This document shows, piece after piece, positions 1 to 64,000 of a stretch of 64,000 nt of DNA (position 1 is its first letter; each line of letters opens with the position of its first letter). Origin of the DNA: Ceratodon purpureus (lineage: Eukaryota > Streptophyta > Bryopsida > Pseudoditrichales > Ditrichaceae); NCBI GenBank assembly GCA_014871385.1, contig CM026426.1, forward strand, positions 74,762,303 through 74,826,302, given 5' to 3'. The position numbers and the translations under genes were made by a program. The notes under the pieces were generated by a model that searched no databases, had not been told where the DNA came from, and worked only from the letters and a program-made list of their open reading frames with translations.

Positions 1-1028
1 GGACTAGAGAAGACCCCAATCCCTCTTGTGAAATCTGATTTTCCTTTGCCTAGTTTTCAGTACATCAACAAGAGCATTGTATACGACCTTGCACATGTGA
101 ATCCAACGCTGTCCAGTCTCAGTGTGGGGTCCTATTGTTCATGCCCATCAGGAGATTGCTTGACCGCCAAGTGTGCATGTCAATGTGCAACAAGTGCCAA
201 TGGCGGTAGATTTCCATACAGGGCAGGCGGATTCCTCACGGATTCTTTTCTCCGACGACGCATACATGAGGCCTACGACTGTACGAATACTCTACAGTGC
301 TATTGTACTAAGCTACGCCGTATTGGGAGTGTTGTCACATGTGGGGTTCACAAGTCGGGCGCCTTTATTTCTGAGTGTAATGCTCAGTGCGGATGTCGTA
401 GCGATTTTGGGAACCGTGTTGTACAGCAGGGGATGAGATACGCAGTAGAAGTTTTCCGTACAGCCCACATGGGATGGGGTATCCGGGCAGCAGTACCTGT
501 CCCTAGAGGTGCGTTTGTCTTTGAGATGACAGGGGAAATCTTGACAAATGCTGAACAGATGTATAGGAACCGCAGTCTGAAAGGTGGCTCGGCTTATAGC
601 TTACAAATTGATGCCGATTGGGCTGCCGAACGAGTGCTGGACGACAACAGTGCTTTATGCCTGGATGCAACCCGGTTCGGAAATGTGGCCAGATTCCTCA
701 ATCACCAGTGGGTCCCACTTGTAATTGCCCCTCCTAGTCTCAGCCGTATTATACATGTATTTCCATACTCCTAACCTTTTTTTTCTGTATCTACAGGTGC
801 GAAGATGCGAACCTAGTCGATATTCCAGTCCTAGTTGGGAGGTTAGACAGGAGCTTTTACCAGCTGGCTTTCTTTACAAAGCAGAAAATTCAGCCATTGG
901 AGGAACTGACATGGGATTACAGAACTCACTTCAGTAGAGAGGACCTTGACCTGCCGTACTTTGAATGCAAGTGTGGGAGTTCTGTATGCAGGGGAAAAGT
1001 AGAAGTAACCAGTACTTGTTCTAACTAG
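1..1028 (+). CDS. SET-domain histone lysine methyltransferase (SUVR-like), 3' part
   Basis: Two exons are visible: 1-707 and 797-1028, with an 89-bp GT-AG intron that splits a Gln codon in the SET motif NHQC. The frame is open to the left edge, so the 5' end lies outside the window. Order: a Cys-rich pre-SET region (residues about 40-140), the SET domain with GWG, FGNVARFLNH and ELTWDY, then a post-SET CKCGSSVC ending at TAG. This is the layout of H3K9-type methyltransferases of the SUVR/SUVH/G9a group, which act in nuclear chromatin. Odd: the usual CGNRVVQ at the end of pre-SET reads FGNRVVQ, so one zinc-binding Cys appears replaced by Phe. The catalytic Tyr and the NHxC motif remain. It is probably a host gene; a transposon-captured copy is less likely. 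Confidence 0.85.
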
Positions 1029-1217
1029 TGTACACTGAGCACTTACTGTACACAATGTACACATGTAGTACATTTCTAAAAGACATATTGTACATATTTT
1101 GAATAATGTACACATTGGACATATTGGACATGTTAAATTGTCGGTTGATCTTACGGCAATTGCATTCAGTGTTTGTATTACGCTTCAGGAAATACATTTA
1201 CTATGCTTCAATGTGGG
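1029..1217. repeat. GTAC-word cluster downstream of the SET gene
   Basis: About seven GTAC tetramers, mostly inside TGTACA or AGTACT, fall between 1011 and 1112, far above chance for about 100 bp. The cluster lies between the ends of two convergent genes. Similar words recur at 3140-3640 and 4775-5370, in the intron and upstream flank of the minus-strand gene, so it may belong to that mobile element. Confidence 0.5.
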
Positions 1218-4200
1218 TTTCTATTCTTCGTTAAATGCCCTCCAGTCCCTCAACGCATCTTCACAGATCTGCTTTGACTCAGCTCTGATCTTATAGACGG
1301 GACTACCTTTAACTCTGTGGGCTGCAAGAACCATTGGGAACTTGCAAGCTCTGACGAGATGAGCATTTACATGTGCATCAACCGCCCTATCACAAAACAC
1401 GTATGTTTTATCTCCTCTTCCATACTTTTTATAATACTTAGCTCGGATCACCTTATCCCCGGTAGAAAAAACTCCGCCGCATGGACATGACAAACCCTCC
1501 TGCAATACAAACTTCGTACGTTGACATTGCAGTATGTAGTAATCCACTCCATCTTCGTTGTCACTCTGTGCCGGGATCATGAAATTGTCACCCTTGCACA
1601 CCAAGTCACCTATCTCCACAGAAGTTCCATCGTGAATCCAGTTGGCGTCGTCATCAAGCAAATCCAGCTGGCTTGCTATAGCGCCGGTACTAAGTGGCTG
1701 CAGACGCTGTACCTTCCACTCCTGCACATGAGAGGAGTTCTCACAGTTATTCCAATCACCATCGACACAAGGGATGCAAAAGCAAGATAATTCACGAGTT
1801 CTAAGAAGAGTAGGTTCAGACACAGAGAATCCCATGACAGAGTGCAAATTCTTAGAGCCAGGCAAAGTACGACATTTAATACTACTATCTCTGTGATCTA
1901 CTTCAAACTCTCCAATGTTCCAGAAGATGCGAGAAATTGGGTTAGTTGTTGACTGAGCGTATGTGCTGGAAACACGCTCAGAGTAATTTTCCTTCAAAAA
2001 ATCGACAACATGCCCAGCATTCTGAAGCGGCCTCAGGGGGTTTTGAATTTGTTCCGCTCTCAGCGCCCTTTTCACGACTGCACCTGCACCATCCCACTCC
2101 CCCTTCCCGTGAGCTGATTCAAAAAAATTCCACCGCATCAAGCACCCCCCAGTGAGCGATGGATACCGACTAACAAAGTACATGGCAGTGGCACACTTGA
2201 ATTGCGAGCTGCAGCCGTCACTGAATACCCAATGTTCCTCTACAGTAAGTCCAGCATCAACCACCCAGTCCCAATGCAACATTAAGCAATGTTGCACAAA
2301 TGCCGAATCATGCGCCTTATCATCTGAAATATAATAATGCGTCTGCTTCATGATTTCGTCACCTTCCCTCCACATCGTGATATGTACAAGAATGGTTACA
2401 CTAGTGCTGAAGTAATACATGCTTTGCACTTCATTCTGAATTGCAAATGTATAATTTTCAGCATAGTCTATATGGGACACAAGAACCCCTTCGTCATCAT
2501 GAGCTGGCATTGCTCATCTTGCCACCTCGCTCTGAAATTGTGTGTCACGAAAGTAGTCACTGTCTTCTCCATGTACGAGAGGAACTCGTGGACGGGAGTT
2601 TCCTTGAACGCCTCTCTGAGTCTCTTTTTCAACTGCCCTGTCTCTGCATGCACTCCAACCTCATAGTACTCAAAGCACTTCCACTTCAGTAGAAACGTCT
2701 GAGAATCCTGTAACTCTAATGGACAGACCTTGAATAAATGAAAGCCACACTGTGTACAATCACCCATAAGACACTCGAACCTATGCCATCTCTCGAACTC
2801 TCCCTTTGGACATAGACAAGCCTCCCACATGGCTGTAATGTGCTTAAAAATAGATACGTGAGCATGGCAACCAGTTCCTTGTTCTTCGTTTGCACACACT
2901 ACACAGAGACATGTGCAGTCCGTTGAGGTATGGAAACCCCTCAGCTTGTCCCCGAGAGTAATTAATTCAGCCTTCATCATGTCCATCTCAACATGATAGA
3001 TGCAGCAACAAGTATTCCTCTCTTTTAATTTCTTTACCCACCACGGCTTCAACCTCTCGAATGCCCTCTGCCGAACATTGCATTCTGGGTGGACTTCGAC
3101 AAAACGTTGGAAGACCAGCGTCTGTAAAAACATGACAGCAATGTACACGTTGCCCCAGATTAGTACTTAATTACCACTCCGGATACTTAAAGTACTGATA
3201 TTCTACATATTCTACACAATAACCACATCCTAGTACTAATTAAAGTTCTTCTAAATTACTTGATTTACTTTGAAGTAGAAGTGTAATACAAATGGTACTC
3301 TGGACGACATATGAAATTAGCATCCCATGATACATAGTTCGAAAAATATACAAGGTGTACTCAAACTTGAGGACTAGCACACTGTGAGTACATCTCGGAA
3401 CTATCAAAACTTGATCACGTAAACGGCTGTACGCTAAATACTAGATGCACAATCACAAGTACGAATTTGATTGTCCCACAGCCAGGAGAATACAACTCTA
3501 CTCCTAGACAAAGTACAGAAACTACACAGCATAGAATACTGCAACATAATGTACTCTTTGATGACAAAGGTGGAGGAACAGTACATTCTACTGATTACAT
3601 CACCAACTATAGCACTCTGCATAGTACACATTGCCAAGTTTTAAAACGGAGATGAAAAGATTGTATAGGTAAACTTACTTGCGTTTCACAGAGATAGTGA
3701 GTAGGATGAGGTTCCAGCTAGAGTTTGCGCCCTATTCTATGTCTAACAATGTCCTTCTTGTTCGGTGAAACTTTGGTCTGTATCTCCCACCAGTGGAGAA
3801 TGCACTCTTTGACATAATCAGAAATACCCGCCCTTGGCTGCCGAGACAAACGCAACTTCGGAATAAACCCCTGAGAATCCTCATCTGGCAACCTCCTTCT
3901 CAAAGCAATGTTTATACTCTCTTTAGTTGTGTCCAAAACTCTAGACAAGGCACCCACTCGGACATTACAGCCAGAACTGACGGCAACATCTAAAAGAGCA
4001 GATTTCCGAGCTAAGTAGTCATGAGAATTTGCAACCTTCACTAAACGAAGCTCATTCTTAAAGTTATCAATGAAAGCATCCCTAGCTCGTGCTTCTTGTG
4101 GACGGTGATAACAATCAGGCAAAAAGGGAGAAACTGTAGAATGACGAAGGACTCTTTCCATGACATCTCTCCGCCCAGCTAGATTAGGACACTGTTTCAA

Positions 4201-4542
4201 CTCTTGAACAATACCTTGACAGATTCTCAACGCAATCCTACTATTCTCTCTCACTGTAAAAGACTGAGCTGCAGCTTGCTCCGCCGTGTCATGAGCTAGA
4301 ACTAGAGACTCTGCTACCCTCTCCCGGTCACGTACTCTCTGCCTGCTTTTTCTCTCTCGAGCTGCACTAGCGGTAACAACTCTTTGAGCCTCAAGGGCCT
4401 CGACATCAGCAGCACGTTCAATTGGACTAGGACGACTCAATCCCTCTCGTACACGCCGTCTCTTTGCAATATTTCCCATGAGTAGATCCTCCAAAGGAAA
4501 GTTTTGCATCGTCTTGAAGGTGGAGAGAAGCAAAATGAACAC
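1218..4542 (-). pseudogene. Transposase-like protein of an unclassified element
   Basis: Read on the minus strand, exon 1 spans about 4542-3679 and ends at a clear donor (CAA, then GTAAGT). Exon 2 starts at 3121 after TTTTTACAG. The N-terminal part is basic and coiled-coil rich. Next comes HPTHYLCETQ, then a Cys-rich segment (KPWWVKKLKERNTCCC, CTCLCVVC, CLMGDCTQCG) likely to bind zinc. The C-terminal part has IDYAENYTF, VFSDGCSSQFK and ESAHGKGEWDGAGAVVKRA. These spaced acidic residues suggest an RNase H-fold (DDE-type) nuclease, which is inference. Similar 'SDGC..QFK / HGKG..DG' proteins are common as unnamed transposon ORFs. The frame carries one in-frame TAG (3718-3720) and shifts once near 2500, so this copy is probably dead. 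No terminal repeats were found. Confidence 0.6.
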
Positions 4543-5373
4543 TCACAGAAAAAATCGACCTGAACTTCTGAACCACCTAAACACCACCCAAGTGTGGGCA
4601 AAAAAATAAAATCAGTAGAAGGAAGGATCCATAGAGACCCCCCTCCACTAGCTCATGAGAGGACTGAGTGATGGAGACTAGAGCGCCGCCTCGACACATA
4701 ATGATGCGCCGCAGTAACCAACTATTTGAGACTCGGCGTCCGATGAAAACGCTGACAGCCAACGTGGACTGCCACGTACTTCTGTTGGAGTACAAAGAGT
4801 ACTTTAAGCACTACAAATACAAGCTTCCGCGCAGCCACTAGTAAAATAAGATATATCCGGTAGAGAATTTTTTGGCTGATTCGACGGTTGGCCATCCTGG
4901 GTTGGTTCGTGCTCTTCCAGAATCTGCCAGAAAAATTAAAAATTAGACAACTTTTGCAAAACTTTTTCACTGCAAAAAAGCCGTGACTTCTTCTCTAGAT
5001 CTACGAAATTCTAATTGTGCTAGCATCGCAATTCATTCCCCGTTTTAGTGGCCTCCAGATCAGGTATTCTCTAACAGGCGCCAGCTTTATTTCGGCTTCG
5101 ATTAATGCATGAACTTTGTACTTTTGCATTACTTTTGTACTTTGTGACATCCGACTACAGTTGTCAAAAAGTATCAATTATACATATGTGCTTCCTTTAT
5201 TTTTCATAACTCTTATCAGATTAGTCCCCCTTAAGTATTGTATGACATAGGAAACACAACCAATCAATAGAAAAAGACCTCCAACATTGAGTTATTCAAA
5301 GTACAAATTCAAGTACTTTGACATTTTTTCATTGTGACATACAAAAGTACAAGGGTCTAACGTACTTTCACCC
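4543..5373. repeat. Non-coding stretch with AGTACTTTG/CAAAGTAC words
   Basis: No credible gene. Nine GTAC tetramers occur between 4775 and 5370, several extended to TTTGTACTTT or CAAGTACTTTG, close to the palindrome CAAAGTACTTTG. They lie upstream of the minus-strand transposase-like gene and may be its subterminal or regulatory words. The last 20 bases (5354-5373) recur exactly at 12484-12503. Confidence 0.4.
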
Positions 5374-5726
5374 AGGAGGTCAAAGACATTCTGTGGACAA
5401 GAGATCATCAGTGGAAGTTCGATCCTGCTCCTCTGAGCGGGGAGCTCCCTAGTCGCTCAAACACTCTCCTAATTGATTGTAATCAGGAGATTAATATCAC
5501 CTCGCCTGGAAATGTTCTGTTAACGTTTCCGTGGCATGGCCCTCTGGACCGTCATTTCTGCCTAATGAGACACGTTTTTCCTTTTATTCACGATCTAGCC
5601 AAGTCTAGAGAGGACGTTCTAGAGTTCATGAGTAAAAATCGTGGCAAAGTGCCCGGTCTAGCTCCTTTGGATGCAAAATGCCACGTTCGTGTTGAATACT
5701 CGAAGTGGATGAAGTCAAGGTAGTTT
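5374..5726 (+). pseudogene. FCP1/HAD-like C-terminal half, exon fragment
   Basis: An open frame of about 115 codons without an ATG begins after a possible CCCAG acceptor and runs to a possible AAG/GTAGTT donor. It contains ILWTRDHQW, NTLLIDCNQ, LLTFPWHGP and a Leu-rich tail. These align in order with the C-terminal half of the 6703-7497 protein (NTVIIDNSP, CIFPYTW, FIEDLL). It therefore appears to be a second, diverged copy of the same FCP1-homology fold lacking its N-terminal half. The Asp-Asp of the family's VDDSP-type motif reads Asp-Cys, so phosphatase activity is doubtful. It could be an upstream domain of one tandem protein or a separate relic. Confidence 0.5.
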
Positions 5727-6702
5727 AATGTCGTAGCGGGAATTCTTTTGGTTGTGACAATTAAGCTTGTGATTTGCTTTTTCAATGAAAGGTGCATAAA
5801 TGAATTGAAAATTATTTTGATGATGTTAATTCTCATTCTGTTCATGTGGATGTGCGTTTATTTGGCTGTTTCGAATTACCTCTTTCCCGATTTAAGGTGA
5901 CCACCCGAATTTGTTTGTTGACTGAATCTGTGACATTCCTCCATCATCGCTTGTGTTCCCTCTCCTGTTTGGTTCCACCATTCGATGATTTCCTGGACAA
6001 TGATAATGCATTATAAGGGTAAGACAGTTCTTTTTGTTTGTACTATTTGTATGTGCAATGCGCTTCTATTGTGGTTTATAGCTTTGTCGGAGCATTGAGA
6101 TATCGCGTTAATTTCAGTATGTTGATATTGAATTGAATATGCGTTCTCGTATTTGGTAAATCATGTGTACATACTGCTAGATTTAGTCTAATTTAGTTAG
6201 AGATTAAGGCGGCCACCTTAATCCTAAACTTTATCCGGTTAGTCTCGTTCATCAGCGTGGAGTAGTTTTCTGTATCCTCTGATTGTGCATTTGTGATATC
6301 TTATATTGTCAACATATATAAATATTTGGCTTTACTTTTAAGTAGCTCATTGAGTCATTGTGTAATATTTTTCGTGACTTGTCTTCAGAGAAGTTCAAGG
6401 CCAACTTCCGTTTACAAGTGTATTGGCGATATCGCAATAGCGTGTGAAGGCGGTTTATCGGGTGTAGGGGATGAATCAAACCCCCCCCCCCCCCCACTCC
6501 GATGCACCGGACTCGCTCTACTGATAGAGGTGGAAAACAACGTAGGTAGCAGTCTGGGCGACCTGGTCCTGAATTTATTCTGTGGTCCATTACAATTCTG
6601 GATTGTTTTGAGCTGAATTTATTAATGGAAATGTTTTGGTCATATACTTCGATATTTGGTGTCATCATAGTGATGGTTTGTTCCTCGTCCTAATCTCAGC
6701 AG
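5727..6702. other. Intron or intergenic sequence
   Basis: AT-rich sequence between two FCP1-like coding blocks. It holds a C13 homopolymer near 6481-6494 and a possible acceptor (CTCAGCAG) just before 6703. No gene or RNA was recognised. It may be the intron linking the two blocks. Confidence 0.4.
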
Positions 6703-7497
6703 GTGCGCCTAGGAGAAGCCAGAAAAATAAGCGAGGCACCCGCGCTGAGACATAGGACGAGACTTCTCATTTTTGACTTGAACCATGTCCTCTGCAATAT
6801 TGAATCCGTGAGTTTAAAGAAAAAGGACATTCCTGCAGATACTTATATAAGCACCGAGGCGGAAATGCAGTACAAGCTGCCGGCCCTTATAAAGGCTTTG
6901 GGGAAGGAATCGTTTAGACTCGTTACCGCTAGGCCAAACGTGCCACAGTTTCTACGATCGCTCTTGGCTATAGCACATGTGGGTGTGTGGACGTGCATGG
7001 GGCAAGATATGGCTACTCCAATTGTCTCTTGGTTGTTCGGGGAGTGTAAGCCATCGTTTTTTTTGTCCCAGAGACATTGCACTATCCTGAAACATGAAGT
7101 CGAGAATAAGATGTATTGGTCAGAGCAGGGTTCCCATGATGAATTCTTCAAGGAATTGGCGCTATTTAGGAGGTTAGAATGGGGTATAGATCTAGGGGGC
7201 TTCGTTCCTTCTGAAGAGAACACTGTTATCATAGACAACAGTCCGCTTGAATGCTTCTTCAATCCTCGGAGGAATTGTATTTTCCCTTATACTTGGCGCA
7301 GCATATTGGATGAGAATAGCAATATGATGAAGGACATTAAGATCTTCAAGTCCTTGCGTCTGTTGGATTTTCCTATTTACAGATTCATAGAGGATTTATT
7401 AGAGGATGGGGACGGATTCAGAGTTTCAACTCAGAATCCTGTGTCCAAGGATAGTCGAATAGCGAAGTCCCTCGAACCGTATACTAGACGTATATGA
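6703..7497 (+). CDS. FCP1/NIF-like HAD-fold protein (plant DLN type)
   Basis: A 264-codon frame. Near residue 23 is LLIFDLNHVL, the plant version of the HAD motif DxDGT in which the second Asp is Asn. Next come FLRSLLAIAHVGVWTCM, SQRHCTIL, MYWSEQGSHDEFFKEL, then NTVIIDNSPLECFFNP and CIFPYTW, which match the order in plant FCP1-homology/NLI-interacting-factor proteins. True members dephosphorylate the RNA polymerase II tail or other phosphoproteins. The DLN motif and IDNSP suggest weak or lost activity, as is common in this plant subgroup. The first codons may be spliced (acceptor at about 6702). It ends at TGA, or a donor lies shortly before. Host gene or captured fragment; I cannot tell. Confidence 0.65.
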   Translation: MRLGEARKISEAPALRHRTRLLIFDLNHVLCNIESVSLKKKDIPADTYISTEAEMQYKLPALIKALGKESFRLVTARPNVPQFLRSLLAIAHVGVWTCMGQDMATPIVSWLFGECKPSFFLSQRHCTILKHEVENKMYWSEQGSHDEFFKELALFRRLEWGIDLGGFVPSEENTVIIDNSPLECFFNPRRNCIFPYTWRSILDENSNMMKDIKIFKSLRLLDFPIYRFIEDLLEDGDGFRVSTQNPVSKDSRIAKSLEPYTRRI

Positions 7498-7721
7498 CCA
7501 AACAAGGCTTTCCTAGAGCGAATTGATCGAAAGAGGTTGTAGTTGGGAGCTTACATTAGGATCTAACCTTAATGCTAGCGGATTTTTGATGCATTTACTG
7601 GTTTTGACAATCAGGAACGCAGTCTGTACAGTCCAACATTTTGTGAATACCATTTAAGTAAAAGTCACGGCTTTTGTTAAATTCTTGAGTATTAGATTGT
7701 TCTTTGACACTTGTTTACAGG

Positions 7722-8018
7722 AGTTTTGATTTTTTGAGCTCTTCCATCCAGGATGGGGAATTAAATGTATATTTTGTCTCCCATGTACAAAGTTTGCGTA
7801 AGCGGAAGTCCACGGCATATGTGCATGTTGAAGATTGTGCTTCTGTTGTAGACTACTCCACTGTTCTTGGAAGTGATGATGCCGTTGATAGTCCACCGAC
7901 AAATGTGAGATACAATGAACACTCTCCCTCTCCAACATGCAAGAATCGCCGTCAGCTGGTGTCAATAACGTTAAAGTCTGATCTTGAAGTGAACATGAGT
8001 GTTCATCTCCGCCTTTGA
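7722..8018 (+). CDS. Possible exon of unknown product
   Basis: An open frame of about 99 codons follows a good acceptor (TTGTTTACAG) and ends at TGA. The product is Ser- and Asp-rich with a basic KRKSTAYVHV segment, and I recognise no domain. It lies on the same strand just after the FCP1-like block and could be a 3' exon of that gene, spliced from a donor before 7497. Confidence 0.35.
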   Translation, partial: SFDFLSSSIQDGELNVYFVSHVQSLRKRKSTAYVHVEDCASVVDYSTVLGSDDAVDSPPTNVRYNEHSPSPTCKNRRQLVSITLKSDLEVNMSVHLRL

Positions 8019-8235
8019 GTGCCATTGACGTTGCAATTTGTGTTGTATCAGAATTTTAGAATTAAGAGGGTCACCTTAATTTTGTGATACAGGCCATGGC
8101 GGGTAGTGATTACCGTTTGGTGCCGCTCATTGTAATGATTTCCTGCAAAGTGTTGACTGGAATAAAGAATTTTTGAACTTGTCAATTATGTATATTTGTC
8201 GTGCCTGTATTGACACCTGTTTCGCATTTCTCAGG

Positions 8236-8678
8236 GAATGGGACTCAAGATTTCTCACGTTCCTCCACATATGCATTCTGGCAATCAAGGAGTACGACAT
8301 GGCATGCGTAAACAGTATATTCTACCAGCCATGGACTACTCACATCCATCAGACTTGGAAGTAGGTGTTGTGAATAGTAAGCCCTATCGTTCCAAGCATG
8401 CACGAAATCTACAGAAGATAGTTCATGTATATGCCGAAGTTAATTCAACTTTCTTTGGTCATATGTACACCAAGTTTCCAGGGAGGCAACCTACAAACGA
8501 GTATCGTCACGAGTTAGGGTGGTAGGTCCTATGCCTCCAGGAAGTTCTAGATCAAACAAGGATGCTTTGATGAAAATTATTGAGGAGAGAAGACTTGCTG
8601 CGGCTGCAGGAATTGCGACAAGTCTGACAATTGCTAGAAGTAGAAGAGGAAATAGGTGTTACATTAGTGGATACTGAT
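8236..8678 (+). CDS. Possible terminal exons of the FCP1-like locus
   Basis: After a TTTCTCAG acceptor at about 8235 an open frame runs to 8525. A second frame, open across about 8480-8678, has MPPGSSRSNKDALMK followed by EERRLAAAAGIATS. The two overlap near 8500, so either a short splice or a frame change joins them. No known domain. The same strand and spacing suggest a link with the preceding blocks. Confidence 0.3.
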
Positions 8679-9214
8679 CCGAAGTAGGACACCGTACTTT
8701 GTAGTTATCCAGTTTTTATAAAAAAAACTTGCAGTTGAGCTAGTATATTTTTGGAAATCCTAATTGTAAACTCCTATAGTTCTATTAATAGACATCTTTT
8801 TGGAATATAAATTGTCCATTCTTTGAGCATAGTTTCATGAATTTGGATTTACATGTTCATCATTTCAAAATTCTAGACTGCATTTTGTCTTCAGTAAGAA
8901 CACAATGTCTATTTTCAATAATATTCATTGCTATAATTGGCAGAATGGATTATTACATTCACTCTTTATTAAAACTTAATTTGCAAAATTCTTTGCAATG
9001 TCCCAAAATTGCACACTTTTCCCAAATTAATGAATATAGTGTTTAAACCTCTGGAACAATTGCGCTTATAATCACAAAGAGAAAAATCGGTTGAATTAGA
9101 CTAGAACAGCGCAAGCACAGGCAACAAATATATTTATACATGTTTACTTAATTAAATGAAGTACTCAAATCTTAAAAACTAATACGTATAATACATGTAC
9201 ATACATTCATATAT

Positions 9215-9219
<5 letters not shown>
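8679..9219. other. AT-rich sequence, nothing recognised
   Basis: About 75% A+T. Only short open frames without family features. Confidence 0.5.
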
Positions 9220-9289
<70 letters not shown>

Positions 9290-9305
9290 ACTCGTATGTA
9301 CATGT

Positions 9306-9352
<47 letters not shown>

Positions 9353-9452
9353 AGTATTACATATATTATACATGTATACATGACATGATCTTGATTTACT
9401 CCATATGTTGCTATTACTAGTTTGAAATGTATTTGTAAACAAACATTATATA

Positions 9453-9499
<47 letters not shown>
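9220..9499. repeat. (TA)n microsatellites
   Basis: Long TA runs at 9220-9285, 9308-9350 and 9448-9499, with shorter ones around 9700-9750. The spacers repeat a diverged text (TTGATTTACTCCATATGTTG near 9393 and a relative near 9620), so the block grew by local duplication. Open frames here are translations of TA repeats and are not genes. Confidence 0.9.
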
Positions 9500-9503
<4 letters not shown>

Positions 9504-10844
9504 TTATATTATACGTATATTCATGGAATAATATTATCAATTATAATTCAAATAGAATATATGTATGTTGTTATTTTTATTTTTATTTTTTTTCCATCGT
9601 AAAAGAGAAGGATATGATTTTGATTTATTCCATAATTTGCTACTCAGAATTTGGAAAGTATATATAAACTTATAATAAATTTATATACATATTATACGTA
9701 TATATATATATGCAAATAATATACATGTATATATATATATATATATGTTATACAAATATTTATACGCATAATATTTGTACAATACGTATATATAACCTAT
9801 GTAGATATACATATTATACATCATTTTTTATTATTATTTTTGAGTTTTATTTATGTAAGTATCTATGAATAAATCACAATTATGGATATTTTTTTTCCTG
9901 CCACTTCTAATTGATCCATTTTTTCCCACCGATTACTGCATTGACGAAGCAAGTGGTAGTTTAGGCATTCGTCCCTTATGGTCAAAAAAAAGATTAAGAC
10001 GACGTAGTGGATCTAATTGGAAAGGCAAGGGGACAACTTTGCTCCACGATTTGCTCACTGCTTAATGCTAATTCTTTCCAAAATTCGTTGTATTCGTTGA
10101 ACACTTTAATGCTATATTCATGCACACACCGTAGTAAGTGATACTTGTGTCAGAGTTCAATTAGCTATAGGATAGAATACGACAAGCATGTAGTTCCTTC
10201 CATCTGGTGAATGGTCCACAGAGAAAGTGCTGATAAAATTTATTATATCTCGCCGGGAATTGTGGATCATACATTTCCCATTCAAAATTGAGAGCCGTTC
10301 TTGGACGCTTACGAATCAAGGTATACCATGGCCTGGGTCGTCATTCTCAGGTCTTTCTTTCTTGTTCTTTGACAGAGTGTTGTTGTAGAGCCAGCTTCGG
10401 ATTTTAGGGTTTTATTTTGTAGTATCGTTGCTGGAAGTATACAGCCTCGGTGGATCAAATAGGAAAATACTCAAAATCTATTGTTTGTGAATTTGCAATT
10501 TACGGTAGTACACTACTCTCTATAGTTTGTGAAGTTGTGCTTGGAGTCAGTTAGAAGCATCAAGGACTCTCCAAGAAGCAACAACAACTTGTCCGATGAG
10601 TATCTGTCGTTATTGCTCTATACGTGAATTTATATTTTGTTATATTTTGTCACAACAAATACATCGTTGTGCATAATGTTCCTCTATCTCAATTTCCTTT
10701 AACTACTGTTGATATGTTTGTTTCTGCTGGGGGTGTAAGAAGAATGATATGCCCAGATGGTGGAATGAAGAGAATCCCAGAATGTCCATGCTAAGTTCCC
10801 TAATTTTTTGGGCCACTAATTACGGAATTGATAATTACGTGGAT
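9500..10844. other. Non-coding stretch
   Basis: AT-rich with further TA stretches to about 9800, then ordinary intergenic sequence. The frame at 9865-10065 has no domain and is probably chance. Confidence 0.45.
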
Positions 10845-11421
10845 TTAACCAATTTCGCTCACTGTGAGCTAAATAGGTTTAGCTTGCAGTGAGCTGACCA
10901 GGTTTAGCTCACAGTGAGCTAAATTGATTTAATTCACTGTGTTTTAAACCAATTTAGCTTATAGTGAGCTAAATTGGTTCACCTCACAGTGAGCTAAACA
11001 TATTTTGCTTACTATGAGCTAATCTTATTAAGCTCACTGTGAGCGAAACCTATTTAGCTCACTGTGAGCTAAATGTTTTAGCTCACTCTGAGCAAAACCT
11101 ATTTAACGCACACTAATGTAAACTAATTTAGCTCACTCAGAGCTAAATTAATTTAGCTCACTGTGAGCTAAAATGTTTTAGCTCATTGTGAGCTAAGATG
11201 GTTTAGCTAAATGTGCCCTAAAATGATATAGATTCATTTGAGCTAAATGGTTTAGCTAAACATGAGATGAATTGGTTTCGCTATCTGTGTATTAAAGTGG
11301 TTTAGGTCACTGTCTCACAAATCTGTTTAGCTCACTGTGAGCTAAATTGGTTAATCTCTTTGTGAGCTCCATTGATGTAGGCTTTTGTGACCTTATTTCG
11401 TTTAGCTCACTGTGAGCTAAA
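10845..11421. repeat. Tandem array of a palindromic ~25-bp unit (AGCTCACTGTGAGCT)
   Basis: About 20 diverged units with a spacing of 24-26 bp. The core AGCTCACTGTGAGCT is an inverted repeat around one central base, and adjoining TTTA/TAAA extends the symmetry. Units are linked by AAATTGGTTT-like spacers. The best copies lie near 11031, 11057, 11332 and 11403. The array sits just upstream of a decayed transposase-like relic (11.6-12.5 kb). It could be a plain minisatellite or a cluster of binding sites for an element-encoded protein. Confidence 0.85.
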
Positions 11422-11620
11422 TGGCATAAATTTGCAATTTGCTAAATGTTTAGAAATGAAAATGGTTTTTGATAATCCAATGACGTTAGCTCAAAGTAAT
11501 ATCACAGTAGTTGTATGTTTGTGATTAGATAAGATTTCTCTTCTTACTCACGATTTTTTATACCTCTAATCTCCATTTCTGTTCTCGTTCAAGTCTCAAC
11601 GTGATTTATTTCACAACGTG

Positions 11621-12525
11621 ATGGAGAACATGTTTGAAATGGAAGACCTTCTACTACCACAAGAACCTACTCTGCCAGGCGATGTGGTTCACTGCAAAGG
11701 ACTGCCTAGATTGTCTTGAATTACGAAGTGTGTTACTCTTGTGAACGAGTATGCCTCCAATAATGCGAAAGGCATTTGTCATAGCGTCGACTCCGACCTT
11801 GTGATTGGAAGTGATTGGACACCTCTCGGTGATGATCGAATAGCGGTGCAAATTGCAGAATCCCTTTGTGTGGATGACATTCCATTCGAATGGATGTTTT
11901 TACGCCGAGCATGGCATATAAGGAATGTGTTTGTGAATGGAGCATCATTGTATGACCGCGACGAAGTTGCCAAGTAAAATGCTGCCGTTCCCTTTTCAAG
12001 GGGAAGGAAGCGCATAGGAGTTAGAACATATGATAGTAGCAGGGTACCGCATATTGTTGCTACTACTCCCAAAGCGGAAGATAAATTATCTACAAGGTCT
12101 ATTTCCGCGGTTTCTAGCGAGAGGTGTTGTACAACCAACTGCGTATAGTTTTACCCTCGAGAAAAGATTGAAGCCCTTAGAAATAAATTCTGGAGAGATG
12201 GGACTGTGTATTTTAAAAAACACAACCAGCTAGACGTGCATCGGCAAATGCACTGTGACTCTGCTGGGAAGCGAGTTGTCACATTAGAAGGACTAGAAGT
12301 TTGTCCAGTTGCATGGTAGAAAATATTATGAATCTCTCGGACAAGCTTTTTCCGTCACCAAGGCCTTGCTGAACAAGGTGTTCGAGCAGATCATCATGGG
12401 AACTTGGGAAGTAAAAGCCGCGTACGTACACCATACAGGCTAAAGCAACATTGGGTTGCATGCTTGATAGTATGGCAAGTTATGGTCTAACGTACTTTCA
12501 CCCTACTGACATTGATCCTAAATGA
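11621..12525 (+). pseudogene. Relic of a transposase-like gene, N-terminal part
   Basis: One frame can be followed from ATG at 11621 to 12525 but is crossed by several stops of all three kinds. Recognisable stretches are DIPFEWMFLRRAWHIRN, YFKKHNQLDVHRQMHC and TLEGLEVCPVAW; a shift of frame then gives HHGNLGSKSR and YGLTYFHPTDIDP. This resembles the N-terminal part of large unnamed transposon proteins of seed-free plants and streptophyte algae, a family identification from memory only. The relic is cut short at its 3' end, and it is more decayed than the elements to its right. Confidence 0.4.
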
Positions 12526-14926
12526 ATACACAAGGCAAGTGCTGCTCTAGTGTTATATAAAAAGAATTCTGACCATTGGATTTTTCACTACTCTGTTAGA
12601 AATCCAATATATATTCTACATGGATAAGGTCGTTTATATTAGAGAGTTGAAGTAGAATATGGGATTGGGTAACGCTCAAATGTGAGATGAAACTGCAGTT
12701 CAAGCTAAGAAGAAATTAAGTGGTGTCATTACATTTAGAGTCGGAGTTGTCATACAATCCGATTTTAGGGGTTCATCAAGTCTAAATTTTATCCCAAAAA
12801 GTTATTGTGTAATACAAATTCAATAAGCAAATGGATTTACTACTTTGTAGAATTACTGTAGGATATTAAATCTATGTTAATAAATGAATGATAATAGAAC
12901 CATATATCTTAAAACATGGATATATAGAATAATAGATGGTAGAAAATAATACCTTAGTATGATGGATTGATTGTAGCTTGAATATTAAAACATCTATATT
13001 TTTATTTGCATACCAAAGTAATGTTCGGTAAATTGATGGTAAAATTGAAGTTCATGAGTGTAATATCTATATAATACAAACGGAGCACATGAGGGAGAGT
13101 AACTTGTATCTATTGTAGAGTAGAATTCTGATGATATCCGTACTTAGAAGAGCCAAAAATCGGAGACTACTCATGGTGGTTATGTGAACCTTGCCTCATA
13201 CTCAGAAGGGCTTGCTCATGAGGACACGAGCTTGGAGTCGTTATATCCCAACAGCTGGGTGGATAGATTCTCAAGCAGGACACGCTTGCGACATCTCTTG
13301 GGCAACATAGGGCCGCATATCAGCAGGACTCTATACTTTACATAAACTTTTCCTTCACTACTGCATTAATGGATTCCACTAGAAATTCCTTTGTTCAAGC
13401 GGGGCTCTGATGGTTGCCACTGAGTTTAAATCTATGATATCCTTTAGCTATCAGATTTTCTGAGGACTAACGGAAAGTTTTGGAACTGAATTGGTACAGC
13501 TTACGTTGCTTATAGACTCAAGTTGAATTGAGATCAAGAGCGTGACATAATTGTAATTGTAAGTGATAGTATATTCCAGCATGGAGTCAAACATTTTCAT
13601 ATTAAAACCATCCCCTATCTCTGATGGAATTTTTGTATCTATGGAGTTCAGAACTAGATAAGTAAAGACATAGTCCGATCTGGGAATTGACAATGGTACT
13701 TAGTTGTCGTTTGTAACTCTTTTGTGCAGGATAAAACCTGCTCAAAAGAGACCTTATATGCAAACTTCCAGAAGATGTTGACAATAAGTAAATCCATAGT
13801 ACTTCTCTATCGGAAACGAGTCCGTATTTAAGTTCCTTCAAAGTAAGTTGGTACCGCGTAGACCCAAAGAATCCAAGCACCCAAAAAAGAGCAAAAACAA
13901 GTACTTTCTAATATTGTTATTAAATCCACAAGTTCTGTCAATTGATGGATTAAAGTCAAAGATTCTCTTTCCATTGAGTTAATTTTTTAGGGAAATTCAA
14001 TCTTTAAGCACTTTTCGAATTGGCAGAAAATGGAAAGAGCAAAGCCAGTTCAGCAAAAGTTAATTGTAATCATTTTTACCATGTCAGCTTCAATTTAGCT
14101 CTGACACAAAGAGCCTTGAACACTAGAAAATGCACGTTTCAGAACACTAGAAAATGCATGTTCCATCAAAATGTTTACTGCTAAGACGGAACCAACAGTG
14201 CAAGAAACCTATAGCAACCAGTAACAGCAGAAGCAATAGAGCACCCCGAAAAATAGAGAAACAGTTAACCATTGATCAAGCAAATGCACATGAGGAACTG
14301 TGGATACTTGAGCATAAAAAGCATCCTATGAATATCAATACCTATAACAAATTGGTATTTCAATATGTATGTTTAGATAGTACCTTCTGATTACTTAAAA
14401 AATACAAAACTTATGGGTCTACTGAAATTTTTGGTCACATCGACGAGAACTTGGCAGGGCTCCATGACCATAGACCCTGGCATAAAGCCAGTGCAAAAGA
14501 ATTAACTACGCTATATATCTCCACAAACCGGAATATGTATGTATCTGAATATGTGATACACACCGAAGCCACGGATTAATCCACCTAATTCTGATGCCGC
14601 AACCTGTGCTTTGAATTTTTCTTGACCACCAGTGAGTAATTGAGTTATTTTCTTGAAGGTGACACAAAGTCTAAGCTTGATTACGAGGTCGTATATTTCA
14701 TCAACTCTTGCTCATTTTGCTTCAGATTATTAAATGTTTCTTAACCACTCGAATATGTGACCATATGTGAGGCATTGTTGAGTTACGTGATGTTTAGACA
14801 CTTCGTGACCCTTAAGCTATTCTAAATTGCAAAGACTCTAAAGTGTCAGCTTTGAAGTGTGAACTTGCATGTCAATGCAGTAAGAGTATGATCCTAAATG
14901 ATGGAAAATCATAAAAAATTAGGCAG
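12526..14926. other. AT-rich stretch without recognised genes
   Basis: Many short open frames on both strands but no conserved motif. It lies downstream of the minus-strand gene that ends at 14927. Weak direct repeats such as TCAGAACACTAGAAAATGCA near 14130 are all I could see. Confidence 0.5.
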
Positions 14927-17900
14927 CTAGGGAGAAAACACATCGTCACTTTCTATTGCACTGTGATCAATGAATTTGACAACTTTTGGATCATAGCTAC
15001 GTGGTGAAGATAATGCACTCGAACTTTGCTCTGATTCTTCAGCGAGGGCTTGAGCTCTTGCCTCGGCATAGCATGGGAGACTCCAAGTATGTTCACAATC
15101 ATAGTTCGACTCGGTGGAAGGTGAAGTACCACTCATGCGACTGCATGACAGATCTCAGAAATCAACATTTAGGTATTCAAACATAACAAATGTTCATAAT
15201 AGCAAAAATTAGATACAGCGTGAGCATAAGACTTACTCACATAAATCTGTTTTATCCTCCTCAGGATATGGAGCTTCTTCATCAGACAGCTCTTGAACTT
15301 CAGTCTGTTTGGTTCCCGTTGTGCTAATGAGAGGCACTTGAAGTGATAGCAAAACCTCCTCATAAATGTCCCAGTCCCCTTCAAGCCCAACTATGTTTCT
15401 ATTGGTTGCTATTGCAGCACCGATTGAGGCACCTGTACAAAGAAGTAATTTACATGGTAATTAGCGAGTTAGGATGATCAACTGATAGGCAGTCATGTGG
15501 TTTAAATAAAAAACTAAAAGAGTTGAAGAGAAACTTGTTTCGGCTGTGAGGTCGATGATGGTACCATTTAACGGACAAGTTTCAGAAATGAGGGATTGGA
15601 GTAGGGCAAGAGATTTTTCTTTCGGGCCTCTCCAGGGCATCCCATCGATCTTCTTGAGACAATCCTCCAAGGTAACCCAGTTAAACAACACGGCGTCTTT
15701 GGCGAGGTTAGTCATTCCTACGCCCTAGCTCGAGGGGAGGAGAAGAGGCTTCGGCTGCCTGGCTACGGTGGCACCAAAGGATCTCACAAGCAAGTACGCT
15801 TTAAATTTTAAAGTCTAATCATTAAAACAGAGCAAACATCAGAAGAAGCATCTTTCAAGTAAATACGAGTAATATTCATGAGTCAAAAAAATATAAAACA
15901 CAGTTAAAAATTAAACTCACATAGCTTTCGGGGTCTGTGAGATGGGACAGGTGGAGTGCGTTGATTATCGACCACTCCTTCAACTCCTTGCGGTCGTTGT
16001 TGTTGAGAAAGGCAGTCAACTCTTTCTTAATATGTAATCTATCTGGAGCAAAAATCCACAACGCTCCATCGTCATGCAAATAACCACCGTAAAATCCAAT
16101 GACAAACTTCATAAAGAATTTTATTTGCTGGTTCTAGGCAGGTACTTGGGAGGGTGGGTCAGACACTCCAGGAACCGGGAGATCGTTAGGAAAATCTGCT
16201 ATAACAAGGTCAACCCCAGGCTTTGACAAGAGTTTTCCTCCAAAGTGAAATTCCCGATTCGTACGAGTCTGAAATCACATGAAAGGCAGAAAATTAAATG
16301 ATGAATTAAGAATAAAACATTAAAATAAACTACAGAATAAGGGTAATTAGAAATACCATAAGGAGAAATGCTATCATGTCGTCAAAGGATTTTGGAAATC
16401 TCTTCTGCTTGTTCTTATACTCCATCATTTTTGGAAAAGTGTCATTGATGACCAAGACTTTGGAGGAGGGTGCTGAACTGAAGGATGGCTGGGATATAAC
16501 CAAGGATTTCAGTGATGGAGGGATGAGTGGGGTACCTGAAGTAGTCTCCATATCTTTAACATGCGGCTTCTTATGAACCTACTGCGTTGGTGTACGTGAC
16601 TTTGTGCGATTTCGTGCTATCACAGCAGGGGCTTCTTTTTCAACCAACTCACCACTCGCAGCTGTTGTTGCAGGAATGTCTTCATCTTGAGTCTCTCCCA
16701 TCAGATTAGTAGCTTTGCGTTTGGCACCCCGAGTCTTGTTTGCCCCAGCTGCCCTTCTTGACTTCTTTGTCGCTGTAGATGACACATTTGCTTTAGCTGG
16801 AGCAGGGGCAATGTTCGCAAGTGTTGGCTGAAGGGAGTCTCGGAGCTGGACATGGAACGGAGGCGGTTTCTTCACCGGGCAGTCAAGATACCAACCACAA
16901 CGGTCATAGTGGCAGTTGTCCCATGCCTTCAGGATGGCACTTGTAAACATGCACTCGGGACTTGTGATGTCAAGATAAGTGGGAAAGAAGGCAGGTACCC
17001 GCGTCACTGCTTTCCTAGGAAGCAGTATGTCTTTGAAATATCGGTAAAAGATTCTCCTCAAAGCTGGCTGAAAATTGGGCTGTTGGTCTTTAGATTTGTT
17101 CTTGTGTGCCTGATCAGCCCCCATGAATTCTCTGAAAAATGCATTGTCCTAGAGGGAGCAACGCATGGCCTCTACGTAATCAAATATTTTCTCGATAGGA
17201 TTTTTGCCATCAGGGCAGTAATTTATGGTCACCCCTAGGTCGGTGACAACCGCCTCAAAGAGCTCCTCAGCTTCTACCGCCATCTGAACAGTCAAGGAGA
17301 TTATTAGCAAAAAAGACTCAAGCATCCAAAAAAATAAAAGCAACAGGATAACATTTACATGCCAAATTCTAAATAACATATGCTAAAACGAGGCCTAATG
17401 TAAAACTAAGGTACTACCGTTAAAGCTAGGGAAATTCATTTAGCAAAAAAACCAGCTCACGTTAACTGCAGCACTAAAACAGTGGGCCATGAAAGGACTA
17501 CTGTTGGTACTAAGCAAACATTGCGTGGCAATCAGTGCCATTAAATTAAAAGAAAAAAGTGAAGCCTCTGGTACTGCCGTTAACGGCAGTACATTTGGAG
17601 TCCATCGCGGCACTACAAAAAAAACTTGAAAATGTACTGCCGTTAACGGCAGTACTAGAGCAACGCATAAGAAGTCTAAGAAAATAAGAAAAGCCGTCAG
17701 AAAATAGTCCAATTCTGAATTACATATCCTTAAATGTGACCTAATGCAAAACTAAGGTAAGCCATATGGTAAGACAATTTAGTTAGCATAAAAAGTAACT
17801 GCTGTCTACTGGAGCACTAAAACACTGTATCATCAGATGATTACTTTCGATACCATGCAAACACGGCCTGGCAATCAGTGACAATCAATTGTAAGAAGAA

Positions 17901-20900
17901 TGAAGACTCTAGTACTGCCGTTAACGGCAGTTCATTTGGAGTCTCTAGGGGGCACAACAAAAAAAGCTTTCAAATGTACTGCCGTTAACGGCAGTACCGG
18001 AAAAGCGCATAAGAAGTTCTTTAAAAATGGTTAAAGACTTAATACAAAATGTTGCTGTTGACCATAAAATCAATATGCCGCACCTAAGGCGTATGTTCGA
18101 AGAAAAAATATATTATTGATTTGGTAGTGCCGTTAACGGCGGTACATTTGGAGGCTATCAAGGAGAAACACGAAGAGCATAAAAATGTACTGCCGTTAAC
18201 GGCAGTACCGATACATCATATCATAACATTTAAATTTAATGCGATGGTAAAATAAAAAAAATGCACAGATAACATTTAATACTCTTCGAACCCGTACAGT
18301 ACATATAAAAACCATTGTAGTGGGCTGTCATGCATCCAAAATAAAGGATTAAGAATATGTTACCTGTGCCCACCACGTGGCTTTGTGAAGCCATGGAGGA
18401 AATAATGTGTCTGCAAAAGAAGGCTTGGGGAACCGGTGGGACTTTCGGATTGACTCAGGGGAGTTCCAGCGTTCCAACCACTTGATTTTCATCTTAGTTG
18501 GGATTGCAAAAGTAGCGAACATGTTGAGTTTCTCCTGTTGCATTTCTGGGGATGGAAACTTCTCATAATGAAGTTTGACTTGCTCAAGAAATGCCGGTGT
18601 ATGCTTCAGATCCACAACCGGTAGCAATTTTTTTAGTTCCCCTTGTTGCGTGGCAACTACTTTCTCAACTGCGAATCGAACCCATTCATCTACAGACTTG
18701 TTCGTCCACATGTGCTTTTCAGAATACATTTTGTAGAATCGCTGCTCCGCACTTGAAGCCGCTTCACCAATCTCTTGCTGAGCACACATCAAGTAATGAT
18801 ATAAGAATTTCTCTAAAATCATAAAAGAAAACCTCAAGAAATTAAAAGGCAGTTTAGAATTACCTGGTATAGAAATGAATTGAGGGACTCTACCGTGAGA
18901 TTGTACCAAGTCGGCTTTGCACCAGATTGTTTCTTTGTGGCACTTTCAATTGTTGCACGTGGGACAAGGCCTTCGAAGTAGCTGAAGGGCTGTGGTGCAA
19001 CACTTTGTATCCTGAAAAATTTGTGTACCATATTTGTGGTCACATGAGACTTCTGGTTCCTCCTGCACATTTTATGATGAATCTATTACATAGAGAATCT
19101 GTTACAAAAACTGAATCGTAATCAAATATTGAATCAGAATGCTTACCAGTTAACTTTGTGTAAAGCAGCGATGACTGCTGGAACGTTGCCTTTCGGGTCC
19201 AGTATAATGCTCTCAACTCTGTAATGCCAGTTTATGTCCCGGGAGTGATACTCATTTATGATAGGATACCATGCTTGCAGCCGATGATTACCATCCTATA
19301 CCATGAACATTTTATTGGAAAAGACCTTGAAATCCTCATCCTCCAACAGCGTCTTTTCGAAATCTTCATTTACCTCACGCCATTCCGGGCTCCAACTGTT
19401 TGTTATAGCCGGAGTGACATCCACAGTATGGCCCAGATTATCCTGAAGAGCAACATAAAAAAACCCGTTCCCTTCCAAGTATCCAGTCTTCACAAAGAAT
19501 GATGCTAGCTGCGAAACATCGGTCTTCAAATATGGCCTCACAACTGGAAGAGACTGCATTCGACAAAGCGGTATAAACAATCTCCCCTTAGTTTTGGGCT
19601 CCCACTTCAAGTCAGCCAGGCGCAAAGCAGTATTAGGAATCTCCCTCTCAACAAGATCGTGGAGCTTTGCTTTAACTTCGCTCTTTGTTAAGGATATAGC
19701 ATCTGCAGAAAATTTAGACAAAGAATCATAAAGTCAGATGCGCAGCATCAAGTAATATAAGTTCAAGCATGTATTTTAAGCATTGGAAATTCAAGCATGT
19801 GATCAAAGCAGTACCGAAAGTGTTAATAAAAGAGGCATGTAATTTGGTTCAAATGAACTACCGTTAACGGCAGTACTTAATCACAAGTTCTAGAAATCAT
19901 GCAGCCCTTTAATAAACATGTCAATACCACCCCTTGAGTACATAGTGGAGACATACAAACAGCATGAGAACCAAGTGCCGTTAACGGCAGTACAAAATCA
20001 CCCTCAAAAAAAGCCTGCTTCGGATCTAGAAGGTGCTGATGAGATCTGTTAGAATCCATTGACAATGAAAGAAGTGCGTAGCATGATATGTCGATACAGC
20101 ACTGCTTTTGTACTGCCGTTAACGGTAGTACAGAAGCAGCCTCTTGCAAGTTTGAATATAAGCATGCCATGGTCCCCGACGATGGTACATTATCACAAAA
20201 GTACTCTAACAAAGATATAATCTTCGAACTTAAGCTACAAAAATCAGGTAAAATGGCCTTCAAAATGTACTGCCGTTAACGGCAGTTCTTTGGGATAAGT
20301 CTAATGGACAAGCATTTTGCATAATAAACATACTGCCATTAACGGCAGTACATTTAAGGTTAGTCCAATGGACAAGCATATTGCATAAAAAGCATACTGC
20401 CATTAACGACAATACCATTTGACTATGAATGTGTAAGCTCACATAAACAAAGAATTGCACTAGGTTAACGTTCGTACTAGTACAAAGGTTTTAAGTACTT
20501 CAAATTAATCAATCTTAAAATAATGCAAGCCTTTAAGTAAAGTTAATCTGAGACAAATGTTTATATGAATGTGAGCCACCTGGGTTAAAGGTAATAGAAT
20601 TAGCCACCTGAGTTTAAGCCTAGGTGCTAATTATTGGATACTCTAGAAACATTGCAAGGGTGAAAACGTACTGCCGTTAACGGCAGTCCATTGCGAATGT
20701 AGTAGGAAGATATTGCAGGAGCAGGCGGGGTTGCTACAGTCCCATTCGAAATAAATTAGAATATAATAATATTACATAGAGGACCACCATCGTAGACAGT
20801 AAACTGACCTTTAATTCAGAGGAACCGAATACATCAACTTCGATTCAAAACATTACCCTTTGGTTCGACAATTTGTGACAACAATCTGGACATAGTATCG

Positions 20901-22033
20901 ATGTGCAATTTGGGCAGAGTATAAAGGTCGTAGAATAAAAAGACACCAATCTCGACGACACCCTAAACCTAAAAGGTAAACAAACCAAGTTAATTGATCA
21001 CAGCAGAACTGTCTGTAGAATAATTTCAAGAGCTCACAAACATAACGAAAGGCGCACAAACAACTGAAGAAAGGAGGCACACCTTCAGACTGCTCCGGCC
21101 TTGGCTCGATCTTGGTGTCATCCTCTTCTTTGTCTTCATTGTCGTTGCCATCCTCGACTCCAGGGTGATCCTCACCACCATGTTGCTCCTCGTCCTCCAT
21201 TAATTCGTCTTCGTCATTGCGATCGTCATCTCCTGTGCGGCCATCAGAATGAGGGTTATCATCGCCTTGCTCTGCGTCACTTCTTCCTCAGACTGCTCCG
21301 GAGCCTCCTGTTGCGACACCATTTTCTGAAACAGTAGACACCAAAAGTTCAAGAAAATATACCCTTTAGCGTCTGAATCTGTGAAGATAATTCTTTGGTA
21401 TGAGATACCAGCTAACCAGAATAACTAGTAATGCAAAAGGAGTAGAAATGCTGACCCAAAAACACGACGACTCTTAAACAAAGCTGTAACCAAGAACGAA
21501 GTAGTCCACAAGAAGTAACCCTAAAACTCAGCGAAAGCAACACGATGCAGTTAGAGAAGTGGTACCAGGGCGATCTTAACGAGGCCTCTTATCCTAAGGG
21601 GAACCTAAAATAAGCAAAAGAGTGCAATTTGACATACTTGGGCTTCCTTTACTTGTCATGTCATTATTTGGTGATGAAACTACTGATAGTAAGCTACATT
21701 GGTGAAATTCAGTAGGCTACTTAAATAAGTAATTTTCAAATGACAACAGATGTAACATACCTTATTTCCAGGGCTTGCACTTGTATCAGATTTCACGACT
21801 TGAGTGTTTTGATGCTTGAGACGTCTTTCGTAACGCAATGTGCTATCTTCTTCAATGCCTCCCAATGCTGAGTCTCCGTTTGTCTTCTCAAAGTCTAATG
21901 CTCTAGTTATGCCATCCTTCTAAAATCTTTCAGTCTCTTTTCTAGCTCTAGCCATTTTACTACGTTTAAGAGCCTTAGCGTTACTAAAATGCGTCGACAC
22001 TTTCTTTCGCCGCTTCTTAGGTAGAGCTAGCAT
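14927..22033 (-). CDS. DGNHR (ParB/Srx-like) plus amino-methyltransferase-like protein, copy A
   Basis: Ten exons on the minus strand fit one frame through consistent GT-AG junctions: 22033-21761, 21325-21083, 19702-19147, 19062-18864, 18777-18364, 17283-16357, 16268-15921, 15814-15535, 15432-15237 and 15140-14927, about 1,215 codons. Order: basic N-terminus (KKRRKK, a likely nuclear signal); acidic tract; VFSNKMFMV then DGNHRLQAW (about 308), the DG(N/Q)HR motif of ParB/sulfiredoxin-fold proteins; WYLDCPVKKPPPF; a Lys/Arg tract; then a beta-class amino-methyltransferase order: VDLVIADFPND (motif IV), GYLHDDGALWIFAP, KEKSLALLQSLI and DLTAETSASIGAA...IVGLEGDWDIY (motifs X and I). Motif IV reads DFPN, not DPPY/W, so catalysis is doubtful. 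Six in-frame TAGs (21920, 19296, 17149, 16579, 16134, 15725) and one frame change in the acidic tract suggest a silenced copy. It is head to head with the MULE gene. Confidence 0.72.
17571..18208. repeat. Palindrome array 1, TACTGCCGTTAACGGCAGTA, in intron 5
   Basis: Six copies of a 22-bp palindrome (G + TACTGCCGTTAACGGCAGTA + C) start at 17571, 17634, 17912, 17976, 18124 and 18187. Four are perfect. They come in pairs 63-64 bp apart, and the first two pairs are 341 bp apart within a diverged tandem duplication. The palindrome is far better kept than the sequence between copies. All lie inside the intron between 17284 and 18363 of copy A. Confidence 0.95.
19855..20689. repeat. Palindrome array 2, same word, in intron 2
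   Basis: Seven more copies of the same 22-bp palindrome, perfect or with a few changes, start at 19855, 19972, 20110, 20267, 20330, 20393 and 20668. Three of them are again spaced by 63 bp. All lie in the intron between 19703 and 21082 of copy A. None is seen in its exons or elsewhere in the window. Confidence 0.92.
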
Positions 22034-22611
22034 AGCACACTCAAAACAGCAAAATGATAGGTTACAGTCATAACAACAAAATGCACACACACCCTAGAAA
22101 ATACATGACAAGAGCCTCAGTCAGTTCTTATATATAGTCCTCTCATGATAACGAAGTATACATGGATGAACGAAATCTATCCTCTACAACATGGATAATT
22201 GAGCGTCCTAAGTTGAATCTGCCAATTCAAATCGTGCTAGGCCGAAATTTAAGGGCTTTTCTATTTTCAACTAGAAATAACAATTCCAGTACCAGATCTA
22301 ACTAGAATTTATTTCAAAGACGGCTATGCCTAATAATGTGCAAACATTTGACGAGTAGAAAGTGGACCATGATTCAGATTTTAAAAATACTTTGGAATGA
22401 CACTTATGCACACCAAACGACGGCTCCATAATTGATTCATTCTATTCTCTCATAATCCTTTACATCTACGAATATGAGGTATATAGGGTTCACGTAAATG
22501 AATGTATAATTCTACATAGAATAAATAGAGTGAGCACAATGTCCTATTCTTCTCAATTTGTGTTCACAAATTCCTTTAGCACCAGTTCATTCTATCAGCA
22601 CACATTTTAGC
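22034..22611. promoter_or_regulatory. Shared divergent upstream region
   Basis: 578 bp between the start codons of the minus-strand DGNHR-methyltransferase gene and the plus-strand MULE gene. It is AT-rich, with TATATATAG near 22131 on the minus-strand side as a possible TATA element. It probably holds both promoters; this is inferred from position only. Confidence 0.4.
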
Positions 22612-25600
22612 ATGGCTCATCTTCCTGCAGACAGAGTGTTAGGCACGGCAGTCCTCAAAGCTCATGGTCTAGGTATTCCACTTACAGTACGTGTAGATGA
22701 GGATGGCTTGGCTCTTGTGACGGCACAACGCCTTAGCCTCAGATTTCACTTCAGAGAGGAGACTGTTTGTTTAGAGGAAGAGATTTATGATGATGAGACA
22801 AATGAGATTACACATACGCTAGATTAGGTTTTTGAGAAAGATGATGACGATAACAGTTTCTGGAACCTTTATCCTCGTAGATACAGAGTTTATGGTCTTA
22901 CAGAGTCCCAGATGCAGGCGTCTACTGAGATTCTAACTCCTCGTAGATCATCTACTATTCAGACTCCTCTGCCTCGTGATGTAAAGGTTAAGATAGAGCC
23001 TAGCTTGGACACTCCTGATGTAACACCAGTCATCTCCCTCTCCTCAGACGAGGAGACTAGTCCCCTGAAAGCATCTCCTGATGTTCCTAGACAGTCTGTA
23101 GTATCTAGCATGCCAGCTACACTACCAGACAAATGTGCCAGTACTTCCGAGACATCAAAGGAGGAGACTGTCAATCTACTGCCACTGATTAAGATACTTG
23201 CGGAGAGACCTGGCAAGAAAAATATACTGAAAAGAATAGATTTCTCCTCAATTAAACAGGAGAAGGTAGAGTTCTTACCTACATTCTTCAACAACAACGT
23301 GATCTTCGAGCTCCCCCCAGTTGGTGACGGGGCTTCCAGGACGCAAGCGAAAGCTATGAAGGGAATAGACAAGCGTTACGATGGCCACGTTTGGACGAAG
23401 ACAATCACTACCAACATCACTAACGAGTTCGGCCTCTCATTTCGCTACTCCAGCTGCGTTGGTTGGCTGCGCTGCATCAACAAAGACTGTGCATTTCTCA
23501 ACCGTCGTCCTCGAATCGTTGAGGTAAACGAGACTGAGTTTGAGGGCAGTACTCTCCAAGCTTTTACAGTGGATCAACCACCTCCAGCGGATTCAACACT
23601 TGTCTGCAAGTTATGTAAAGAACCCCCTGCATGTATCGCTACATGCGGGGCCAAGATTTATTACGTTGTTGGTAAAACCAACCAGACTAGGGCATGTATC
23701 CATCAAGGAGGACATAACCACCCAGTGAAGGTTGGAGACTATAGAGACACTAAGGAAAAGATTAATAGCTTTATTGAAGAGCAGGTGGAGAATACTCCCC
23801 GGGCTACAAAGAGCGCCGTTGTCTTGGAGGCCAGTAAGGTTCTGATCGCAAACTACCTCCTACAACCTGAAGACGCACCATCTAAGAAGGTGAGCATGGA
23901 GGAGCCCATTCCTGTACTTGACCGATGCAAGGACATGGCTTCCCCAAATATCCGCAACAAGGTGATGACGTTCAAGCGATTGAGAAGGTACGGTGTCATG
24001 GACGCCATCACCAAACTCCGTGGGATCAGTTTGTGGGCCTTCGTCTAGGAGAACAAGTTCCCGGGCCAAGGAGCTGAGAGAGAGAAGGTCTTTGTCTTCA
24101 AGATGTCAGAAGTTGGGCCAGGTAGTGGTGTCGATTTGGTCACCAGAATGCAACATGGTGAGGATCTTGACAATGCATGGATCATGTTCAACCAGGTAAA
24201 GCGGGTACGGGACTAGTCCACGATGGCTTGCCACGTATGTGACGCCACCTACTACCGCGTCATGACGATTGCAAGTTGCGAAATGCAATACGAGGACACT
24301 GAGGCCCAGCTGGTCGTCTGGAAGAACCTCAACATCATTATGGAGAGGAATGGCGTTGCAGCGCCAAACTTCAAGGGGTTCATGGCAGACAATGCACAAG
24401 CGAATTGGAATGCGGTGCATATCTTCTACGAAAATGGCAACAAAGAAGACAAAATGGAGGATCGGGAAAGGTCCTGCTTGTTCCACTGGACCCAGAACAT
24501 GGTCCAGTATACTAACAAGTATTTCCCCGAAGAGCTCCGCGAACAGCACAAGAAGATGTGCAACCAATAAAGAACAGCAAGAACTTTGACAGAGGCGGAC
24601 ACTCTTTATCACACGTTGCAAGCATGGTGGATATCTACTGGGGTCGTGGGAAAGAAGGGACTAACCAAACTGGGGACTTGGCTGGCATTCTGGCACCACC
24701 GCTACCGACAGTGGGGTGGATTCATGTCTGCGGAATGAAGCTACTAAACCCTGCTGCTGTACTTGTTTTTTGTTTACATAAACTTAATCGACATCACTTA
24801 TATAATCACTAATAACTGTAATTGTTTAAACTGCAGAAATTTACTCAAGAAAGAACTCACAGAGATGCCGACCTGTAACCTCGCCGAAACAGTTCACAAT
24901 AAGTGGTTACAAACATCAAGTAACAACGGCAGCGACCTCTATGTTGCCCATGTGGACGATTACGTTCGTGGCTTTCTACAAGTTGTAAACTACTACCAGT
25001 TCGTGAAAGGTGACGTAGGCGGAACTGGTCCTTTGAAAAAGGAACTCAAGCTTCGAATGGCGGAACGCAGGGCGAAGATTACAGGAAATCCTATAGTCCT
25101 TGAAGATTCCATGCTGGATATGCTTGGTGCAGATGACTTCTGCACCCGTCAGCCTGTCACGCCGGGTGCAGAGGTGTTTGGATCACAGAAGCGTAAGGCA
25201 GGCGTTCCCATCGGAGCTGACGAGGAGTCACATCGACCAGACAAGGTTAACTTCTCACGTTGTAGAGGTGTAGGACGTGCCGTTCGAGCTCGCCCTGTCC
25301 AGCTGCCCATCATCGTCGACGGCGATTCTGAAGATGAAGAAGCCCAAGAATCTCCCGCCCAAGAAGCTTACTCGCCTCCAGCGTCTCCTCTGAACGAGGT
25401 AGGCGTTCGCCATGTCAACGCTGTTGAAGAAACCAAGGTCGATGTGAAGGAGTGGCACATTGCCAGACTTCACAAAGCTTCTGCAAAGTGTTGCTGGGCC
25501 CAAAGAGTTGTAACGAAAAAGAAGTGTAGTGAGAAAGTTGTCAGGGGCCCAAACTTCACTGCTGCACCGACCTACACCGGAGTTTGGACTAACTATTGCG

Positions 25601-26320
25601 GAACACAGTTGAGAGGACAGGGTTCTTCTTCTGCTCCGATGATATTGAGCGCTGCATGAAAGGCACAAGGGGCAAGTGGGTTGCACACTACTCGAAGGAC
25701 CAGGAAGTGCCGCCGATTCCAGAGGTTTGGCCCGTAAAACTAGGAACTAACCTGAAGCTCACAGAGATCCTCGCCGTTGAAGCTGCAGGGTTCCAACTCC
25801 CGCCGAAGAAGCCAGTCTCCCCAAGACGACTCTTCTTGTCTGCCCCGCCTCCTACAAATCTCGGTTCATTGCCGATTCCAGAAGAAGCTGACCGCTACCC
25901 TGGTAAGAAGATGGGAAGATGGTCAAACGCACAGCGACTCGACCTAACCCGGCGCAGCGACTCTCCATGGGCTCCTCTCAGTCTCTCAAGGCTCGCCTCC
26001 GTTCCGTCACCATGATACCTCATCGAGGCCATGGTTGCATCATGAGGCTGGATTCGGGCATTGCTCCGAACATCACACAGTACCAGATCACCATCACCTC
26101 TTACCCGAGTTGCACTTGTCCAGCATTCAGGAAGACGATGACAAAGTTTCAAGGTAAGATATTGTTTTCATACTGTAAACATATTTATTACATCCTTTTA
26201 AAGGTCTGCAACCGTAATCCGGAGGCCGAGCTTTTCATCCATGCGCCTACCTTTAGTTTCAACGAAGTCACACTAGTCCTAGAGAACAGAATCTTGACAC
26301 ACCCCTTGGCCAAAAAGTAG
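22612..26320 (+). pseudogene. MULE-type transposase with C-terminal SWIM zinc finger
   Basis: The frame starts at ATG 22612 (MAHLPADRVLG). A Ser/Pro-rich N-terminal region precedes a Cys/His zinc region (CVGWLRCINKDC, CKLCKEPPAC, HQGGHNHPV; about residues 285-370). The transposase core has STMACHVCDATYYRVMT, FKGFMADNAQANWNAV and SCLFHWTQNM, the DD-type core of Mutator-like transposases. A second exon starts near 24837 after CTGCAG (CNLAETVHNKW, VDDYVRGF). The end has YPSCTCPAFRKTM...YCKHIYYIL, a SWIM finger (CxC...CxH). In-frame stops are TAG at 22825, 24046 and 24214 and TAA at 24568; the frame shifts near 25.6 and 25.95 kb. Known role: cut-and-paste transposition in the nucleus; this copy looks inactive. 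No terminal inverted repeat was found. Confidence 0.8.
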
Positions 26321-26543
26321 GAGGCACTTTACTATTATGGTCTCGAGTATGCATAGTGGACAGTGGTTCATGCGGATACTTAGTCTCAGGTGATTGAATT
26401 TTTCCTTGTACTGAGTCAACAATACAAATCTCGTATTGCCTATTTCAATATAAAGGTTTTTTCATTCACATTTATTACATTGTTATTTATATCAACGCAC
26501 AGTTGGACTGTACTAATCCCATGAATACATTTAAATATAGATT

Positions 26544-26996
26544 TTATTCCTTGAACTTAATGCGTTTAGGTATCCCCTTCGCATTTTCAGCACAATCACG
26601 AACAACCTCCTGCACTACAGGACAAGCTACATTCACATTCATTGTTCGTTCGTCAATTGGCACTTGTCGTAGGCGGGGACGTTTCAACAATGGAATAGCT
26701 TTACTCTTTCCACGTAATGCCTCCCTAGAATAAGTCCCCGGTGGAATCTTCCCGACCTTGGAGTATGCATGAGGTGCCAAAGGGACAACCGGTTCCTCCA
26801 GGGGAACTACGAGAACACTTGGCTCTTCTACAGCCACTAGGTCTCCTATTACATCTACTTTTACTTCCACGCCATCATTTCCAGAATGCCCTTCACTGCA
26901 TCCATTCAACTCCTCTTCCTCCTCGACCTCTACATACGGATGAAATGGGCCAACGACATCACCAAGTGAGATAGTGGTTTCTCCGGCAACTTCCAT
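26544..26996 (-). CDS. Hypothetical 150-aa protein, acidic then basic
   Basis: An intact minus-strand frame begins MEVAGETTISLGDVVGPFH. The first 60 residues are acidic with a Glu run (EVEEEEEL). The C-terminal third is basic (RGKSKAIPLLKRPRLRQ). No domain is recognised. It is convergent with the MULE transposase and could be its accessory ORF, since large MULEs often carry extra genes. Coding status rests only on the long open frame and its composition. Confidence 0.4.
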   Translation of the reverse strand: MEVAGETTISLGDVVGPFHPYVEVEEEEELNGCSEGHSGNDGVEVKVDVIGDLVAVEEPSVLVVPLEEPVVPLAPHAYSKVGKIPPGTYSREALRGKSKAIPLLKRPRLRQVPIDERTMNVNVACPVVQEVVRDCAENAKGIPKRIKFKE

Positions 26997-28900
26997 ATCT
27001 CAACACGCTCTTCTTGGAACTTGATTCAAGAAGAAATCGAACAAAGAGGATGAGATCTTCTACTGCCACTACTTAAATATTGAGGAGGTAAGTGCTCGGC
27101 TCCCTTGAATAGTGGGATATATAAGAATATATAAATACTATCCCACTCAATGGCGTGAATAGGTTTGTTATCACTGTTTTGATTAATTTGTAAACAAAAT
27201 ACCCTAAACCATCAATTCATGATGAAATAGAAGCTATTTCAATAGATAAAAGATAAAAAAATTAAAAGGTAGAAAAATAAAAAGATACATGAAAAGAAAA
27301 ATAAGGAAATAAAAAAGATAAAACATAAAAAAATGTTTACTAATAACTACTAAATTATCCTACCCTAACCGCCACGACTTCTTTAGCTTTAGGCTAAGAT
27401 CCTCATCGACCGGTTTACATTTTTTTCCTCTAAACTACTTTCTTGCTTCACTAGCATAGGTCATGTGGAGATGCGCGCCTTCCCATAATTTGTGGCGGCT
27501 ACATCAACAAAGCCGCCTTGGGTTCTTCCAGGTTTTTGCTTTGGCAACTAAAAAAATAGATAATAAAGAAATAAAAAATAAAAGCTAAATAAAAACGATA
27601 ATGAGACAATTAAGAGAGAGGAAAGGAGATAATAGAAAAATGGAAAACAAGTCCTAATAAGATATAGAAAATGAAAAATAAAAAATAAAAAATAAAAAAT
27701 AGAAAGAAAAATTAGAATTTAGAACAGGAAAGGGGAAAAACACTAAAGGAAAATAAGATAACTAACACTCAAGGATTTTGGAAGAAATTAGTAAAAAACA
27801 AAATAATTAATATTTAAAGGTCTAACCAATCTAGTTTTTGTCATTTCTAATGTAAAAATTGTAAAATTCTATTAAACTAATGGAATTTTGAAGAAAATGA
27901 GAAAAGGGAGTAGATTGGTTGCTCACAGTACCTTGAATATTAAGAATGTGAACGGATGATTATTCAAACACTGCGTAATCTCTTTGCTTCTTGGTTCATG
28001 GAATTACATCTACATTGATTAACAATTTCCCTTAGATGTTATGTATAGCGATTCTTGAATTCATTCTCGCTGAACTAGAAAGGTCAAATGGCAAAAGACA
28101 ATGTTAGCGAAACATACAATACCAATAGAACCTACGAAAATCTTGTGGAGGAAATCAATAAAAGAAACCATGAATTGGAGTTCTTTCTCACGCGCAGACA
28201 CTTATGTGCCAAAACGAGTTTGTCACGCTGTCTTTACTGGACATCATAAAGTTCAACATAATACACTTGCTTACACGTTTTTTAGCTTCATTTTTCTCAG
28301 ATCAGCTCCAAGTCTTTTTTGTCGAGGGATGTCTTGCGACAGTATTAGCGATCCCTCCAAAGTTGAAAAGTCTGACATCTAGAGAAAAAAACATTGTATT
28401 TTAAACTCCAAACTGCCTTTTTCTGATATAGAGGGGACACTTACGTTTGTCGCCGACTAATCCAACTAAAATGCAGTATTTTGAGCAAATATACAAATTC
28501 TTTTTAAACTGTCTTGGAAGCACAGCGTTATAGTATTTGTTCTTGCACCACTAACTACGTCCTATGCTATATAAAGAACATGGATCTTCAAAAACAATGT
28601 ACCATCAGAAACAAATGCCACAATGTATTTCCATCACAATATAAAGGTATGTAGGATGTGTCAAGGCATGAAATTTGTTTGAAGTAAATACAGAAAAGAA
28701 TGAGGTTGCCAATGAAGAAAATGATGCATTATTGATGAAATGAACAATGTTTATGGCTTGCACAGACAAAAAACCAGTTAACAAAAGTACAAATAAGAAA
28801 ATGAGAGAAGAAAAAATTAAAAAGAAATAACAAAGCAAACAAGAATAAGAAAAATTCAAGAATGTAAAAGAACGGAGAATGGAGTGGACAATTGTTCCTT
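26997..28900. other. A-rich non-coding stretch
   Basis: Low-complexity AAATAAAA-like sequence, strongest at 27240-27900. No supported gene. Confidence 0.5.
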
Positions 28901-28908
28901 CCTTTGAT

Positions 28909-29320
28909 GTAAATATAGAAATAAGGAAGATACTTAAAAGGCAATGAAATAAAGACAAACTAATGAACGAGTAAAAGTAATAACATAAAGAAGAAAATTT
29001 CTTAGAATGGAGAATAGGTATTTATTGATGTAAATATAGGAATAAGGAAGATCAATTAAGAAAGAATTAAGATGAAAAAGATAGTTAAAAACGAATGAAA
29101 TAAAGACAAATTATTAAAAATAGAAAAAAATAAAGAAGTGAAATTCTTAGAGTGGAGAATTGGTAATTGGTCTTATGTAAATATAAGAATAAGGAAGATC
29201 AATTAAAAAAGAATTGAAACGAGAAAGACAATAAAAAATGAGAATTTTAAAAAGGAAGAAAACAAACTCTCAAAGATGAATGAAAGTAAAGAAGGGAAAA
29301 TTGAATGTGCAGTTGGTAGT
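28909..29320. repeat. Diverged tandem repeat, three units
   Basis: The text ATGTAAATATAGGAATAAGG followed by AAGATCAATTAA recurs with starts near 28909, 29030 and 29175, giving units of about 120-145 bp that also share TTCTTAGA(A/G)TGGAGAAT. The sequence is A-rich and non-coding. Confidence 0.7.
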
Positions 29321-29939
29321 TTTATCTTGTTCTTTAACTAATAATATAAAAAATAAATTAAAATGAACTATTGATTAGTACTTGTCCGGGTGAATTCACT
29401 GTCAAAACAAGCTTATAAAGTAATAATTGAATTCCAATAATATTTATTTGTTTCTAAACTATTTGGAATTATGTACAGTGATTTTTTTTTAATTAAAATT
29501 ATATTATATTATATGTATATATATGTTTATAATTAAAACAATTAAAGACAAGTTATCAAATGTTACCTTATTTTACTAAAATTAAAATTGATGCCATGTA
29601 TTCTGACCCTTGAGCGTCATACCTTGGGTTTAACAATGGGTTGTCATACCTTCTATGACGTAGCGGCTACCTATGATTGGAGAGATATAATAATTACTTT
29701 GAAGTGAGTCAAATGAAACACTTAAATTACCAATTTGGTTCTTGTGGTTTATGAATTTTTTTTGGATTAGAACTAAACTCTTACATAAATATCACATTAC
29801 TATCACCCAATTACCACATAAATATCATACTCAATTGCCAAGTGATCTATGTTAATGGAAGAATACTAGCAAGTTGCCCTCTAAAACTTCCTGATTAGTG
29901 ATGTACTCTTTAAGCCCTGTACCTAACAACTAGTAACCT

Positions 29940-30010
29940 TAAATCATATACCCTAAATTCTATACCCTAAATTCTATACTCTGAATCCTATATTCTAAAC
30001 CCTAAACCTA
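29940..30010. repeat. Degenerate CCCTAAA-like words
   Basis: Short repeats ACCCTAAATTCTAT and AACCCTAAACCTAAA resemble the plant telomere word CCCTAAA but are irregular. This is an interstitial remnant or a chance AT/CCC repeat, not a telomere. Confidence 0.35.
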
Positions 30011-30113
30011 AATCCTATACTCTAGACCTTTTCTCTACACTTCCTCCAAAGCAATCACGAGAAAAGCAATATATATAAGGACTTTTTACATCCATTTGCA
30101 CTGAAACAAGTGT

Positions 30114-30380
30114 TCACAGGTGATTTGTGTCATGCATAACTTGCATGACAACTCCGATCTTGACGTTGGTCTTAAGTAAAATAGAGCCAATCATACAATG
30201 CCAACTCGGATCTGATTTGTCGAGACGCTCAATCTGATTAGTCTTTGCGTTCCTCACTTCCATTCCAGTTCTTGCATTCCCTCCGGATCTACACCTCCCA
30301 TCCCTACCACTACTTTGCAAAACGTTACTCCCTTTAAACTTGCTCATCTTCGCCATTGTACAATGTGCGAGAGACCACAA
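30114..30380 (-). pseudogene. Possible third fragment of the DGNHR gene family
   Basis: The end of this frame (SDPSWHCMIGSILLKTN, VMQVMHDTNHL) aligns with the segment of copy A right after DGNHR (SRDINWHYRVESIILDP, VIAALHKVNW). The DGNHR motif itself is not evident. It lies beyond the 3' end of copy B, in the wrong order to be its exon, so it may be a remnant of a neighbouring copy. Confidence 0.35.
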
Positions 30381-30420
30381 CGACTTCAGTTGTGGCTCAA
30401 ACCATTCAAACCCTAAACCC

Positions 30421-30456
30421 GCCCCCCAACCCCCCCCCCCCCAAACCCCCCCCCCC
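30421..30456. repeat. C-rich homopolymer runs
   Basis: Near-continuous C runs of 6-10 bases broken by AA. No function is evident. Confidence 0.8.
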
Positions 30457-32997
30457 TTGTCAGGATAAGCCCTACATGTAATCCAACAACTACTGCCTAA
30501 TTCAAATCATTGTGACTGTAAGCACTCGCCAACAACGTTTCTAATCTCCCGTAATAATATTCGGAGAATAATAACTATGAACCCAACAACATAACAAAGA
30601 AAACAATGCCCTCCATATTGTCAAAGTTTTGCAACGGCGGGTCATCGAAAGAGAAATAATGAGCACCAAGGAATGGAGATGGACGTTGAAAGAGGGGGAC
30701 AACGACAATTGGCAATACTAGGTAAGGAAAAATCCAAATACTTACAATAGCCGGTGGTTAGCTTTCTAATTGGTAGATCAAAGACTAGTAATAGGTCAAT
30801 CACGTTGCTAAAGTGGACGGCTTAGATCATCTAGAAGAAGTATTCCAAGTACAATCAGAGAACAGAGTACACCAAAAGTAATTCAAAAATCTGCCCAAAG
30901 TGTACCAAGTGTAGCTTGCCGATACCACGGGTTGTCTTACAGGCCCTCTTTGGAATCCCTTTTTTCTCCTAATGTCATCTAGATTGGTGATAGGGATTTT
31001 GTTAAGTGCAACGGCCAACTCTGCCACTTGAATCAAAGGAGCTATGAGGGCATTGTAGATTTTAGTATCTGGCTCTAAAGATGCTACATGGCGATTTACA
31101 TTGTCACAAGCAATGATAGCAGACCCTGAGACAAGCACATTCCAAATACTTATCAGAAATCATCACATACAATGTACAGAGAGCAAGGAAGTAGATAAGA
31201 CCATGAATGACAATCACATCATTTTATTTCAATACATTGACAACATATTCACTTGAAGCCATTGTGTGTGATAGAAATTCAAACCATATGAACATCATTT
31301 TTAGACTCGACACGACAATGTAGTAGTCAAAAGATGGCCACCAGTTTATCAGAATTACTAATCAAATCAATTTCAAACTAAGAATCACATGAATGTATCA
31401 CTAGGCTAATGTATGGGAATGGAGCATTTATAATTAAACATGACTTTGCAGGTTCACTCCTTAGTGTACTTTGAACTGAGAGTTACAGTCATTGAGGGGG
31501 AAGCTGGAGTATAGTTGATTAATTATGCTAGGCAAACACCGAAATATAGAAGTTCTCACTAGAGACTGTGAGATTCACATAGACGGCATTGGAGAATAGA
31601 TATTAAATCATAAGAATGAGCACATTTGTTAAATACTCAATAGATCCCGTTTAGCTGACACAAGTTGAATAATGATGAGCAGAGTAAAATAAAAAATTAA
31701 ACTACACAAAACAATAAACCGAAGTTGACAGTCATAAGAAGGTCAAAACGAATCCTTGGCCTCCAATAAATAATACCCCTTCCGCAATGCTAGAAAATCA
31801 AATAATAGAGCTGCAAACAAAACACCCTTTCGCAGATAATTAATGAATCTACAATTATAGCATTGACTAAGGCTGGCTATAACAGCAACGACCATCATCA
31901 TTGTGTGAGCATCATCATGGTATGGTCATAGACCCAAGCATAAGACGCAAAGTCCGAACAGTCACATAATATCACCTTATAATTGCACTCAACTTTGAAG
32001 TTTATATCAACATAATATAGATGAATAATAAAAAAAATATATTCTCCAGATTAGAAGAGAGATGACCAATATATTACCTTGCTTAAAAGTTCCTTAAGGT
32101 CGTAGTAGGCCGGAGTAAGGACTTTCGATTTTCCTCCAAGGATTTCATCCACTGATGAGTTCAAAATGAACTCACCAATAGGGTTTTGGCCTCCAATGTG
32201 GAATCTAATACCGGCACTTGAGTAAGGAGCTCATGGGAGGAGGCCCTTTTTGTACCTCTTGTCGAAATGGTTCGAACTTGAAAACCTGAATCTATAGTTA
32301 GGCTTGGGATTTGAAGACCTTTTCGTTGATCCTCCCACTGAGTACTAACCCTTTTTTGCCTTTTCTAGAGGGCTTCTTAGATGCCTTTTGCTGCCTCCTT
32401 AACTCCTTCTATGCTGTTTTTTCCTCAGCTTCCTTCACCTTTTGAGTTTTCTTGCGATCTTCTTCAATATGCCTTTTAGTGCCCTAGCACCCTCATTCTC
32501 ATCCTCAATTGCCTTTGGATCGTCCATCTCCTCACCTAAATCTCCAATAGTATTCCTTGATTTTCTCAACTCAATCTCAAAAGGTGGAGGATGATTAATG
32601 CTACAATCCAAGTACCATGCCTTTGAAGTATTATAAGAGGTAGTCATGGTCTTTTGCTCGGCAACAGAAGGGTTGGATCTATCCACCCAAGTATTTAGAA
32701 AAATTGATATGTTTACTTTGGAGATAGCCTTCTTAGGCAGAAGTTCATACTTTGAAATACGTGAATTTAGAGGATGCGTTAAACACTGAGAACTGAATCA
32801 TACAATATGTAAAGTAAATAAACAGTACATTAAAAAAAGAAAAAGCAATACCTCAAAATGACTCTTCTCACAACAAGGTTAGAACCCTTGTACTTCTGGA
32901 AGCCATCAATCTTTTGAAAACAGTCGTGCCCACGGAAATGGGCAGAGAATGTATGATCCCATGGCTTCATTTTGCAATCTTTGATGTATTTGGTTAA

Positions 32998-33752
32998 CCC
33001 CTAAACGCCTAAACGACCAAAAACTGGTCGTTTTCATTTTTCCAAGTTCCAAAACTGTCATCCAAATGACAATTTTTCATCCATTTTTTTTCTTGCGTGG
33101 TAAAGTTGAGAGAGATCTATGTAACCTCATTAAAAATTTCTCAAAATAATAATTTCATGAATTTTTGTGCCTCCTTAAAGTCAAAAAGATCAATACCGTG
33201 TGTGTATTCAAAAATTCCTTGATACAGACAGCTGAAACACAATTTTGACTATTGGGATGATATTTTTTGCAGTTGAGGTAAACTAATGAAATGTAGTTTG
33301 GCAAATCTTTTTTCCAGTCCAATTTAAAATTTTGAAAAATACCTAAAATCGAGTGATTTATAGCTGGTATAAGATGAAGGGGTATAACCGTGGCTACTTC
33401 TTGATTTTCCACGGTTTTAGGTTTTTTCATCATATTTTTTATTTAAAACATAATTTTTGAGCACGGTAACTAATATAAGGTTTTTGGTTGTCATATTCAT
33501 CTATGGTAAATATTTCATAATTTTTTAGTATAACCTATATTTGATATGAATTTTCTTTATTTGTTTTGATTTGAAAATTTATATTAATTACATTTTGAAA
33601 TATTTAATTTTGATAAAATTATTTCTTGTAGATAACATGTGTATCTAGCTAAGAAAAGTTTATAATTCTTATTTTATATTATTTATAGTAGCAGAATAGA
33701 GCATCCAAAGTCAAAGTCTATTCCCGTGGTCATAGGCTCAGGCATTTGGGGG
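32998..33752. mobile_element. piggyBac-like non-autonomous element (TTAA), copy 1
   Basis: 755 bp flanked by TTAA on both sides. Ends are CCCCTAAACGCCTAAACGAC and, inverted, CCCCCAAATGCCTGAGCCTA: imperfect terminal inverted repeats starting with CCC. TTAA duplication with CCC/GGG ends is the hallmark of piggyBac-type elements. No transposase is inside. A hairpin ACGACC-ACTGGTCGT follows the left end. It lies within copy B of the DGNHR gene. Confidence 0.75.
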
Positions 33753-33756
33753 TTAA

Positions 33757-34774
33757 AAAGAGCGGCTCAAATGTAATTGTCATATGGATGACAAACCAAT
33801 CTTGTCAAATGACTTCATCAAATAGAGACAAAGCCTAGCCTGAAATCTGCGTCAATTCAAGACATTATGAGAAACTTAACATAGAGCATCGCTGGCATAA
33901 AGCATAATGACTCCTACAAAGAAGGCCATAGAATTTATGTATGAGAAAGTCGCACAATTCAATAAACATAAAAAAATACGGACAACACGGAAGGACATAC
34001 ATCAGAATGCAATGGTATATAGGATTTGCTTATGACAAGAAACTCGATGACCTCAAAAGTATGAAGAAGTACTTGAATGAGTCACAGAGAAGTTGAGAAA
34101 GGAATGTACTTCTCCCTAGAGTTCCACCATAATCTACTTCTGCCTAAGATAAGATACTATAAGTCCACCTCAATGTCCTCTCAACTAAATCGCTGGTAAT
34201 GACAATGCAATTTATCTGATGGCAATCCTCTGTGTCCAATATATGAATATCCAAACTATTCTCTATAGGTGGCATATTTGGAGACATTGTTGTTACTGAG
34301 CTTAAACAAGCAAGCAGGGAAATTATGCGGGATTCCCTAGCGTATCATCTCTATTAGCATCTTTATCCTACATTGAGAGTACTAGAGAAAATTTGATCAA
34401 AGTACTCATTTTTGACCTATCACATCAAAAGCTAATTTTTGTGGACAAAAGTCTCTCGGCAATACGAGCACCTATTGTCATTTGTGCAATGCGTTTAGGA
34501 GTTACCGCTTAACCAAGCTTGCATTCAGGAGCCACAACAAGTCAGTAGCCTTGACAAGGTGGAATAAAAATCGGCTCGTCCAGAGGCTGTCTCGGGCCTG
34601 AGATATCAAGATGGGTTTCTGGTTTTGATGGTTTAGTGATACTCAGTGACTTTGATTAAAGCATCTTGTACCATAAGACCATGCAAAACAAGTACGTTGG
34701 AACAAATCAAACGAAGCAACTTTCATCTTCACATACAAGCAAACCAGAGAATTCAAGGACTTAGACTTCTCTTA
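33757..34774. other. Intron-like sequence of copy B
   Basis: No open frame of note. It lies between the TTAA element and the Harbinger element, where copy A has its large intron 5. Confidence 0.4.
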
Positions 34775-35297
34775 TGCCCCCTTTCCACCCGGAGGTAGGA
34801 GGGTGTTATAGGGTTAGTTTAGGCAGTGCTATGGACTAGCCCTTTCACACTGCGAAGGGGTGTTAACCCTCAAACATGGTGAAGAATTTTGGAATAGAGG
34901 GGTGTGGTAGGAGTTAGCTATAGTTTAGGCGGTGGCAAGACGGTGGCAGAGGAGTGGCAGGATTGAGCAAATTTGCCTTTTAAAGTAAAAAAAAAGTAGT
35001 TAAAGTTGATGGTCTCGAGATGGTTCCATCGACAGGAGTTTAATATCCAGAACCTTTCGAGTTTATTCCGCATTCAATGAACAATTTCCGGCATTTCTAG
35101 AGGTGCCTACACTCCTGCCGAGCTAGGCTGCCCCCTATAGTAAGGATTCAAAATATTCTACTTAAGATTCGGTCACAGTGAAACAAAATGTCACTCCTAC
35201 TGCTTGTATTTCAATTCTACTGCACTGCAAATGTGAATTCCGTAGTGTGATTCCTTTTGCCTCCTCCTGATTGCGGCCTAGGTGGCTGGAGCTTGCC

Positions 35298-36125
35298 ATG
35301 GCCAATGAAGCCCTCAACGTCCCTATAGCGTCAACAGAGCAAAGTGAGTGGTTAAATATTCGGAGACAGCAGAAGTACCAGTTATTACTGGTGAAGAGGA
35401 CTGTAGTGAGAAATGCAAGTCGAGTTAGAACCGGGGGTGATGATACAAGTACGTCTAGCAAAAAAGAGAGAGACCCGAAGCGGTCCAAAAGTGAGATTTT
35501 AGGACTAAAGAAAGCCAAAAGACAAGAATACATAGAGGAAATTGAAGTTGCAGATGCTAGGGAATTGATGTGTCCAAAATTAGGGAAATGGGGGAAGATA
35601 GCTATGAAATTGAATGCATCAAAGGGGGAGGGAGATTTAGACAGAGATAGGGATGCTTGTAAGTACAAGTGGAATATTCTCCTTTCAGATTTTGAAAAAA
35701 TCTGGGACTTCCACTCCTGGACCGGAAGGAACTGTGAAGAATACTTCACCGATATAGCTGCCGAGGAGAAGAAGCTCCTTAAATTTCCAAAATCTTTCTA
35801 CGCTGTTGCGTATAAGAGCATGGCGGAGTGGCTTAAGGACAAGGCTACAATGAACCCGCCCTATGCTACGGACACCATGAATCTGAATGATGGCAATTAC
35901 CATGCCCCCATTCCGGACCATATGTCTCAGGGCTTGGGGTTTCTAGATCACTTGGGAGAGGGGGGGTGGCCGGGTGTTAATAGTCCCTTGCCGTCACCAA
36001 TCAACTTGACACCTAGTGAATCCCCTCAACTCTCTTCCGCTCAAAGTCAGAGGTTCGTATTTGGCCAAGGTCTGAGGCCGGCCTCCCCAGCACACCACTG
36101 CATACCGCATCTCCTGCGGATTTGA
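35298..36125 (+). CDS. Harbinger accessory protein, Myb/SANT-like (trihelix)
   Basis: From ATG 35298 the frame gives MANEALNVPIAST, a basic Ser/Lys region (KKERDPKRSK), and a trihelix-type core around residues 90-170: CKYKWNILLSDFEKIWDFHS followed by YFTDIAAEEKKLLKFPKSFY. PIF/Harbinger elements carry such a Myb/SANT-like protein, which binds the element ends and brings the transposase into the nucleus. The frame is open over 275 codons. It is divergent in strand from the transposase on the other side, as usual for the family. Confidence 0.75.
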   Translation: MANEALNVPIASTEQSEWLNIRRQQKYQLLLVKRTVVRNASRVRTGGDDTSTSSKKERDPKRSKSEILGLKKAKRQEYIEEIEVADARELMCPKLGKWGKIAMKLNASKGEGDLDRDRDACKYKWNILLSDFEKIWDFHSWTGRNCEEYFTDIAAEEKKLLKFPKSFYAVAYKSMAEWLKDKATMNPPYATDTMNLNDGNYHAPIPDHMSQGLGFLDHLGEGGWPGVNSPLPSPINLTPSESPQLSSAQSQRFVFGQGLRPASPAHHCIPHLLRI

Positions 36126-36734
36126 GGAGGCTGAGGAGTGACCACCCCAGCTCAAGGCATGGAAATGTTGACATAAATCTGAATGCGCCCCCTCGAGTAG
36201 GGGGATACCGCCGCTTCGAATACCCGTGAATAGTCCCCACTCATGCATTGCAACAATACATTTAGTTAGAACGTGCTGATTGAAAAACTGGAAGCCTTAG
36301 TGGCGGAAAAATAAAAAACGGTACTGGCGTTATGTTTAGTGTACATGCATTGCATATGCTTCTAATAAATCAGTGACACCAAAGCTACATTGACTAAAAC
36401 GAGAAGTGGTAAACATCGAATATCACATAGCTTAAACTGCCGGAGTCGTATACATTGTACAATACCCTCCCACCCTCACCAAATGACGGAGACCATATAG
36501 CCACCAACATTGCCCTTTAATGATGATGGAGATCAAGTTATCAGCCTTGGTCCTGGACTAAGAAAGCAACAAGTTGCCATTTCTTCTACTGACCATGCAA
36601 CTCGTCTTGTGAGGGAGCTTCCTCGGTCAGGCCCTCCACTACAGGATCTTCATCCAAAACAGGCGCGCCATGCCCTCCCGTTGAAACATGGCGAGTAACT
36701 TGTCTACTTCTTCACTATTTTGTCTCAAAAAAAG

Positions 36735-37700
36735 ATTGAGCAATATGCAACTAACAATCACGTCAGGTAAAAAGTTACATGCAAATCAAATGCACTATGT
36801 AGCTCACGGAAACTCTGTTTGAGTATTCCGAAAGCATTTTCAATCACACTCCGAGCTCGCGATAGTTTCCTGATGAAGATGGTCTCCTGCACCGATCTCT
36901 AACCCCCAGCCACTTCTATGTACGGTCTTATGAGCCACGGGAGGATTGGATTCTCCTTGTTACCCACGAAGTACATGATGAATCCCTCAACTGCATCTGC
37001 TGGATCAAAAAGAGTCGTTGCTGCCTTGTGGTATAGCATAGATCTACGAAGTTACTCGACGCCGTTTGTAGACCCAGGCATGCCGACATATATATCAATA
37101 ATCTTCGGGCTCCTATCGACTATAGCCAGGCACTGCATGGTAAATCCACCGCTCTTAAAGTAGAAGTAGTCCTCTGGTGAATTGTTGGGCTTTCTTATGT
37201 GAAAATGCATACCATCAATAGCCCCAACTATCCCTTGGAGACCAGAGACTCTCGGAACTGCACCATATTCAACAGCAACCTGTTCCCAGTTGGCCAGGCA
37301 ATCTCTCTTCTTAACTCGTCATTAACCACCTTCACCACATCCCGAATAATTCCGAATGTGGTGCTGGTTTCTATAGAAAAAACTCACTACAGAGCAAGAG
37401 TGAAGCACCCTCAGAGAGCTTGAAAAGCGTGCAGGCCACCCTCACAAATGGAGGAATAGCCAACCGGTAGTGTGTGTTTTGGCGCTCGATATGAGGCCCG
37501 GTAGTGTGTGTTTTGGCGCTCGATACGAGGCCGAAGTAAATTTGTTAGACTAAACACACTTGATTTGGTCATCCTGAAGTTCTCCAACCAATGATTATCG
37601 TCATTAACGAGTTCACAAATGGAGTTCATGTTAACCAAAGTATCATGTACGTGGCCGATCTCACAGTTGGAGCCCGCTCATCAGGAAGAATATTGTCTTT
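36735..37700 (-). pseudogene. PIF/Harbinger DDE transposase
   Basis: Minus-strand pieces in order: WLENFRMTKSSVFSLTNLL, FGIIRDVVKVVNDELRREI, GIVGAIDGMHFHIRKP (first Asp), GGFTMQCLAIVDRSPKIIDI, VGMPGSTNG, YFVGNKENPILPWLIRPY and RARSVIENAFGILKQSFREL (Glu). This is the DDE_Tnp_4 core. The second catalytic Asp, normally in a GDSAYPL-type motif, reads Asn (GNKENP). A 34-bp tandem duplication (37464-37497, 37498-37531) and in-frame stops also disrupt it, so this copy cannot move itself. Confidence 0.78.
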
Positions 37701-37919
37701 GGGACGGAACATTGTCACTACAACGTTCTAGAGCAACAGGACCAGCGAAGGAAGGAAAAACGCTACGTTCAGCGGATCAACTCGTCTGTCCATGACCTCG
37801 GACCCTCATAGTACACAGGTAAAGCACAAACCCTAATCTCCAATGACCCTGCCCCCTTTGAGTACACCCAAAATCACAAGGAGAATGCAGCAAACACAAC
37901 CCTCCCTCCCTACGACTCT

Positions 37920-38470
37920 CCCAGAACAGGGACACATGTAGCAGAGGTGACCTCCGGCTATGGCCCCCGGGGAATTGAAGGGTGGGGGCAGGGGACCCGG
38001 CGCTCACTGGACGAGCAACCCCATAGAATTTGAATTTTTTTATTTTTTTATTTTTTTATTTAAAAAAAAAATATTTGGGAAAAAAATAGAGGCAATAAAA
38101 ACCAAAATTCAATGAGATCAACCCTAGCTACCCCGTGATCGTTGTTTTGAGTGAACCCTAAAATTACTTAACGGGCAACGGATCCTACCGGACCCGTCGC
38201 CCTTATTCAAACCCTTCTCGCTCCGCTTGATGGGTTTGAAGAACCTTATATTATTAATATAAATTTCTGAGACAATTTGTCTCCAAAAAAAAAAGTTTAA
38301 AAATAAAATAAAAAATAAAAAATAAAAAATATGAAAGTTAGGGCTGCCCGGTGAGAGCTACCCCTGCTGGATGTCGGGTCCTCCTGCCCCCGACCCTCCA
38401 CTCCGCCGGGTCGAGGAGAGAAGGTCACCTCTGCTACATTCATGCCCCCAGAACGTAACCAGACGTCGAC
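37920..38470. repeat. Inverted repeat with AT-rich loop inside the Harbinger element
   Basis: About 90 bp around 37925-38010 recur inverted around 38350-38445, sharing CACCTCTGCTACAT and a GGGTCC-CCTGCCCCC segment. The loop (38030-38335) has A/T homopolymer runs. It may be a fold-back insertion. Confidence 0.5.
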
Positions 38471-39292
38471 ACTACAGTGACACCCCCGGGAAATGACAAA
38501 GCGGTGGGGAAATAACACGTACCTGGCTGCATGCAATTGTTGCGGGCAGGATCTCACCTCACACACCGATCTCCGCGACGACCCGCTGCCGAGGGGATTG
38601 GTTTCCGGTGAACGACTCTGCATGCAAATCGACACAGAAGCTGAGCACTTAACCAACACAACATGACAATTTACAAAACAACAATCGCGATATAATTTCA
38701 CATCACAACGTACCAGATCAACCCATAGTCGACCTCGGATCAGGACCAAGGGGCCGTGGGAAGACAACTCGGAGACTCTCACCTACCCCGCACACGAATT
38801 CCCAGCCCCTCACAAATGGACGTTCCTGAAGTAAACCCACGCCCCCAACCAAAAGATAGACTTCGACCCCTCGCAAAACAACCTCACCTAGCACAATGGA
38901 TGCCCAGCCGTATACACACAAAATCAATGCAGTAAAATTGACGCCTGAAAATAATGTGCATTCACAGCGAGAAGAAGGCAGCGTGAAGGCAAAGCGAAGA
39001 AATGAACGTTGGGGAAATGCGGGCATGGGTTGGGGGAGATGACTGCCCGCAATAAACCTCACTGCCCAGCCGGAGTGGGGTGGCTGCCCGCCCTGCCCGT
39101 CACTTAATGTCACTTCAGTCATTCCGGGAAACATGCCATGATAACCCCATGACGTGGCCATCATGGGCAACGTAGTGCCCCATGTCCACTTGGATGTGTA
39201 GCATGGGGTACAAACCTCCCTCGCTTCAGACCACCCCAACCCAAAAAAGCTAGATCACCTTTTTCTGAATGTGAACAAGAACGGTATATTAA

Positions 39293-39653
39293 TCCTTAAA
39301 CGTCCAAGTAGCCCCAAGGGGCCGTTCCCAACAAAATCTTCTCTGTAGAATCTTCTGTACTCAACCTTTCATTGATATTTTGATATAAAACTGGTCACCT
39401 TCTTATGATGTATACAAATAGTGAAATTTTTCGATTCAAATCACAATTTGTATGAGTGATTTTGTGATTTGAAAGGATTGTGGTAGGTAGGTTGGGGGTG
39501 TACATAACCTTGTAGGAGGTTGCAAGCTCATCATTGATTGGTTCATTTATGATGCCCAAGTTCAAAAAGTGCACTATTCATGATGCCCAAGTCCAAAAGA
39601 TGTTGTGATCCATTTTCGGGCTGCCTATGGGGAAGTGCCTAGACGTTTAAGGG
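39293..39653. mobile_element. piggyBac-like non-autonomous element (TTAA), copy 2
   Basis: 361 bp between TTAA sites (39289-39292, 39654-39657). The left end TCCTTAAACGTCCAAG and the inverted right end CCCTTAAACGTCTAGG form the terminal repeats. No ORF. It is nested in the Harbinger element, so it is younger than that insertion. Confidence 0.72.
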
Positions 39654-40605
39654 TTAAGGGGTATGCAGAGTTAACCCCCAAACCACCGTAGTTTACAAAC
39701 TACTCGTGGGAAGGGGGCATTAGTAGTAGAATTTAAGGCATTCACTGAGATGAATATAAAAGATATACCCACTTGTGCAATACCCTCTCAAGAATATATG
39801 ATTTGACATTAGTGACTAGATCTCAACAAAGTAAAGTGATAGAAATAGATCGGTGATACTATAATTACATGTCATTTACCCCGGCCCACCAAATTGCCAT
39901 TGCAAGTAACACATGTAGTTTCTTCTTTGTGACGGATTTTGGTGTTGCTGTGGATGAGTTAAAATAATCAATCCATCTGATCTTAAAGCCGGTGGAGGTT
40001 TTCGACGTCGCGATGAGCTAAAGCATTTCTAACTTGAGTTTTAGGGTTGTTGAATTGATGTTGTTGTGTTTCTCAATCTAGAAACGGGAAAGGTAACATC
40101 AAATATTATAGCCTTACTAGAACTGAACAGAAAATAAGAAATGACAAAATAACTTCATTACTAGAAATTAAATTCCCTTTAACTTACAGTTGTCTGTAAA
40201 TTCTGGATTCACCATACAAGCTAGTTTTACCATTTTTTGGCTCAATGCTTCAACTCTTTTATTCACTACAAACCTCATCGCGGCAACTTTTTCAGATTTA
40301 GATATCTCTCCTTCAGCCTGCTCGATGAGAAGTCTCACTTCTTCGCCTATTGCTTGATTTATTTCGTGCTGAAGAAATGGACAGAAAATTGCAACTTTTG
40401 TTTAGAGGCACTAAAATAAAAATCATGAACCGGAATGATTACTTGCAACAAAACAATGCAATTGCGATACAATAGATTGGTGGAGGCTTTCTAATTAGCA
40501 AGAGCGTTGTATCCAACAGTGAAGTCCAAAAGTGGAGTTTGAATTGGACTGATTATTAGCCATATCAAAAGCCAACACAAGTCTGCTCAAAGCATATGAA
40601 GTTAA

Positions 40606-40815
40606 CCCTTAAACGCCTAAACGACCAAAAACTGGTCGATTTCATTCTTTGACCGTTCGCAGCCGTCATTTAGTGAACAATTTTTCATCCAAGTAATTTC
40701 ATATAAGTTAAGGTTGGTGAAATGTATCTATGTCATTTTTTTTTGAGCTGAAATTCCATGTTTGTGAATTTTGAGGCCACTCCAAAGTGGAAATGATCAA
40801 TACCGCGCACTTGTT
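40606..40815. mobile_element. piggyBac-like element, copy 3, left part only
   Basis: It starts after TTAA (40602-40605) with CCCTTAAACGCCTAAACGAC and stays similar to copy 1 for about 210 bp (CAATTTTTCATCC, ATCTATGT, GATCAATACCG). The right end is not found. It is a truncated or diverged relative of copy 1. Confidence 0.55.
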
Positions 40816-41459
40816 TTTTTCTATCTTGAGTTGCTGCCTTTGCAAGGGTAATGGCTTTTGGGAAGAAAAAACTATGTTGGAGAAAACTTTTGGAAGCTGC
40901 CCAAGAAGTGAATCGGGCATGAAATGGGCAGTTTTTAGTTGTGAGGGCAATTGCGGGGGTTCACAAAAGTGCATCCAAGATGGCAGCCACTGTGGCAAAA
41001 GTAAAATGTCTCTCCAAGACACCTCTCCACATGGCATAGCCACATTCAATGTAACAAAATTCAAATCAAATGCCTCGGCTATGGCTGGAAAAGGGGTGGG
41101 ACTAAAAGACGTTTGAAGGACAGTCAAGTAGACCTACAGGATCCAAAGCAAGCAATAATGGAGAGAGGGAGGGAGATTCCATTAGAGCCACCAAATCACT
41201 TTGCAATCAAGGAATACATAACTTGGATTCTAAGAAGTGATGGTAGCCTCCAAAGAGCGATCTACCCGATAAAAAAAAATGGAATACAAAAGAGAAAGGC
41301 CGTCACTTGGAACTTGCCATCAAGAGCACACACAAGAGAATGCAAGTAGTGTCACAAAAACGGAACATTGAATCATACATTTTGCATATAGAGCACTGTA
41401 GTTTACAAGATAGCTAGATGGGGGTTCAGCTTGTTAGTTCTGGAGCCAATGTATCAAGG
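40816..41459. other. Unrecognised stretch
   Basis: Two adjoining plus-strand open frames (40787-41116 and 41113-41349) have a Cys-rich segment (CEGNCGGSQKC) but no domain I know. Treated as unsupported. Confidence 0.3.
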
Positions 41460-42450
41460 TACACACTGTAGATTGAGGGACGTGAGGGGAAAATAAGCAG
41501 TCTAGAGCGAGGGGAGCAAGGGGGCGAAAGCTATCAGCCGGAGCTGTAAACTGTGTGAGCAAGCGTGAGGGGCGGTTGGAGTCTAGCTCGATCAGGTCCA
41601 GGTTGGGGACGGTGCCTGCAGAGAGAGGATAGAGAGCGTGGTAGCTTAGTGAGGGGACTGCAGTGACATAGCACTGTGGAGGGAGGTGTGTTAAGCTGAA
41701 GTGGGGGAAAATTAGGCAGTAAGTGTCAACACAAGCGAATTTGTGAGAATCAAGGTGCGAGAGAATTTCAGTGAGGACACAGCGAAAAATAGAGAAAAAA
41801 AAAAAACAAAAACGAGTGATTCACGGGAGAGGGGGGAGAGGGAGATAGACGGAGGTTGGAGGGGAGGGGGGGCGAGAGAGTACCAGCGAGGTGAGAGAGT
41901 GCGAGCAAGGGAGAGAGTACTTGCAGTGAGAGACAGAAGGGACGGAGAGAGGAGAAGAAAAACAAAAATCGAAAGGAAGGGGAGTGATTTAGACATAGCA
42001 ATTGAACGAGGGATGAGAGTAGAGAATCGGTAGACGGGGAGAGAGTACCAGGGGAAGGGTGGCGGAGGGCATTTGTTGAGAGCAGACGGGGGTGAGTTCG
42101 GCTGGCGACAAAGGGGAGATTGAGTGAGCACCGAGGTGCAAAATCAGAAGTCATCACGGCAAGGAGAGATTGATGTGAGCGCACAGAGTGAGGGAAAGAT
42201 TGAGAGAATTCAACAAAAAGAAAATACCAAAAACAGAGCGAGTGATCCAGGGAGTGAGATGTGTTACTGAAGACAAAGGGTAGGAGGGGACGAGAAAGTA
42301 CTTCGAAAGGGAAATTAGAGGCAGCCGAGGGCGAGGGAGAGAGGAGCGAAACCGCAGGGAGCTGAAAACAAAGCGATTGAGGTGAGGACAGAGAGATCGA
42401 AGTGAGAGTAGAAAAAACTTCCCTACCCCTAAGGGTGGGTGGGCCGGACA
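41460..42450. repeat. Purine-rich (G+A) tract on the plus strand
   Basis: About 1 kb dominated by GAGAGAG/GGGAGA. Long Ser/Pro/Leu-rich frames on the minus strand are products of this composition, not genes. A similar tract lies at 54.4-56.4 kb. Confidence 0.7.
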
Positions 42451-43524
42451 TCCCTTTACAGGGCAGCTTTTATCACCTTCCTCACCAAATTTCATTCTCA
42501 ATCAGCCCATTCTCAATTCAAACCTAATCAAATCTGTACACTCTCTTGTAATTCCAAATTATCAGTATAGACACATAGTGCTTTTCACCAAAGAATTCTC
42601 AATCAACACACTACTTACAACATAGTAGTGTATGACAAAACAATCCAAATAATAGATAAAAGTTTGTCTTAAAACTGACAATACAAGATCAAACACAAAA
42701 TAGTTTGAGTCTCCATAAATCTTCTCATCCCTTGAATGTTGGTGTAGTAAAGTAAGACATTAGGAGCAGTTTGGGGTCTCCAACGGGCCTTTTCCATGTT
42801 ATTTGTGCCAAAATTTTGGGCATGCCCGTGCACTTTACCTGCTGGCACCAGCTGTGCCAGCAGGTCGCCAAAAGCGAGCCAAATCGCGAATGGGGGGGTC
42901 CGGCCAATAGTCGCGCAGGAAGGCTTCCCTTCCCCGCGCGTGTAGTCCCGCAGGTCGAGAACGGAGCCTCTTCGCGCACGGAATTCGAGCATTGCAGAAG
43001 GGTGTCAGCGGTGGTGGGCTTTATGAACTCCTGCAAAACTGACTCCAGAGGCCACCTACCGAAATCGAATTGCCGCTCCCCCTTTGAGATGCAACGTGCA
43101 CAAGGTGTTGATGTCGAAATGCTGCCAACGGTCATTCCGAACCTCATGCGTTCCCCTGAGAGAGTCGTTGTCGTTGCGTTGTCAAGCAGGATGGAGCGGT
43201 GGAGGCCTCCAAAGGCTGGGCGAAGTTGTTCGATTTCGGTTGTGGGTGGTCACGCATTGTGCAGTAGAGATTTAGGGTTTAGCTGTAGTGGTCTTCCAAC
43301 GCTGCCAGCGGTCTGCCATCGACATAGGTTGGAGAGAGTACCTGAGTTGGGAATTGGGGTTTCGGGATGAGGTTTTAGGGTGGGTCGTACCTTGGTTGCG
43401 AGGGCGTGGACGCAAGTTTCAGCCGTTCGTGATGGCGGAGGGTGTGTTGACAGCATGTAGTTCTGGCGGTTGATGACAGCGACGACACCATTTGTAAGTT
43501 TTTGAGTTCACAGTCGAAAATTTC
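42451..43524. other. Upstream region of the 43.5-kb gene
   Basis: No recognised gene. It contains the near-palindrome CTGGCACCAGCTGTGCCAG at 42841-42859 and CTGCCAGC near 43302, early copies of the word that marks the 43-53 kb cassette. Open frames here lack family features. Confidence 0.4.
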
Positions 43525-44691
43525 ATGCATTCTAGTGGTATGGCTTCATGGCCAAACTCCCTCGTACAGAGTGTCATTCTGCATAATACTCAAGACTTGG
43601 AGGGCAACTGGATCCCCATGAGGGTGGATCGTGATTCATGGGTTATGCTGCAACCAGCGTTGGATGGGCCTTGGGGCAGAGAGGCAAGGCGACATGGTGG
43701 AGAAAATTTTCGGGGGGCCTTCAAAGCGCAGATCAGAGATTTCTCTTGGATCTCCACGGAGCATGGAGCATGCGACCTCGATAAGGTGCTTGTGCAACAT
43801 GCATATCAACCAAGCCATCTGCGCTTGGATCCTGCGGAGGCAGCAACCAAATTGGGAATGGCAAACTACCTGTACGCGTCGGTTTTGGAGGATTGGGTAC
43901 ATCCTGCATCTATCCTTGGTCCCATTCTTGTGCTCCATGTTGAGATTGGGGAGGCAACACGGAATCGACAGAGCCACGCGGAGTTGCTGGACATAGGTAC
44001 ATTCTTCCTTGGTGGTCTGTATTTGCCTCCAACAGGTGACACGCTGTACGGGAAGGTTGAAGCACTCCCGCTTCCAGGGTTCAACGATGTGGAGTGGCCT
44101 TTGCCAGACATGCACACATCTGAGGCGTTTAGAACAAAGCTCACTCTCAATTTTGCAAATGCCATGAAAGCAACAACTGATAGCAGCTTCGTCCACCACC
44201 AATGGTTTATGCCAATCCATGTTATGGTTGATTTGTTTGCGGTAGCTGCTGACAGCATTAGGCGGACACCTACATTGTTTGTTTTGAGTACTCCATCCGA
44301 GGCTCTGCTGAGCAGTCTAATGAACCCAGGGTGGAACGAGAAGTTCCACATTGGCCAAGATGTCATCAAGTGCGTTGCCAACAGGACGAGCATTGTTTTC
44401 CGCTATCACGTGGGAAGACAAACATTATACACCAGGTTCATGTATACAAGGTACAGTGGGGCTGCCAACAGTCAGTGGGAAGCGTTGGATCACCTACCAG
44501 AGGAGGTGATGGTGGAAGTGTCTTGTATGTTTAGGGAAAGCGTGCTGCCAACATTCGAAGTTGGCAAGGGTTGGCCAGTATCCCACCTGCGGCACGAAAT
44601 TGCAATGGCACTTGGAGATGACGTACCTGGGCAGTACAACCTGGTTTTGATAGAGGCCAACGGTGTTCGTGAGAAAAAGGTACGAGTCTAG
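43525..44691 (+). CDS. Unrecognised 388-aa protein of the 43-53 kb cassette
   Basis: A long uninterrupted frame from an ATG at 43525 to TAG at 44691. The product is soluble-looking with no membrane segment. Notable stretches are DSWVMLQPALDGPWG, EDWVHPASILGPILVLHVE, GLYLPPTGDTLYGKV and HHQWFMPIHVMVDLFAVAAD. I do not recognise a family. The gene is divergent from the two minus-strand genes to its right and shares their dispersed word GCTGCCA(G/A)C in and after the coding region. It is therefore likely part of one element. Confidence 0.55.
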   Translation: MHSSGMASWPNSLVQSVILHNTQDLEGNWIPMRVDRDSWVMLQPALDGPWGREARRHGGENFRGAFKAQIRDFSWISTEHGACDLDKVLVQHAYQPSHLRLDPAEAATKLGMANYLYASVLEDWVHPASILGPILVLHVEIGEATRNRQSHAELLDIGTFFLGGLYLPPTGDTLYGKVEALPLPGFNDVEWPLPDMHTSEAFRTKLTLNFANAMKATTDSSFVHHQWFMPIHVMVDLFAVAADSIRRTPTLFVLSTPSEALLSSLMNPGWNEKFHIGQDVIKCVANRTSIVFRYHVGRQTLYTRFMYTRYSGAANSQWEALDHLPEEVMVEVSCMFRESVLPTFEVGKGWPVSHLRHEIAMALGDDVPGQYNLVLIEANGVREKKVRV

Positions 44692-45841
44692 CCGAATTCA
44701 TGTAGTCGTTTTGATGTGTTGGGAATTGGCTGTTCAGAGCTCCTTGCTGCCAGCAAACGAAAATGACAGGATTTGTTGGATGCAGATCAACCAGCGCCAT
44801 GAGAGACACCTTACAGCTGCGGATGTCATGGTTCCCAAAAGGATGAAGATTGTGGAGCTGTAGGAAAAGTGATTTCGGGAATGGGTAGTCACAGTATGTG
44901 GGAAGTCATTAGGTTCTTCGCGAAGTCGTTAGCGAGTTCAGGTAGTGGTTTTGCTTACCATTCAGAACTTTCTGTGGGACATCCTGTATTAACGTGTTAT
45001 ATGGAGGCAAATTTGTGATTACCCTTGATCTTCGTGCTGCCAGCGGAAATAGAAAAGAAAAACAGTTACAATTACCAGTGGTGAATCCTAGGGTGCAAAA
45101 TGAAAAATAGAATAAAATACAAGAAGTCTGAAGAATGGCCGGGGTTTCAGAGGGCCTGGGTCTGAATCGCAAAATTGCTTCGAACTTGTGGTGGCGCCAT
45201 TGATGCTGGAGCCTGCTGCCAGCGCAAAATAAGAAAAGAAAAACAATTGCATACAATAGAGCACATGACCCTTCAGAGGCACAAAATGGAGTTTGGCACT
45301 TGACAAATATGAAGTAATTAGGAAGGAATGTAAAGTTTGTTACTTCCTCCGAAGAGGCTGGCTCCTTCGTGAACCTGGTGCTCTGAACTGGCAATGGCGG
45401 GCACAATGCAGCCCTTGGTGCCAACAAAGACGAAAAAATGAAGGTTGCAAATAAAAAAAGAACCACGCTTGATTCTAATAGAACAAGATAAAAATAAAAA
45501 ACAGTTGTACATAAGAGATGAAGTAGGTCGCAGATGGTAAATAACAACAATGGCCAAAATTGAAAGGGACCATGGTGGCGAATAATGAAAGAAGGGAAAA
45601 AAAAAATGGCAGCTAAAGAGCAGCCCTTGCTGTCAGCAGTCCACAATAAAGAAGAAATACAGTTGCGAATAAAAAGGAAGGGTTACAAGAATGCCATATC
45701 TTTCAAAGAGACATGGCAGTCCAGAGGCAAATTGTTTTCAAGTTCGGAAAAGTTTAAGAAATGTAGCCTATAAAAGTCTGGACCAAACGTCGCTGCCAGC
45801 AAACCCCTAACCCGGCCTACGGAACTATCTAAGGTGGGAAT
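44692..45841. other. Intergenic region with GCTGCCAGC words
   Basis: Between convergent gene ends. TTGCTGCCAGCAAA-like words lie near 44747, 45033, 45215 and 45790, each followed by an AAAATAAGAAAAG-like text, which suggests decayed exon/intron units of a related gene. No supported gene. Confidence 0.4.
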
Positions 45842-47779
45842 CTACTCCACGGCTGCATCTGTGGCAATTGCCTCAACAAGGCTGGACAGTTCCTCCATGT
45901 TGGTGTCGTCCTCGTTCTTCTCAGCTGCACCAAGTCCTTGCGTGGTGGCGGATGAGCCCTTGTTCCCTTCTCCGGATAGGGCTGCCTGGGTCTCATGAGG
46001 AGAGCGTTGCGTGGGATCGAACGCCACGGAGTCTGAGTCGGGGAGAGCATCCTCTGTAGTTGCTGCCAGCAAACAAGAATTAGAAAATAAGAATTATTCG
46101 GATGTAACAACGAATTAGGCAAGATCTAGTTGGGCAGATAGGTTAAGGGGCAACAAACCTTGGTCGCCCTTGGTCTTCTTCCACGGAAGCGCGGCCACAG
46201 AGGAGGCAGCGGGCCTCTTGCTGCCAGCACGTGGTGAAGCAGGCTCGGCGAGGAAGATCTCCTCCGTGAGACGTAACTCCTCCGCGGCCTTGGAGTCGAA
46301 GTCGAAGCCCCACTGCCCAAGCCATCCTCCAGTCATCCCCCGCTCGCATCGACGGCACCGGGCGTCCTGGGAGAAGACTGCCTCAAACATACAATGGGGA
46401 TGTGCCAAGCAGCCGCAGAACAAAGGTACGCAGCAGGTGTCAACGAAGTAACGCTCGCAGAAGGGGCATGGGTCGTTCAGGGCTATTGGCAACACCTGGA
46501 ACTCCAATGGATAACGAGCCAGCACATTCTTCGGGCGCAAGAAAGCTGAAGCCAACTCCAAGGCCGAGATCTCCGCTGTCAGCGCGGAGACCTCGGCGTG
46601 GCGTCTCTGCTCATCGGCTTCCATCTCCTCCAACTTCTTGTAGACCCTGTCAATGCGGGCTTGGGCCTCAAGGAGTGCCTTGCTTGCAAGCCCCAGCTTG
46701 TCTTGGCCTAAGCGGGCCGCGTGATCAAAGCGCCTCTTCTCTTGGTCGTTGCCATCAGCCGCGGCCTTCTTGGAGGCCTCGCGGGCGGAGAAGATGTCGT
46801 CATAGAGCTTGGACTCCTCGGCCTCCTTGGCTTTGATGTAGTCCCGTTGGGTTGCAAGGTCGACCTTCATGCGGTCCCGGCTGGCCTCCACCTTCAGAAG
46901 TGCCGCCTCCAAGGACTTCTTCTTGAGGCGCTGCTGCTCCAGGACCTGCTTCGGATCCGTTGTCACCAAGGGCTGCACCTTGATGGCAACGGCAGCAAGG
47001 GCCTTCACGGCCTTCTTCTCAGCCACGGCCTTGGCAGGAGGGGGCAGGGATCTAGGTCCCCTGACCTTCTTCGCCTCCGCGGCCGTGATCAAAGCCTTGG
47101 AGGTGGCTCCAACTGGCTTGGCTCCTCCGCTCGACTCCGCCCCTCCTCCCTTGCCCTTGCTGCCAGCACCGGGGATGTGGCCAGCGAGGAAGTCGATAAT
47201 GGCTTCAATCTGCTCCCTCAAGGCCGGGGGAGTCAACTTCTGCGGATCACGCCCTCGCAGCTTCTCACGCCCCTTCACAATTGCCTCCGCCTTCTGGGCG
47301 AAGTTGACATCCACGCCCTTCTCAAAGTAGAGGTGGCAAGCCCGAAGAAAGGAGGTCCCGAATGCCTAGTTGTCGGGGTCACCTCCATAAGTCCACCGGT
47401 ACATCTCGCAGTATTTCCTCTGGGCCTCCGGATCCTCACAGTCAGCAACGTAGTGCCGCCCAGAAGAACGCTCTGGCCATCTGTCGATGAAGTCGGCCTT
47501 CCTACAATGCTTGTCGCCGCTGAGGTCACTGAACTTGAGCCCCTTGTTGGAGAGCCGCAAGGTGCGGTGGAAGAAATCCTCATCGTAATCCGCGGCTTGC
47601 CTACCCAGCAGAAATGGGGCGAGGTGGTGGAGCTGGCCATGAAGTGCAGGGGGTAAGCCGTCCAAGTCGAAGGCGTCATCCCACGGCGTCTCAACATCGT
47701 TGCCATCCTCCTTGCTGTCAACAACCTCGACGACCTGCTTCTTCACGACGACCTCCTTTCCCTTCCTACGGCTCGACAT
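45842..47779 (-). CDS. Coiled-coil protein with RING-like zinc motif
   Basis: Two exons, 47779-46159 and 46062-45842, fit one frame of 613 residues. The intron ends in TTTGCTGGCAG, so the cassette word forms the splice acceptor. Order: basic N-terminus (MSSRRKGKEVVVKK); an acidic middle; a long Lys/Glu/Ala coiled coil (about residues 280-400); then CPFCERYFVDTCC...CGCLAHPHC...CRRCERG (about 420-475), a RING-like cross-brace; and an acidic tail (ATTEDALPDSDS, MEELSSLVEAIA). RING proteins often act as ubiquitin ligases; here that is inference. One in-frame TAG lies at 47366. The same strand as the 49.6-52.7 kb gene suggests a shared element. Confidence 0.6.
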
Positions 47780-48099
47780 CCCTGGCGCTGGTAGTGCAAA
47801 AACAACACGTTTTACGAAAGGGGGATCGCGCATGGCAGCTGAAAAAGGGAAGAACACAAGCAATGGGGATTATTCTTGCGGATTACTGTAGTTTAGTTCT
47901 TACCCAAAAATCCTCACAGCTTGGAGGACCTTCGCGGCCATGGCTGAACGACCCCTCTCAACTTTGCCATGGCCGATTTACTCCAACTCTACAAGAAATA
48001 GACAATCACAAGAGAACAACTTAGCAATGGATGGGCAACTTACCTTGAACTTCCTCACTGTCCGCGCGTGAAGACGTGCAGCTCGCCCCCGTCGCCTAA

Positions 48100-48480
48100 C
48101 CTCCTCGTGCCGCAGCTCCTTCTGTCACAGCTCCTGAATGTGCCCGAGCTCTTTGCGCCCCCGATCCTTCTCTCGCAGCTCCTTACGCCGCTGTTTGGCC
48201 CTGCTGCCGACGCTGCAGCTCCTTCCTCCGCTCCTCACAGCCGCTGCCCTTCCTCCGGTCCTTGCAGCGCTCTCCGCTCCTCACCGCTACTGCGCCTTCC
48301 TCCGCTCCTCGTAGCGCAACCTCTCCGTCGCAGGTACTGCCCCTTCCTCCGCTCCTCGCAGCGCACCCCGGTCCCCAGCTCCTCAGAGCTACTGCCCCTT
48401 TCCGCACTCCTCACAGCTCCTTCCTGCTTCTGATAGCTCCTCCCCGCTTCACACAATGCACCCCGCTCCCCTTCGCCGCA
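48100..48480. repeat. Degenerate GCTCCTTCCTCCGCTCCTC repeats
   Basis: C/T-rich short repeats built on CTCCTCRCAGC and CCTTCCTCCGCTCCTC, over about 380 bp. Open frames on both strands are low-complexity translations. It lies upstream of the RING-like gene and could be part of its promoter side. Confidence 0.6.
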
Positions 48481-49560
48481 CCTCCTGACCTTCTCCTCGC
48501 GCCGAAGCTCCTCCCGCTAGAAAGTCACCACGCCCCCTCCTCCACGGCCCGCTCCTCACGCTGCAGCTTCTCGCGCCCAAAAACCCCCACGGCCCCCACA
48601 CACCTCAAGATGATGATGTCGCACGGCCTCAGCACAATCTTGCGACTCTCAACGGCTCGAAGGGGGTGCGTGCTCCTGAGGATCTCCACGGAGCCCACGG
48701 AACTTGGGTGTCAATGCAGCCGCAAGGGCGCTTGCTGGAAGCAAGAGGAGAGCGGAAGAAGAGAGGAAGAGCACCGCGCTGGAGTCAACGACTTATAGCA
48801 AGGCCGAAGCCCCGTGTGCGCTTACAAGAGTCAACCGCCAGGCAAATCAAGAGCCCAGGTTTAAGGGGGGGTTGAGACTCTTAGGCTTCATTTATTGAAG
48901 GGATGTTAACAAGAGTTGGTTGGAACCTCACATTGACCTTAATTACCAATCATTGCCACGGCCTTACACCTCACTTCTCCATTTGTTGTGGATTAAAGAA
49001 AAACCGGCATAAAAATTAAAATTAAAATTTAAGGGTGAGTAACATGTATGATTACTAAGACACATTCATTGAATTCATCATTATGAAGACTAATAATCCC
49101 TTGGATTGGTCTTTCTAGTGAAATAACCACAAAACAAGTTTAAGGGAGAACCATGGTCTAACTCATTCAAAAAAAACATTGTTGCCAACCACATTCTACA
49201 TAGCTATAACATAATTACCAAGATACATTGCGGTCAAGTCACACACGGCCATTGCTCGCGTCGTCAGTGTCCTCATTGGTGCCAGCGACCTCACTGTCAG
49301 TGGAATCACTACCTTCTCCATGGGTGCCTCTTTAATAATTATCAAGACTAACTTAGCAATGGATAAGCCATTTTAGGCAATTCTTGGATAAAATCCAAAT
49401 CTTTTTTATAAATCTATTTGTAAATGGCTATTCTAGAATATAAACCAAAAAACATGTTCAAGAAAAAACCACTGTCTACTCCGATTAAAAAAATAAAAAA
49501 TTAAATAAGAACTTGTCACATTCTAAAATAGCCATCCAATGAGTTTAGAACGCATTGTAC
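48481..49560. other. Non-coding stretch
   Basis: No supported gene. A Ser/Asp-type repeat text (GGTGCCAGCGACC, CACTGTCAGTGG) near 49275-49320 resembles the 3' end of the adjacent gene (49561-49650) and looks like a partial duplication of it. Confidence 0.35.
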
Positions 49561-52500
49561 TCAATTCACACAGGTCATAGGGTCGCTGCCAGCGTCATCG
49601 CTGTCCACGTTGTTGCCAGCATCGTCACCGTCACTGGAGTTGAGACCTTCCTCAGGATCCACATTGTTGCCATCCTCCCCGGGGTCATCTTCGTTGGCAG
49701 GTCCTCTTGCTTGATCATTGTTGGCTCCATCACCTCCAACGGTGTTATCACACACCCAAGCTTTGCCAACACGCCGTCGCCTTGACCGCCAATTCTCCAA
49801 AGCCCTGGCAGCATTTGATCGATGCCATTGTTCTCGCCTTCTACGCGTAGCCTCCAATCTTGCCTCATCATCCGGGGTATTGAGAACCCTGGTGCACTCT
49901 AATTTCTTCTTATACCGATGCTGTATATTTCGGTACCAATGCTGGAATTGTTGCAAAATAACACTGATGCGCTCTTTGCCACCACCGTGAGCTATATGCG
50001 CTTGATTCGCTGCCTTCGCTTGATGATGGGATTTCTCCATACCCTGGCAACTCCATACGGCCAGGCTACCGTATTCCTCCACAAACCAACTGCCATGCCT
50101 GACAATTACATGCTGTCAACAGCCACTCCAAGGTTAGTCCTGGATAGAGAATTGACGAAAGTGAGGTCAGCCATCAACCCCTAATTCATCCCAAACTTCG
50201 TTCATATAACTCACCATGTAGTGCGACACATGCTCCTCTCCAAAGGCCTCCAAAAATGTTCTCCCCCACGTTTCTATCTTCCCTTTGAACTGGAGTCGTT
50301 GTTCTGCTGTCAGCACCAAGCCGCTGAAATATGGTAGAACCTCTTCAAAGGCTTGCCACATAGCAGCCCTTGCCCTACGATTTGCACCGCCGCCACTATT
50401 ATTGCTCTCTGCTTGACATATGTCTTTCCAGGCCTTGTCGTTTCCAGACCATACGCTTGGTTTAAATAGTCTGCTGGCAACAACCCCACTGAAAGATGGT
50501 TTCTATGGCACATTCCCTGTGCTACCACTTAGTTTCGGATCCTTTCTAATCTCCACCTTGCCACCGTGAGCCCCGATAGCTGACACAGACTTCTCCATTT
50601 GCTCTATTGCTGTAGCCCTCAGTCTTTGATCTTGTATGTTCCACACATAAATGATGTGTTGATGCACAATCTTCTCCGCTAGGCGAACTAGGGCGTGAAG
50701 TGTACAAATGTGCACTCTTTGCAACGGAATTGGCAAGATAAGCCTCCACCTTGTATGTGCACGCATGTCACATGGTTCTGGCTCCACAGAGTTGGCAAAC
50801 AGTCCTCCCACCTTGTTCGGTTTCCCACGTTTTCTGATGGCAGCACTCGCCTGGCTTGCTGTCCCTACGGTAGGCTTAGCCCTCTTCTGCTCGCAGTATA
50901 TGCAGTTCATCGCACACGACGGCCCCGACTGAAGCCCGTACATACACTTGATTGTCTTCATGTCCGCAGCGAGATGCCACTCCACATGGAATTCTCCAAC
51001 TTCAGGGACTGTGAGTTTCTCGCCACTGGACTGTGCAGCAATCACAAATGGAAATTTGGATTTCCCAAATATCCACAACAGAACTTCGTAGGACTCTTTT
51101 TCCACTTGAAAGGTTGCCACTGGCCAAATTTCCTGCTCCGACTGGACTGAGAAAAACAGGGCATGGTTCCTCTGAATGTCTGGGTCGAGCGCCCTATTCA
51201 TCAATGTGATGCTGACCCGTTCAAACTTCTTGCCATTGACAATCTCGGCCTCGTCCAATTTCATGACAAATACCAGCGGTGCCCCTCTTAACTCTGTGGA
51301 AACATAGCGAGTGGATGTGTAAGTCACAGTTAATTGATAAATAACCGTGCTGGCAGCAAACTCTGAAAACAACAGTCTGAGGTGATTACGTTACCTTCTT
51401 CCGTGATGCCGTAGAAGATCACCATGCTCCTTTGGACCACCTCAAGGTCTGTGAATAGGGAATTCTTGTCAGTCAAAACGACTTCCTTTACCATGTCCTC
51501 GGACTTCTTGTTCTTCTTAGAACTTGCTGGCAGCGTAAGTCGACCTTCAGCATGGTAGTATTCGCCAATATATTGTGGCAGGTTTGCATTTAACTCCTGC
51601 CGAAGCAGTTTCACGTGATAGGGGCTCGGCAAAATACTCCTGGAGACTCCTTTGTTCAGAGCAGCAATGGGAGCCTTCACAGATTTGTAGAGAGCACCAT
51701 ATCCCCGATGGGAAACCCCTGCCTGGTCGCAAGCAGCAAGAATTTTGTCCGGTCCAATACTCTTACCAATCGATTTCAGCACATTTTTCGCAATATCTGA
51801 CTGAACATGTGCCATTGCAAGCTGAGAAGCGAGCGCTACACCTTCATGCCGTGACGAAATTCGAGCTAGTGCTACTGCAGTCCTATTTTGGGACTCTTTA
51901 TCCCCCCGCACTCGAGAGCACTTCCGGTTCTCTCGGTTCCTTTCGACAACAAACTGCACCACATCTGGTTGCAGCACTGTCCGCACAAGCTTCACTCTTG
52001 CTCTTGATCCACCTGATCCAGGTTTTAACTCGTGAATCCCTCTAAGAGCCCTCCTCCTACTTCCCATCCCCATGGAGGTCTCCTTCTCGAAGCTGGCCCT
52101 CCGCTGGCAGCGGTCAACGTCTTCTTGGAGACCCCGCACATGGCGCTCCAATTGCTCCACCCTTTGGGCATGGCAATCACGGACAGCCTGTAATTCAGCT
52201 TGCAAATCCCTGCATTTCTTCTCTAACTCAAGGCAACGCATTCTCCCCAATTGGACATCTTGGGCTGCCCTTGAGGTGCTGGTCAGAGCTTCGCCTCTAA
52301 GCTGAAGCACTTCTTCGCTCAACTGTGCCAACTGGATCAACGTCTCCTCCTGTGTAGGACCATGTACACAATGATCGAGCAGCCTGTATGTATATCCGCG
52401 AAGACCCTGCTCTCCATGACATATGAATTCAATGAACTCCTTTAGCAACTTGATTGGAGGTGGCTTCCCTGTCATTGGGTCAACACGGTAAATGTCTCCA

Positions 52501-52667
52501 TTGATCCACAAGTCAATGTTCGTGTCTCCACGCAACCTCCGTGTTGGAAACGAGCTCCTCATGCACAGCTCCACTTGCGTAGAACCTCGTCTCATGACCG
52601 GGGCATAGCGTGTGTCCAGTGCAAAGTGGGGAATGTACTGATTGCTTCGTTCAGCCCTTGCTGCCAT
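49561..52667 (-). CDS. Large transposase-like protein with coiled coil
   Basis: Minus-strand model of about 1,002 codons: 52667-51395, 51362-50179 and 50112-49561. The N-terminal third has a coiled coil (ELEKKCRDLQAELQAV, VEQLERHVRGLQEDV). The middle has VTLTDKN-type text and EWHLAADMKTIKCMYGLQSG, CAMNCIYCEQKRA and LPIPLQRVHICTLHALVRLA. The C-terminal part has EEHVSHYM, SCQGMEKSHHQAK and an acidic Asp/Asn tail. This mix (D...GLQ...CxxC, HALVR, QGMEKSH) recalls large unnamed transposon proteins of algae and cnidarians; DDE-type activity is inference. The first junction would need a 32-nt intron (51363-51394), otherwise there is a frame change. One in-frame TAG lies at 50503. Confidence 0.6.
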
Positions 52668-54400
52668 CGTGGACCCGATAGTCGATAATCTTGATTGAAT
52701 CTCCCTGGTCACACTTGGTGATTTGCTGTTATTCGAGAGAACTTGTTATGATCTTGGGACACCTCCTATACCCAATGAAAAACTAAATTCACAACCTCGA
52801 ATACTCCGAACCTAATTCGATAGACCTGCGTGGCATCTACAAGCGCTATCGACCACGAAACCTACATTGCCTTATGCCGTTGTGGCAGCAAGGGCTAATG
52901 AAATCGAAATTCAAATTGCTCAAAAACGCAGTAGCCCCTGAACACCCCACAAAGGTTTATCGAATTAGGTTAACTTACCTTCCCTTCAAGTACATCAGTT
53001 TTCATCTCTTCGTTGAAACCTTGGTCGCCGACTGAGAACAACCCCTCGCCGCCGTCGCTGCCAGCGGACGCTGCCAAGAAATGAATTGCAATCTCAATTT
53101 TGCTCCTCCGGTCTGTGGCGCCATCGCCACTCGGAATCTTTCTCGCAAATCACATACGATTGTGCGTCCCACAGTGCCAACAACGGCTTGCTTGAAGCAG
53201 AACAGGGCGCTTCGTTTTCTTGGTGCTGAACGGCGTAGAGCCGGTGGCGCCATCGCGCCCAGACCGTTGTGGCAACAACTCGAACAATCCGTGGATCGAG
53301 GCAACGGATCGAGGCACTTCATTAATCGCCGAGCAATAAATCCCACTCCTTGGCGCTCAACAACCACCGTCCACGCCCTCTCGCCAACGAGGACCAACTG
53401 TGCCACGCAACTCCCGTCCATCTCCAAAAGGCCGCTTCGGGCAGCGTTTCAGACCCCTGCTCACAGCGACAGAGGGGGTTTTGGGCAGGCAGCCCACCTA
53501 ATCCGGGCTGCCTTACAAGGCCCGTCGGAGACCTCATTTTTCCCCTAATGAAAATCCAGAGGTAAAGGACCTTACCTGTCCCCATAAACACAACCAAAAC
53601 CACAATTAGGATTATGTTTGTAGACAAGGTGTCAATAGCCCTTTACAGCTTGTTATTGCAGTCACAAGAAAAATCAAACCCTACACCAAACATATAAATC
53701 AAAGGGAGAGATGAAAGAGTCTAATTGCAATCATAAATTAGAAGACCTGACTACTAGTTCCACCAGACTCAGCCATGTTGCACTTTGCTTCAGCTCCACA
53801 CCACCATATACCAAAACTTCACAAGCTCTAAAAATCTCTCACACATATGTAGCAAACTAGAATTACTTTCAAAGCAGACAAGTAAACAGATGTATATGGC
53901 CAAGAAACTCCCATGGTTTTATACCCTCAAAGAAGTCTCTAGAGATTCACTTGTTTGTTATATGGACAGGAATAGCCTCGCTGGTCCAATCATCTCTGAC
54001 CCTTAGATGAAGATTAACCTAGATCAAATGGTCATAAATAAGTGACTTGCTAGAGTAAAGTTCAAGCTTGTAGTAAGCCTCAAGTAAAGTAAGCCCCAAG
54101 TAAAGTAAGCTTCAAGTTTGGAGTAACTAGCAGTAAACCATGTGTAAGGGAGGTGGGTGGGTTTCACTAATTTACACCTTATTCAGCATATCATGCCATA
54201 ATAAAGTGACTATGTAATTGCTTGCAAAGTTTTACAAGTAATGTGCAAATTTCTTTTGCAAGCCTACATAACTGAAGAGTGCAACTTCTGTCTGAATCAT
54301 TGTAATAAAAACCTTATTTAGAAAATAAATTCTGAATTAAATACGGGTATAAGATCTTCCCAATATTTTTAAAAGAAAAAAAAGAAAGTAGTTCCAAGGA
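52668..54400. other. Region right of the cassette, no recognised gene
   Basis: CTGCCAGCGG occurs at about 53052, the last copy of the cassette word. An 8-bp stem GGCAGCCC/GGGCTGCC lies at 53487-53511. Short tandem CAAGTAAAGTAAGC units lie at 54070-54115. Open frames have no family features. Confidence 0.4.
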
Positions 54401-56450
54401 GCTCGGGAGGAGACGGTGCAAGGTGAGAGGGGGGGAGAGAGAAAGTACCGGGGAGTGTAGATTAGCGCGGGGACAGGAGAGTGAGGCAGAGCGCGGGAAC
54501 GAGTGAGATCGGGAAGCACAGAGGAAGCTCTCATTGCATAATCGGCTTAGGGGGGGGGGGGGGGGGGAGGCTAGGAACTTGCAAAAAAAAACCAGGTGAA
54601 TTTGGGAGAGTGCGGACCTGCAGCTCTTACTGCAGACATAGTGAAAACAAAAGAAAATCAGTAGAGAGAGAGGAAAGGGTAAAATCATTAGAGATCAAAG
54701 GCGCAAATGAGCAGAGATTCAAGGGAGGGGCGAGGGTGAGGTTTTCATGGCAACATATGCACCCTCGCGTTACGGATTCCCCCACCACCACCAATACCAC
54801 AAGAGGAGTTGGGAGAGCACATAGCAGGAGGAGCAACAAGCAAACGAGTACCAAACTTCATTAGTGTTGGATCTTTTTGACGAGCATTACCTCAAAAGAC
54901 TTCCTAGATCTGTTGGGGCACGGTGGGGTAGAATCCACAACAACAACAATAGGCCTCCGTTATTCCTTCCGACGTTGGACAACATACATTTTGAGGTGGA
55001 ACGAGCGTAGAGAAGACGAAAGGGAAGATGGATTCCCTGATTGGTCTCAACGAACTCCTCCGTGGGCACATCTGGCCAGATCCAATCTCATCTCCAAATG
55101 GCAAGGAAGAACCTAGAGTTGTGCGCCCCTGGATCCCCAACGGGGACTACCACATATGCACGCAAATGGAGACCATGATGGAGATGATGGGGAGGACCGT
55201 GTCATTTGAATTGCGAGAAAGAGGAGGGCTGGGCGAAGGGGTCGCGGTAGGGGCCGTCCAGCAGTACAACAGGCTCGAGCAGGGCACATGGGGCGACGAT
55301 CAGAGTCTCCCCCACCACATGAAGGGGGTGGAGCCAGGGTGGTGGAGAGCGGCAGGGGAGTGCCTGTGCTGGGAGGTGGAACAGCAGGGCCGGAGCGTGG
55401 CGGTAGAGCAGCGAGAGTGGGAGATGGAGGTGGAGTGCGACGTGTCTGCTGGCGGACGGCTACAGTAGACTCACCCCTAGCAGAGCATAGAGGTGTTGTG
55501 GGGAGAGTGCGAGACCTCCGCCAGGGTAGCCCTCGCGGGGAAGCCTAGCTCTCCACAAGTAAGTGACTCTCTCCTCCCCGGTCCTTCCTTAGATCTGCAC
55601 AGAAACAACGCAAAACAATCAAAGATTGCAATACGAGATTGGGAAATGAATTCAAGTAGTGAGGAGGATCTAAGCTCGTGAGATGACGACATGGTGGGAG
55701 ATGGGAGTGCGGAAGGAGACGGGGGGATGACTTACGGAGAAGAAGGCGGGCTGCTGGTCGCCATCACTTGTCCTGGAAGAGGAGCGAGAGGTCGAGGGCG
55801 GGGCAGGGGAGATGGCGGACTGGCGCTTGGAGGCCACGAGAGAGGAAGAGCCCAAGGGGAGGGGCGGGGATGAGCAGGAGGGGAGAGAAGAGGGAGGGGC
55901 GGATGGAGGGGAAGAGGTTGGGGGCGGGATTTGGAGGCCTTCGGGGAGAGCGAGGATGGGGGAGGGATTGAGATGTTCGGTGCGAGGGGGGCTGAGATTG
56001 AGACAGGGACTGAGGGTTGGGGAGTAGGGGTGAGGGAGATTGAGAGAGGCAGACAGGGGCTCATGGAGACGGTGAGAGAGGACCGGAGCGGGGGAACGGG
56101 GCACGCAGGGGAGGAATTGGGAGAGGGGGGGGGGGTCGCAGGAGAGAGAGAGGTGGGAGTCGACGAAGGAGTTTGGGACGAAGGAGGGGGAGAGGTAGAG
56201 GACGAGGTCGGGGGCTGGTGGAGCAGGGAGAAGGCAGCGGGCAACCAGTCGCATGCCGTGGAAGACGGTGTGAATCCCGCGGCGGCCGGGTCCCAAGAGG
56301 AGAAGGTGATCTACCGGGCCAGAGATAGAGGAAGATGGAGCGTCAAGCAAGGAGCCGATTTGGGGCAGGGGGAAGGGGGGGGGGTGAGGCAGGGCACGGT
56401 GGTGATGTTTGGGGAGAGGGTGGAAGAGGAAGGAGGAGGGGCTAGGCAGG
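54400..56450. repeat. Purine-rich region with G-run
   Basis: G+A-rich on the plus strand (for example 54410-54530 and 55690-56450) with a G run at 54550-54567. The Pro/Ser-rich frames on the minus strand mirror this composition. The frame around 55028-55200 (MDSLIGLNELLRGHIWPD) may be coding, perhaps the start of the adjacent retroelement, but I recognise no domain. Confidence 0.45.
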
Positions 56451-58575
56451 TTCAAAAAATCCAAAGAAAATTGTGTCAGGATCAATTGAAGATTTATTTT
56501 GTGAGGAGACTTGGACATCTGATTTGGAGAATTACAGTCATAATACTTCGGAGTTTTTAGAGCCTGAACTAGTGATTGTGGACAAGGTTTTGCCAAGGGT
56601 GTTAGTTGATGGAGGTAGTGGTGTTTAAATCATGCCTCTCCGTACCATGGAGCAACTAGGGCTAGAAATGACTAGGCCCTCACCTATTGTGATCAACATG
56701 GCCAATCAGGCACCAGAGGCACCACTTGGTCAGATTTCAAGGTGCAAAGTTAGCACGGGAGGGAAAGAATATACACTTTCCTTCCAAGTGATTCGAATGC
56801 ATTCCAATAGGAACTCCTTTCCTTTACTTCTTGGAAGACCATGGTTGAGGGCAGCCAATGCCAAGGTAGATTGGAGTGGAGAAAAACCTCATATCATTTA
56901 TGGTACAGAGGCCAATCTCACCAAAGTCTACATTCAACCTACTTATGCTGTGAACTCAGGATTTTCTGGCTCATCTACAAAGGGTGAAGATCATGTACTA
57001 CGTGAAGTGAAGAAGACCATAGAAGGGGCCAAATTGGCACTTACCAAGATAGCAGATCCCACAACTTCTTCTCCATTGAGGTGCTTAGGCCCTAGTCTAT
57101 ACGAGTGGGAAGATGATGGTGAGTTGTCTACTTGGTTAGCTGATCATCCTTACAGTGACTCTGAGCCCTCCATGGATGTTTTCTTCATGGAAGAACTTGA
57201 ATATGATCCGGGCGAGGACATCAATTTAGCTGTTCTTGTAGATGACATTTCCTATGAGGATGTATGTGAGGTCACATTGGATGGCACACAATTATCCACT
57301 CTAGAGTCCATCTTAGATGAAGAGGCTGTAATTTCCCCACTTCATTTCAGATCCACTTCATCAGGGTTACAAGTATAAGGGTCCAACGGAGCAACCACAT
57401 GCTAGCCCAACTGATTGGCAAGAGATGGATATTTCATTTGAAGGTGAAGAACCATGAATGATCAAAGTTAAAAAGCAACTTACTAAGGAGGAATTAGAAC
57501 CTTATACAGCCTTGGTCATGGAGTATCGTGACATCTTTGCTTGGTCCTATAAGGAACTCAAGGGCATTCCTCCAGAGGTAGTACACACCACATCCCTTTG
57601 ATCCCTAGTTCAATTCCCATTTGTCAGAAGGAACAGAGAATGTATCCACCACTACGGCTTATGGTTAAGGCAGAGTTAGAGAAACTCCTTGAAGCTAGGT
57701 TTATTCGTCCCGTGGAGATTACCGATTGGATTTCTCCCATGGTTATAGTCAAGAAGAAGAATGGAAAGCTGAGAGTTTGTGTAGATTATTGCAAGCTCAA
57801 CAAAAGCACGCAGAAAGACCATGTTCCCTTACCTTTCATTAATACCATTTTGGAAGGGGTCTCTGGCCATGAACTTTATACTTTCATGGATGGTTATTCA
57901 GGTTATAACCAGATCTCTATCAAACCTGAGGACCACCACAAGACAGCCTTTACTACTCCTTGGGGCACCTTCATTTATGTAGTAATGCCATTCGGGTTGT
58001 GCAATGCACCAGCAGCTTTCCAAAGGGCTATAACTTATGCCTTTTCTGACCTTTTACACACATCTATGACGGTGTTCATAGATGATTTCAGTACCTAATC
58101 CTTAATAGAGGAGCATTTGGCATGTGTTAGAAAAAGCTTTGAGCGATGTAGAAGAGCTGGCATGGCTCTTAACCCAAACAAAATCTTCTTAGCGGTTCTA
58201 AGGGGCATTTTCTTAGGCTATGTGGTCTCTAAAGCTGGAAGAGAGCCAGATCCTGAGAAGGTCAAGATGATAACCAATTTACCCCCACCTACAGATGTTA
58301 AGGGGGTACAAAGGATTCTTGGACACTTGGGGTGGTATTGAGGATTGATCTTCGACTATGCGACAATTTTGATGCCAATCAATCGCTTGCAATATAAGGC
58401 TGAGTGGATTCCAGAATGCCAGGAGGCATTAGACACCCTCAAAACCAAAGTCAATAACTTCCCAGTCTTGAAACCTTCGGATAAGACTCTGCCTTTCCAC
58501 GTTTATTGTGATGCTTCTTCCACAGCTGTGAGGAGTGCATTGTGCCAGCCAACAGGAGAGAAAGGGAGAGATTAT

Positions 58576-61500
58576 TGTTGGAACACGGAAACGCAACTAA
58601 CATCCGGATAGCACTCAAAATGAGCGTAAACTTCCGTCTTGTCAGTAGGTTCCGAGTATCGTCCAAGGATTCAATAGTGCTTCACCAAGTGTTACTTACA
58701 CTAGTTCCGAGCCTTGCCACTGCTCGGATAGTGTTTCTGGAACGTAACTCTTCGACTCTCACTCTCTGTTACATCACGTGTTTCGTCCACAAACCCCAAC
58801 GTCTCGGAAAGTCTACTACCTCACAACTGACTTAGAACACTCTGGTCAGCAGGTCACATATGCGACCACTCCCGATCTGTGAGGCTACAACGACAAACCG
58901 ATCTGGATCTGGGAGAACCAAGATCCGATTATCCCTAGGCGACCCGTGCCACGTTCCGAATCCCCCTGTCACAGAGTGCGGAACCTCTTCAAAAGTTCAG
59001 GGAGCCCGATCAAGTACCCCTCGATCCGCTTCAACCCTAGCGACGGCTATTCCGCGTGAGGTTGGATTGGGGATGGAACAGTGAGGCTTCACTCCTACGA
59101 CAACCTGCTAAATCTTTCCGCTCAATCCCAGTACCCTTCCGGTTTGGGTCTTGTTACAACTCCCATCACCTTCCTATCCGAGCTACAGCGGAACTCTCAT
59201 ATCCTTCCCGGATCATTCACACTTAACTGGAAACCACGCACAGTACTTGCAAAACACGAATACTTTACTGATAAGGAATATAGGGAGAAAACATGCAAAA
59301 CGAAGACCCGGACTGCATCGCCTTCCCCGTTTAAGTAAGCAGGGGCTTTCACAAAAGCGGCGGCGCCGGAAGTTCAATCAAAAACCCTAATTCCTAATTA
59401 TCTACCTAGAATCCTACTTTACGGTTAATCCGGATCTCCCCGATCCGAAATCTACTCCTTTAATTCCGAAAAGTGACTGACAGTTCCAACGCGAGGGATC
59501 TATCCCGTCTTTGTCTTCTTGTAGCTCTACTTCTCTCGGTCCTTCTCCTTCGACCGGGTCATCCGGGGCTCGGATCCTCCTGCCTTTGCTGCCCGCTCCG
59601 CCTGACGCCTAGCGCTCCGTTCCTCCATCGACTCCTTCAACTTGGTCTCCAAGGAAAGCCGGGTAACGACCCGGTCTTTGGAAACTTAGGAGACTTGGGC
59701 AACCTCCTTGGGGGAGGGGTTCCGGATGTCGGGGTCCGAGCCTCAGTTCCGGCTGTTCCTACCGAGGAGCTCGCGTGAGTATCCGAGTCGGACCCGGAAA
59801 TTGTAATTGGCCCTTCTCTTCCGGTTCCTTCCTCTTCCTCAAAACCATCCGTGCACCGGAACAGTAAGCGGGAGATTCCACCACGGGCGTCCCGGTTGGT
59901 GTAGGAGTCACAGTCCCGGTCCGGGCTGTGGGTGAAGGGGTGAGTGCCCCCTCCTAAGTCACTCGGGTACGTCCGGTAGGTGAAATGGATCTCCGCCATT
60001 CTGCTCCGGCTACCTCTCCTTGGTGAACCAGAATAATCACCGACGAACCTAGCGCTGGGGGAACAACCGGCTGCACGGACCGGGTCACTTCTTCCGTAAC
60101 CGTCTGCTCCTCAGATCGCCTGACAGTGACGGTAGTCCGTGTCACCTCTGCCTGTCCTGTGGGAATCGCGCAGCCTTGCTGAGCCGTACAGGCTCCGGGT
60201 AACGCCTCCTTGGCCTGAACTTCTCGGATCAGATCCGCGATCGTCCGAGCCGGTGCGAAGATGTCCGAGTCAACAGCCATTTGCTCCTCAAACCGGAGAT
60301 TGCGCTCCATTGGGGTCCTGAACTCCGCACTGCGAGATTCCCCTTCCACGGTCCAAGAGGGAGATCCGGGAAGTCTGGTTCCGACGCTGGGACTTCCGAC
60401 TCCTGGATTGAGCAACTTCCGTATCAGCTTCAGGATCATGTTCATCGAGTACTCGCATTTAGAAAGGATCGTGATAATCCTCTCCCTATTCTCCAACTCA
60501 GCCGGCTGCAGCACATTCTCGTCGAACAACTTGGCCTTGTTGACTACGTCACCTGGAACTCCCACCAACTTCCGGATCTCACCCAAAGTCTCCTCCTGCT
60601 CGGCATGGAACTTACGGATCTCCTCGCTCTTCGTTGCCAGTTCCGAGGTAAGCTCCTTAAGCTGAAACTCCAGTTGCTTCTTCTCACTCCGAAGCTTCGA
60701 GGCGTCCTTCAAAAGCTCCACCTCTCGGATCACCTCCTTCGGTAAACAGCCCCCTAGCGATGTGCAGACTCTCCGGAACAGCGTCTTAATACGGTCGCAA
60801 GAGGCCTGAGCTTGATGAGTTTCTTCTCTGAGTGCTCGGAACGGGTCAACCGGAAATCCTCGCTCGGAACTGACCTCCTTCCATGCCGTGTCATCTCGGG
60901 CAGTTGAGGGCTCCGCGTGCTGCGATGTAGCGCGTTCCGATCGCGACTTAGAATGAGCCTTCGTAGCGCTGGGATTTGGAAGGATCACCATATCGTCTTG
61001 TCCTTTCGTGGACGCCGTATCCGAGGTGTCCCCGTGACGTCCGACATCAAACCCTGCCGGAACCTTTTGAAAGGTGAGGAGATTCTTCGCAATCGTATAC
61101 CTCTCCTCCTCTTTATCCATCAGCAGGCTACCGGAATGGTAGAGGTGGTAGAGAAAAGGGGTGATTGGGGTCGGCTTCTTTCCGATCGCAGGTACCAACT
61201 TCTGCACGGTTTCCGCTATGAGTGCAGCCCAATTCACCGGACGCTGCTCCGTGTAGGCTTCGAAGATCGTATTCCCGACCGTGATGGTGACCTGTTCCGA
61301 TTTCAACGGATACAGGATCGGAACGAAGAAGGCTAGGACCTGTCTCTGTCTCCTATCCTTACAGACGTCTATCACGTATCCGTTGTTCTTATGGATCTTT
61401 CCGTGGAACCTATCCTGCACGTACTTATCCGTCTGAGTTGCCCACAGGTGTCCGTACTGTTCGAAGTCGTAAACTTCCGCCCACCGTTCCGCACGACATA

Positions 61501-62227
61501 GAGTGGGCTTGCCCCGGATCGTATTGTCCCACCTATTATCTGGTCCCTCGAGGATTTTCGTCATCATCGCCTCATCCTTCAGCAACCAAGGTCGGGACAG
61601 CAAACCCTCGCACCTCATCCGGGTGAGATCGTCAATCAACTCGTTCATCTCCGTCTCTCTCACCGGAGCGGCTGGGCTGAGAATTCTACACTGAACGGGC
61701 GACATAGCTACGTCTCACTTCTCTCCCTTTGCGAGCTGACAACAAGAAACCCGGCAATCCAACTGCCAGTGAATCGGAAAAGACAAAAACACCTCACCGC
61801 TCTTTCACTCTCTACTCCCAGTCCGCAAAAAGGAACTCCAAACCCTAACACTCCCGCCTATATACTCTGAGAACCATAAACGCTGCGGCGGCGCGTAATT
61901 GCAGCCGCCACCGTACCGAGCTCGGCATTATCCGAGTCATGATGACTTCCGCGTCGTTTCGGATCCCATACGCGGTTACGGTAACGGTCAGTTCCCGGAT
62001 CGTCAACCCGTTCCAAGTTTTCTCTTCCGAGTTCCGGAATCAAGGTTCCGAGAATACTTCCTGCGTTAACTTTTTTAAGGTTTCTGGAGCATCCGGTTTG
62101 TGTTAATTCTTAATGCGGCTAGTGTCTGGCTAGTTTTTACCTAATTAACCAAAAAAATGAAAAATTAATGGAATCCTAACTCCGGATGGGGTTCTTCCGG
62201 TTTATTCTGAGTTTTTTGGATCCCACA
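58576..62227. mobile_element. TG...CA element nested in the gypsy copy
   Basis: 3,652 bp starting TGTTGGAACACGG and ending GGATCCCACA, flanked by the 5-bp duplication ATTAT (58571-58575 and 62228-62232). The gypsy reading is continuous across the duplication, so the ends are well set. TG...CA ends with a 5-bp duplication point to an LTR-type integrase, but no matching pair of terminal repeats was found, so the family is open. Its one long ORF is on the minus strand. It inserted after the gypsy copy and is therefore younger. Confidence 0.7.
59954..61705 (-). CDS. Long ORF (583 aa) of the nested element
   Basis: The frame looks whole, from MSPVQCRILSPAAP to the stop. The N-terminal half is globular (FEQYGHLWATQTDKYVQDRF, TPFLYHLYHSGSLLMDKEEE). 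The middle has a strong coiled coil (KKQLEFQLKELTSELATKSE) and the C-terminal part is Thr/Val/Pro-rich. No protease, polymerase or integrase motif is present. It could be a structural (gag-like) or regulatory protein of a non-autonomous element; I do not recognise the family. Confidence 0.5.
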   Translation of the reverse strand: MSPVQCRILSPAAPVRETEMNELIDDLTRMRCEGLLSRPWLLKDEAMMTKILEGPDNRWDNTIRGKPTLCRAERWAEVYDFEQYGHLWATQTDKYVQDRFHGKIHKNNGYVIDVCKDRRQRQVLAFFVPILYPLKSEQVTITVGNTIFEAYTEQRPVNWAALIAETVQKLVPAIGKKPTPITPFLYHLYHSGSLLMDKEEERYTIAKNLLTFQKVPAGFDVGRHGDTSDTASTKGQDDMVILPNPSATKAHSKSRSERATSQHAEPSTARDDTAWKEVSSERGFPVDPFRALREETHQAQASCDRIKTLFRRVCTSLGGCLPKEVIREVELLKDASKLRSEKKQLEFQLKELTSELATKSEEIRKFHAEQEETLGEIRKLVGVPGDVVNKAKLFDENVLQPAELENRERIITILSKCEYSMNMILKLIRKLLNPGVGSPSVGTRLPGSPSWTVEGESRSAEFRTPMERNLRFEEQMAVDSDIFAPARTIADLIREVQAKEALPGACTAQQGCAIPTGQAEVTRTTVTVRRSEEQTVTEEVTRSVQPVVPPALGSSVIILVHQGEVAGAEWRRSISPTGRTRVT

Positions 62228-64000
62228 ATTATCCTGTAGCATTTGGCAGCCGCGAGTTGAATCTAGCTGAGAAAAACTACATTACCATTGAAAGAGAGTG
62301 TCTAGCCATGGTGTTCTCTTTAAAGAAGTTTCATTATTATCTGCTACTAAACAAAGTAGTCTTCTTTTTGGACCACATGGCTATCAATTACTTGGTAAAC
62401 AAACCGGAGCTTAGTGGTAGGCTTGCTCAATGGATGCTTTTGTTAGAAGAGTTTGACTACACTATGGAGTACAAACCAAGGAAGAGGCATTTATAGGCAG
62501 ACCATCTATCTAGGATACCTGGAGAGCTAACCATCACCCCTATTGATGACAAATTGGTAGATGAAGACCTCTACTTGGTTTCTTCTTCCCCTACTTGGTA
62601 CCAAAACATGGCTCAGTTTCTTCAAACTCAGCAAATGCCTGCTAACTTGAACAAGAATGATCGACGGAAGGTGAGCATTGATAGCGGCCATTTTGCCATC
62701 ATTGGTAACCGGTTGTACTGTCCTGGTGTGGATGACATTCTTTGAAGATGTCTGAATTCCACTGAGATCCCTACGATTTTGGCTTCTTGTCATGATAGTG
62801 CTTTGTGGAGGGCACTTTTCTCGCACCTTGACGAACCAAAAGGCTTTACAGGCTGGTTACTTTTGGCCTATTATGTTTCGAGATGCCTATGATTACACCA
62901 AACGTTGTGATGTTTGCCAACGTTATGCCCGCAATGACCTTTAAATGGAGATGCCTCTTCATGTCTCTCTTCCTTTAGTTCCATTCGAAAAATGGGGGAT
63001 AGACTACATTGGAGAGATTCATCCCTATTCTAGCAAAGGTTGAAGAACATAGTAATAGCCATAGAGTATCTCACCAAATGGGCAGAAGCCAAGGCTGTGA
63101 AGACCAAGGATGCCAAGAGTGCTGCAACATTCTTGTTTGAGCAAGTGATTACACGCTTTGGATGTCCTAAGATCCTCATTAGTGATCGAGGCAAACACTT
63201 TCTCAATGAAGTCATTGAAGACTTGACTTCATGGTTCTAGATTGACCACAGGAAAACCACTCCCTACCACCCTCAAACTAATGGCCGCACAGAAAGAGTC
63301 AACCAAACCTTGGCCACCATTTTGAGGAAAACCGTTATAGATTCAAAACGGGATTGGGATGTCAAACTTCCTGCTGTGCTACAGGCCTATAGAACTACGT
63401 TCAAAGTGACCACACTGGCTACTCCTATCTCTTTGGTTTATGGAGTTGAAGCCGTTTTACCCATCAAATTCGAAGTACCATCACTTTGAATTGCTGTTGA
63501 CAACCGTTTAACAACCAAGGAATCCTTGGTTCAACGTTTAGAGAGGTTGGAAAAGTTGGATGAGGATCGCATGTTGAGCGCTCAAAACATTGAAGTTATC
63601 CAGAGGCGCTGGAAGATGGCTTTTGACAGACGCCACAAAAAGAGGATGTTGTTACTAGGAATGCTAAAATTACTCGAAGATGCAAGGAAATCAGACTTCC
63701 CTAGGAAGTTTGATGCCTTATGGTTGGCACCATATCTTGTGACCAAGGTATTTCTTATCAACTATATTCAACTTGAGACATTGAACGGAGAATCATTTCC
63801 AACACGCACGGCTGGAAGTCGTTGCAAGGAATATAAAACCTGATGGAATAAGTTCTATTATGGTTTAGCTCACCTTTTTCCGTGACAATTTGGACAAGCC
63901 AAGGAGACATGAGCCTTATCTCTCATTTAGTGCCTTTGTCCACTATTTGAAATGGTTCATATTCTAATGGTAGTCCAAAATTCCATAGTCTATTAGTGAA

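Follow-up and report, generated by a model that had tools for sequence, protein, structure and literature searches.

In the 64-kb stretch of DNA analysed here (the window), minus-strand open segments running from 22033 to 14927 were joined in a splice model to a methyltransferase-like gene of 11 exons and 1,192 codons, the ten introns being all GT-AG and consistent in phase. Exon 1 (21761-22033), with a lysine/arginine-rich start, is followed by a putative, phase-keeping exon 2a of 16 bases (21363-21378) and an intron of 37 bases. Since both are unusually short, this doubtful join is the weakest of the model. The acidic exon 2 (21083-21325) has two coding-looking frames, of which the phase-fitting one carries a TGA, and its frame is uncertain. 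An intron of 1,380 bp (19703-21082) separates it from exon 3 (19147-19702), ParB/Srx-like by its DGNHR motif. Exon 4 (18864-19062) and exon 5 (18364-18777, without Pfam match) follow in the splice model, then an intron of 1,080 bp (17284-18363) and exon 6 (16357-17283), which contains a stretch in common with a second copy described below. The methyltransferase-like part is encoded by exon 7 (15921-16268, N-terminal half), exon 8 (15535-15724) and exon 9 (15237-15432), while exon 10 (14927-15140) provides a C-terminal tail and a terminal TAG.

About 0.6 kb away, a transposase-like gene is transcribed divergently and is also broken. Its first part (22612-24735, plus strand) is MULE-like by eye, with no MULE match in Pfam, and contains in-frame TAG codons at 22825, 24046 and 24214 as well as a TAA at 24568 if the frame continues. 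The likely 3' part (25907-26317, plus strand) has a SWIM-like CxC...CxH pattern; in Pfam the SWIM profile stayed under the cut-off (E 0.13-0.23), and T4_deiodinase scored better on this stretch, also under the cut-off (E 0.009-0.017). Further away, at 30830-33000 on the minus strand, lies an older, more decayed relative of the methyltransferase-like gene, which a preliminary description of this DNA had not reported. It consists of an exon-6-like segment (32988-32438) and an exon-9-like segment with motif I (from 31125 downwards), and matches the gene with 33% over 72 columns (E 4e-8). Weaker matching pieces follow in collinear order, and by eye the intron at motif I agrees in phase. Host-like open reading frames, encoding Pre-SET/SET and NIF-type phosphatase domains, are present in the same window.

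For the element limits, the regions 8.0-14.9 kb and 26.2-36 kb were compared, and only AT-rich or low-complexity chance pairs were obtained as terminal inverted repeats or target duplications. As neither was found to mark the ends of an element, the gene and its transposase-like neighbour are presumed to belong to one. An improbable alternative is a host gene that turned into a pseudogene beside an unrelated MULE, with which the missing terminal repeats and target duplications and the host-like reading frames in the window would agree; against it stand the diverged second copy in these 64 kb, the divergent neighbour with its transposase-like and equally broken frame, and the publication of the same layout in a transposon context (see below).

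The methyltransferase-like gene is decayed. Six in-frame stops interrupt it, at residues 38 (TAG, exon 1), 109 (TGA, exon 2), 313 (TAG, exon 3, directly before the DGNHR motif), 612 and 802 (both TAG, exon 6) and 921 (TAG, exon 7), so that the exons yield no single protein in this copy. Of the earlier reading as ten exons giving one protein, the GT-AG phase consistency was thereby retained, whereas the single protein was lost to these stops and the exon count rose to 11 because of the 16-base exon (21378-21363) and the 37-base intron. TAG accounts for five of the six internal stops, for three interruptions of the transposase-like gene, and for the single split in each of two more long open reading frames of the window, as would be expected if TAG were a sense codon and the gene intact. 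However, TGA occurs in the ParB-methyltransferase gene as well and TAA in the transposase-like frame, a reverse-transcriptase frame of the window contains TAA and TGA stops, and TAG and TGA interrupt the retrotransposon-like frames at 62-64 kb. Because all three stops are thus represented among the broken reverse-transcriptase and retrotransposon-like frames of the window, the sense-codon reading, which we consider highly improbable, was rejected; ordinary decay accounts for all of the stops. Decay by CHG methylation as a source of TAG was unsupported, the observed/expected ratio of CAG+CTG being 1.0 in the gene versus 0.60-0.62 in the region 26.3-35 kb.

The assignment of the C-terminal part as a putative beta-class amino-methyltransferase is supported by several profile comparisons. 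For exons 7-9, the sole Pfam match was N6_N4_Mtase (PF01555), under the cut-off (E 0.023; 15.1 bits against a curated cut-off of 26.7) and covering positions 163-217 of 221, i.e. the C-terminal block of the profile. PHROGs gave a DNA methyltransferase match (E 6e-4), all four PADLOC matches were methyltransferases, and the region had no match in NCBIfam. With hhalign, comparison to five bacterial methyltransferases yielded 96.8%, and 0.1% for the reversed query as control. The methyltransferase-like strings quoted in the preliminary description were recovered in the order given there, and its methyltransferase reading is supported by these matches. Motif IV precedes motif I, with an HPTEKP-like block in between; the motif IV side was placed by multiple alignment, and the profile matches lie on the C-terminal side. 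Exon 7 has ADFPND at the place of motif IV, exon 8 reads PKEKSLALLQSLI ... GTIIDLTAET, and exon 9 continues with the end of motif I, SASIGAAIATNRNIVGLEGDWDIYEEVL. Thus, the region resembles PF01555 in its C-terminal block and motif order and differs from it in the sub-cut-off score and in degenerate catalytic motifs, ADFPND standing for DPPY and DLTAETSAS for DPFxGSGST; the catalytic (D/N)PP(Y/W) and FxGxG motifs of PF01555 are absent from this broken copy. A tblastn search in phages yielded 130 records with E values of up to 10, and these matches are weak and mixed, since the best among those listed had E 0.09 and the annotations of the 30 listed were split into 17 methylases/methyltransferases, 12 CobS or porphyrin biosynthesis proteins and one hypothetical protein. 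In viral contigs, no relatives were confirmed with the methyltransferase query.

The replacement of both the DPPY and the FxGxG positions raises the question of catalysis. The family may have kept sequence-specific binding while its methyltransferase fold lost activity, in which case any anti-silencing would be independent of DNA methylation, as in the reports on VANC; we regard this as rather unlikely. As this copy is decayed, the replacements may postdate the death of the gene; furthermore, motif I of the second copy is (x)SAIIA, with Gly as x provided that the exon before it has G as its last base.

For the N-terminal part, the DGNHR motif was found at residues 314-318 of the splice model, close to the residue 308 given earlier. 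By direct reading of exon 3, it lies downstream of an xPLxx(I/M)... and a D..LA.. pattern, a combination that we take to be a mark of the ParB/Srx superfamily. Sequence searches in Pfam, PHROGs, NCBIfam, PADLOC and PDB gave no ParB match, and hhalign against two ParB proteins was negative; the earlier ParB/Srx-like reading therefore stands for the motif and not for a profile match. Exon 3 had no tblastn match in phages and plasmids, and no relatives were confirmed with it in viral contigs or in prokaryotic genomes. A helix-turn-helix or other DNA-binding domain was not identified in the protein. An AlphaFold2 model of exon 3 from the single sequence reached a mean pLDDT of 34.8 and was not used as fold evidence. 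It is from the DGNHR motif that we assign this part as ParB-like and infer a ParB fold.

The two longest introns of the gene contain arrays of a palindrome of 20-22 bases, GTACTGCCGTTAACGGCAGTAC. Thirteen copies (up to 3 of 20 mismatches) were detected, seven in the 1,380-bp intron (19856-20688) and six in the 1,080-bp intron (17572-18207), some of the latter inside duplicated blocks; at the same threshold no copy was found elsewhere in the 64-kb window, and 100 shuffles produced none by chance. The information content is 1.79 bits per position within the palindrome versus about 0.35 in the flanks, and the units of both introns have the palindrome in common while their flanks differ. In a pair of intron blocks related by duplication, 1 of 40 palindrome positions had changed versus 68 of 266 others (Fisher p 4e-4). 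By column shuffling, this conservation was reached in 3 of 20,000 trials for the preset places and in 330 of 2,000 when the choice of the two windows was free, for which reason we treat it as supportive only. Helical phasing gave p 0.0135 at a preset period of 10.5 and 0.18 with a scanned period, and is not claimed. The exact palindrome did not occur in the viral contigs, and the window had no Rfam match at gathering thresholds. A separate, unrelated palindrome array is located outside the gene, at 10853-11421.

By its position, the one link between the two, the intron palindrome may be the target of the protein of its own gene. It is also possible, if rather unlikely, that palindromes and protein are unconnected, the former being a short palindromic (MITE-like or hairpin-forming) repeat that multiplied within AT-rich introns, or else RNA hairpins for splicing or small-RNA production. 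The unit indeed folds into a hairpin (9-bp stem, TTAA loop, -14.5 kcal/mol), duplication of intron blocks produced part of the array, and the window holds the other palindrome array outside the gene. However, the copies differ from the palindrome consensus at 14 places, in no case with a compensating change on the opposite arm, so RNA pairing gets no support, and an unrelated repeat is at odds with the confinement of 13 of 13 copies to the gene and with a palindrome common to two introns with different flanks.

Taken together, we see about even chances that the locus is a decayed accessory gene of a DNA transposon, of the algal ParB-like plus beta-class amino-methyltransferase kind and transcribed away from the transposase gene, whose intact protein recognised and methylated the palindrome. 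The intact protein would recognise the 22-bp palindrome arrayed in the introns of its own gene and would methylate DNA there at adenine-N6 or cytosine-N4, thereby marking the element's own DNA. Such a mark could work against silencing by the host or guide the transposition machinery, much as VANC acts in VANDAL elements. We therefore propose a protein that recognises its own element and serves in DNA marking or anti-silencing, for which the 13-copy palindrome, confined within the window to the gene's introns, is a concrete candidate target. With such a target, the proposal becomes open to binding assays and to long-read 6mA/4mC calls at GCCGTTAACGGC sites. The palindrome arrays in two introns and the older relative at 33.0-30.8 kb look new.

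The combination of ParB-like and methyltransferase parts is not new, as it is already described in algal transposons (PMC12477816). In the part of that source available to us, a ParB-like plus N4/N6-methyltransferase protein lies opposite the transposase in the brown-algal (Ectocarpus) element Sola1-1_Ec32, green and red algal cases of this layout are cited (Iyer 2011; Petroll 2025), and the algal proteins are suggested to act on their own transposon by binding and modification, the target being unnamed. The earlier statement that no plant mobile gene with this layout had been described thus holds for plants, for which we found none, and fails for the novelty of the layout. The locus would resemble Sola1-1_Ec32 in joining a methyltransferase and a part that is ParB-like by motif in one protein of similar size (1,104 aa there, 1,192 codons here), and in a gene orientation opposite to that of a transposase-like neighbour, presumably of the same element. 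Unlike there, the neighbour is MULE-like by eye and not Sola1, and the gene is broken; the likeness is drawn from the described layout, and intronic palindrome arrays are unmentioned for Sola1-1_Ec32 in the excerpt (PMC12477816). In prokaryotes, Bacillus cereus Bce_0392 likewise joins a ParB-like domain, reported to nick DNA, to an amino-methyltransferase; as far as the source was accessible, it is intronless and without a transposase link (PMC5512222). In the present gene, by contrast, a ParB domain is undetectable by profile. The TET/JBP genes of fungal DNA transposons, in the portion consulted, also place a DNA-modifying enzyme on DNA transposons, with a different enzyme class and different hosts (PMC12730594). 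For the locus analysed here, the Sola1-kind layout is indicated by profiles for the methyltransferase and by the motif for ParB.

The closest working analogue is the anti-silencing protein VANC of the Arabidopsis VANDAL (MULE) elements, which causes loss of DNA methylation and, to our knowledge, is not a methyltransferase. According to the sections seen of the respective report, VANC binds to short motifs that recur in its own element, also within introns, and those of VANC21 are concentrated in introns of the genes VANC21 and VANB21 (PMC5735166). Both cases have a MULE-type setting (here by eye), an accessory protein gene, and a short motif iterated in non-coding parts including that gene's introns (at the present locus, in two introns). 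As far as described there, the VANC motif differs in being 9 bases long and non-palindromic, and its binding was demonstrated, whereas binding at the present locus is predicted. It is a doubtful but specific extension that intact relatives encode a ParB-like/amino-methyltransferase protein reading the 22-bp intronic palindrome and depositing 6mA (or 4mC), i.e. a writer-based counterpart of VANC with defined cis sites and an independent origin in algae or plants. If true, transposon self-marking with iterated intronic sites would have evolved twice, via two unrelated proteins.

The minus-strand gene at 22033-14927, which combines a DGNHR-bearing ParB/Srx-like part (exon 3) with a methyltransferase part (exons 7-9), is probably a transposon gene of the ParB-methyltransferase type. 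Long open segments were chained via GT-AG introns with matching phases to a splice model of 11 exons and 1,192 codons, including one 16-base exon followed by a doubtful 37-base intron. The chain with consistent phases proposed in the preliminary description was thereby retained, while its count of ten exons was not. DGNHR was located at residues 314-318 of the model, and the methyltransferase-like strings were found in the translation where they had been reported. Not mentioned in that description, the frame is interrupted by six stops, one a TGA and the other five TAG; one of the TAG codons immediately precedes DGNHR, and because of these stops the copy is broken. Retrotransposon pieces, Ty3-type by eye, are present on the plus strand at 56600-58600 and 62160-63840 (reverse transcriptase RVT_1, E 4e-17). 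TAA and TGA interrupt the reverse-transcriptase frame, and TAG as well as TGA occur within the retrotransposon-like frames of the 62-64 kb region. Since frames of this type in the window carry all three stops, an altered genetic code is unlikely. Two long minus-strand ORFs (46115-47869 and 50167-51390) contain one in-frame TAG each, and no Pfam match (E up to 0.01) was obtained for their parts 46118-47314 and 50506-51372.

For exons 7-9, the sole Pfam match was N6_N4_Mtase (E 0.023; 15.1 bits, under the cut-off of 26.7). PHROGs (E up to 10) returned five families, four named methyltransferases (best E 6e-4) and one without known function; all four matches listed by PADLOC were methyltransferases, and NCBIfam gave no match. 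Among PDB sequences (E up to 10), six distinct chains were obtained, none significant, two of them DpnA (E 1.2-1.3). Searching plasmids by tblastn (E up to 10) yielded 20 records (best 0.01), 10 of them annotated as DNA methyltransferase. The 130 phage records were weaker than the plasmid matches and mixed; the best 30 comprised 17 methylases, 12 CobS or porphyrin biosynthesis proteins and one hypothetical protein. With hhalign, the gene matched an alignment of five methyltransferases, taken from eight fetched loci, with 96.8% over the C-terminal 74 columns, at an E-value of 2e-10 that is flattered because the five targets were chosen by likeness to the query; the control with a reversed query (reversal checked) gave 0.1%. 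When the query was aligned with three fetched methyltransferases, VDLVIADFPND fell on the DPPY motif, so that the order is motif IV, HPTEKP-like block and motif I, i.e. beta-class. The methyltransferase reading is supported, with motifs that are themselves degenerate: ADFPND replaces DPPY, and DLTAETSAS replaces DPFxGSGST. Past activity of this copy in its present form is unlikely, and a rival explanation to be weighed here is that the protein is a binder with a dead enzyme.

The ParB/Srx-like reading is carried by DGNHR, which together with its surroundings resembles the ParB/sulfiredoxin pattern, and was not backed by profile searches or hhalign. This part had no match in Pfam, NCBIfam and PADLOC, no ParB in PHROGs (one unnamed family, E 0.21) or among PDB sequences (two unrelated chains, E 0.9-1.4), and only 0.3% when two plasmid ParB proteins served as hhalign targets. 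AlphaFold2, run without relatives, gave no informative model. The ParB assignment appears plausible, mainly because the same domain pair has been described together elsewhere.

About 0.6 kb from this gene, a plus-strand neighbour starts at 22612 in the opposite direction and is also broken (TAG at 22825, 24046 and 24214; TAA at 24568 if the frame continues). By eye, its N-terminal part holds a cysteine/histidine finger, and the gene further shows a SWIM-like finger and a DDE region resembling that of MULEs. No MULE match came from Pfam; the finger stretch (SWIM, E 0.13-0.23; T4_deiodinase, E 0.009-0.017) and the DDE stretch (Opy2, E 0.045-2.3) remained under the cut-off. Terminal inverted repeats with target duplications were looked for around both genes and not found, and therefore their union in one element is putative only. 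By tblastn of the spliced protein, a second place was detected on the minus strand (32761-32558; 33% over 72 columns, E 4e-8) and extended by collinear pieces at 32988-32848 and 31129-31034, which alone are non-significant (E 99 and 22). In this older relative (30830-33000), the last exon by eye starts at 31125 after CAG with the intron phase of exon 9, and motif I reads (x)SAIIACDNVNRHVASLEPD. It sits in an AT-rich stretch and is more decayed. The presence of two relatives within 64 kb agrees with a family that has multiplied; a rival explanation for the broken gene at 22033-14927 is a host pseudogene. Between 26300 and 35000, CAG/CTG is at 0.60-0.62 and CpG at 0.50-0.64 of expected, a stronger depletion than near the main gene and perhaps an older methylation-type decay.

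Elsewhere, Pre-SET and SET domains (E 3e-9 and 9e-9) mark a histone-methyltransferase-like plus-strand ORF at the window edge (28-774), and a 264-aa plus-strand ORF at 6703-7497 is NLI-interacting-factor-like phosphatase (E 1.4e-13). Neither the Pre-SET/SET gene nor the richness of the genes in introns speaks against the streptophyte host of the preliminary description. Long ORFs at 1185-4542 (minus) and 11720-12316 (plus) look by eye like another DNA transposon's gene (e.g. SDGCSSQFKC); for two minus-strand ORFs within 1185-4542, no Pfam family exceeded the cut-off (weak 1-cysPrx_C, E 0.097). Another palindrome, TTTAGCTCACTGTGAGCTAAA, has 12 copies (≤3 mismatches) at 10853-11421, outside the main gene, often spaced 25 bp apart (none in 100 shuffles).

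The two longest introns of the main gene (1,380 and 1,080 bp) contain 13 copies of the palindrome TACTGCCGTTAACGGCAGTA (≤3 mismatches; shuffle control 0 in 100), with none elsewhere in the 64 kb. Of 260 positions, 14 depart from the consensus, in no case with a compensating change in the opposite arm. The unit has sharp edges, since relative entropy drops from 1.79 bits per position within it to about 0.35 beyond. Part of the array lies within duplicated intron blocks (76% identical), where changes affect 1 of 40 palindrome places versus 68 of 266 elsewhere; this is supportive only, because column shuffles with post hoc windows reached equal conservation in 330 of 2,000. The spacing of the copies in helical turns is no more than suggestive. 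The protein of intact copies might bind TACTGCCGTTAACGGCAGTA and methylate adenine or cytosine there, which would label the element to be expressed or transposed; we consider this proposal rather doubtful. A rival view is that the repeats are unrelated to the protein. In a 2025 paper, 6mA is linked with permissive chromatin in eukaryotes (PMC12695648).

The layout itself is not new, because a gene of this kind has already been described in the Ectocarpus transposon Sola1-1_Ec32. This 21.5-kb element carries, on the strand opposite the transposase, an accessory gene for a 1,104-aa product with a ParB-like and an N4/N6 DNA methyltransferase domain; the publication also cites cases from green and red algae (Iyer 2011; Petroll 2025) and suggests that such proteins act on the transposon encoding them by binding and modifying it (PMC12477816). 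In keeping with the earlier statement that no described plant mobile gene of this layout is known, no paper recognised as reporting such a gene in a streptophyte was among the top-ranked matches in the open literature, with subscription papers mostly outside. Among bacterial ParB-methylases, the ParB domain of one is reported as DNA-nicking (PMC5512222). In Arabidopsis, VANDAL elements of the MULE family encode VANC, whose 9-base binding motif recurs across non-coding stretches of the element itself, introns of the VANC gene among them, and which relieves the element of silencing (PMC5735166). The arrangement found here is formally alike: beside a neighbour that is MULE-like by eye stands an accessory gene whose introns hold a repeated site; unlike VANC, the product is methyltransferase-like.
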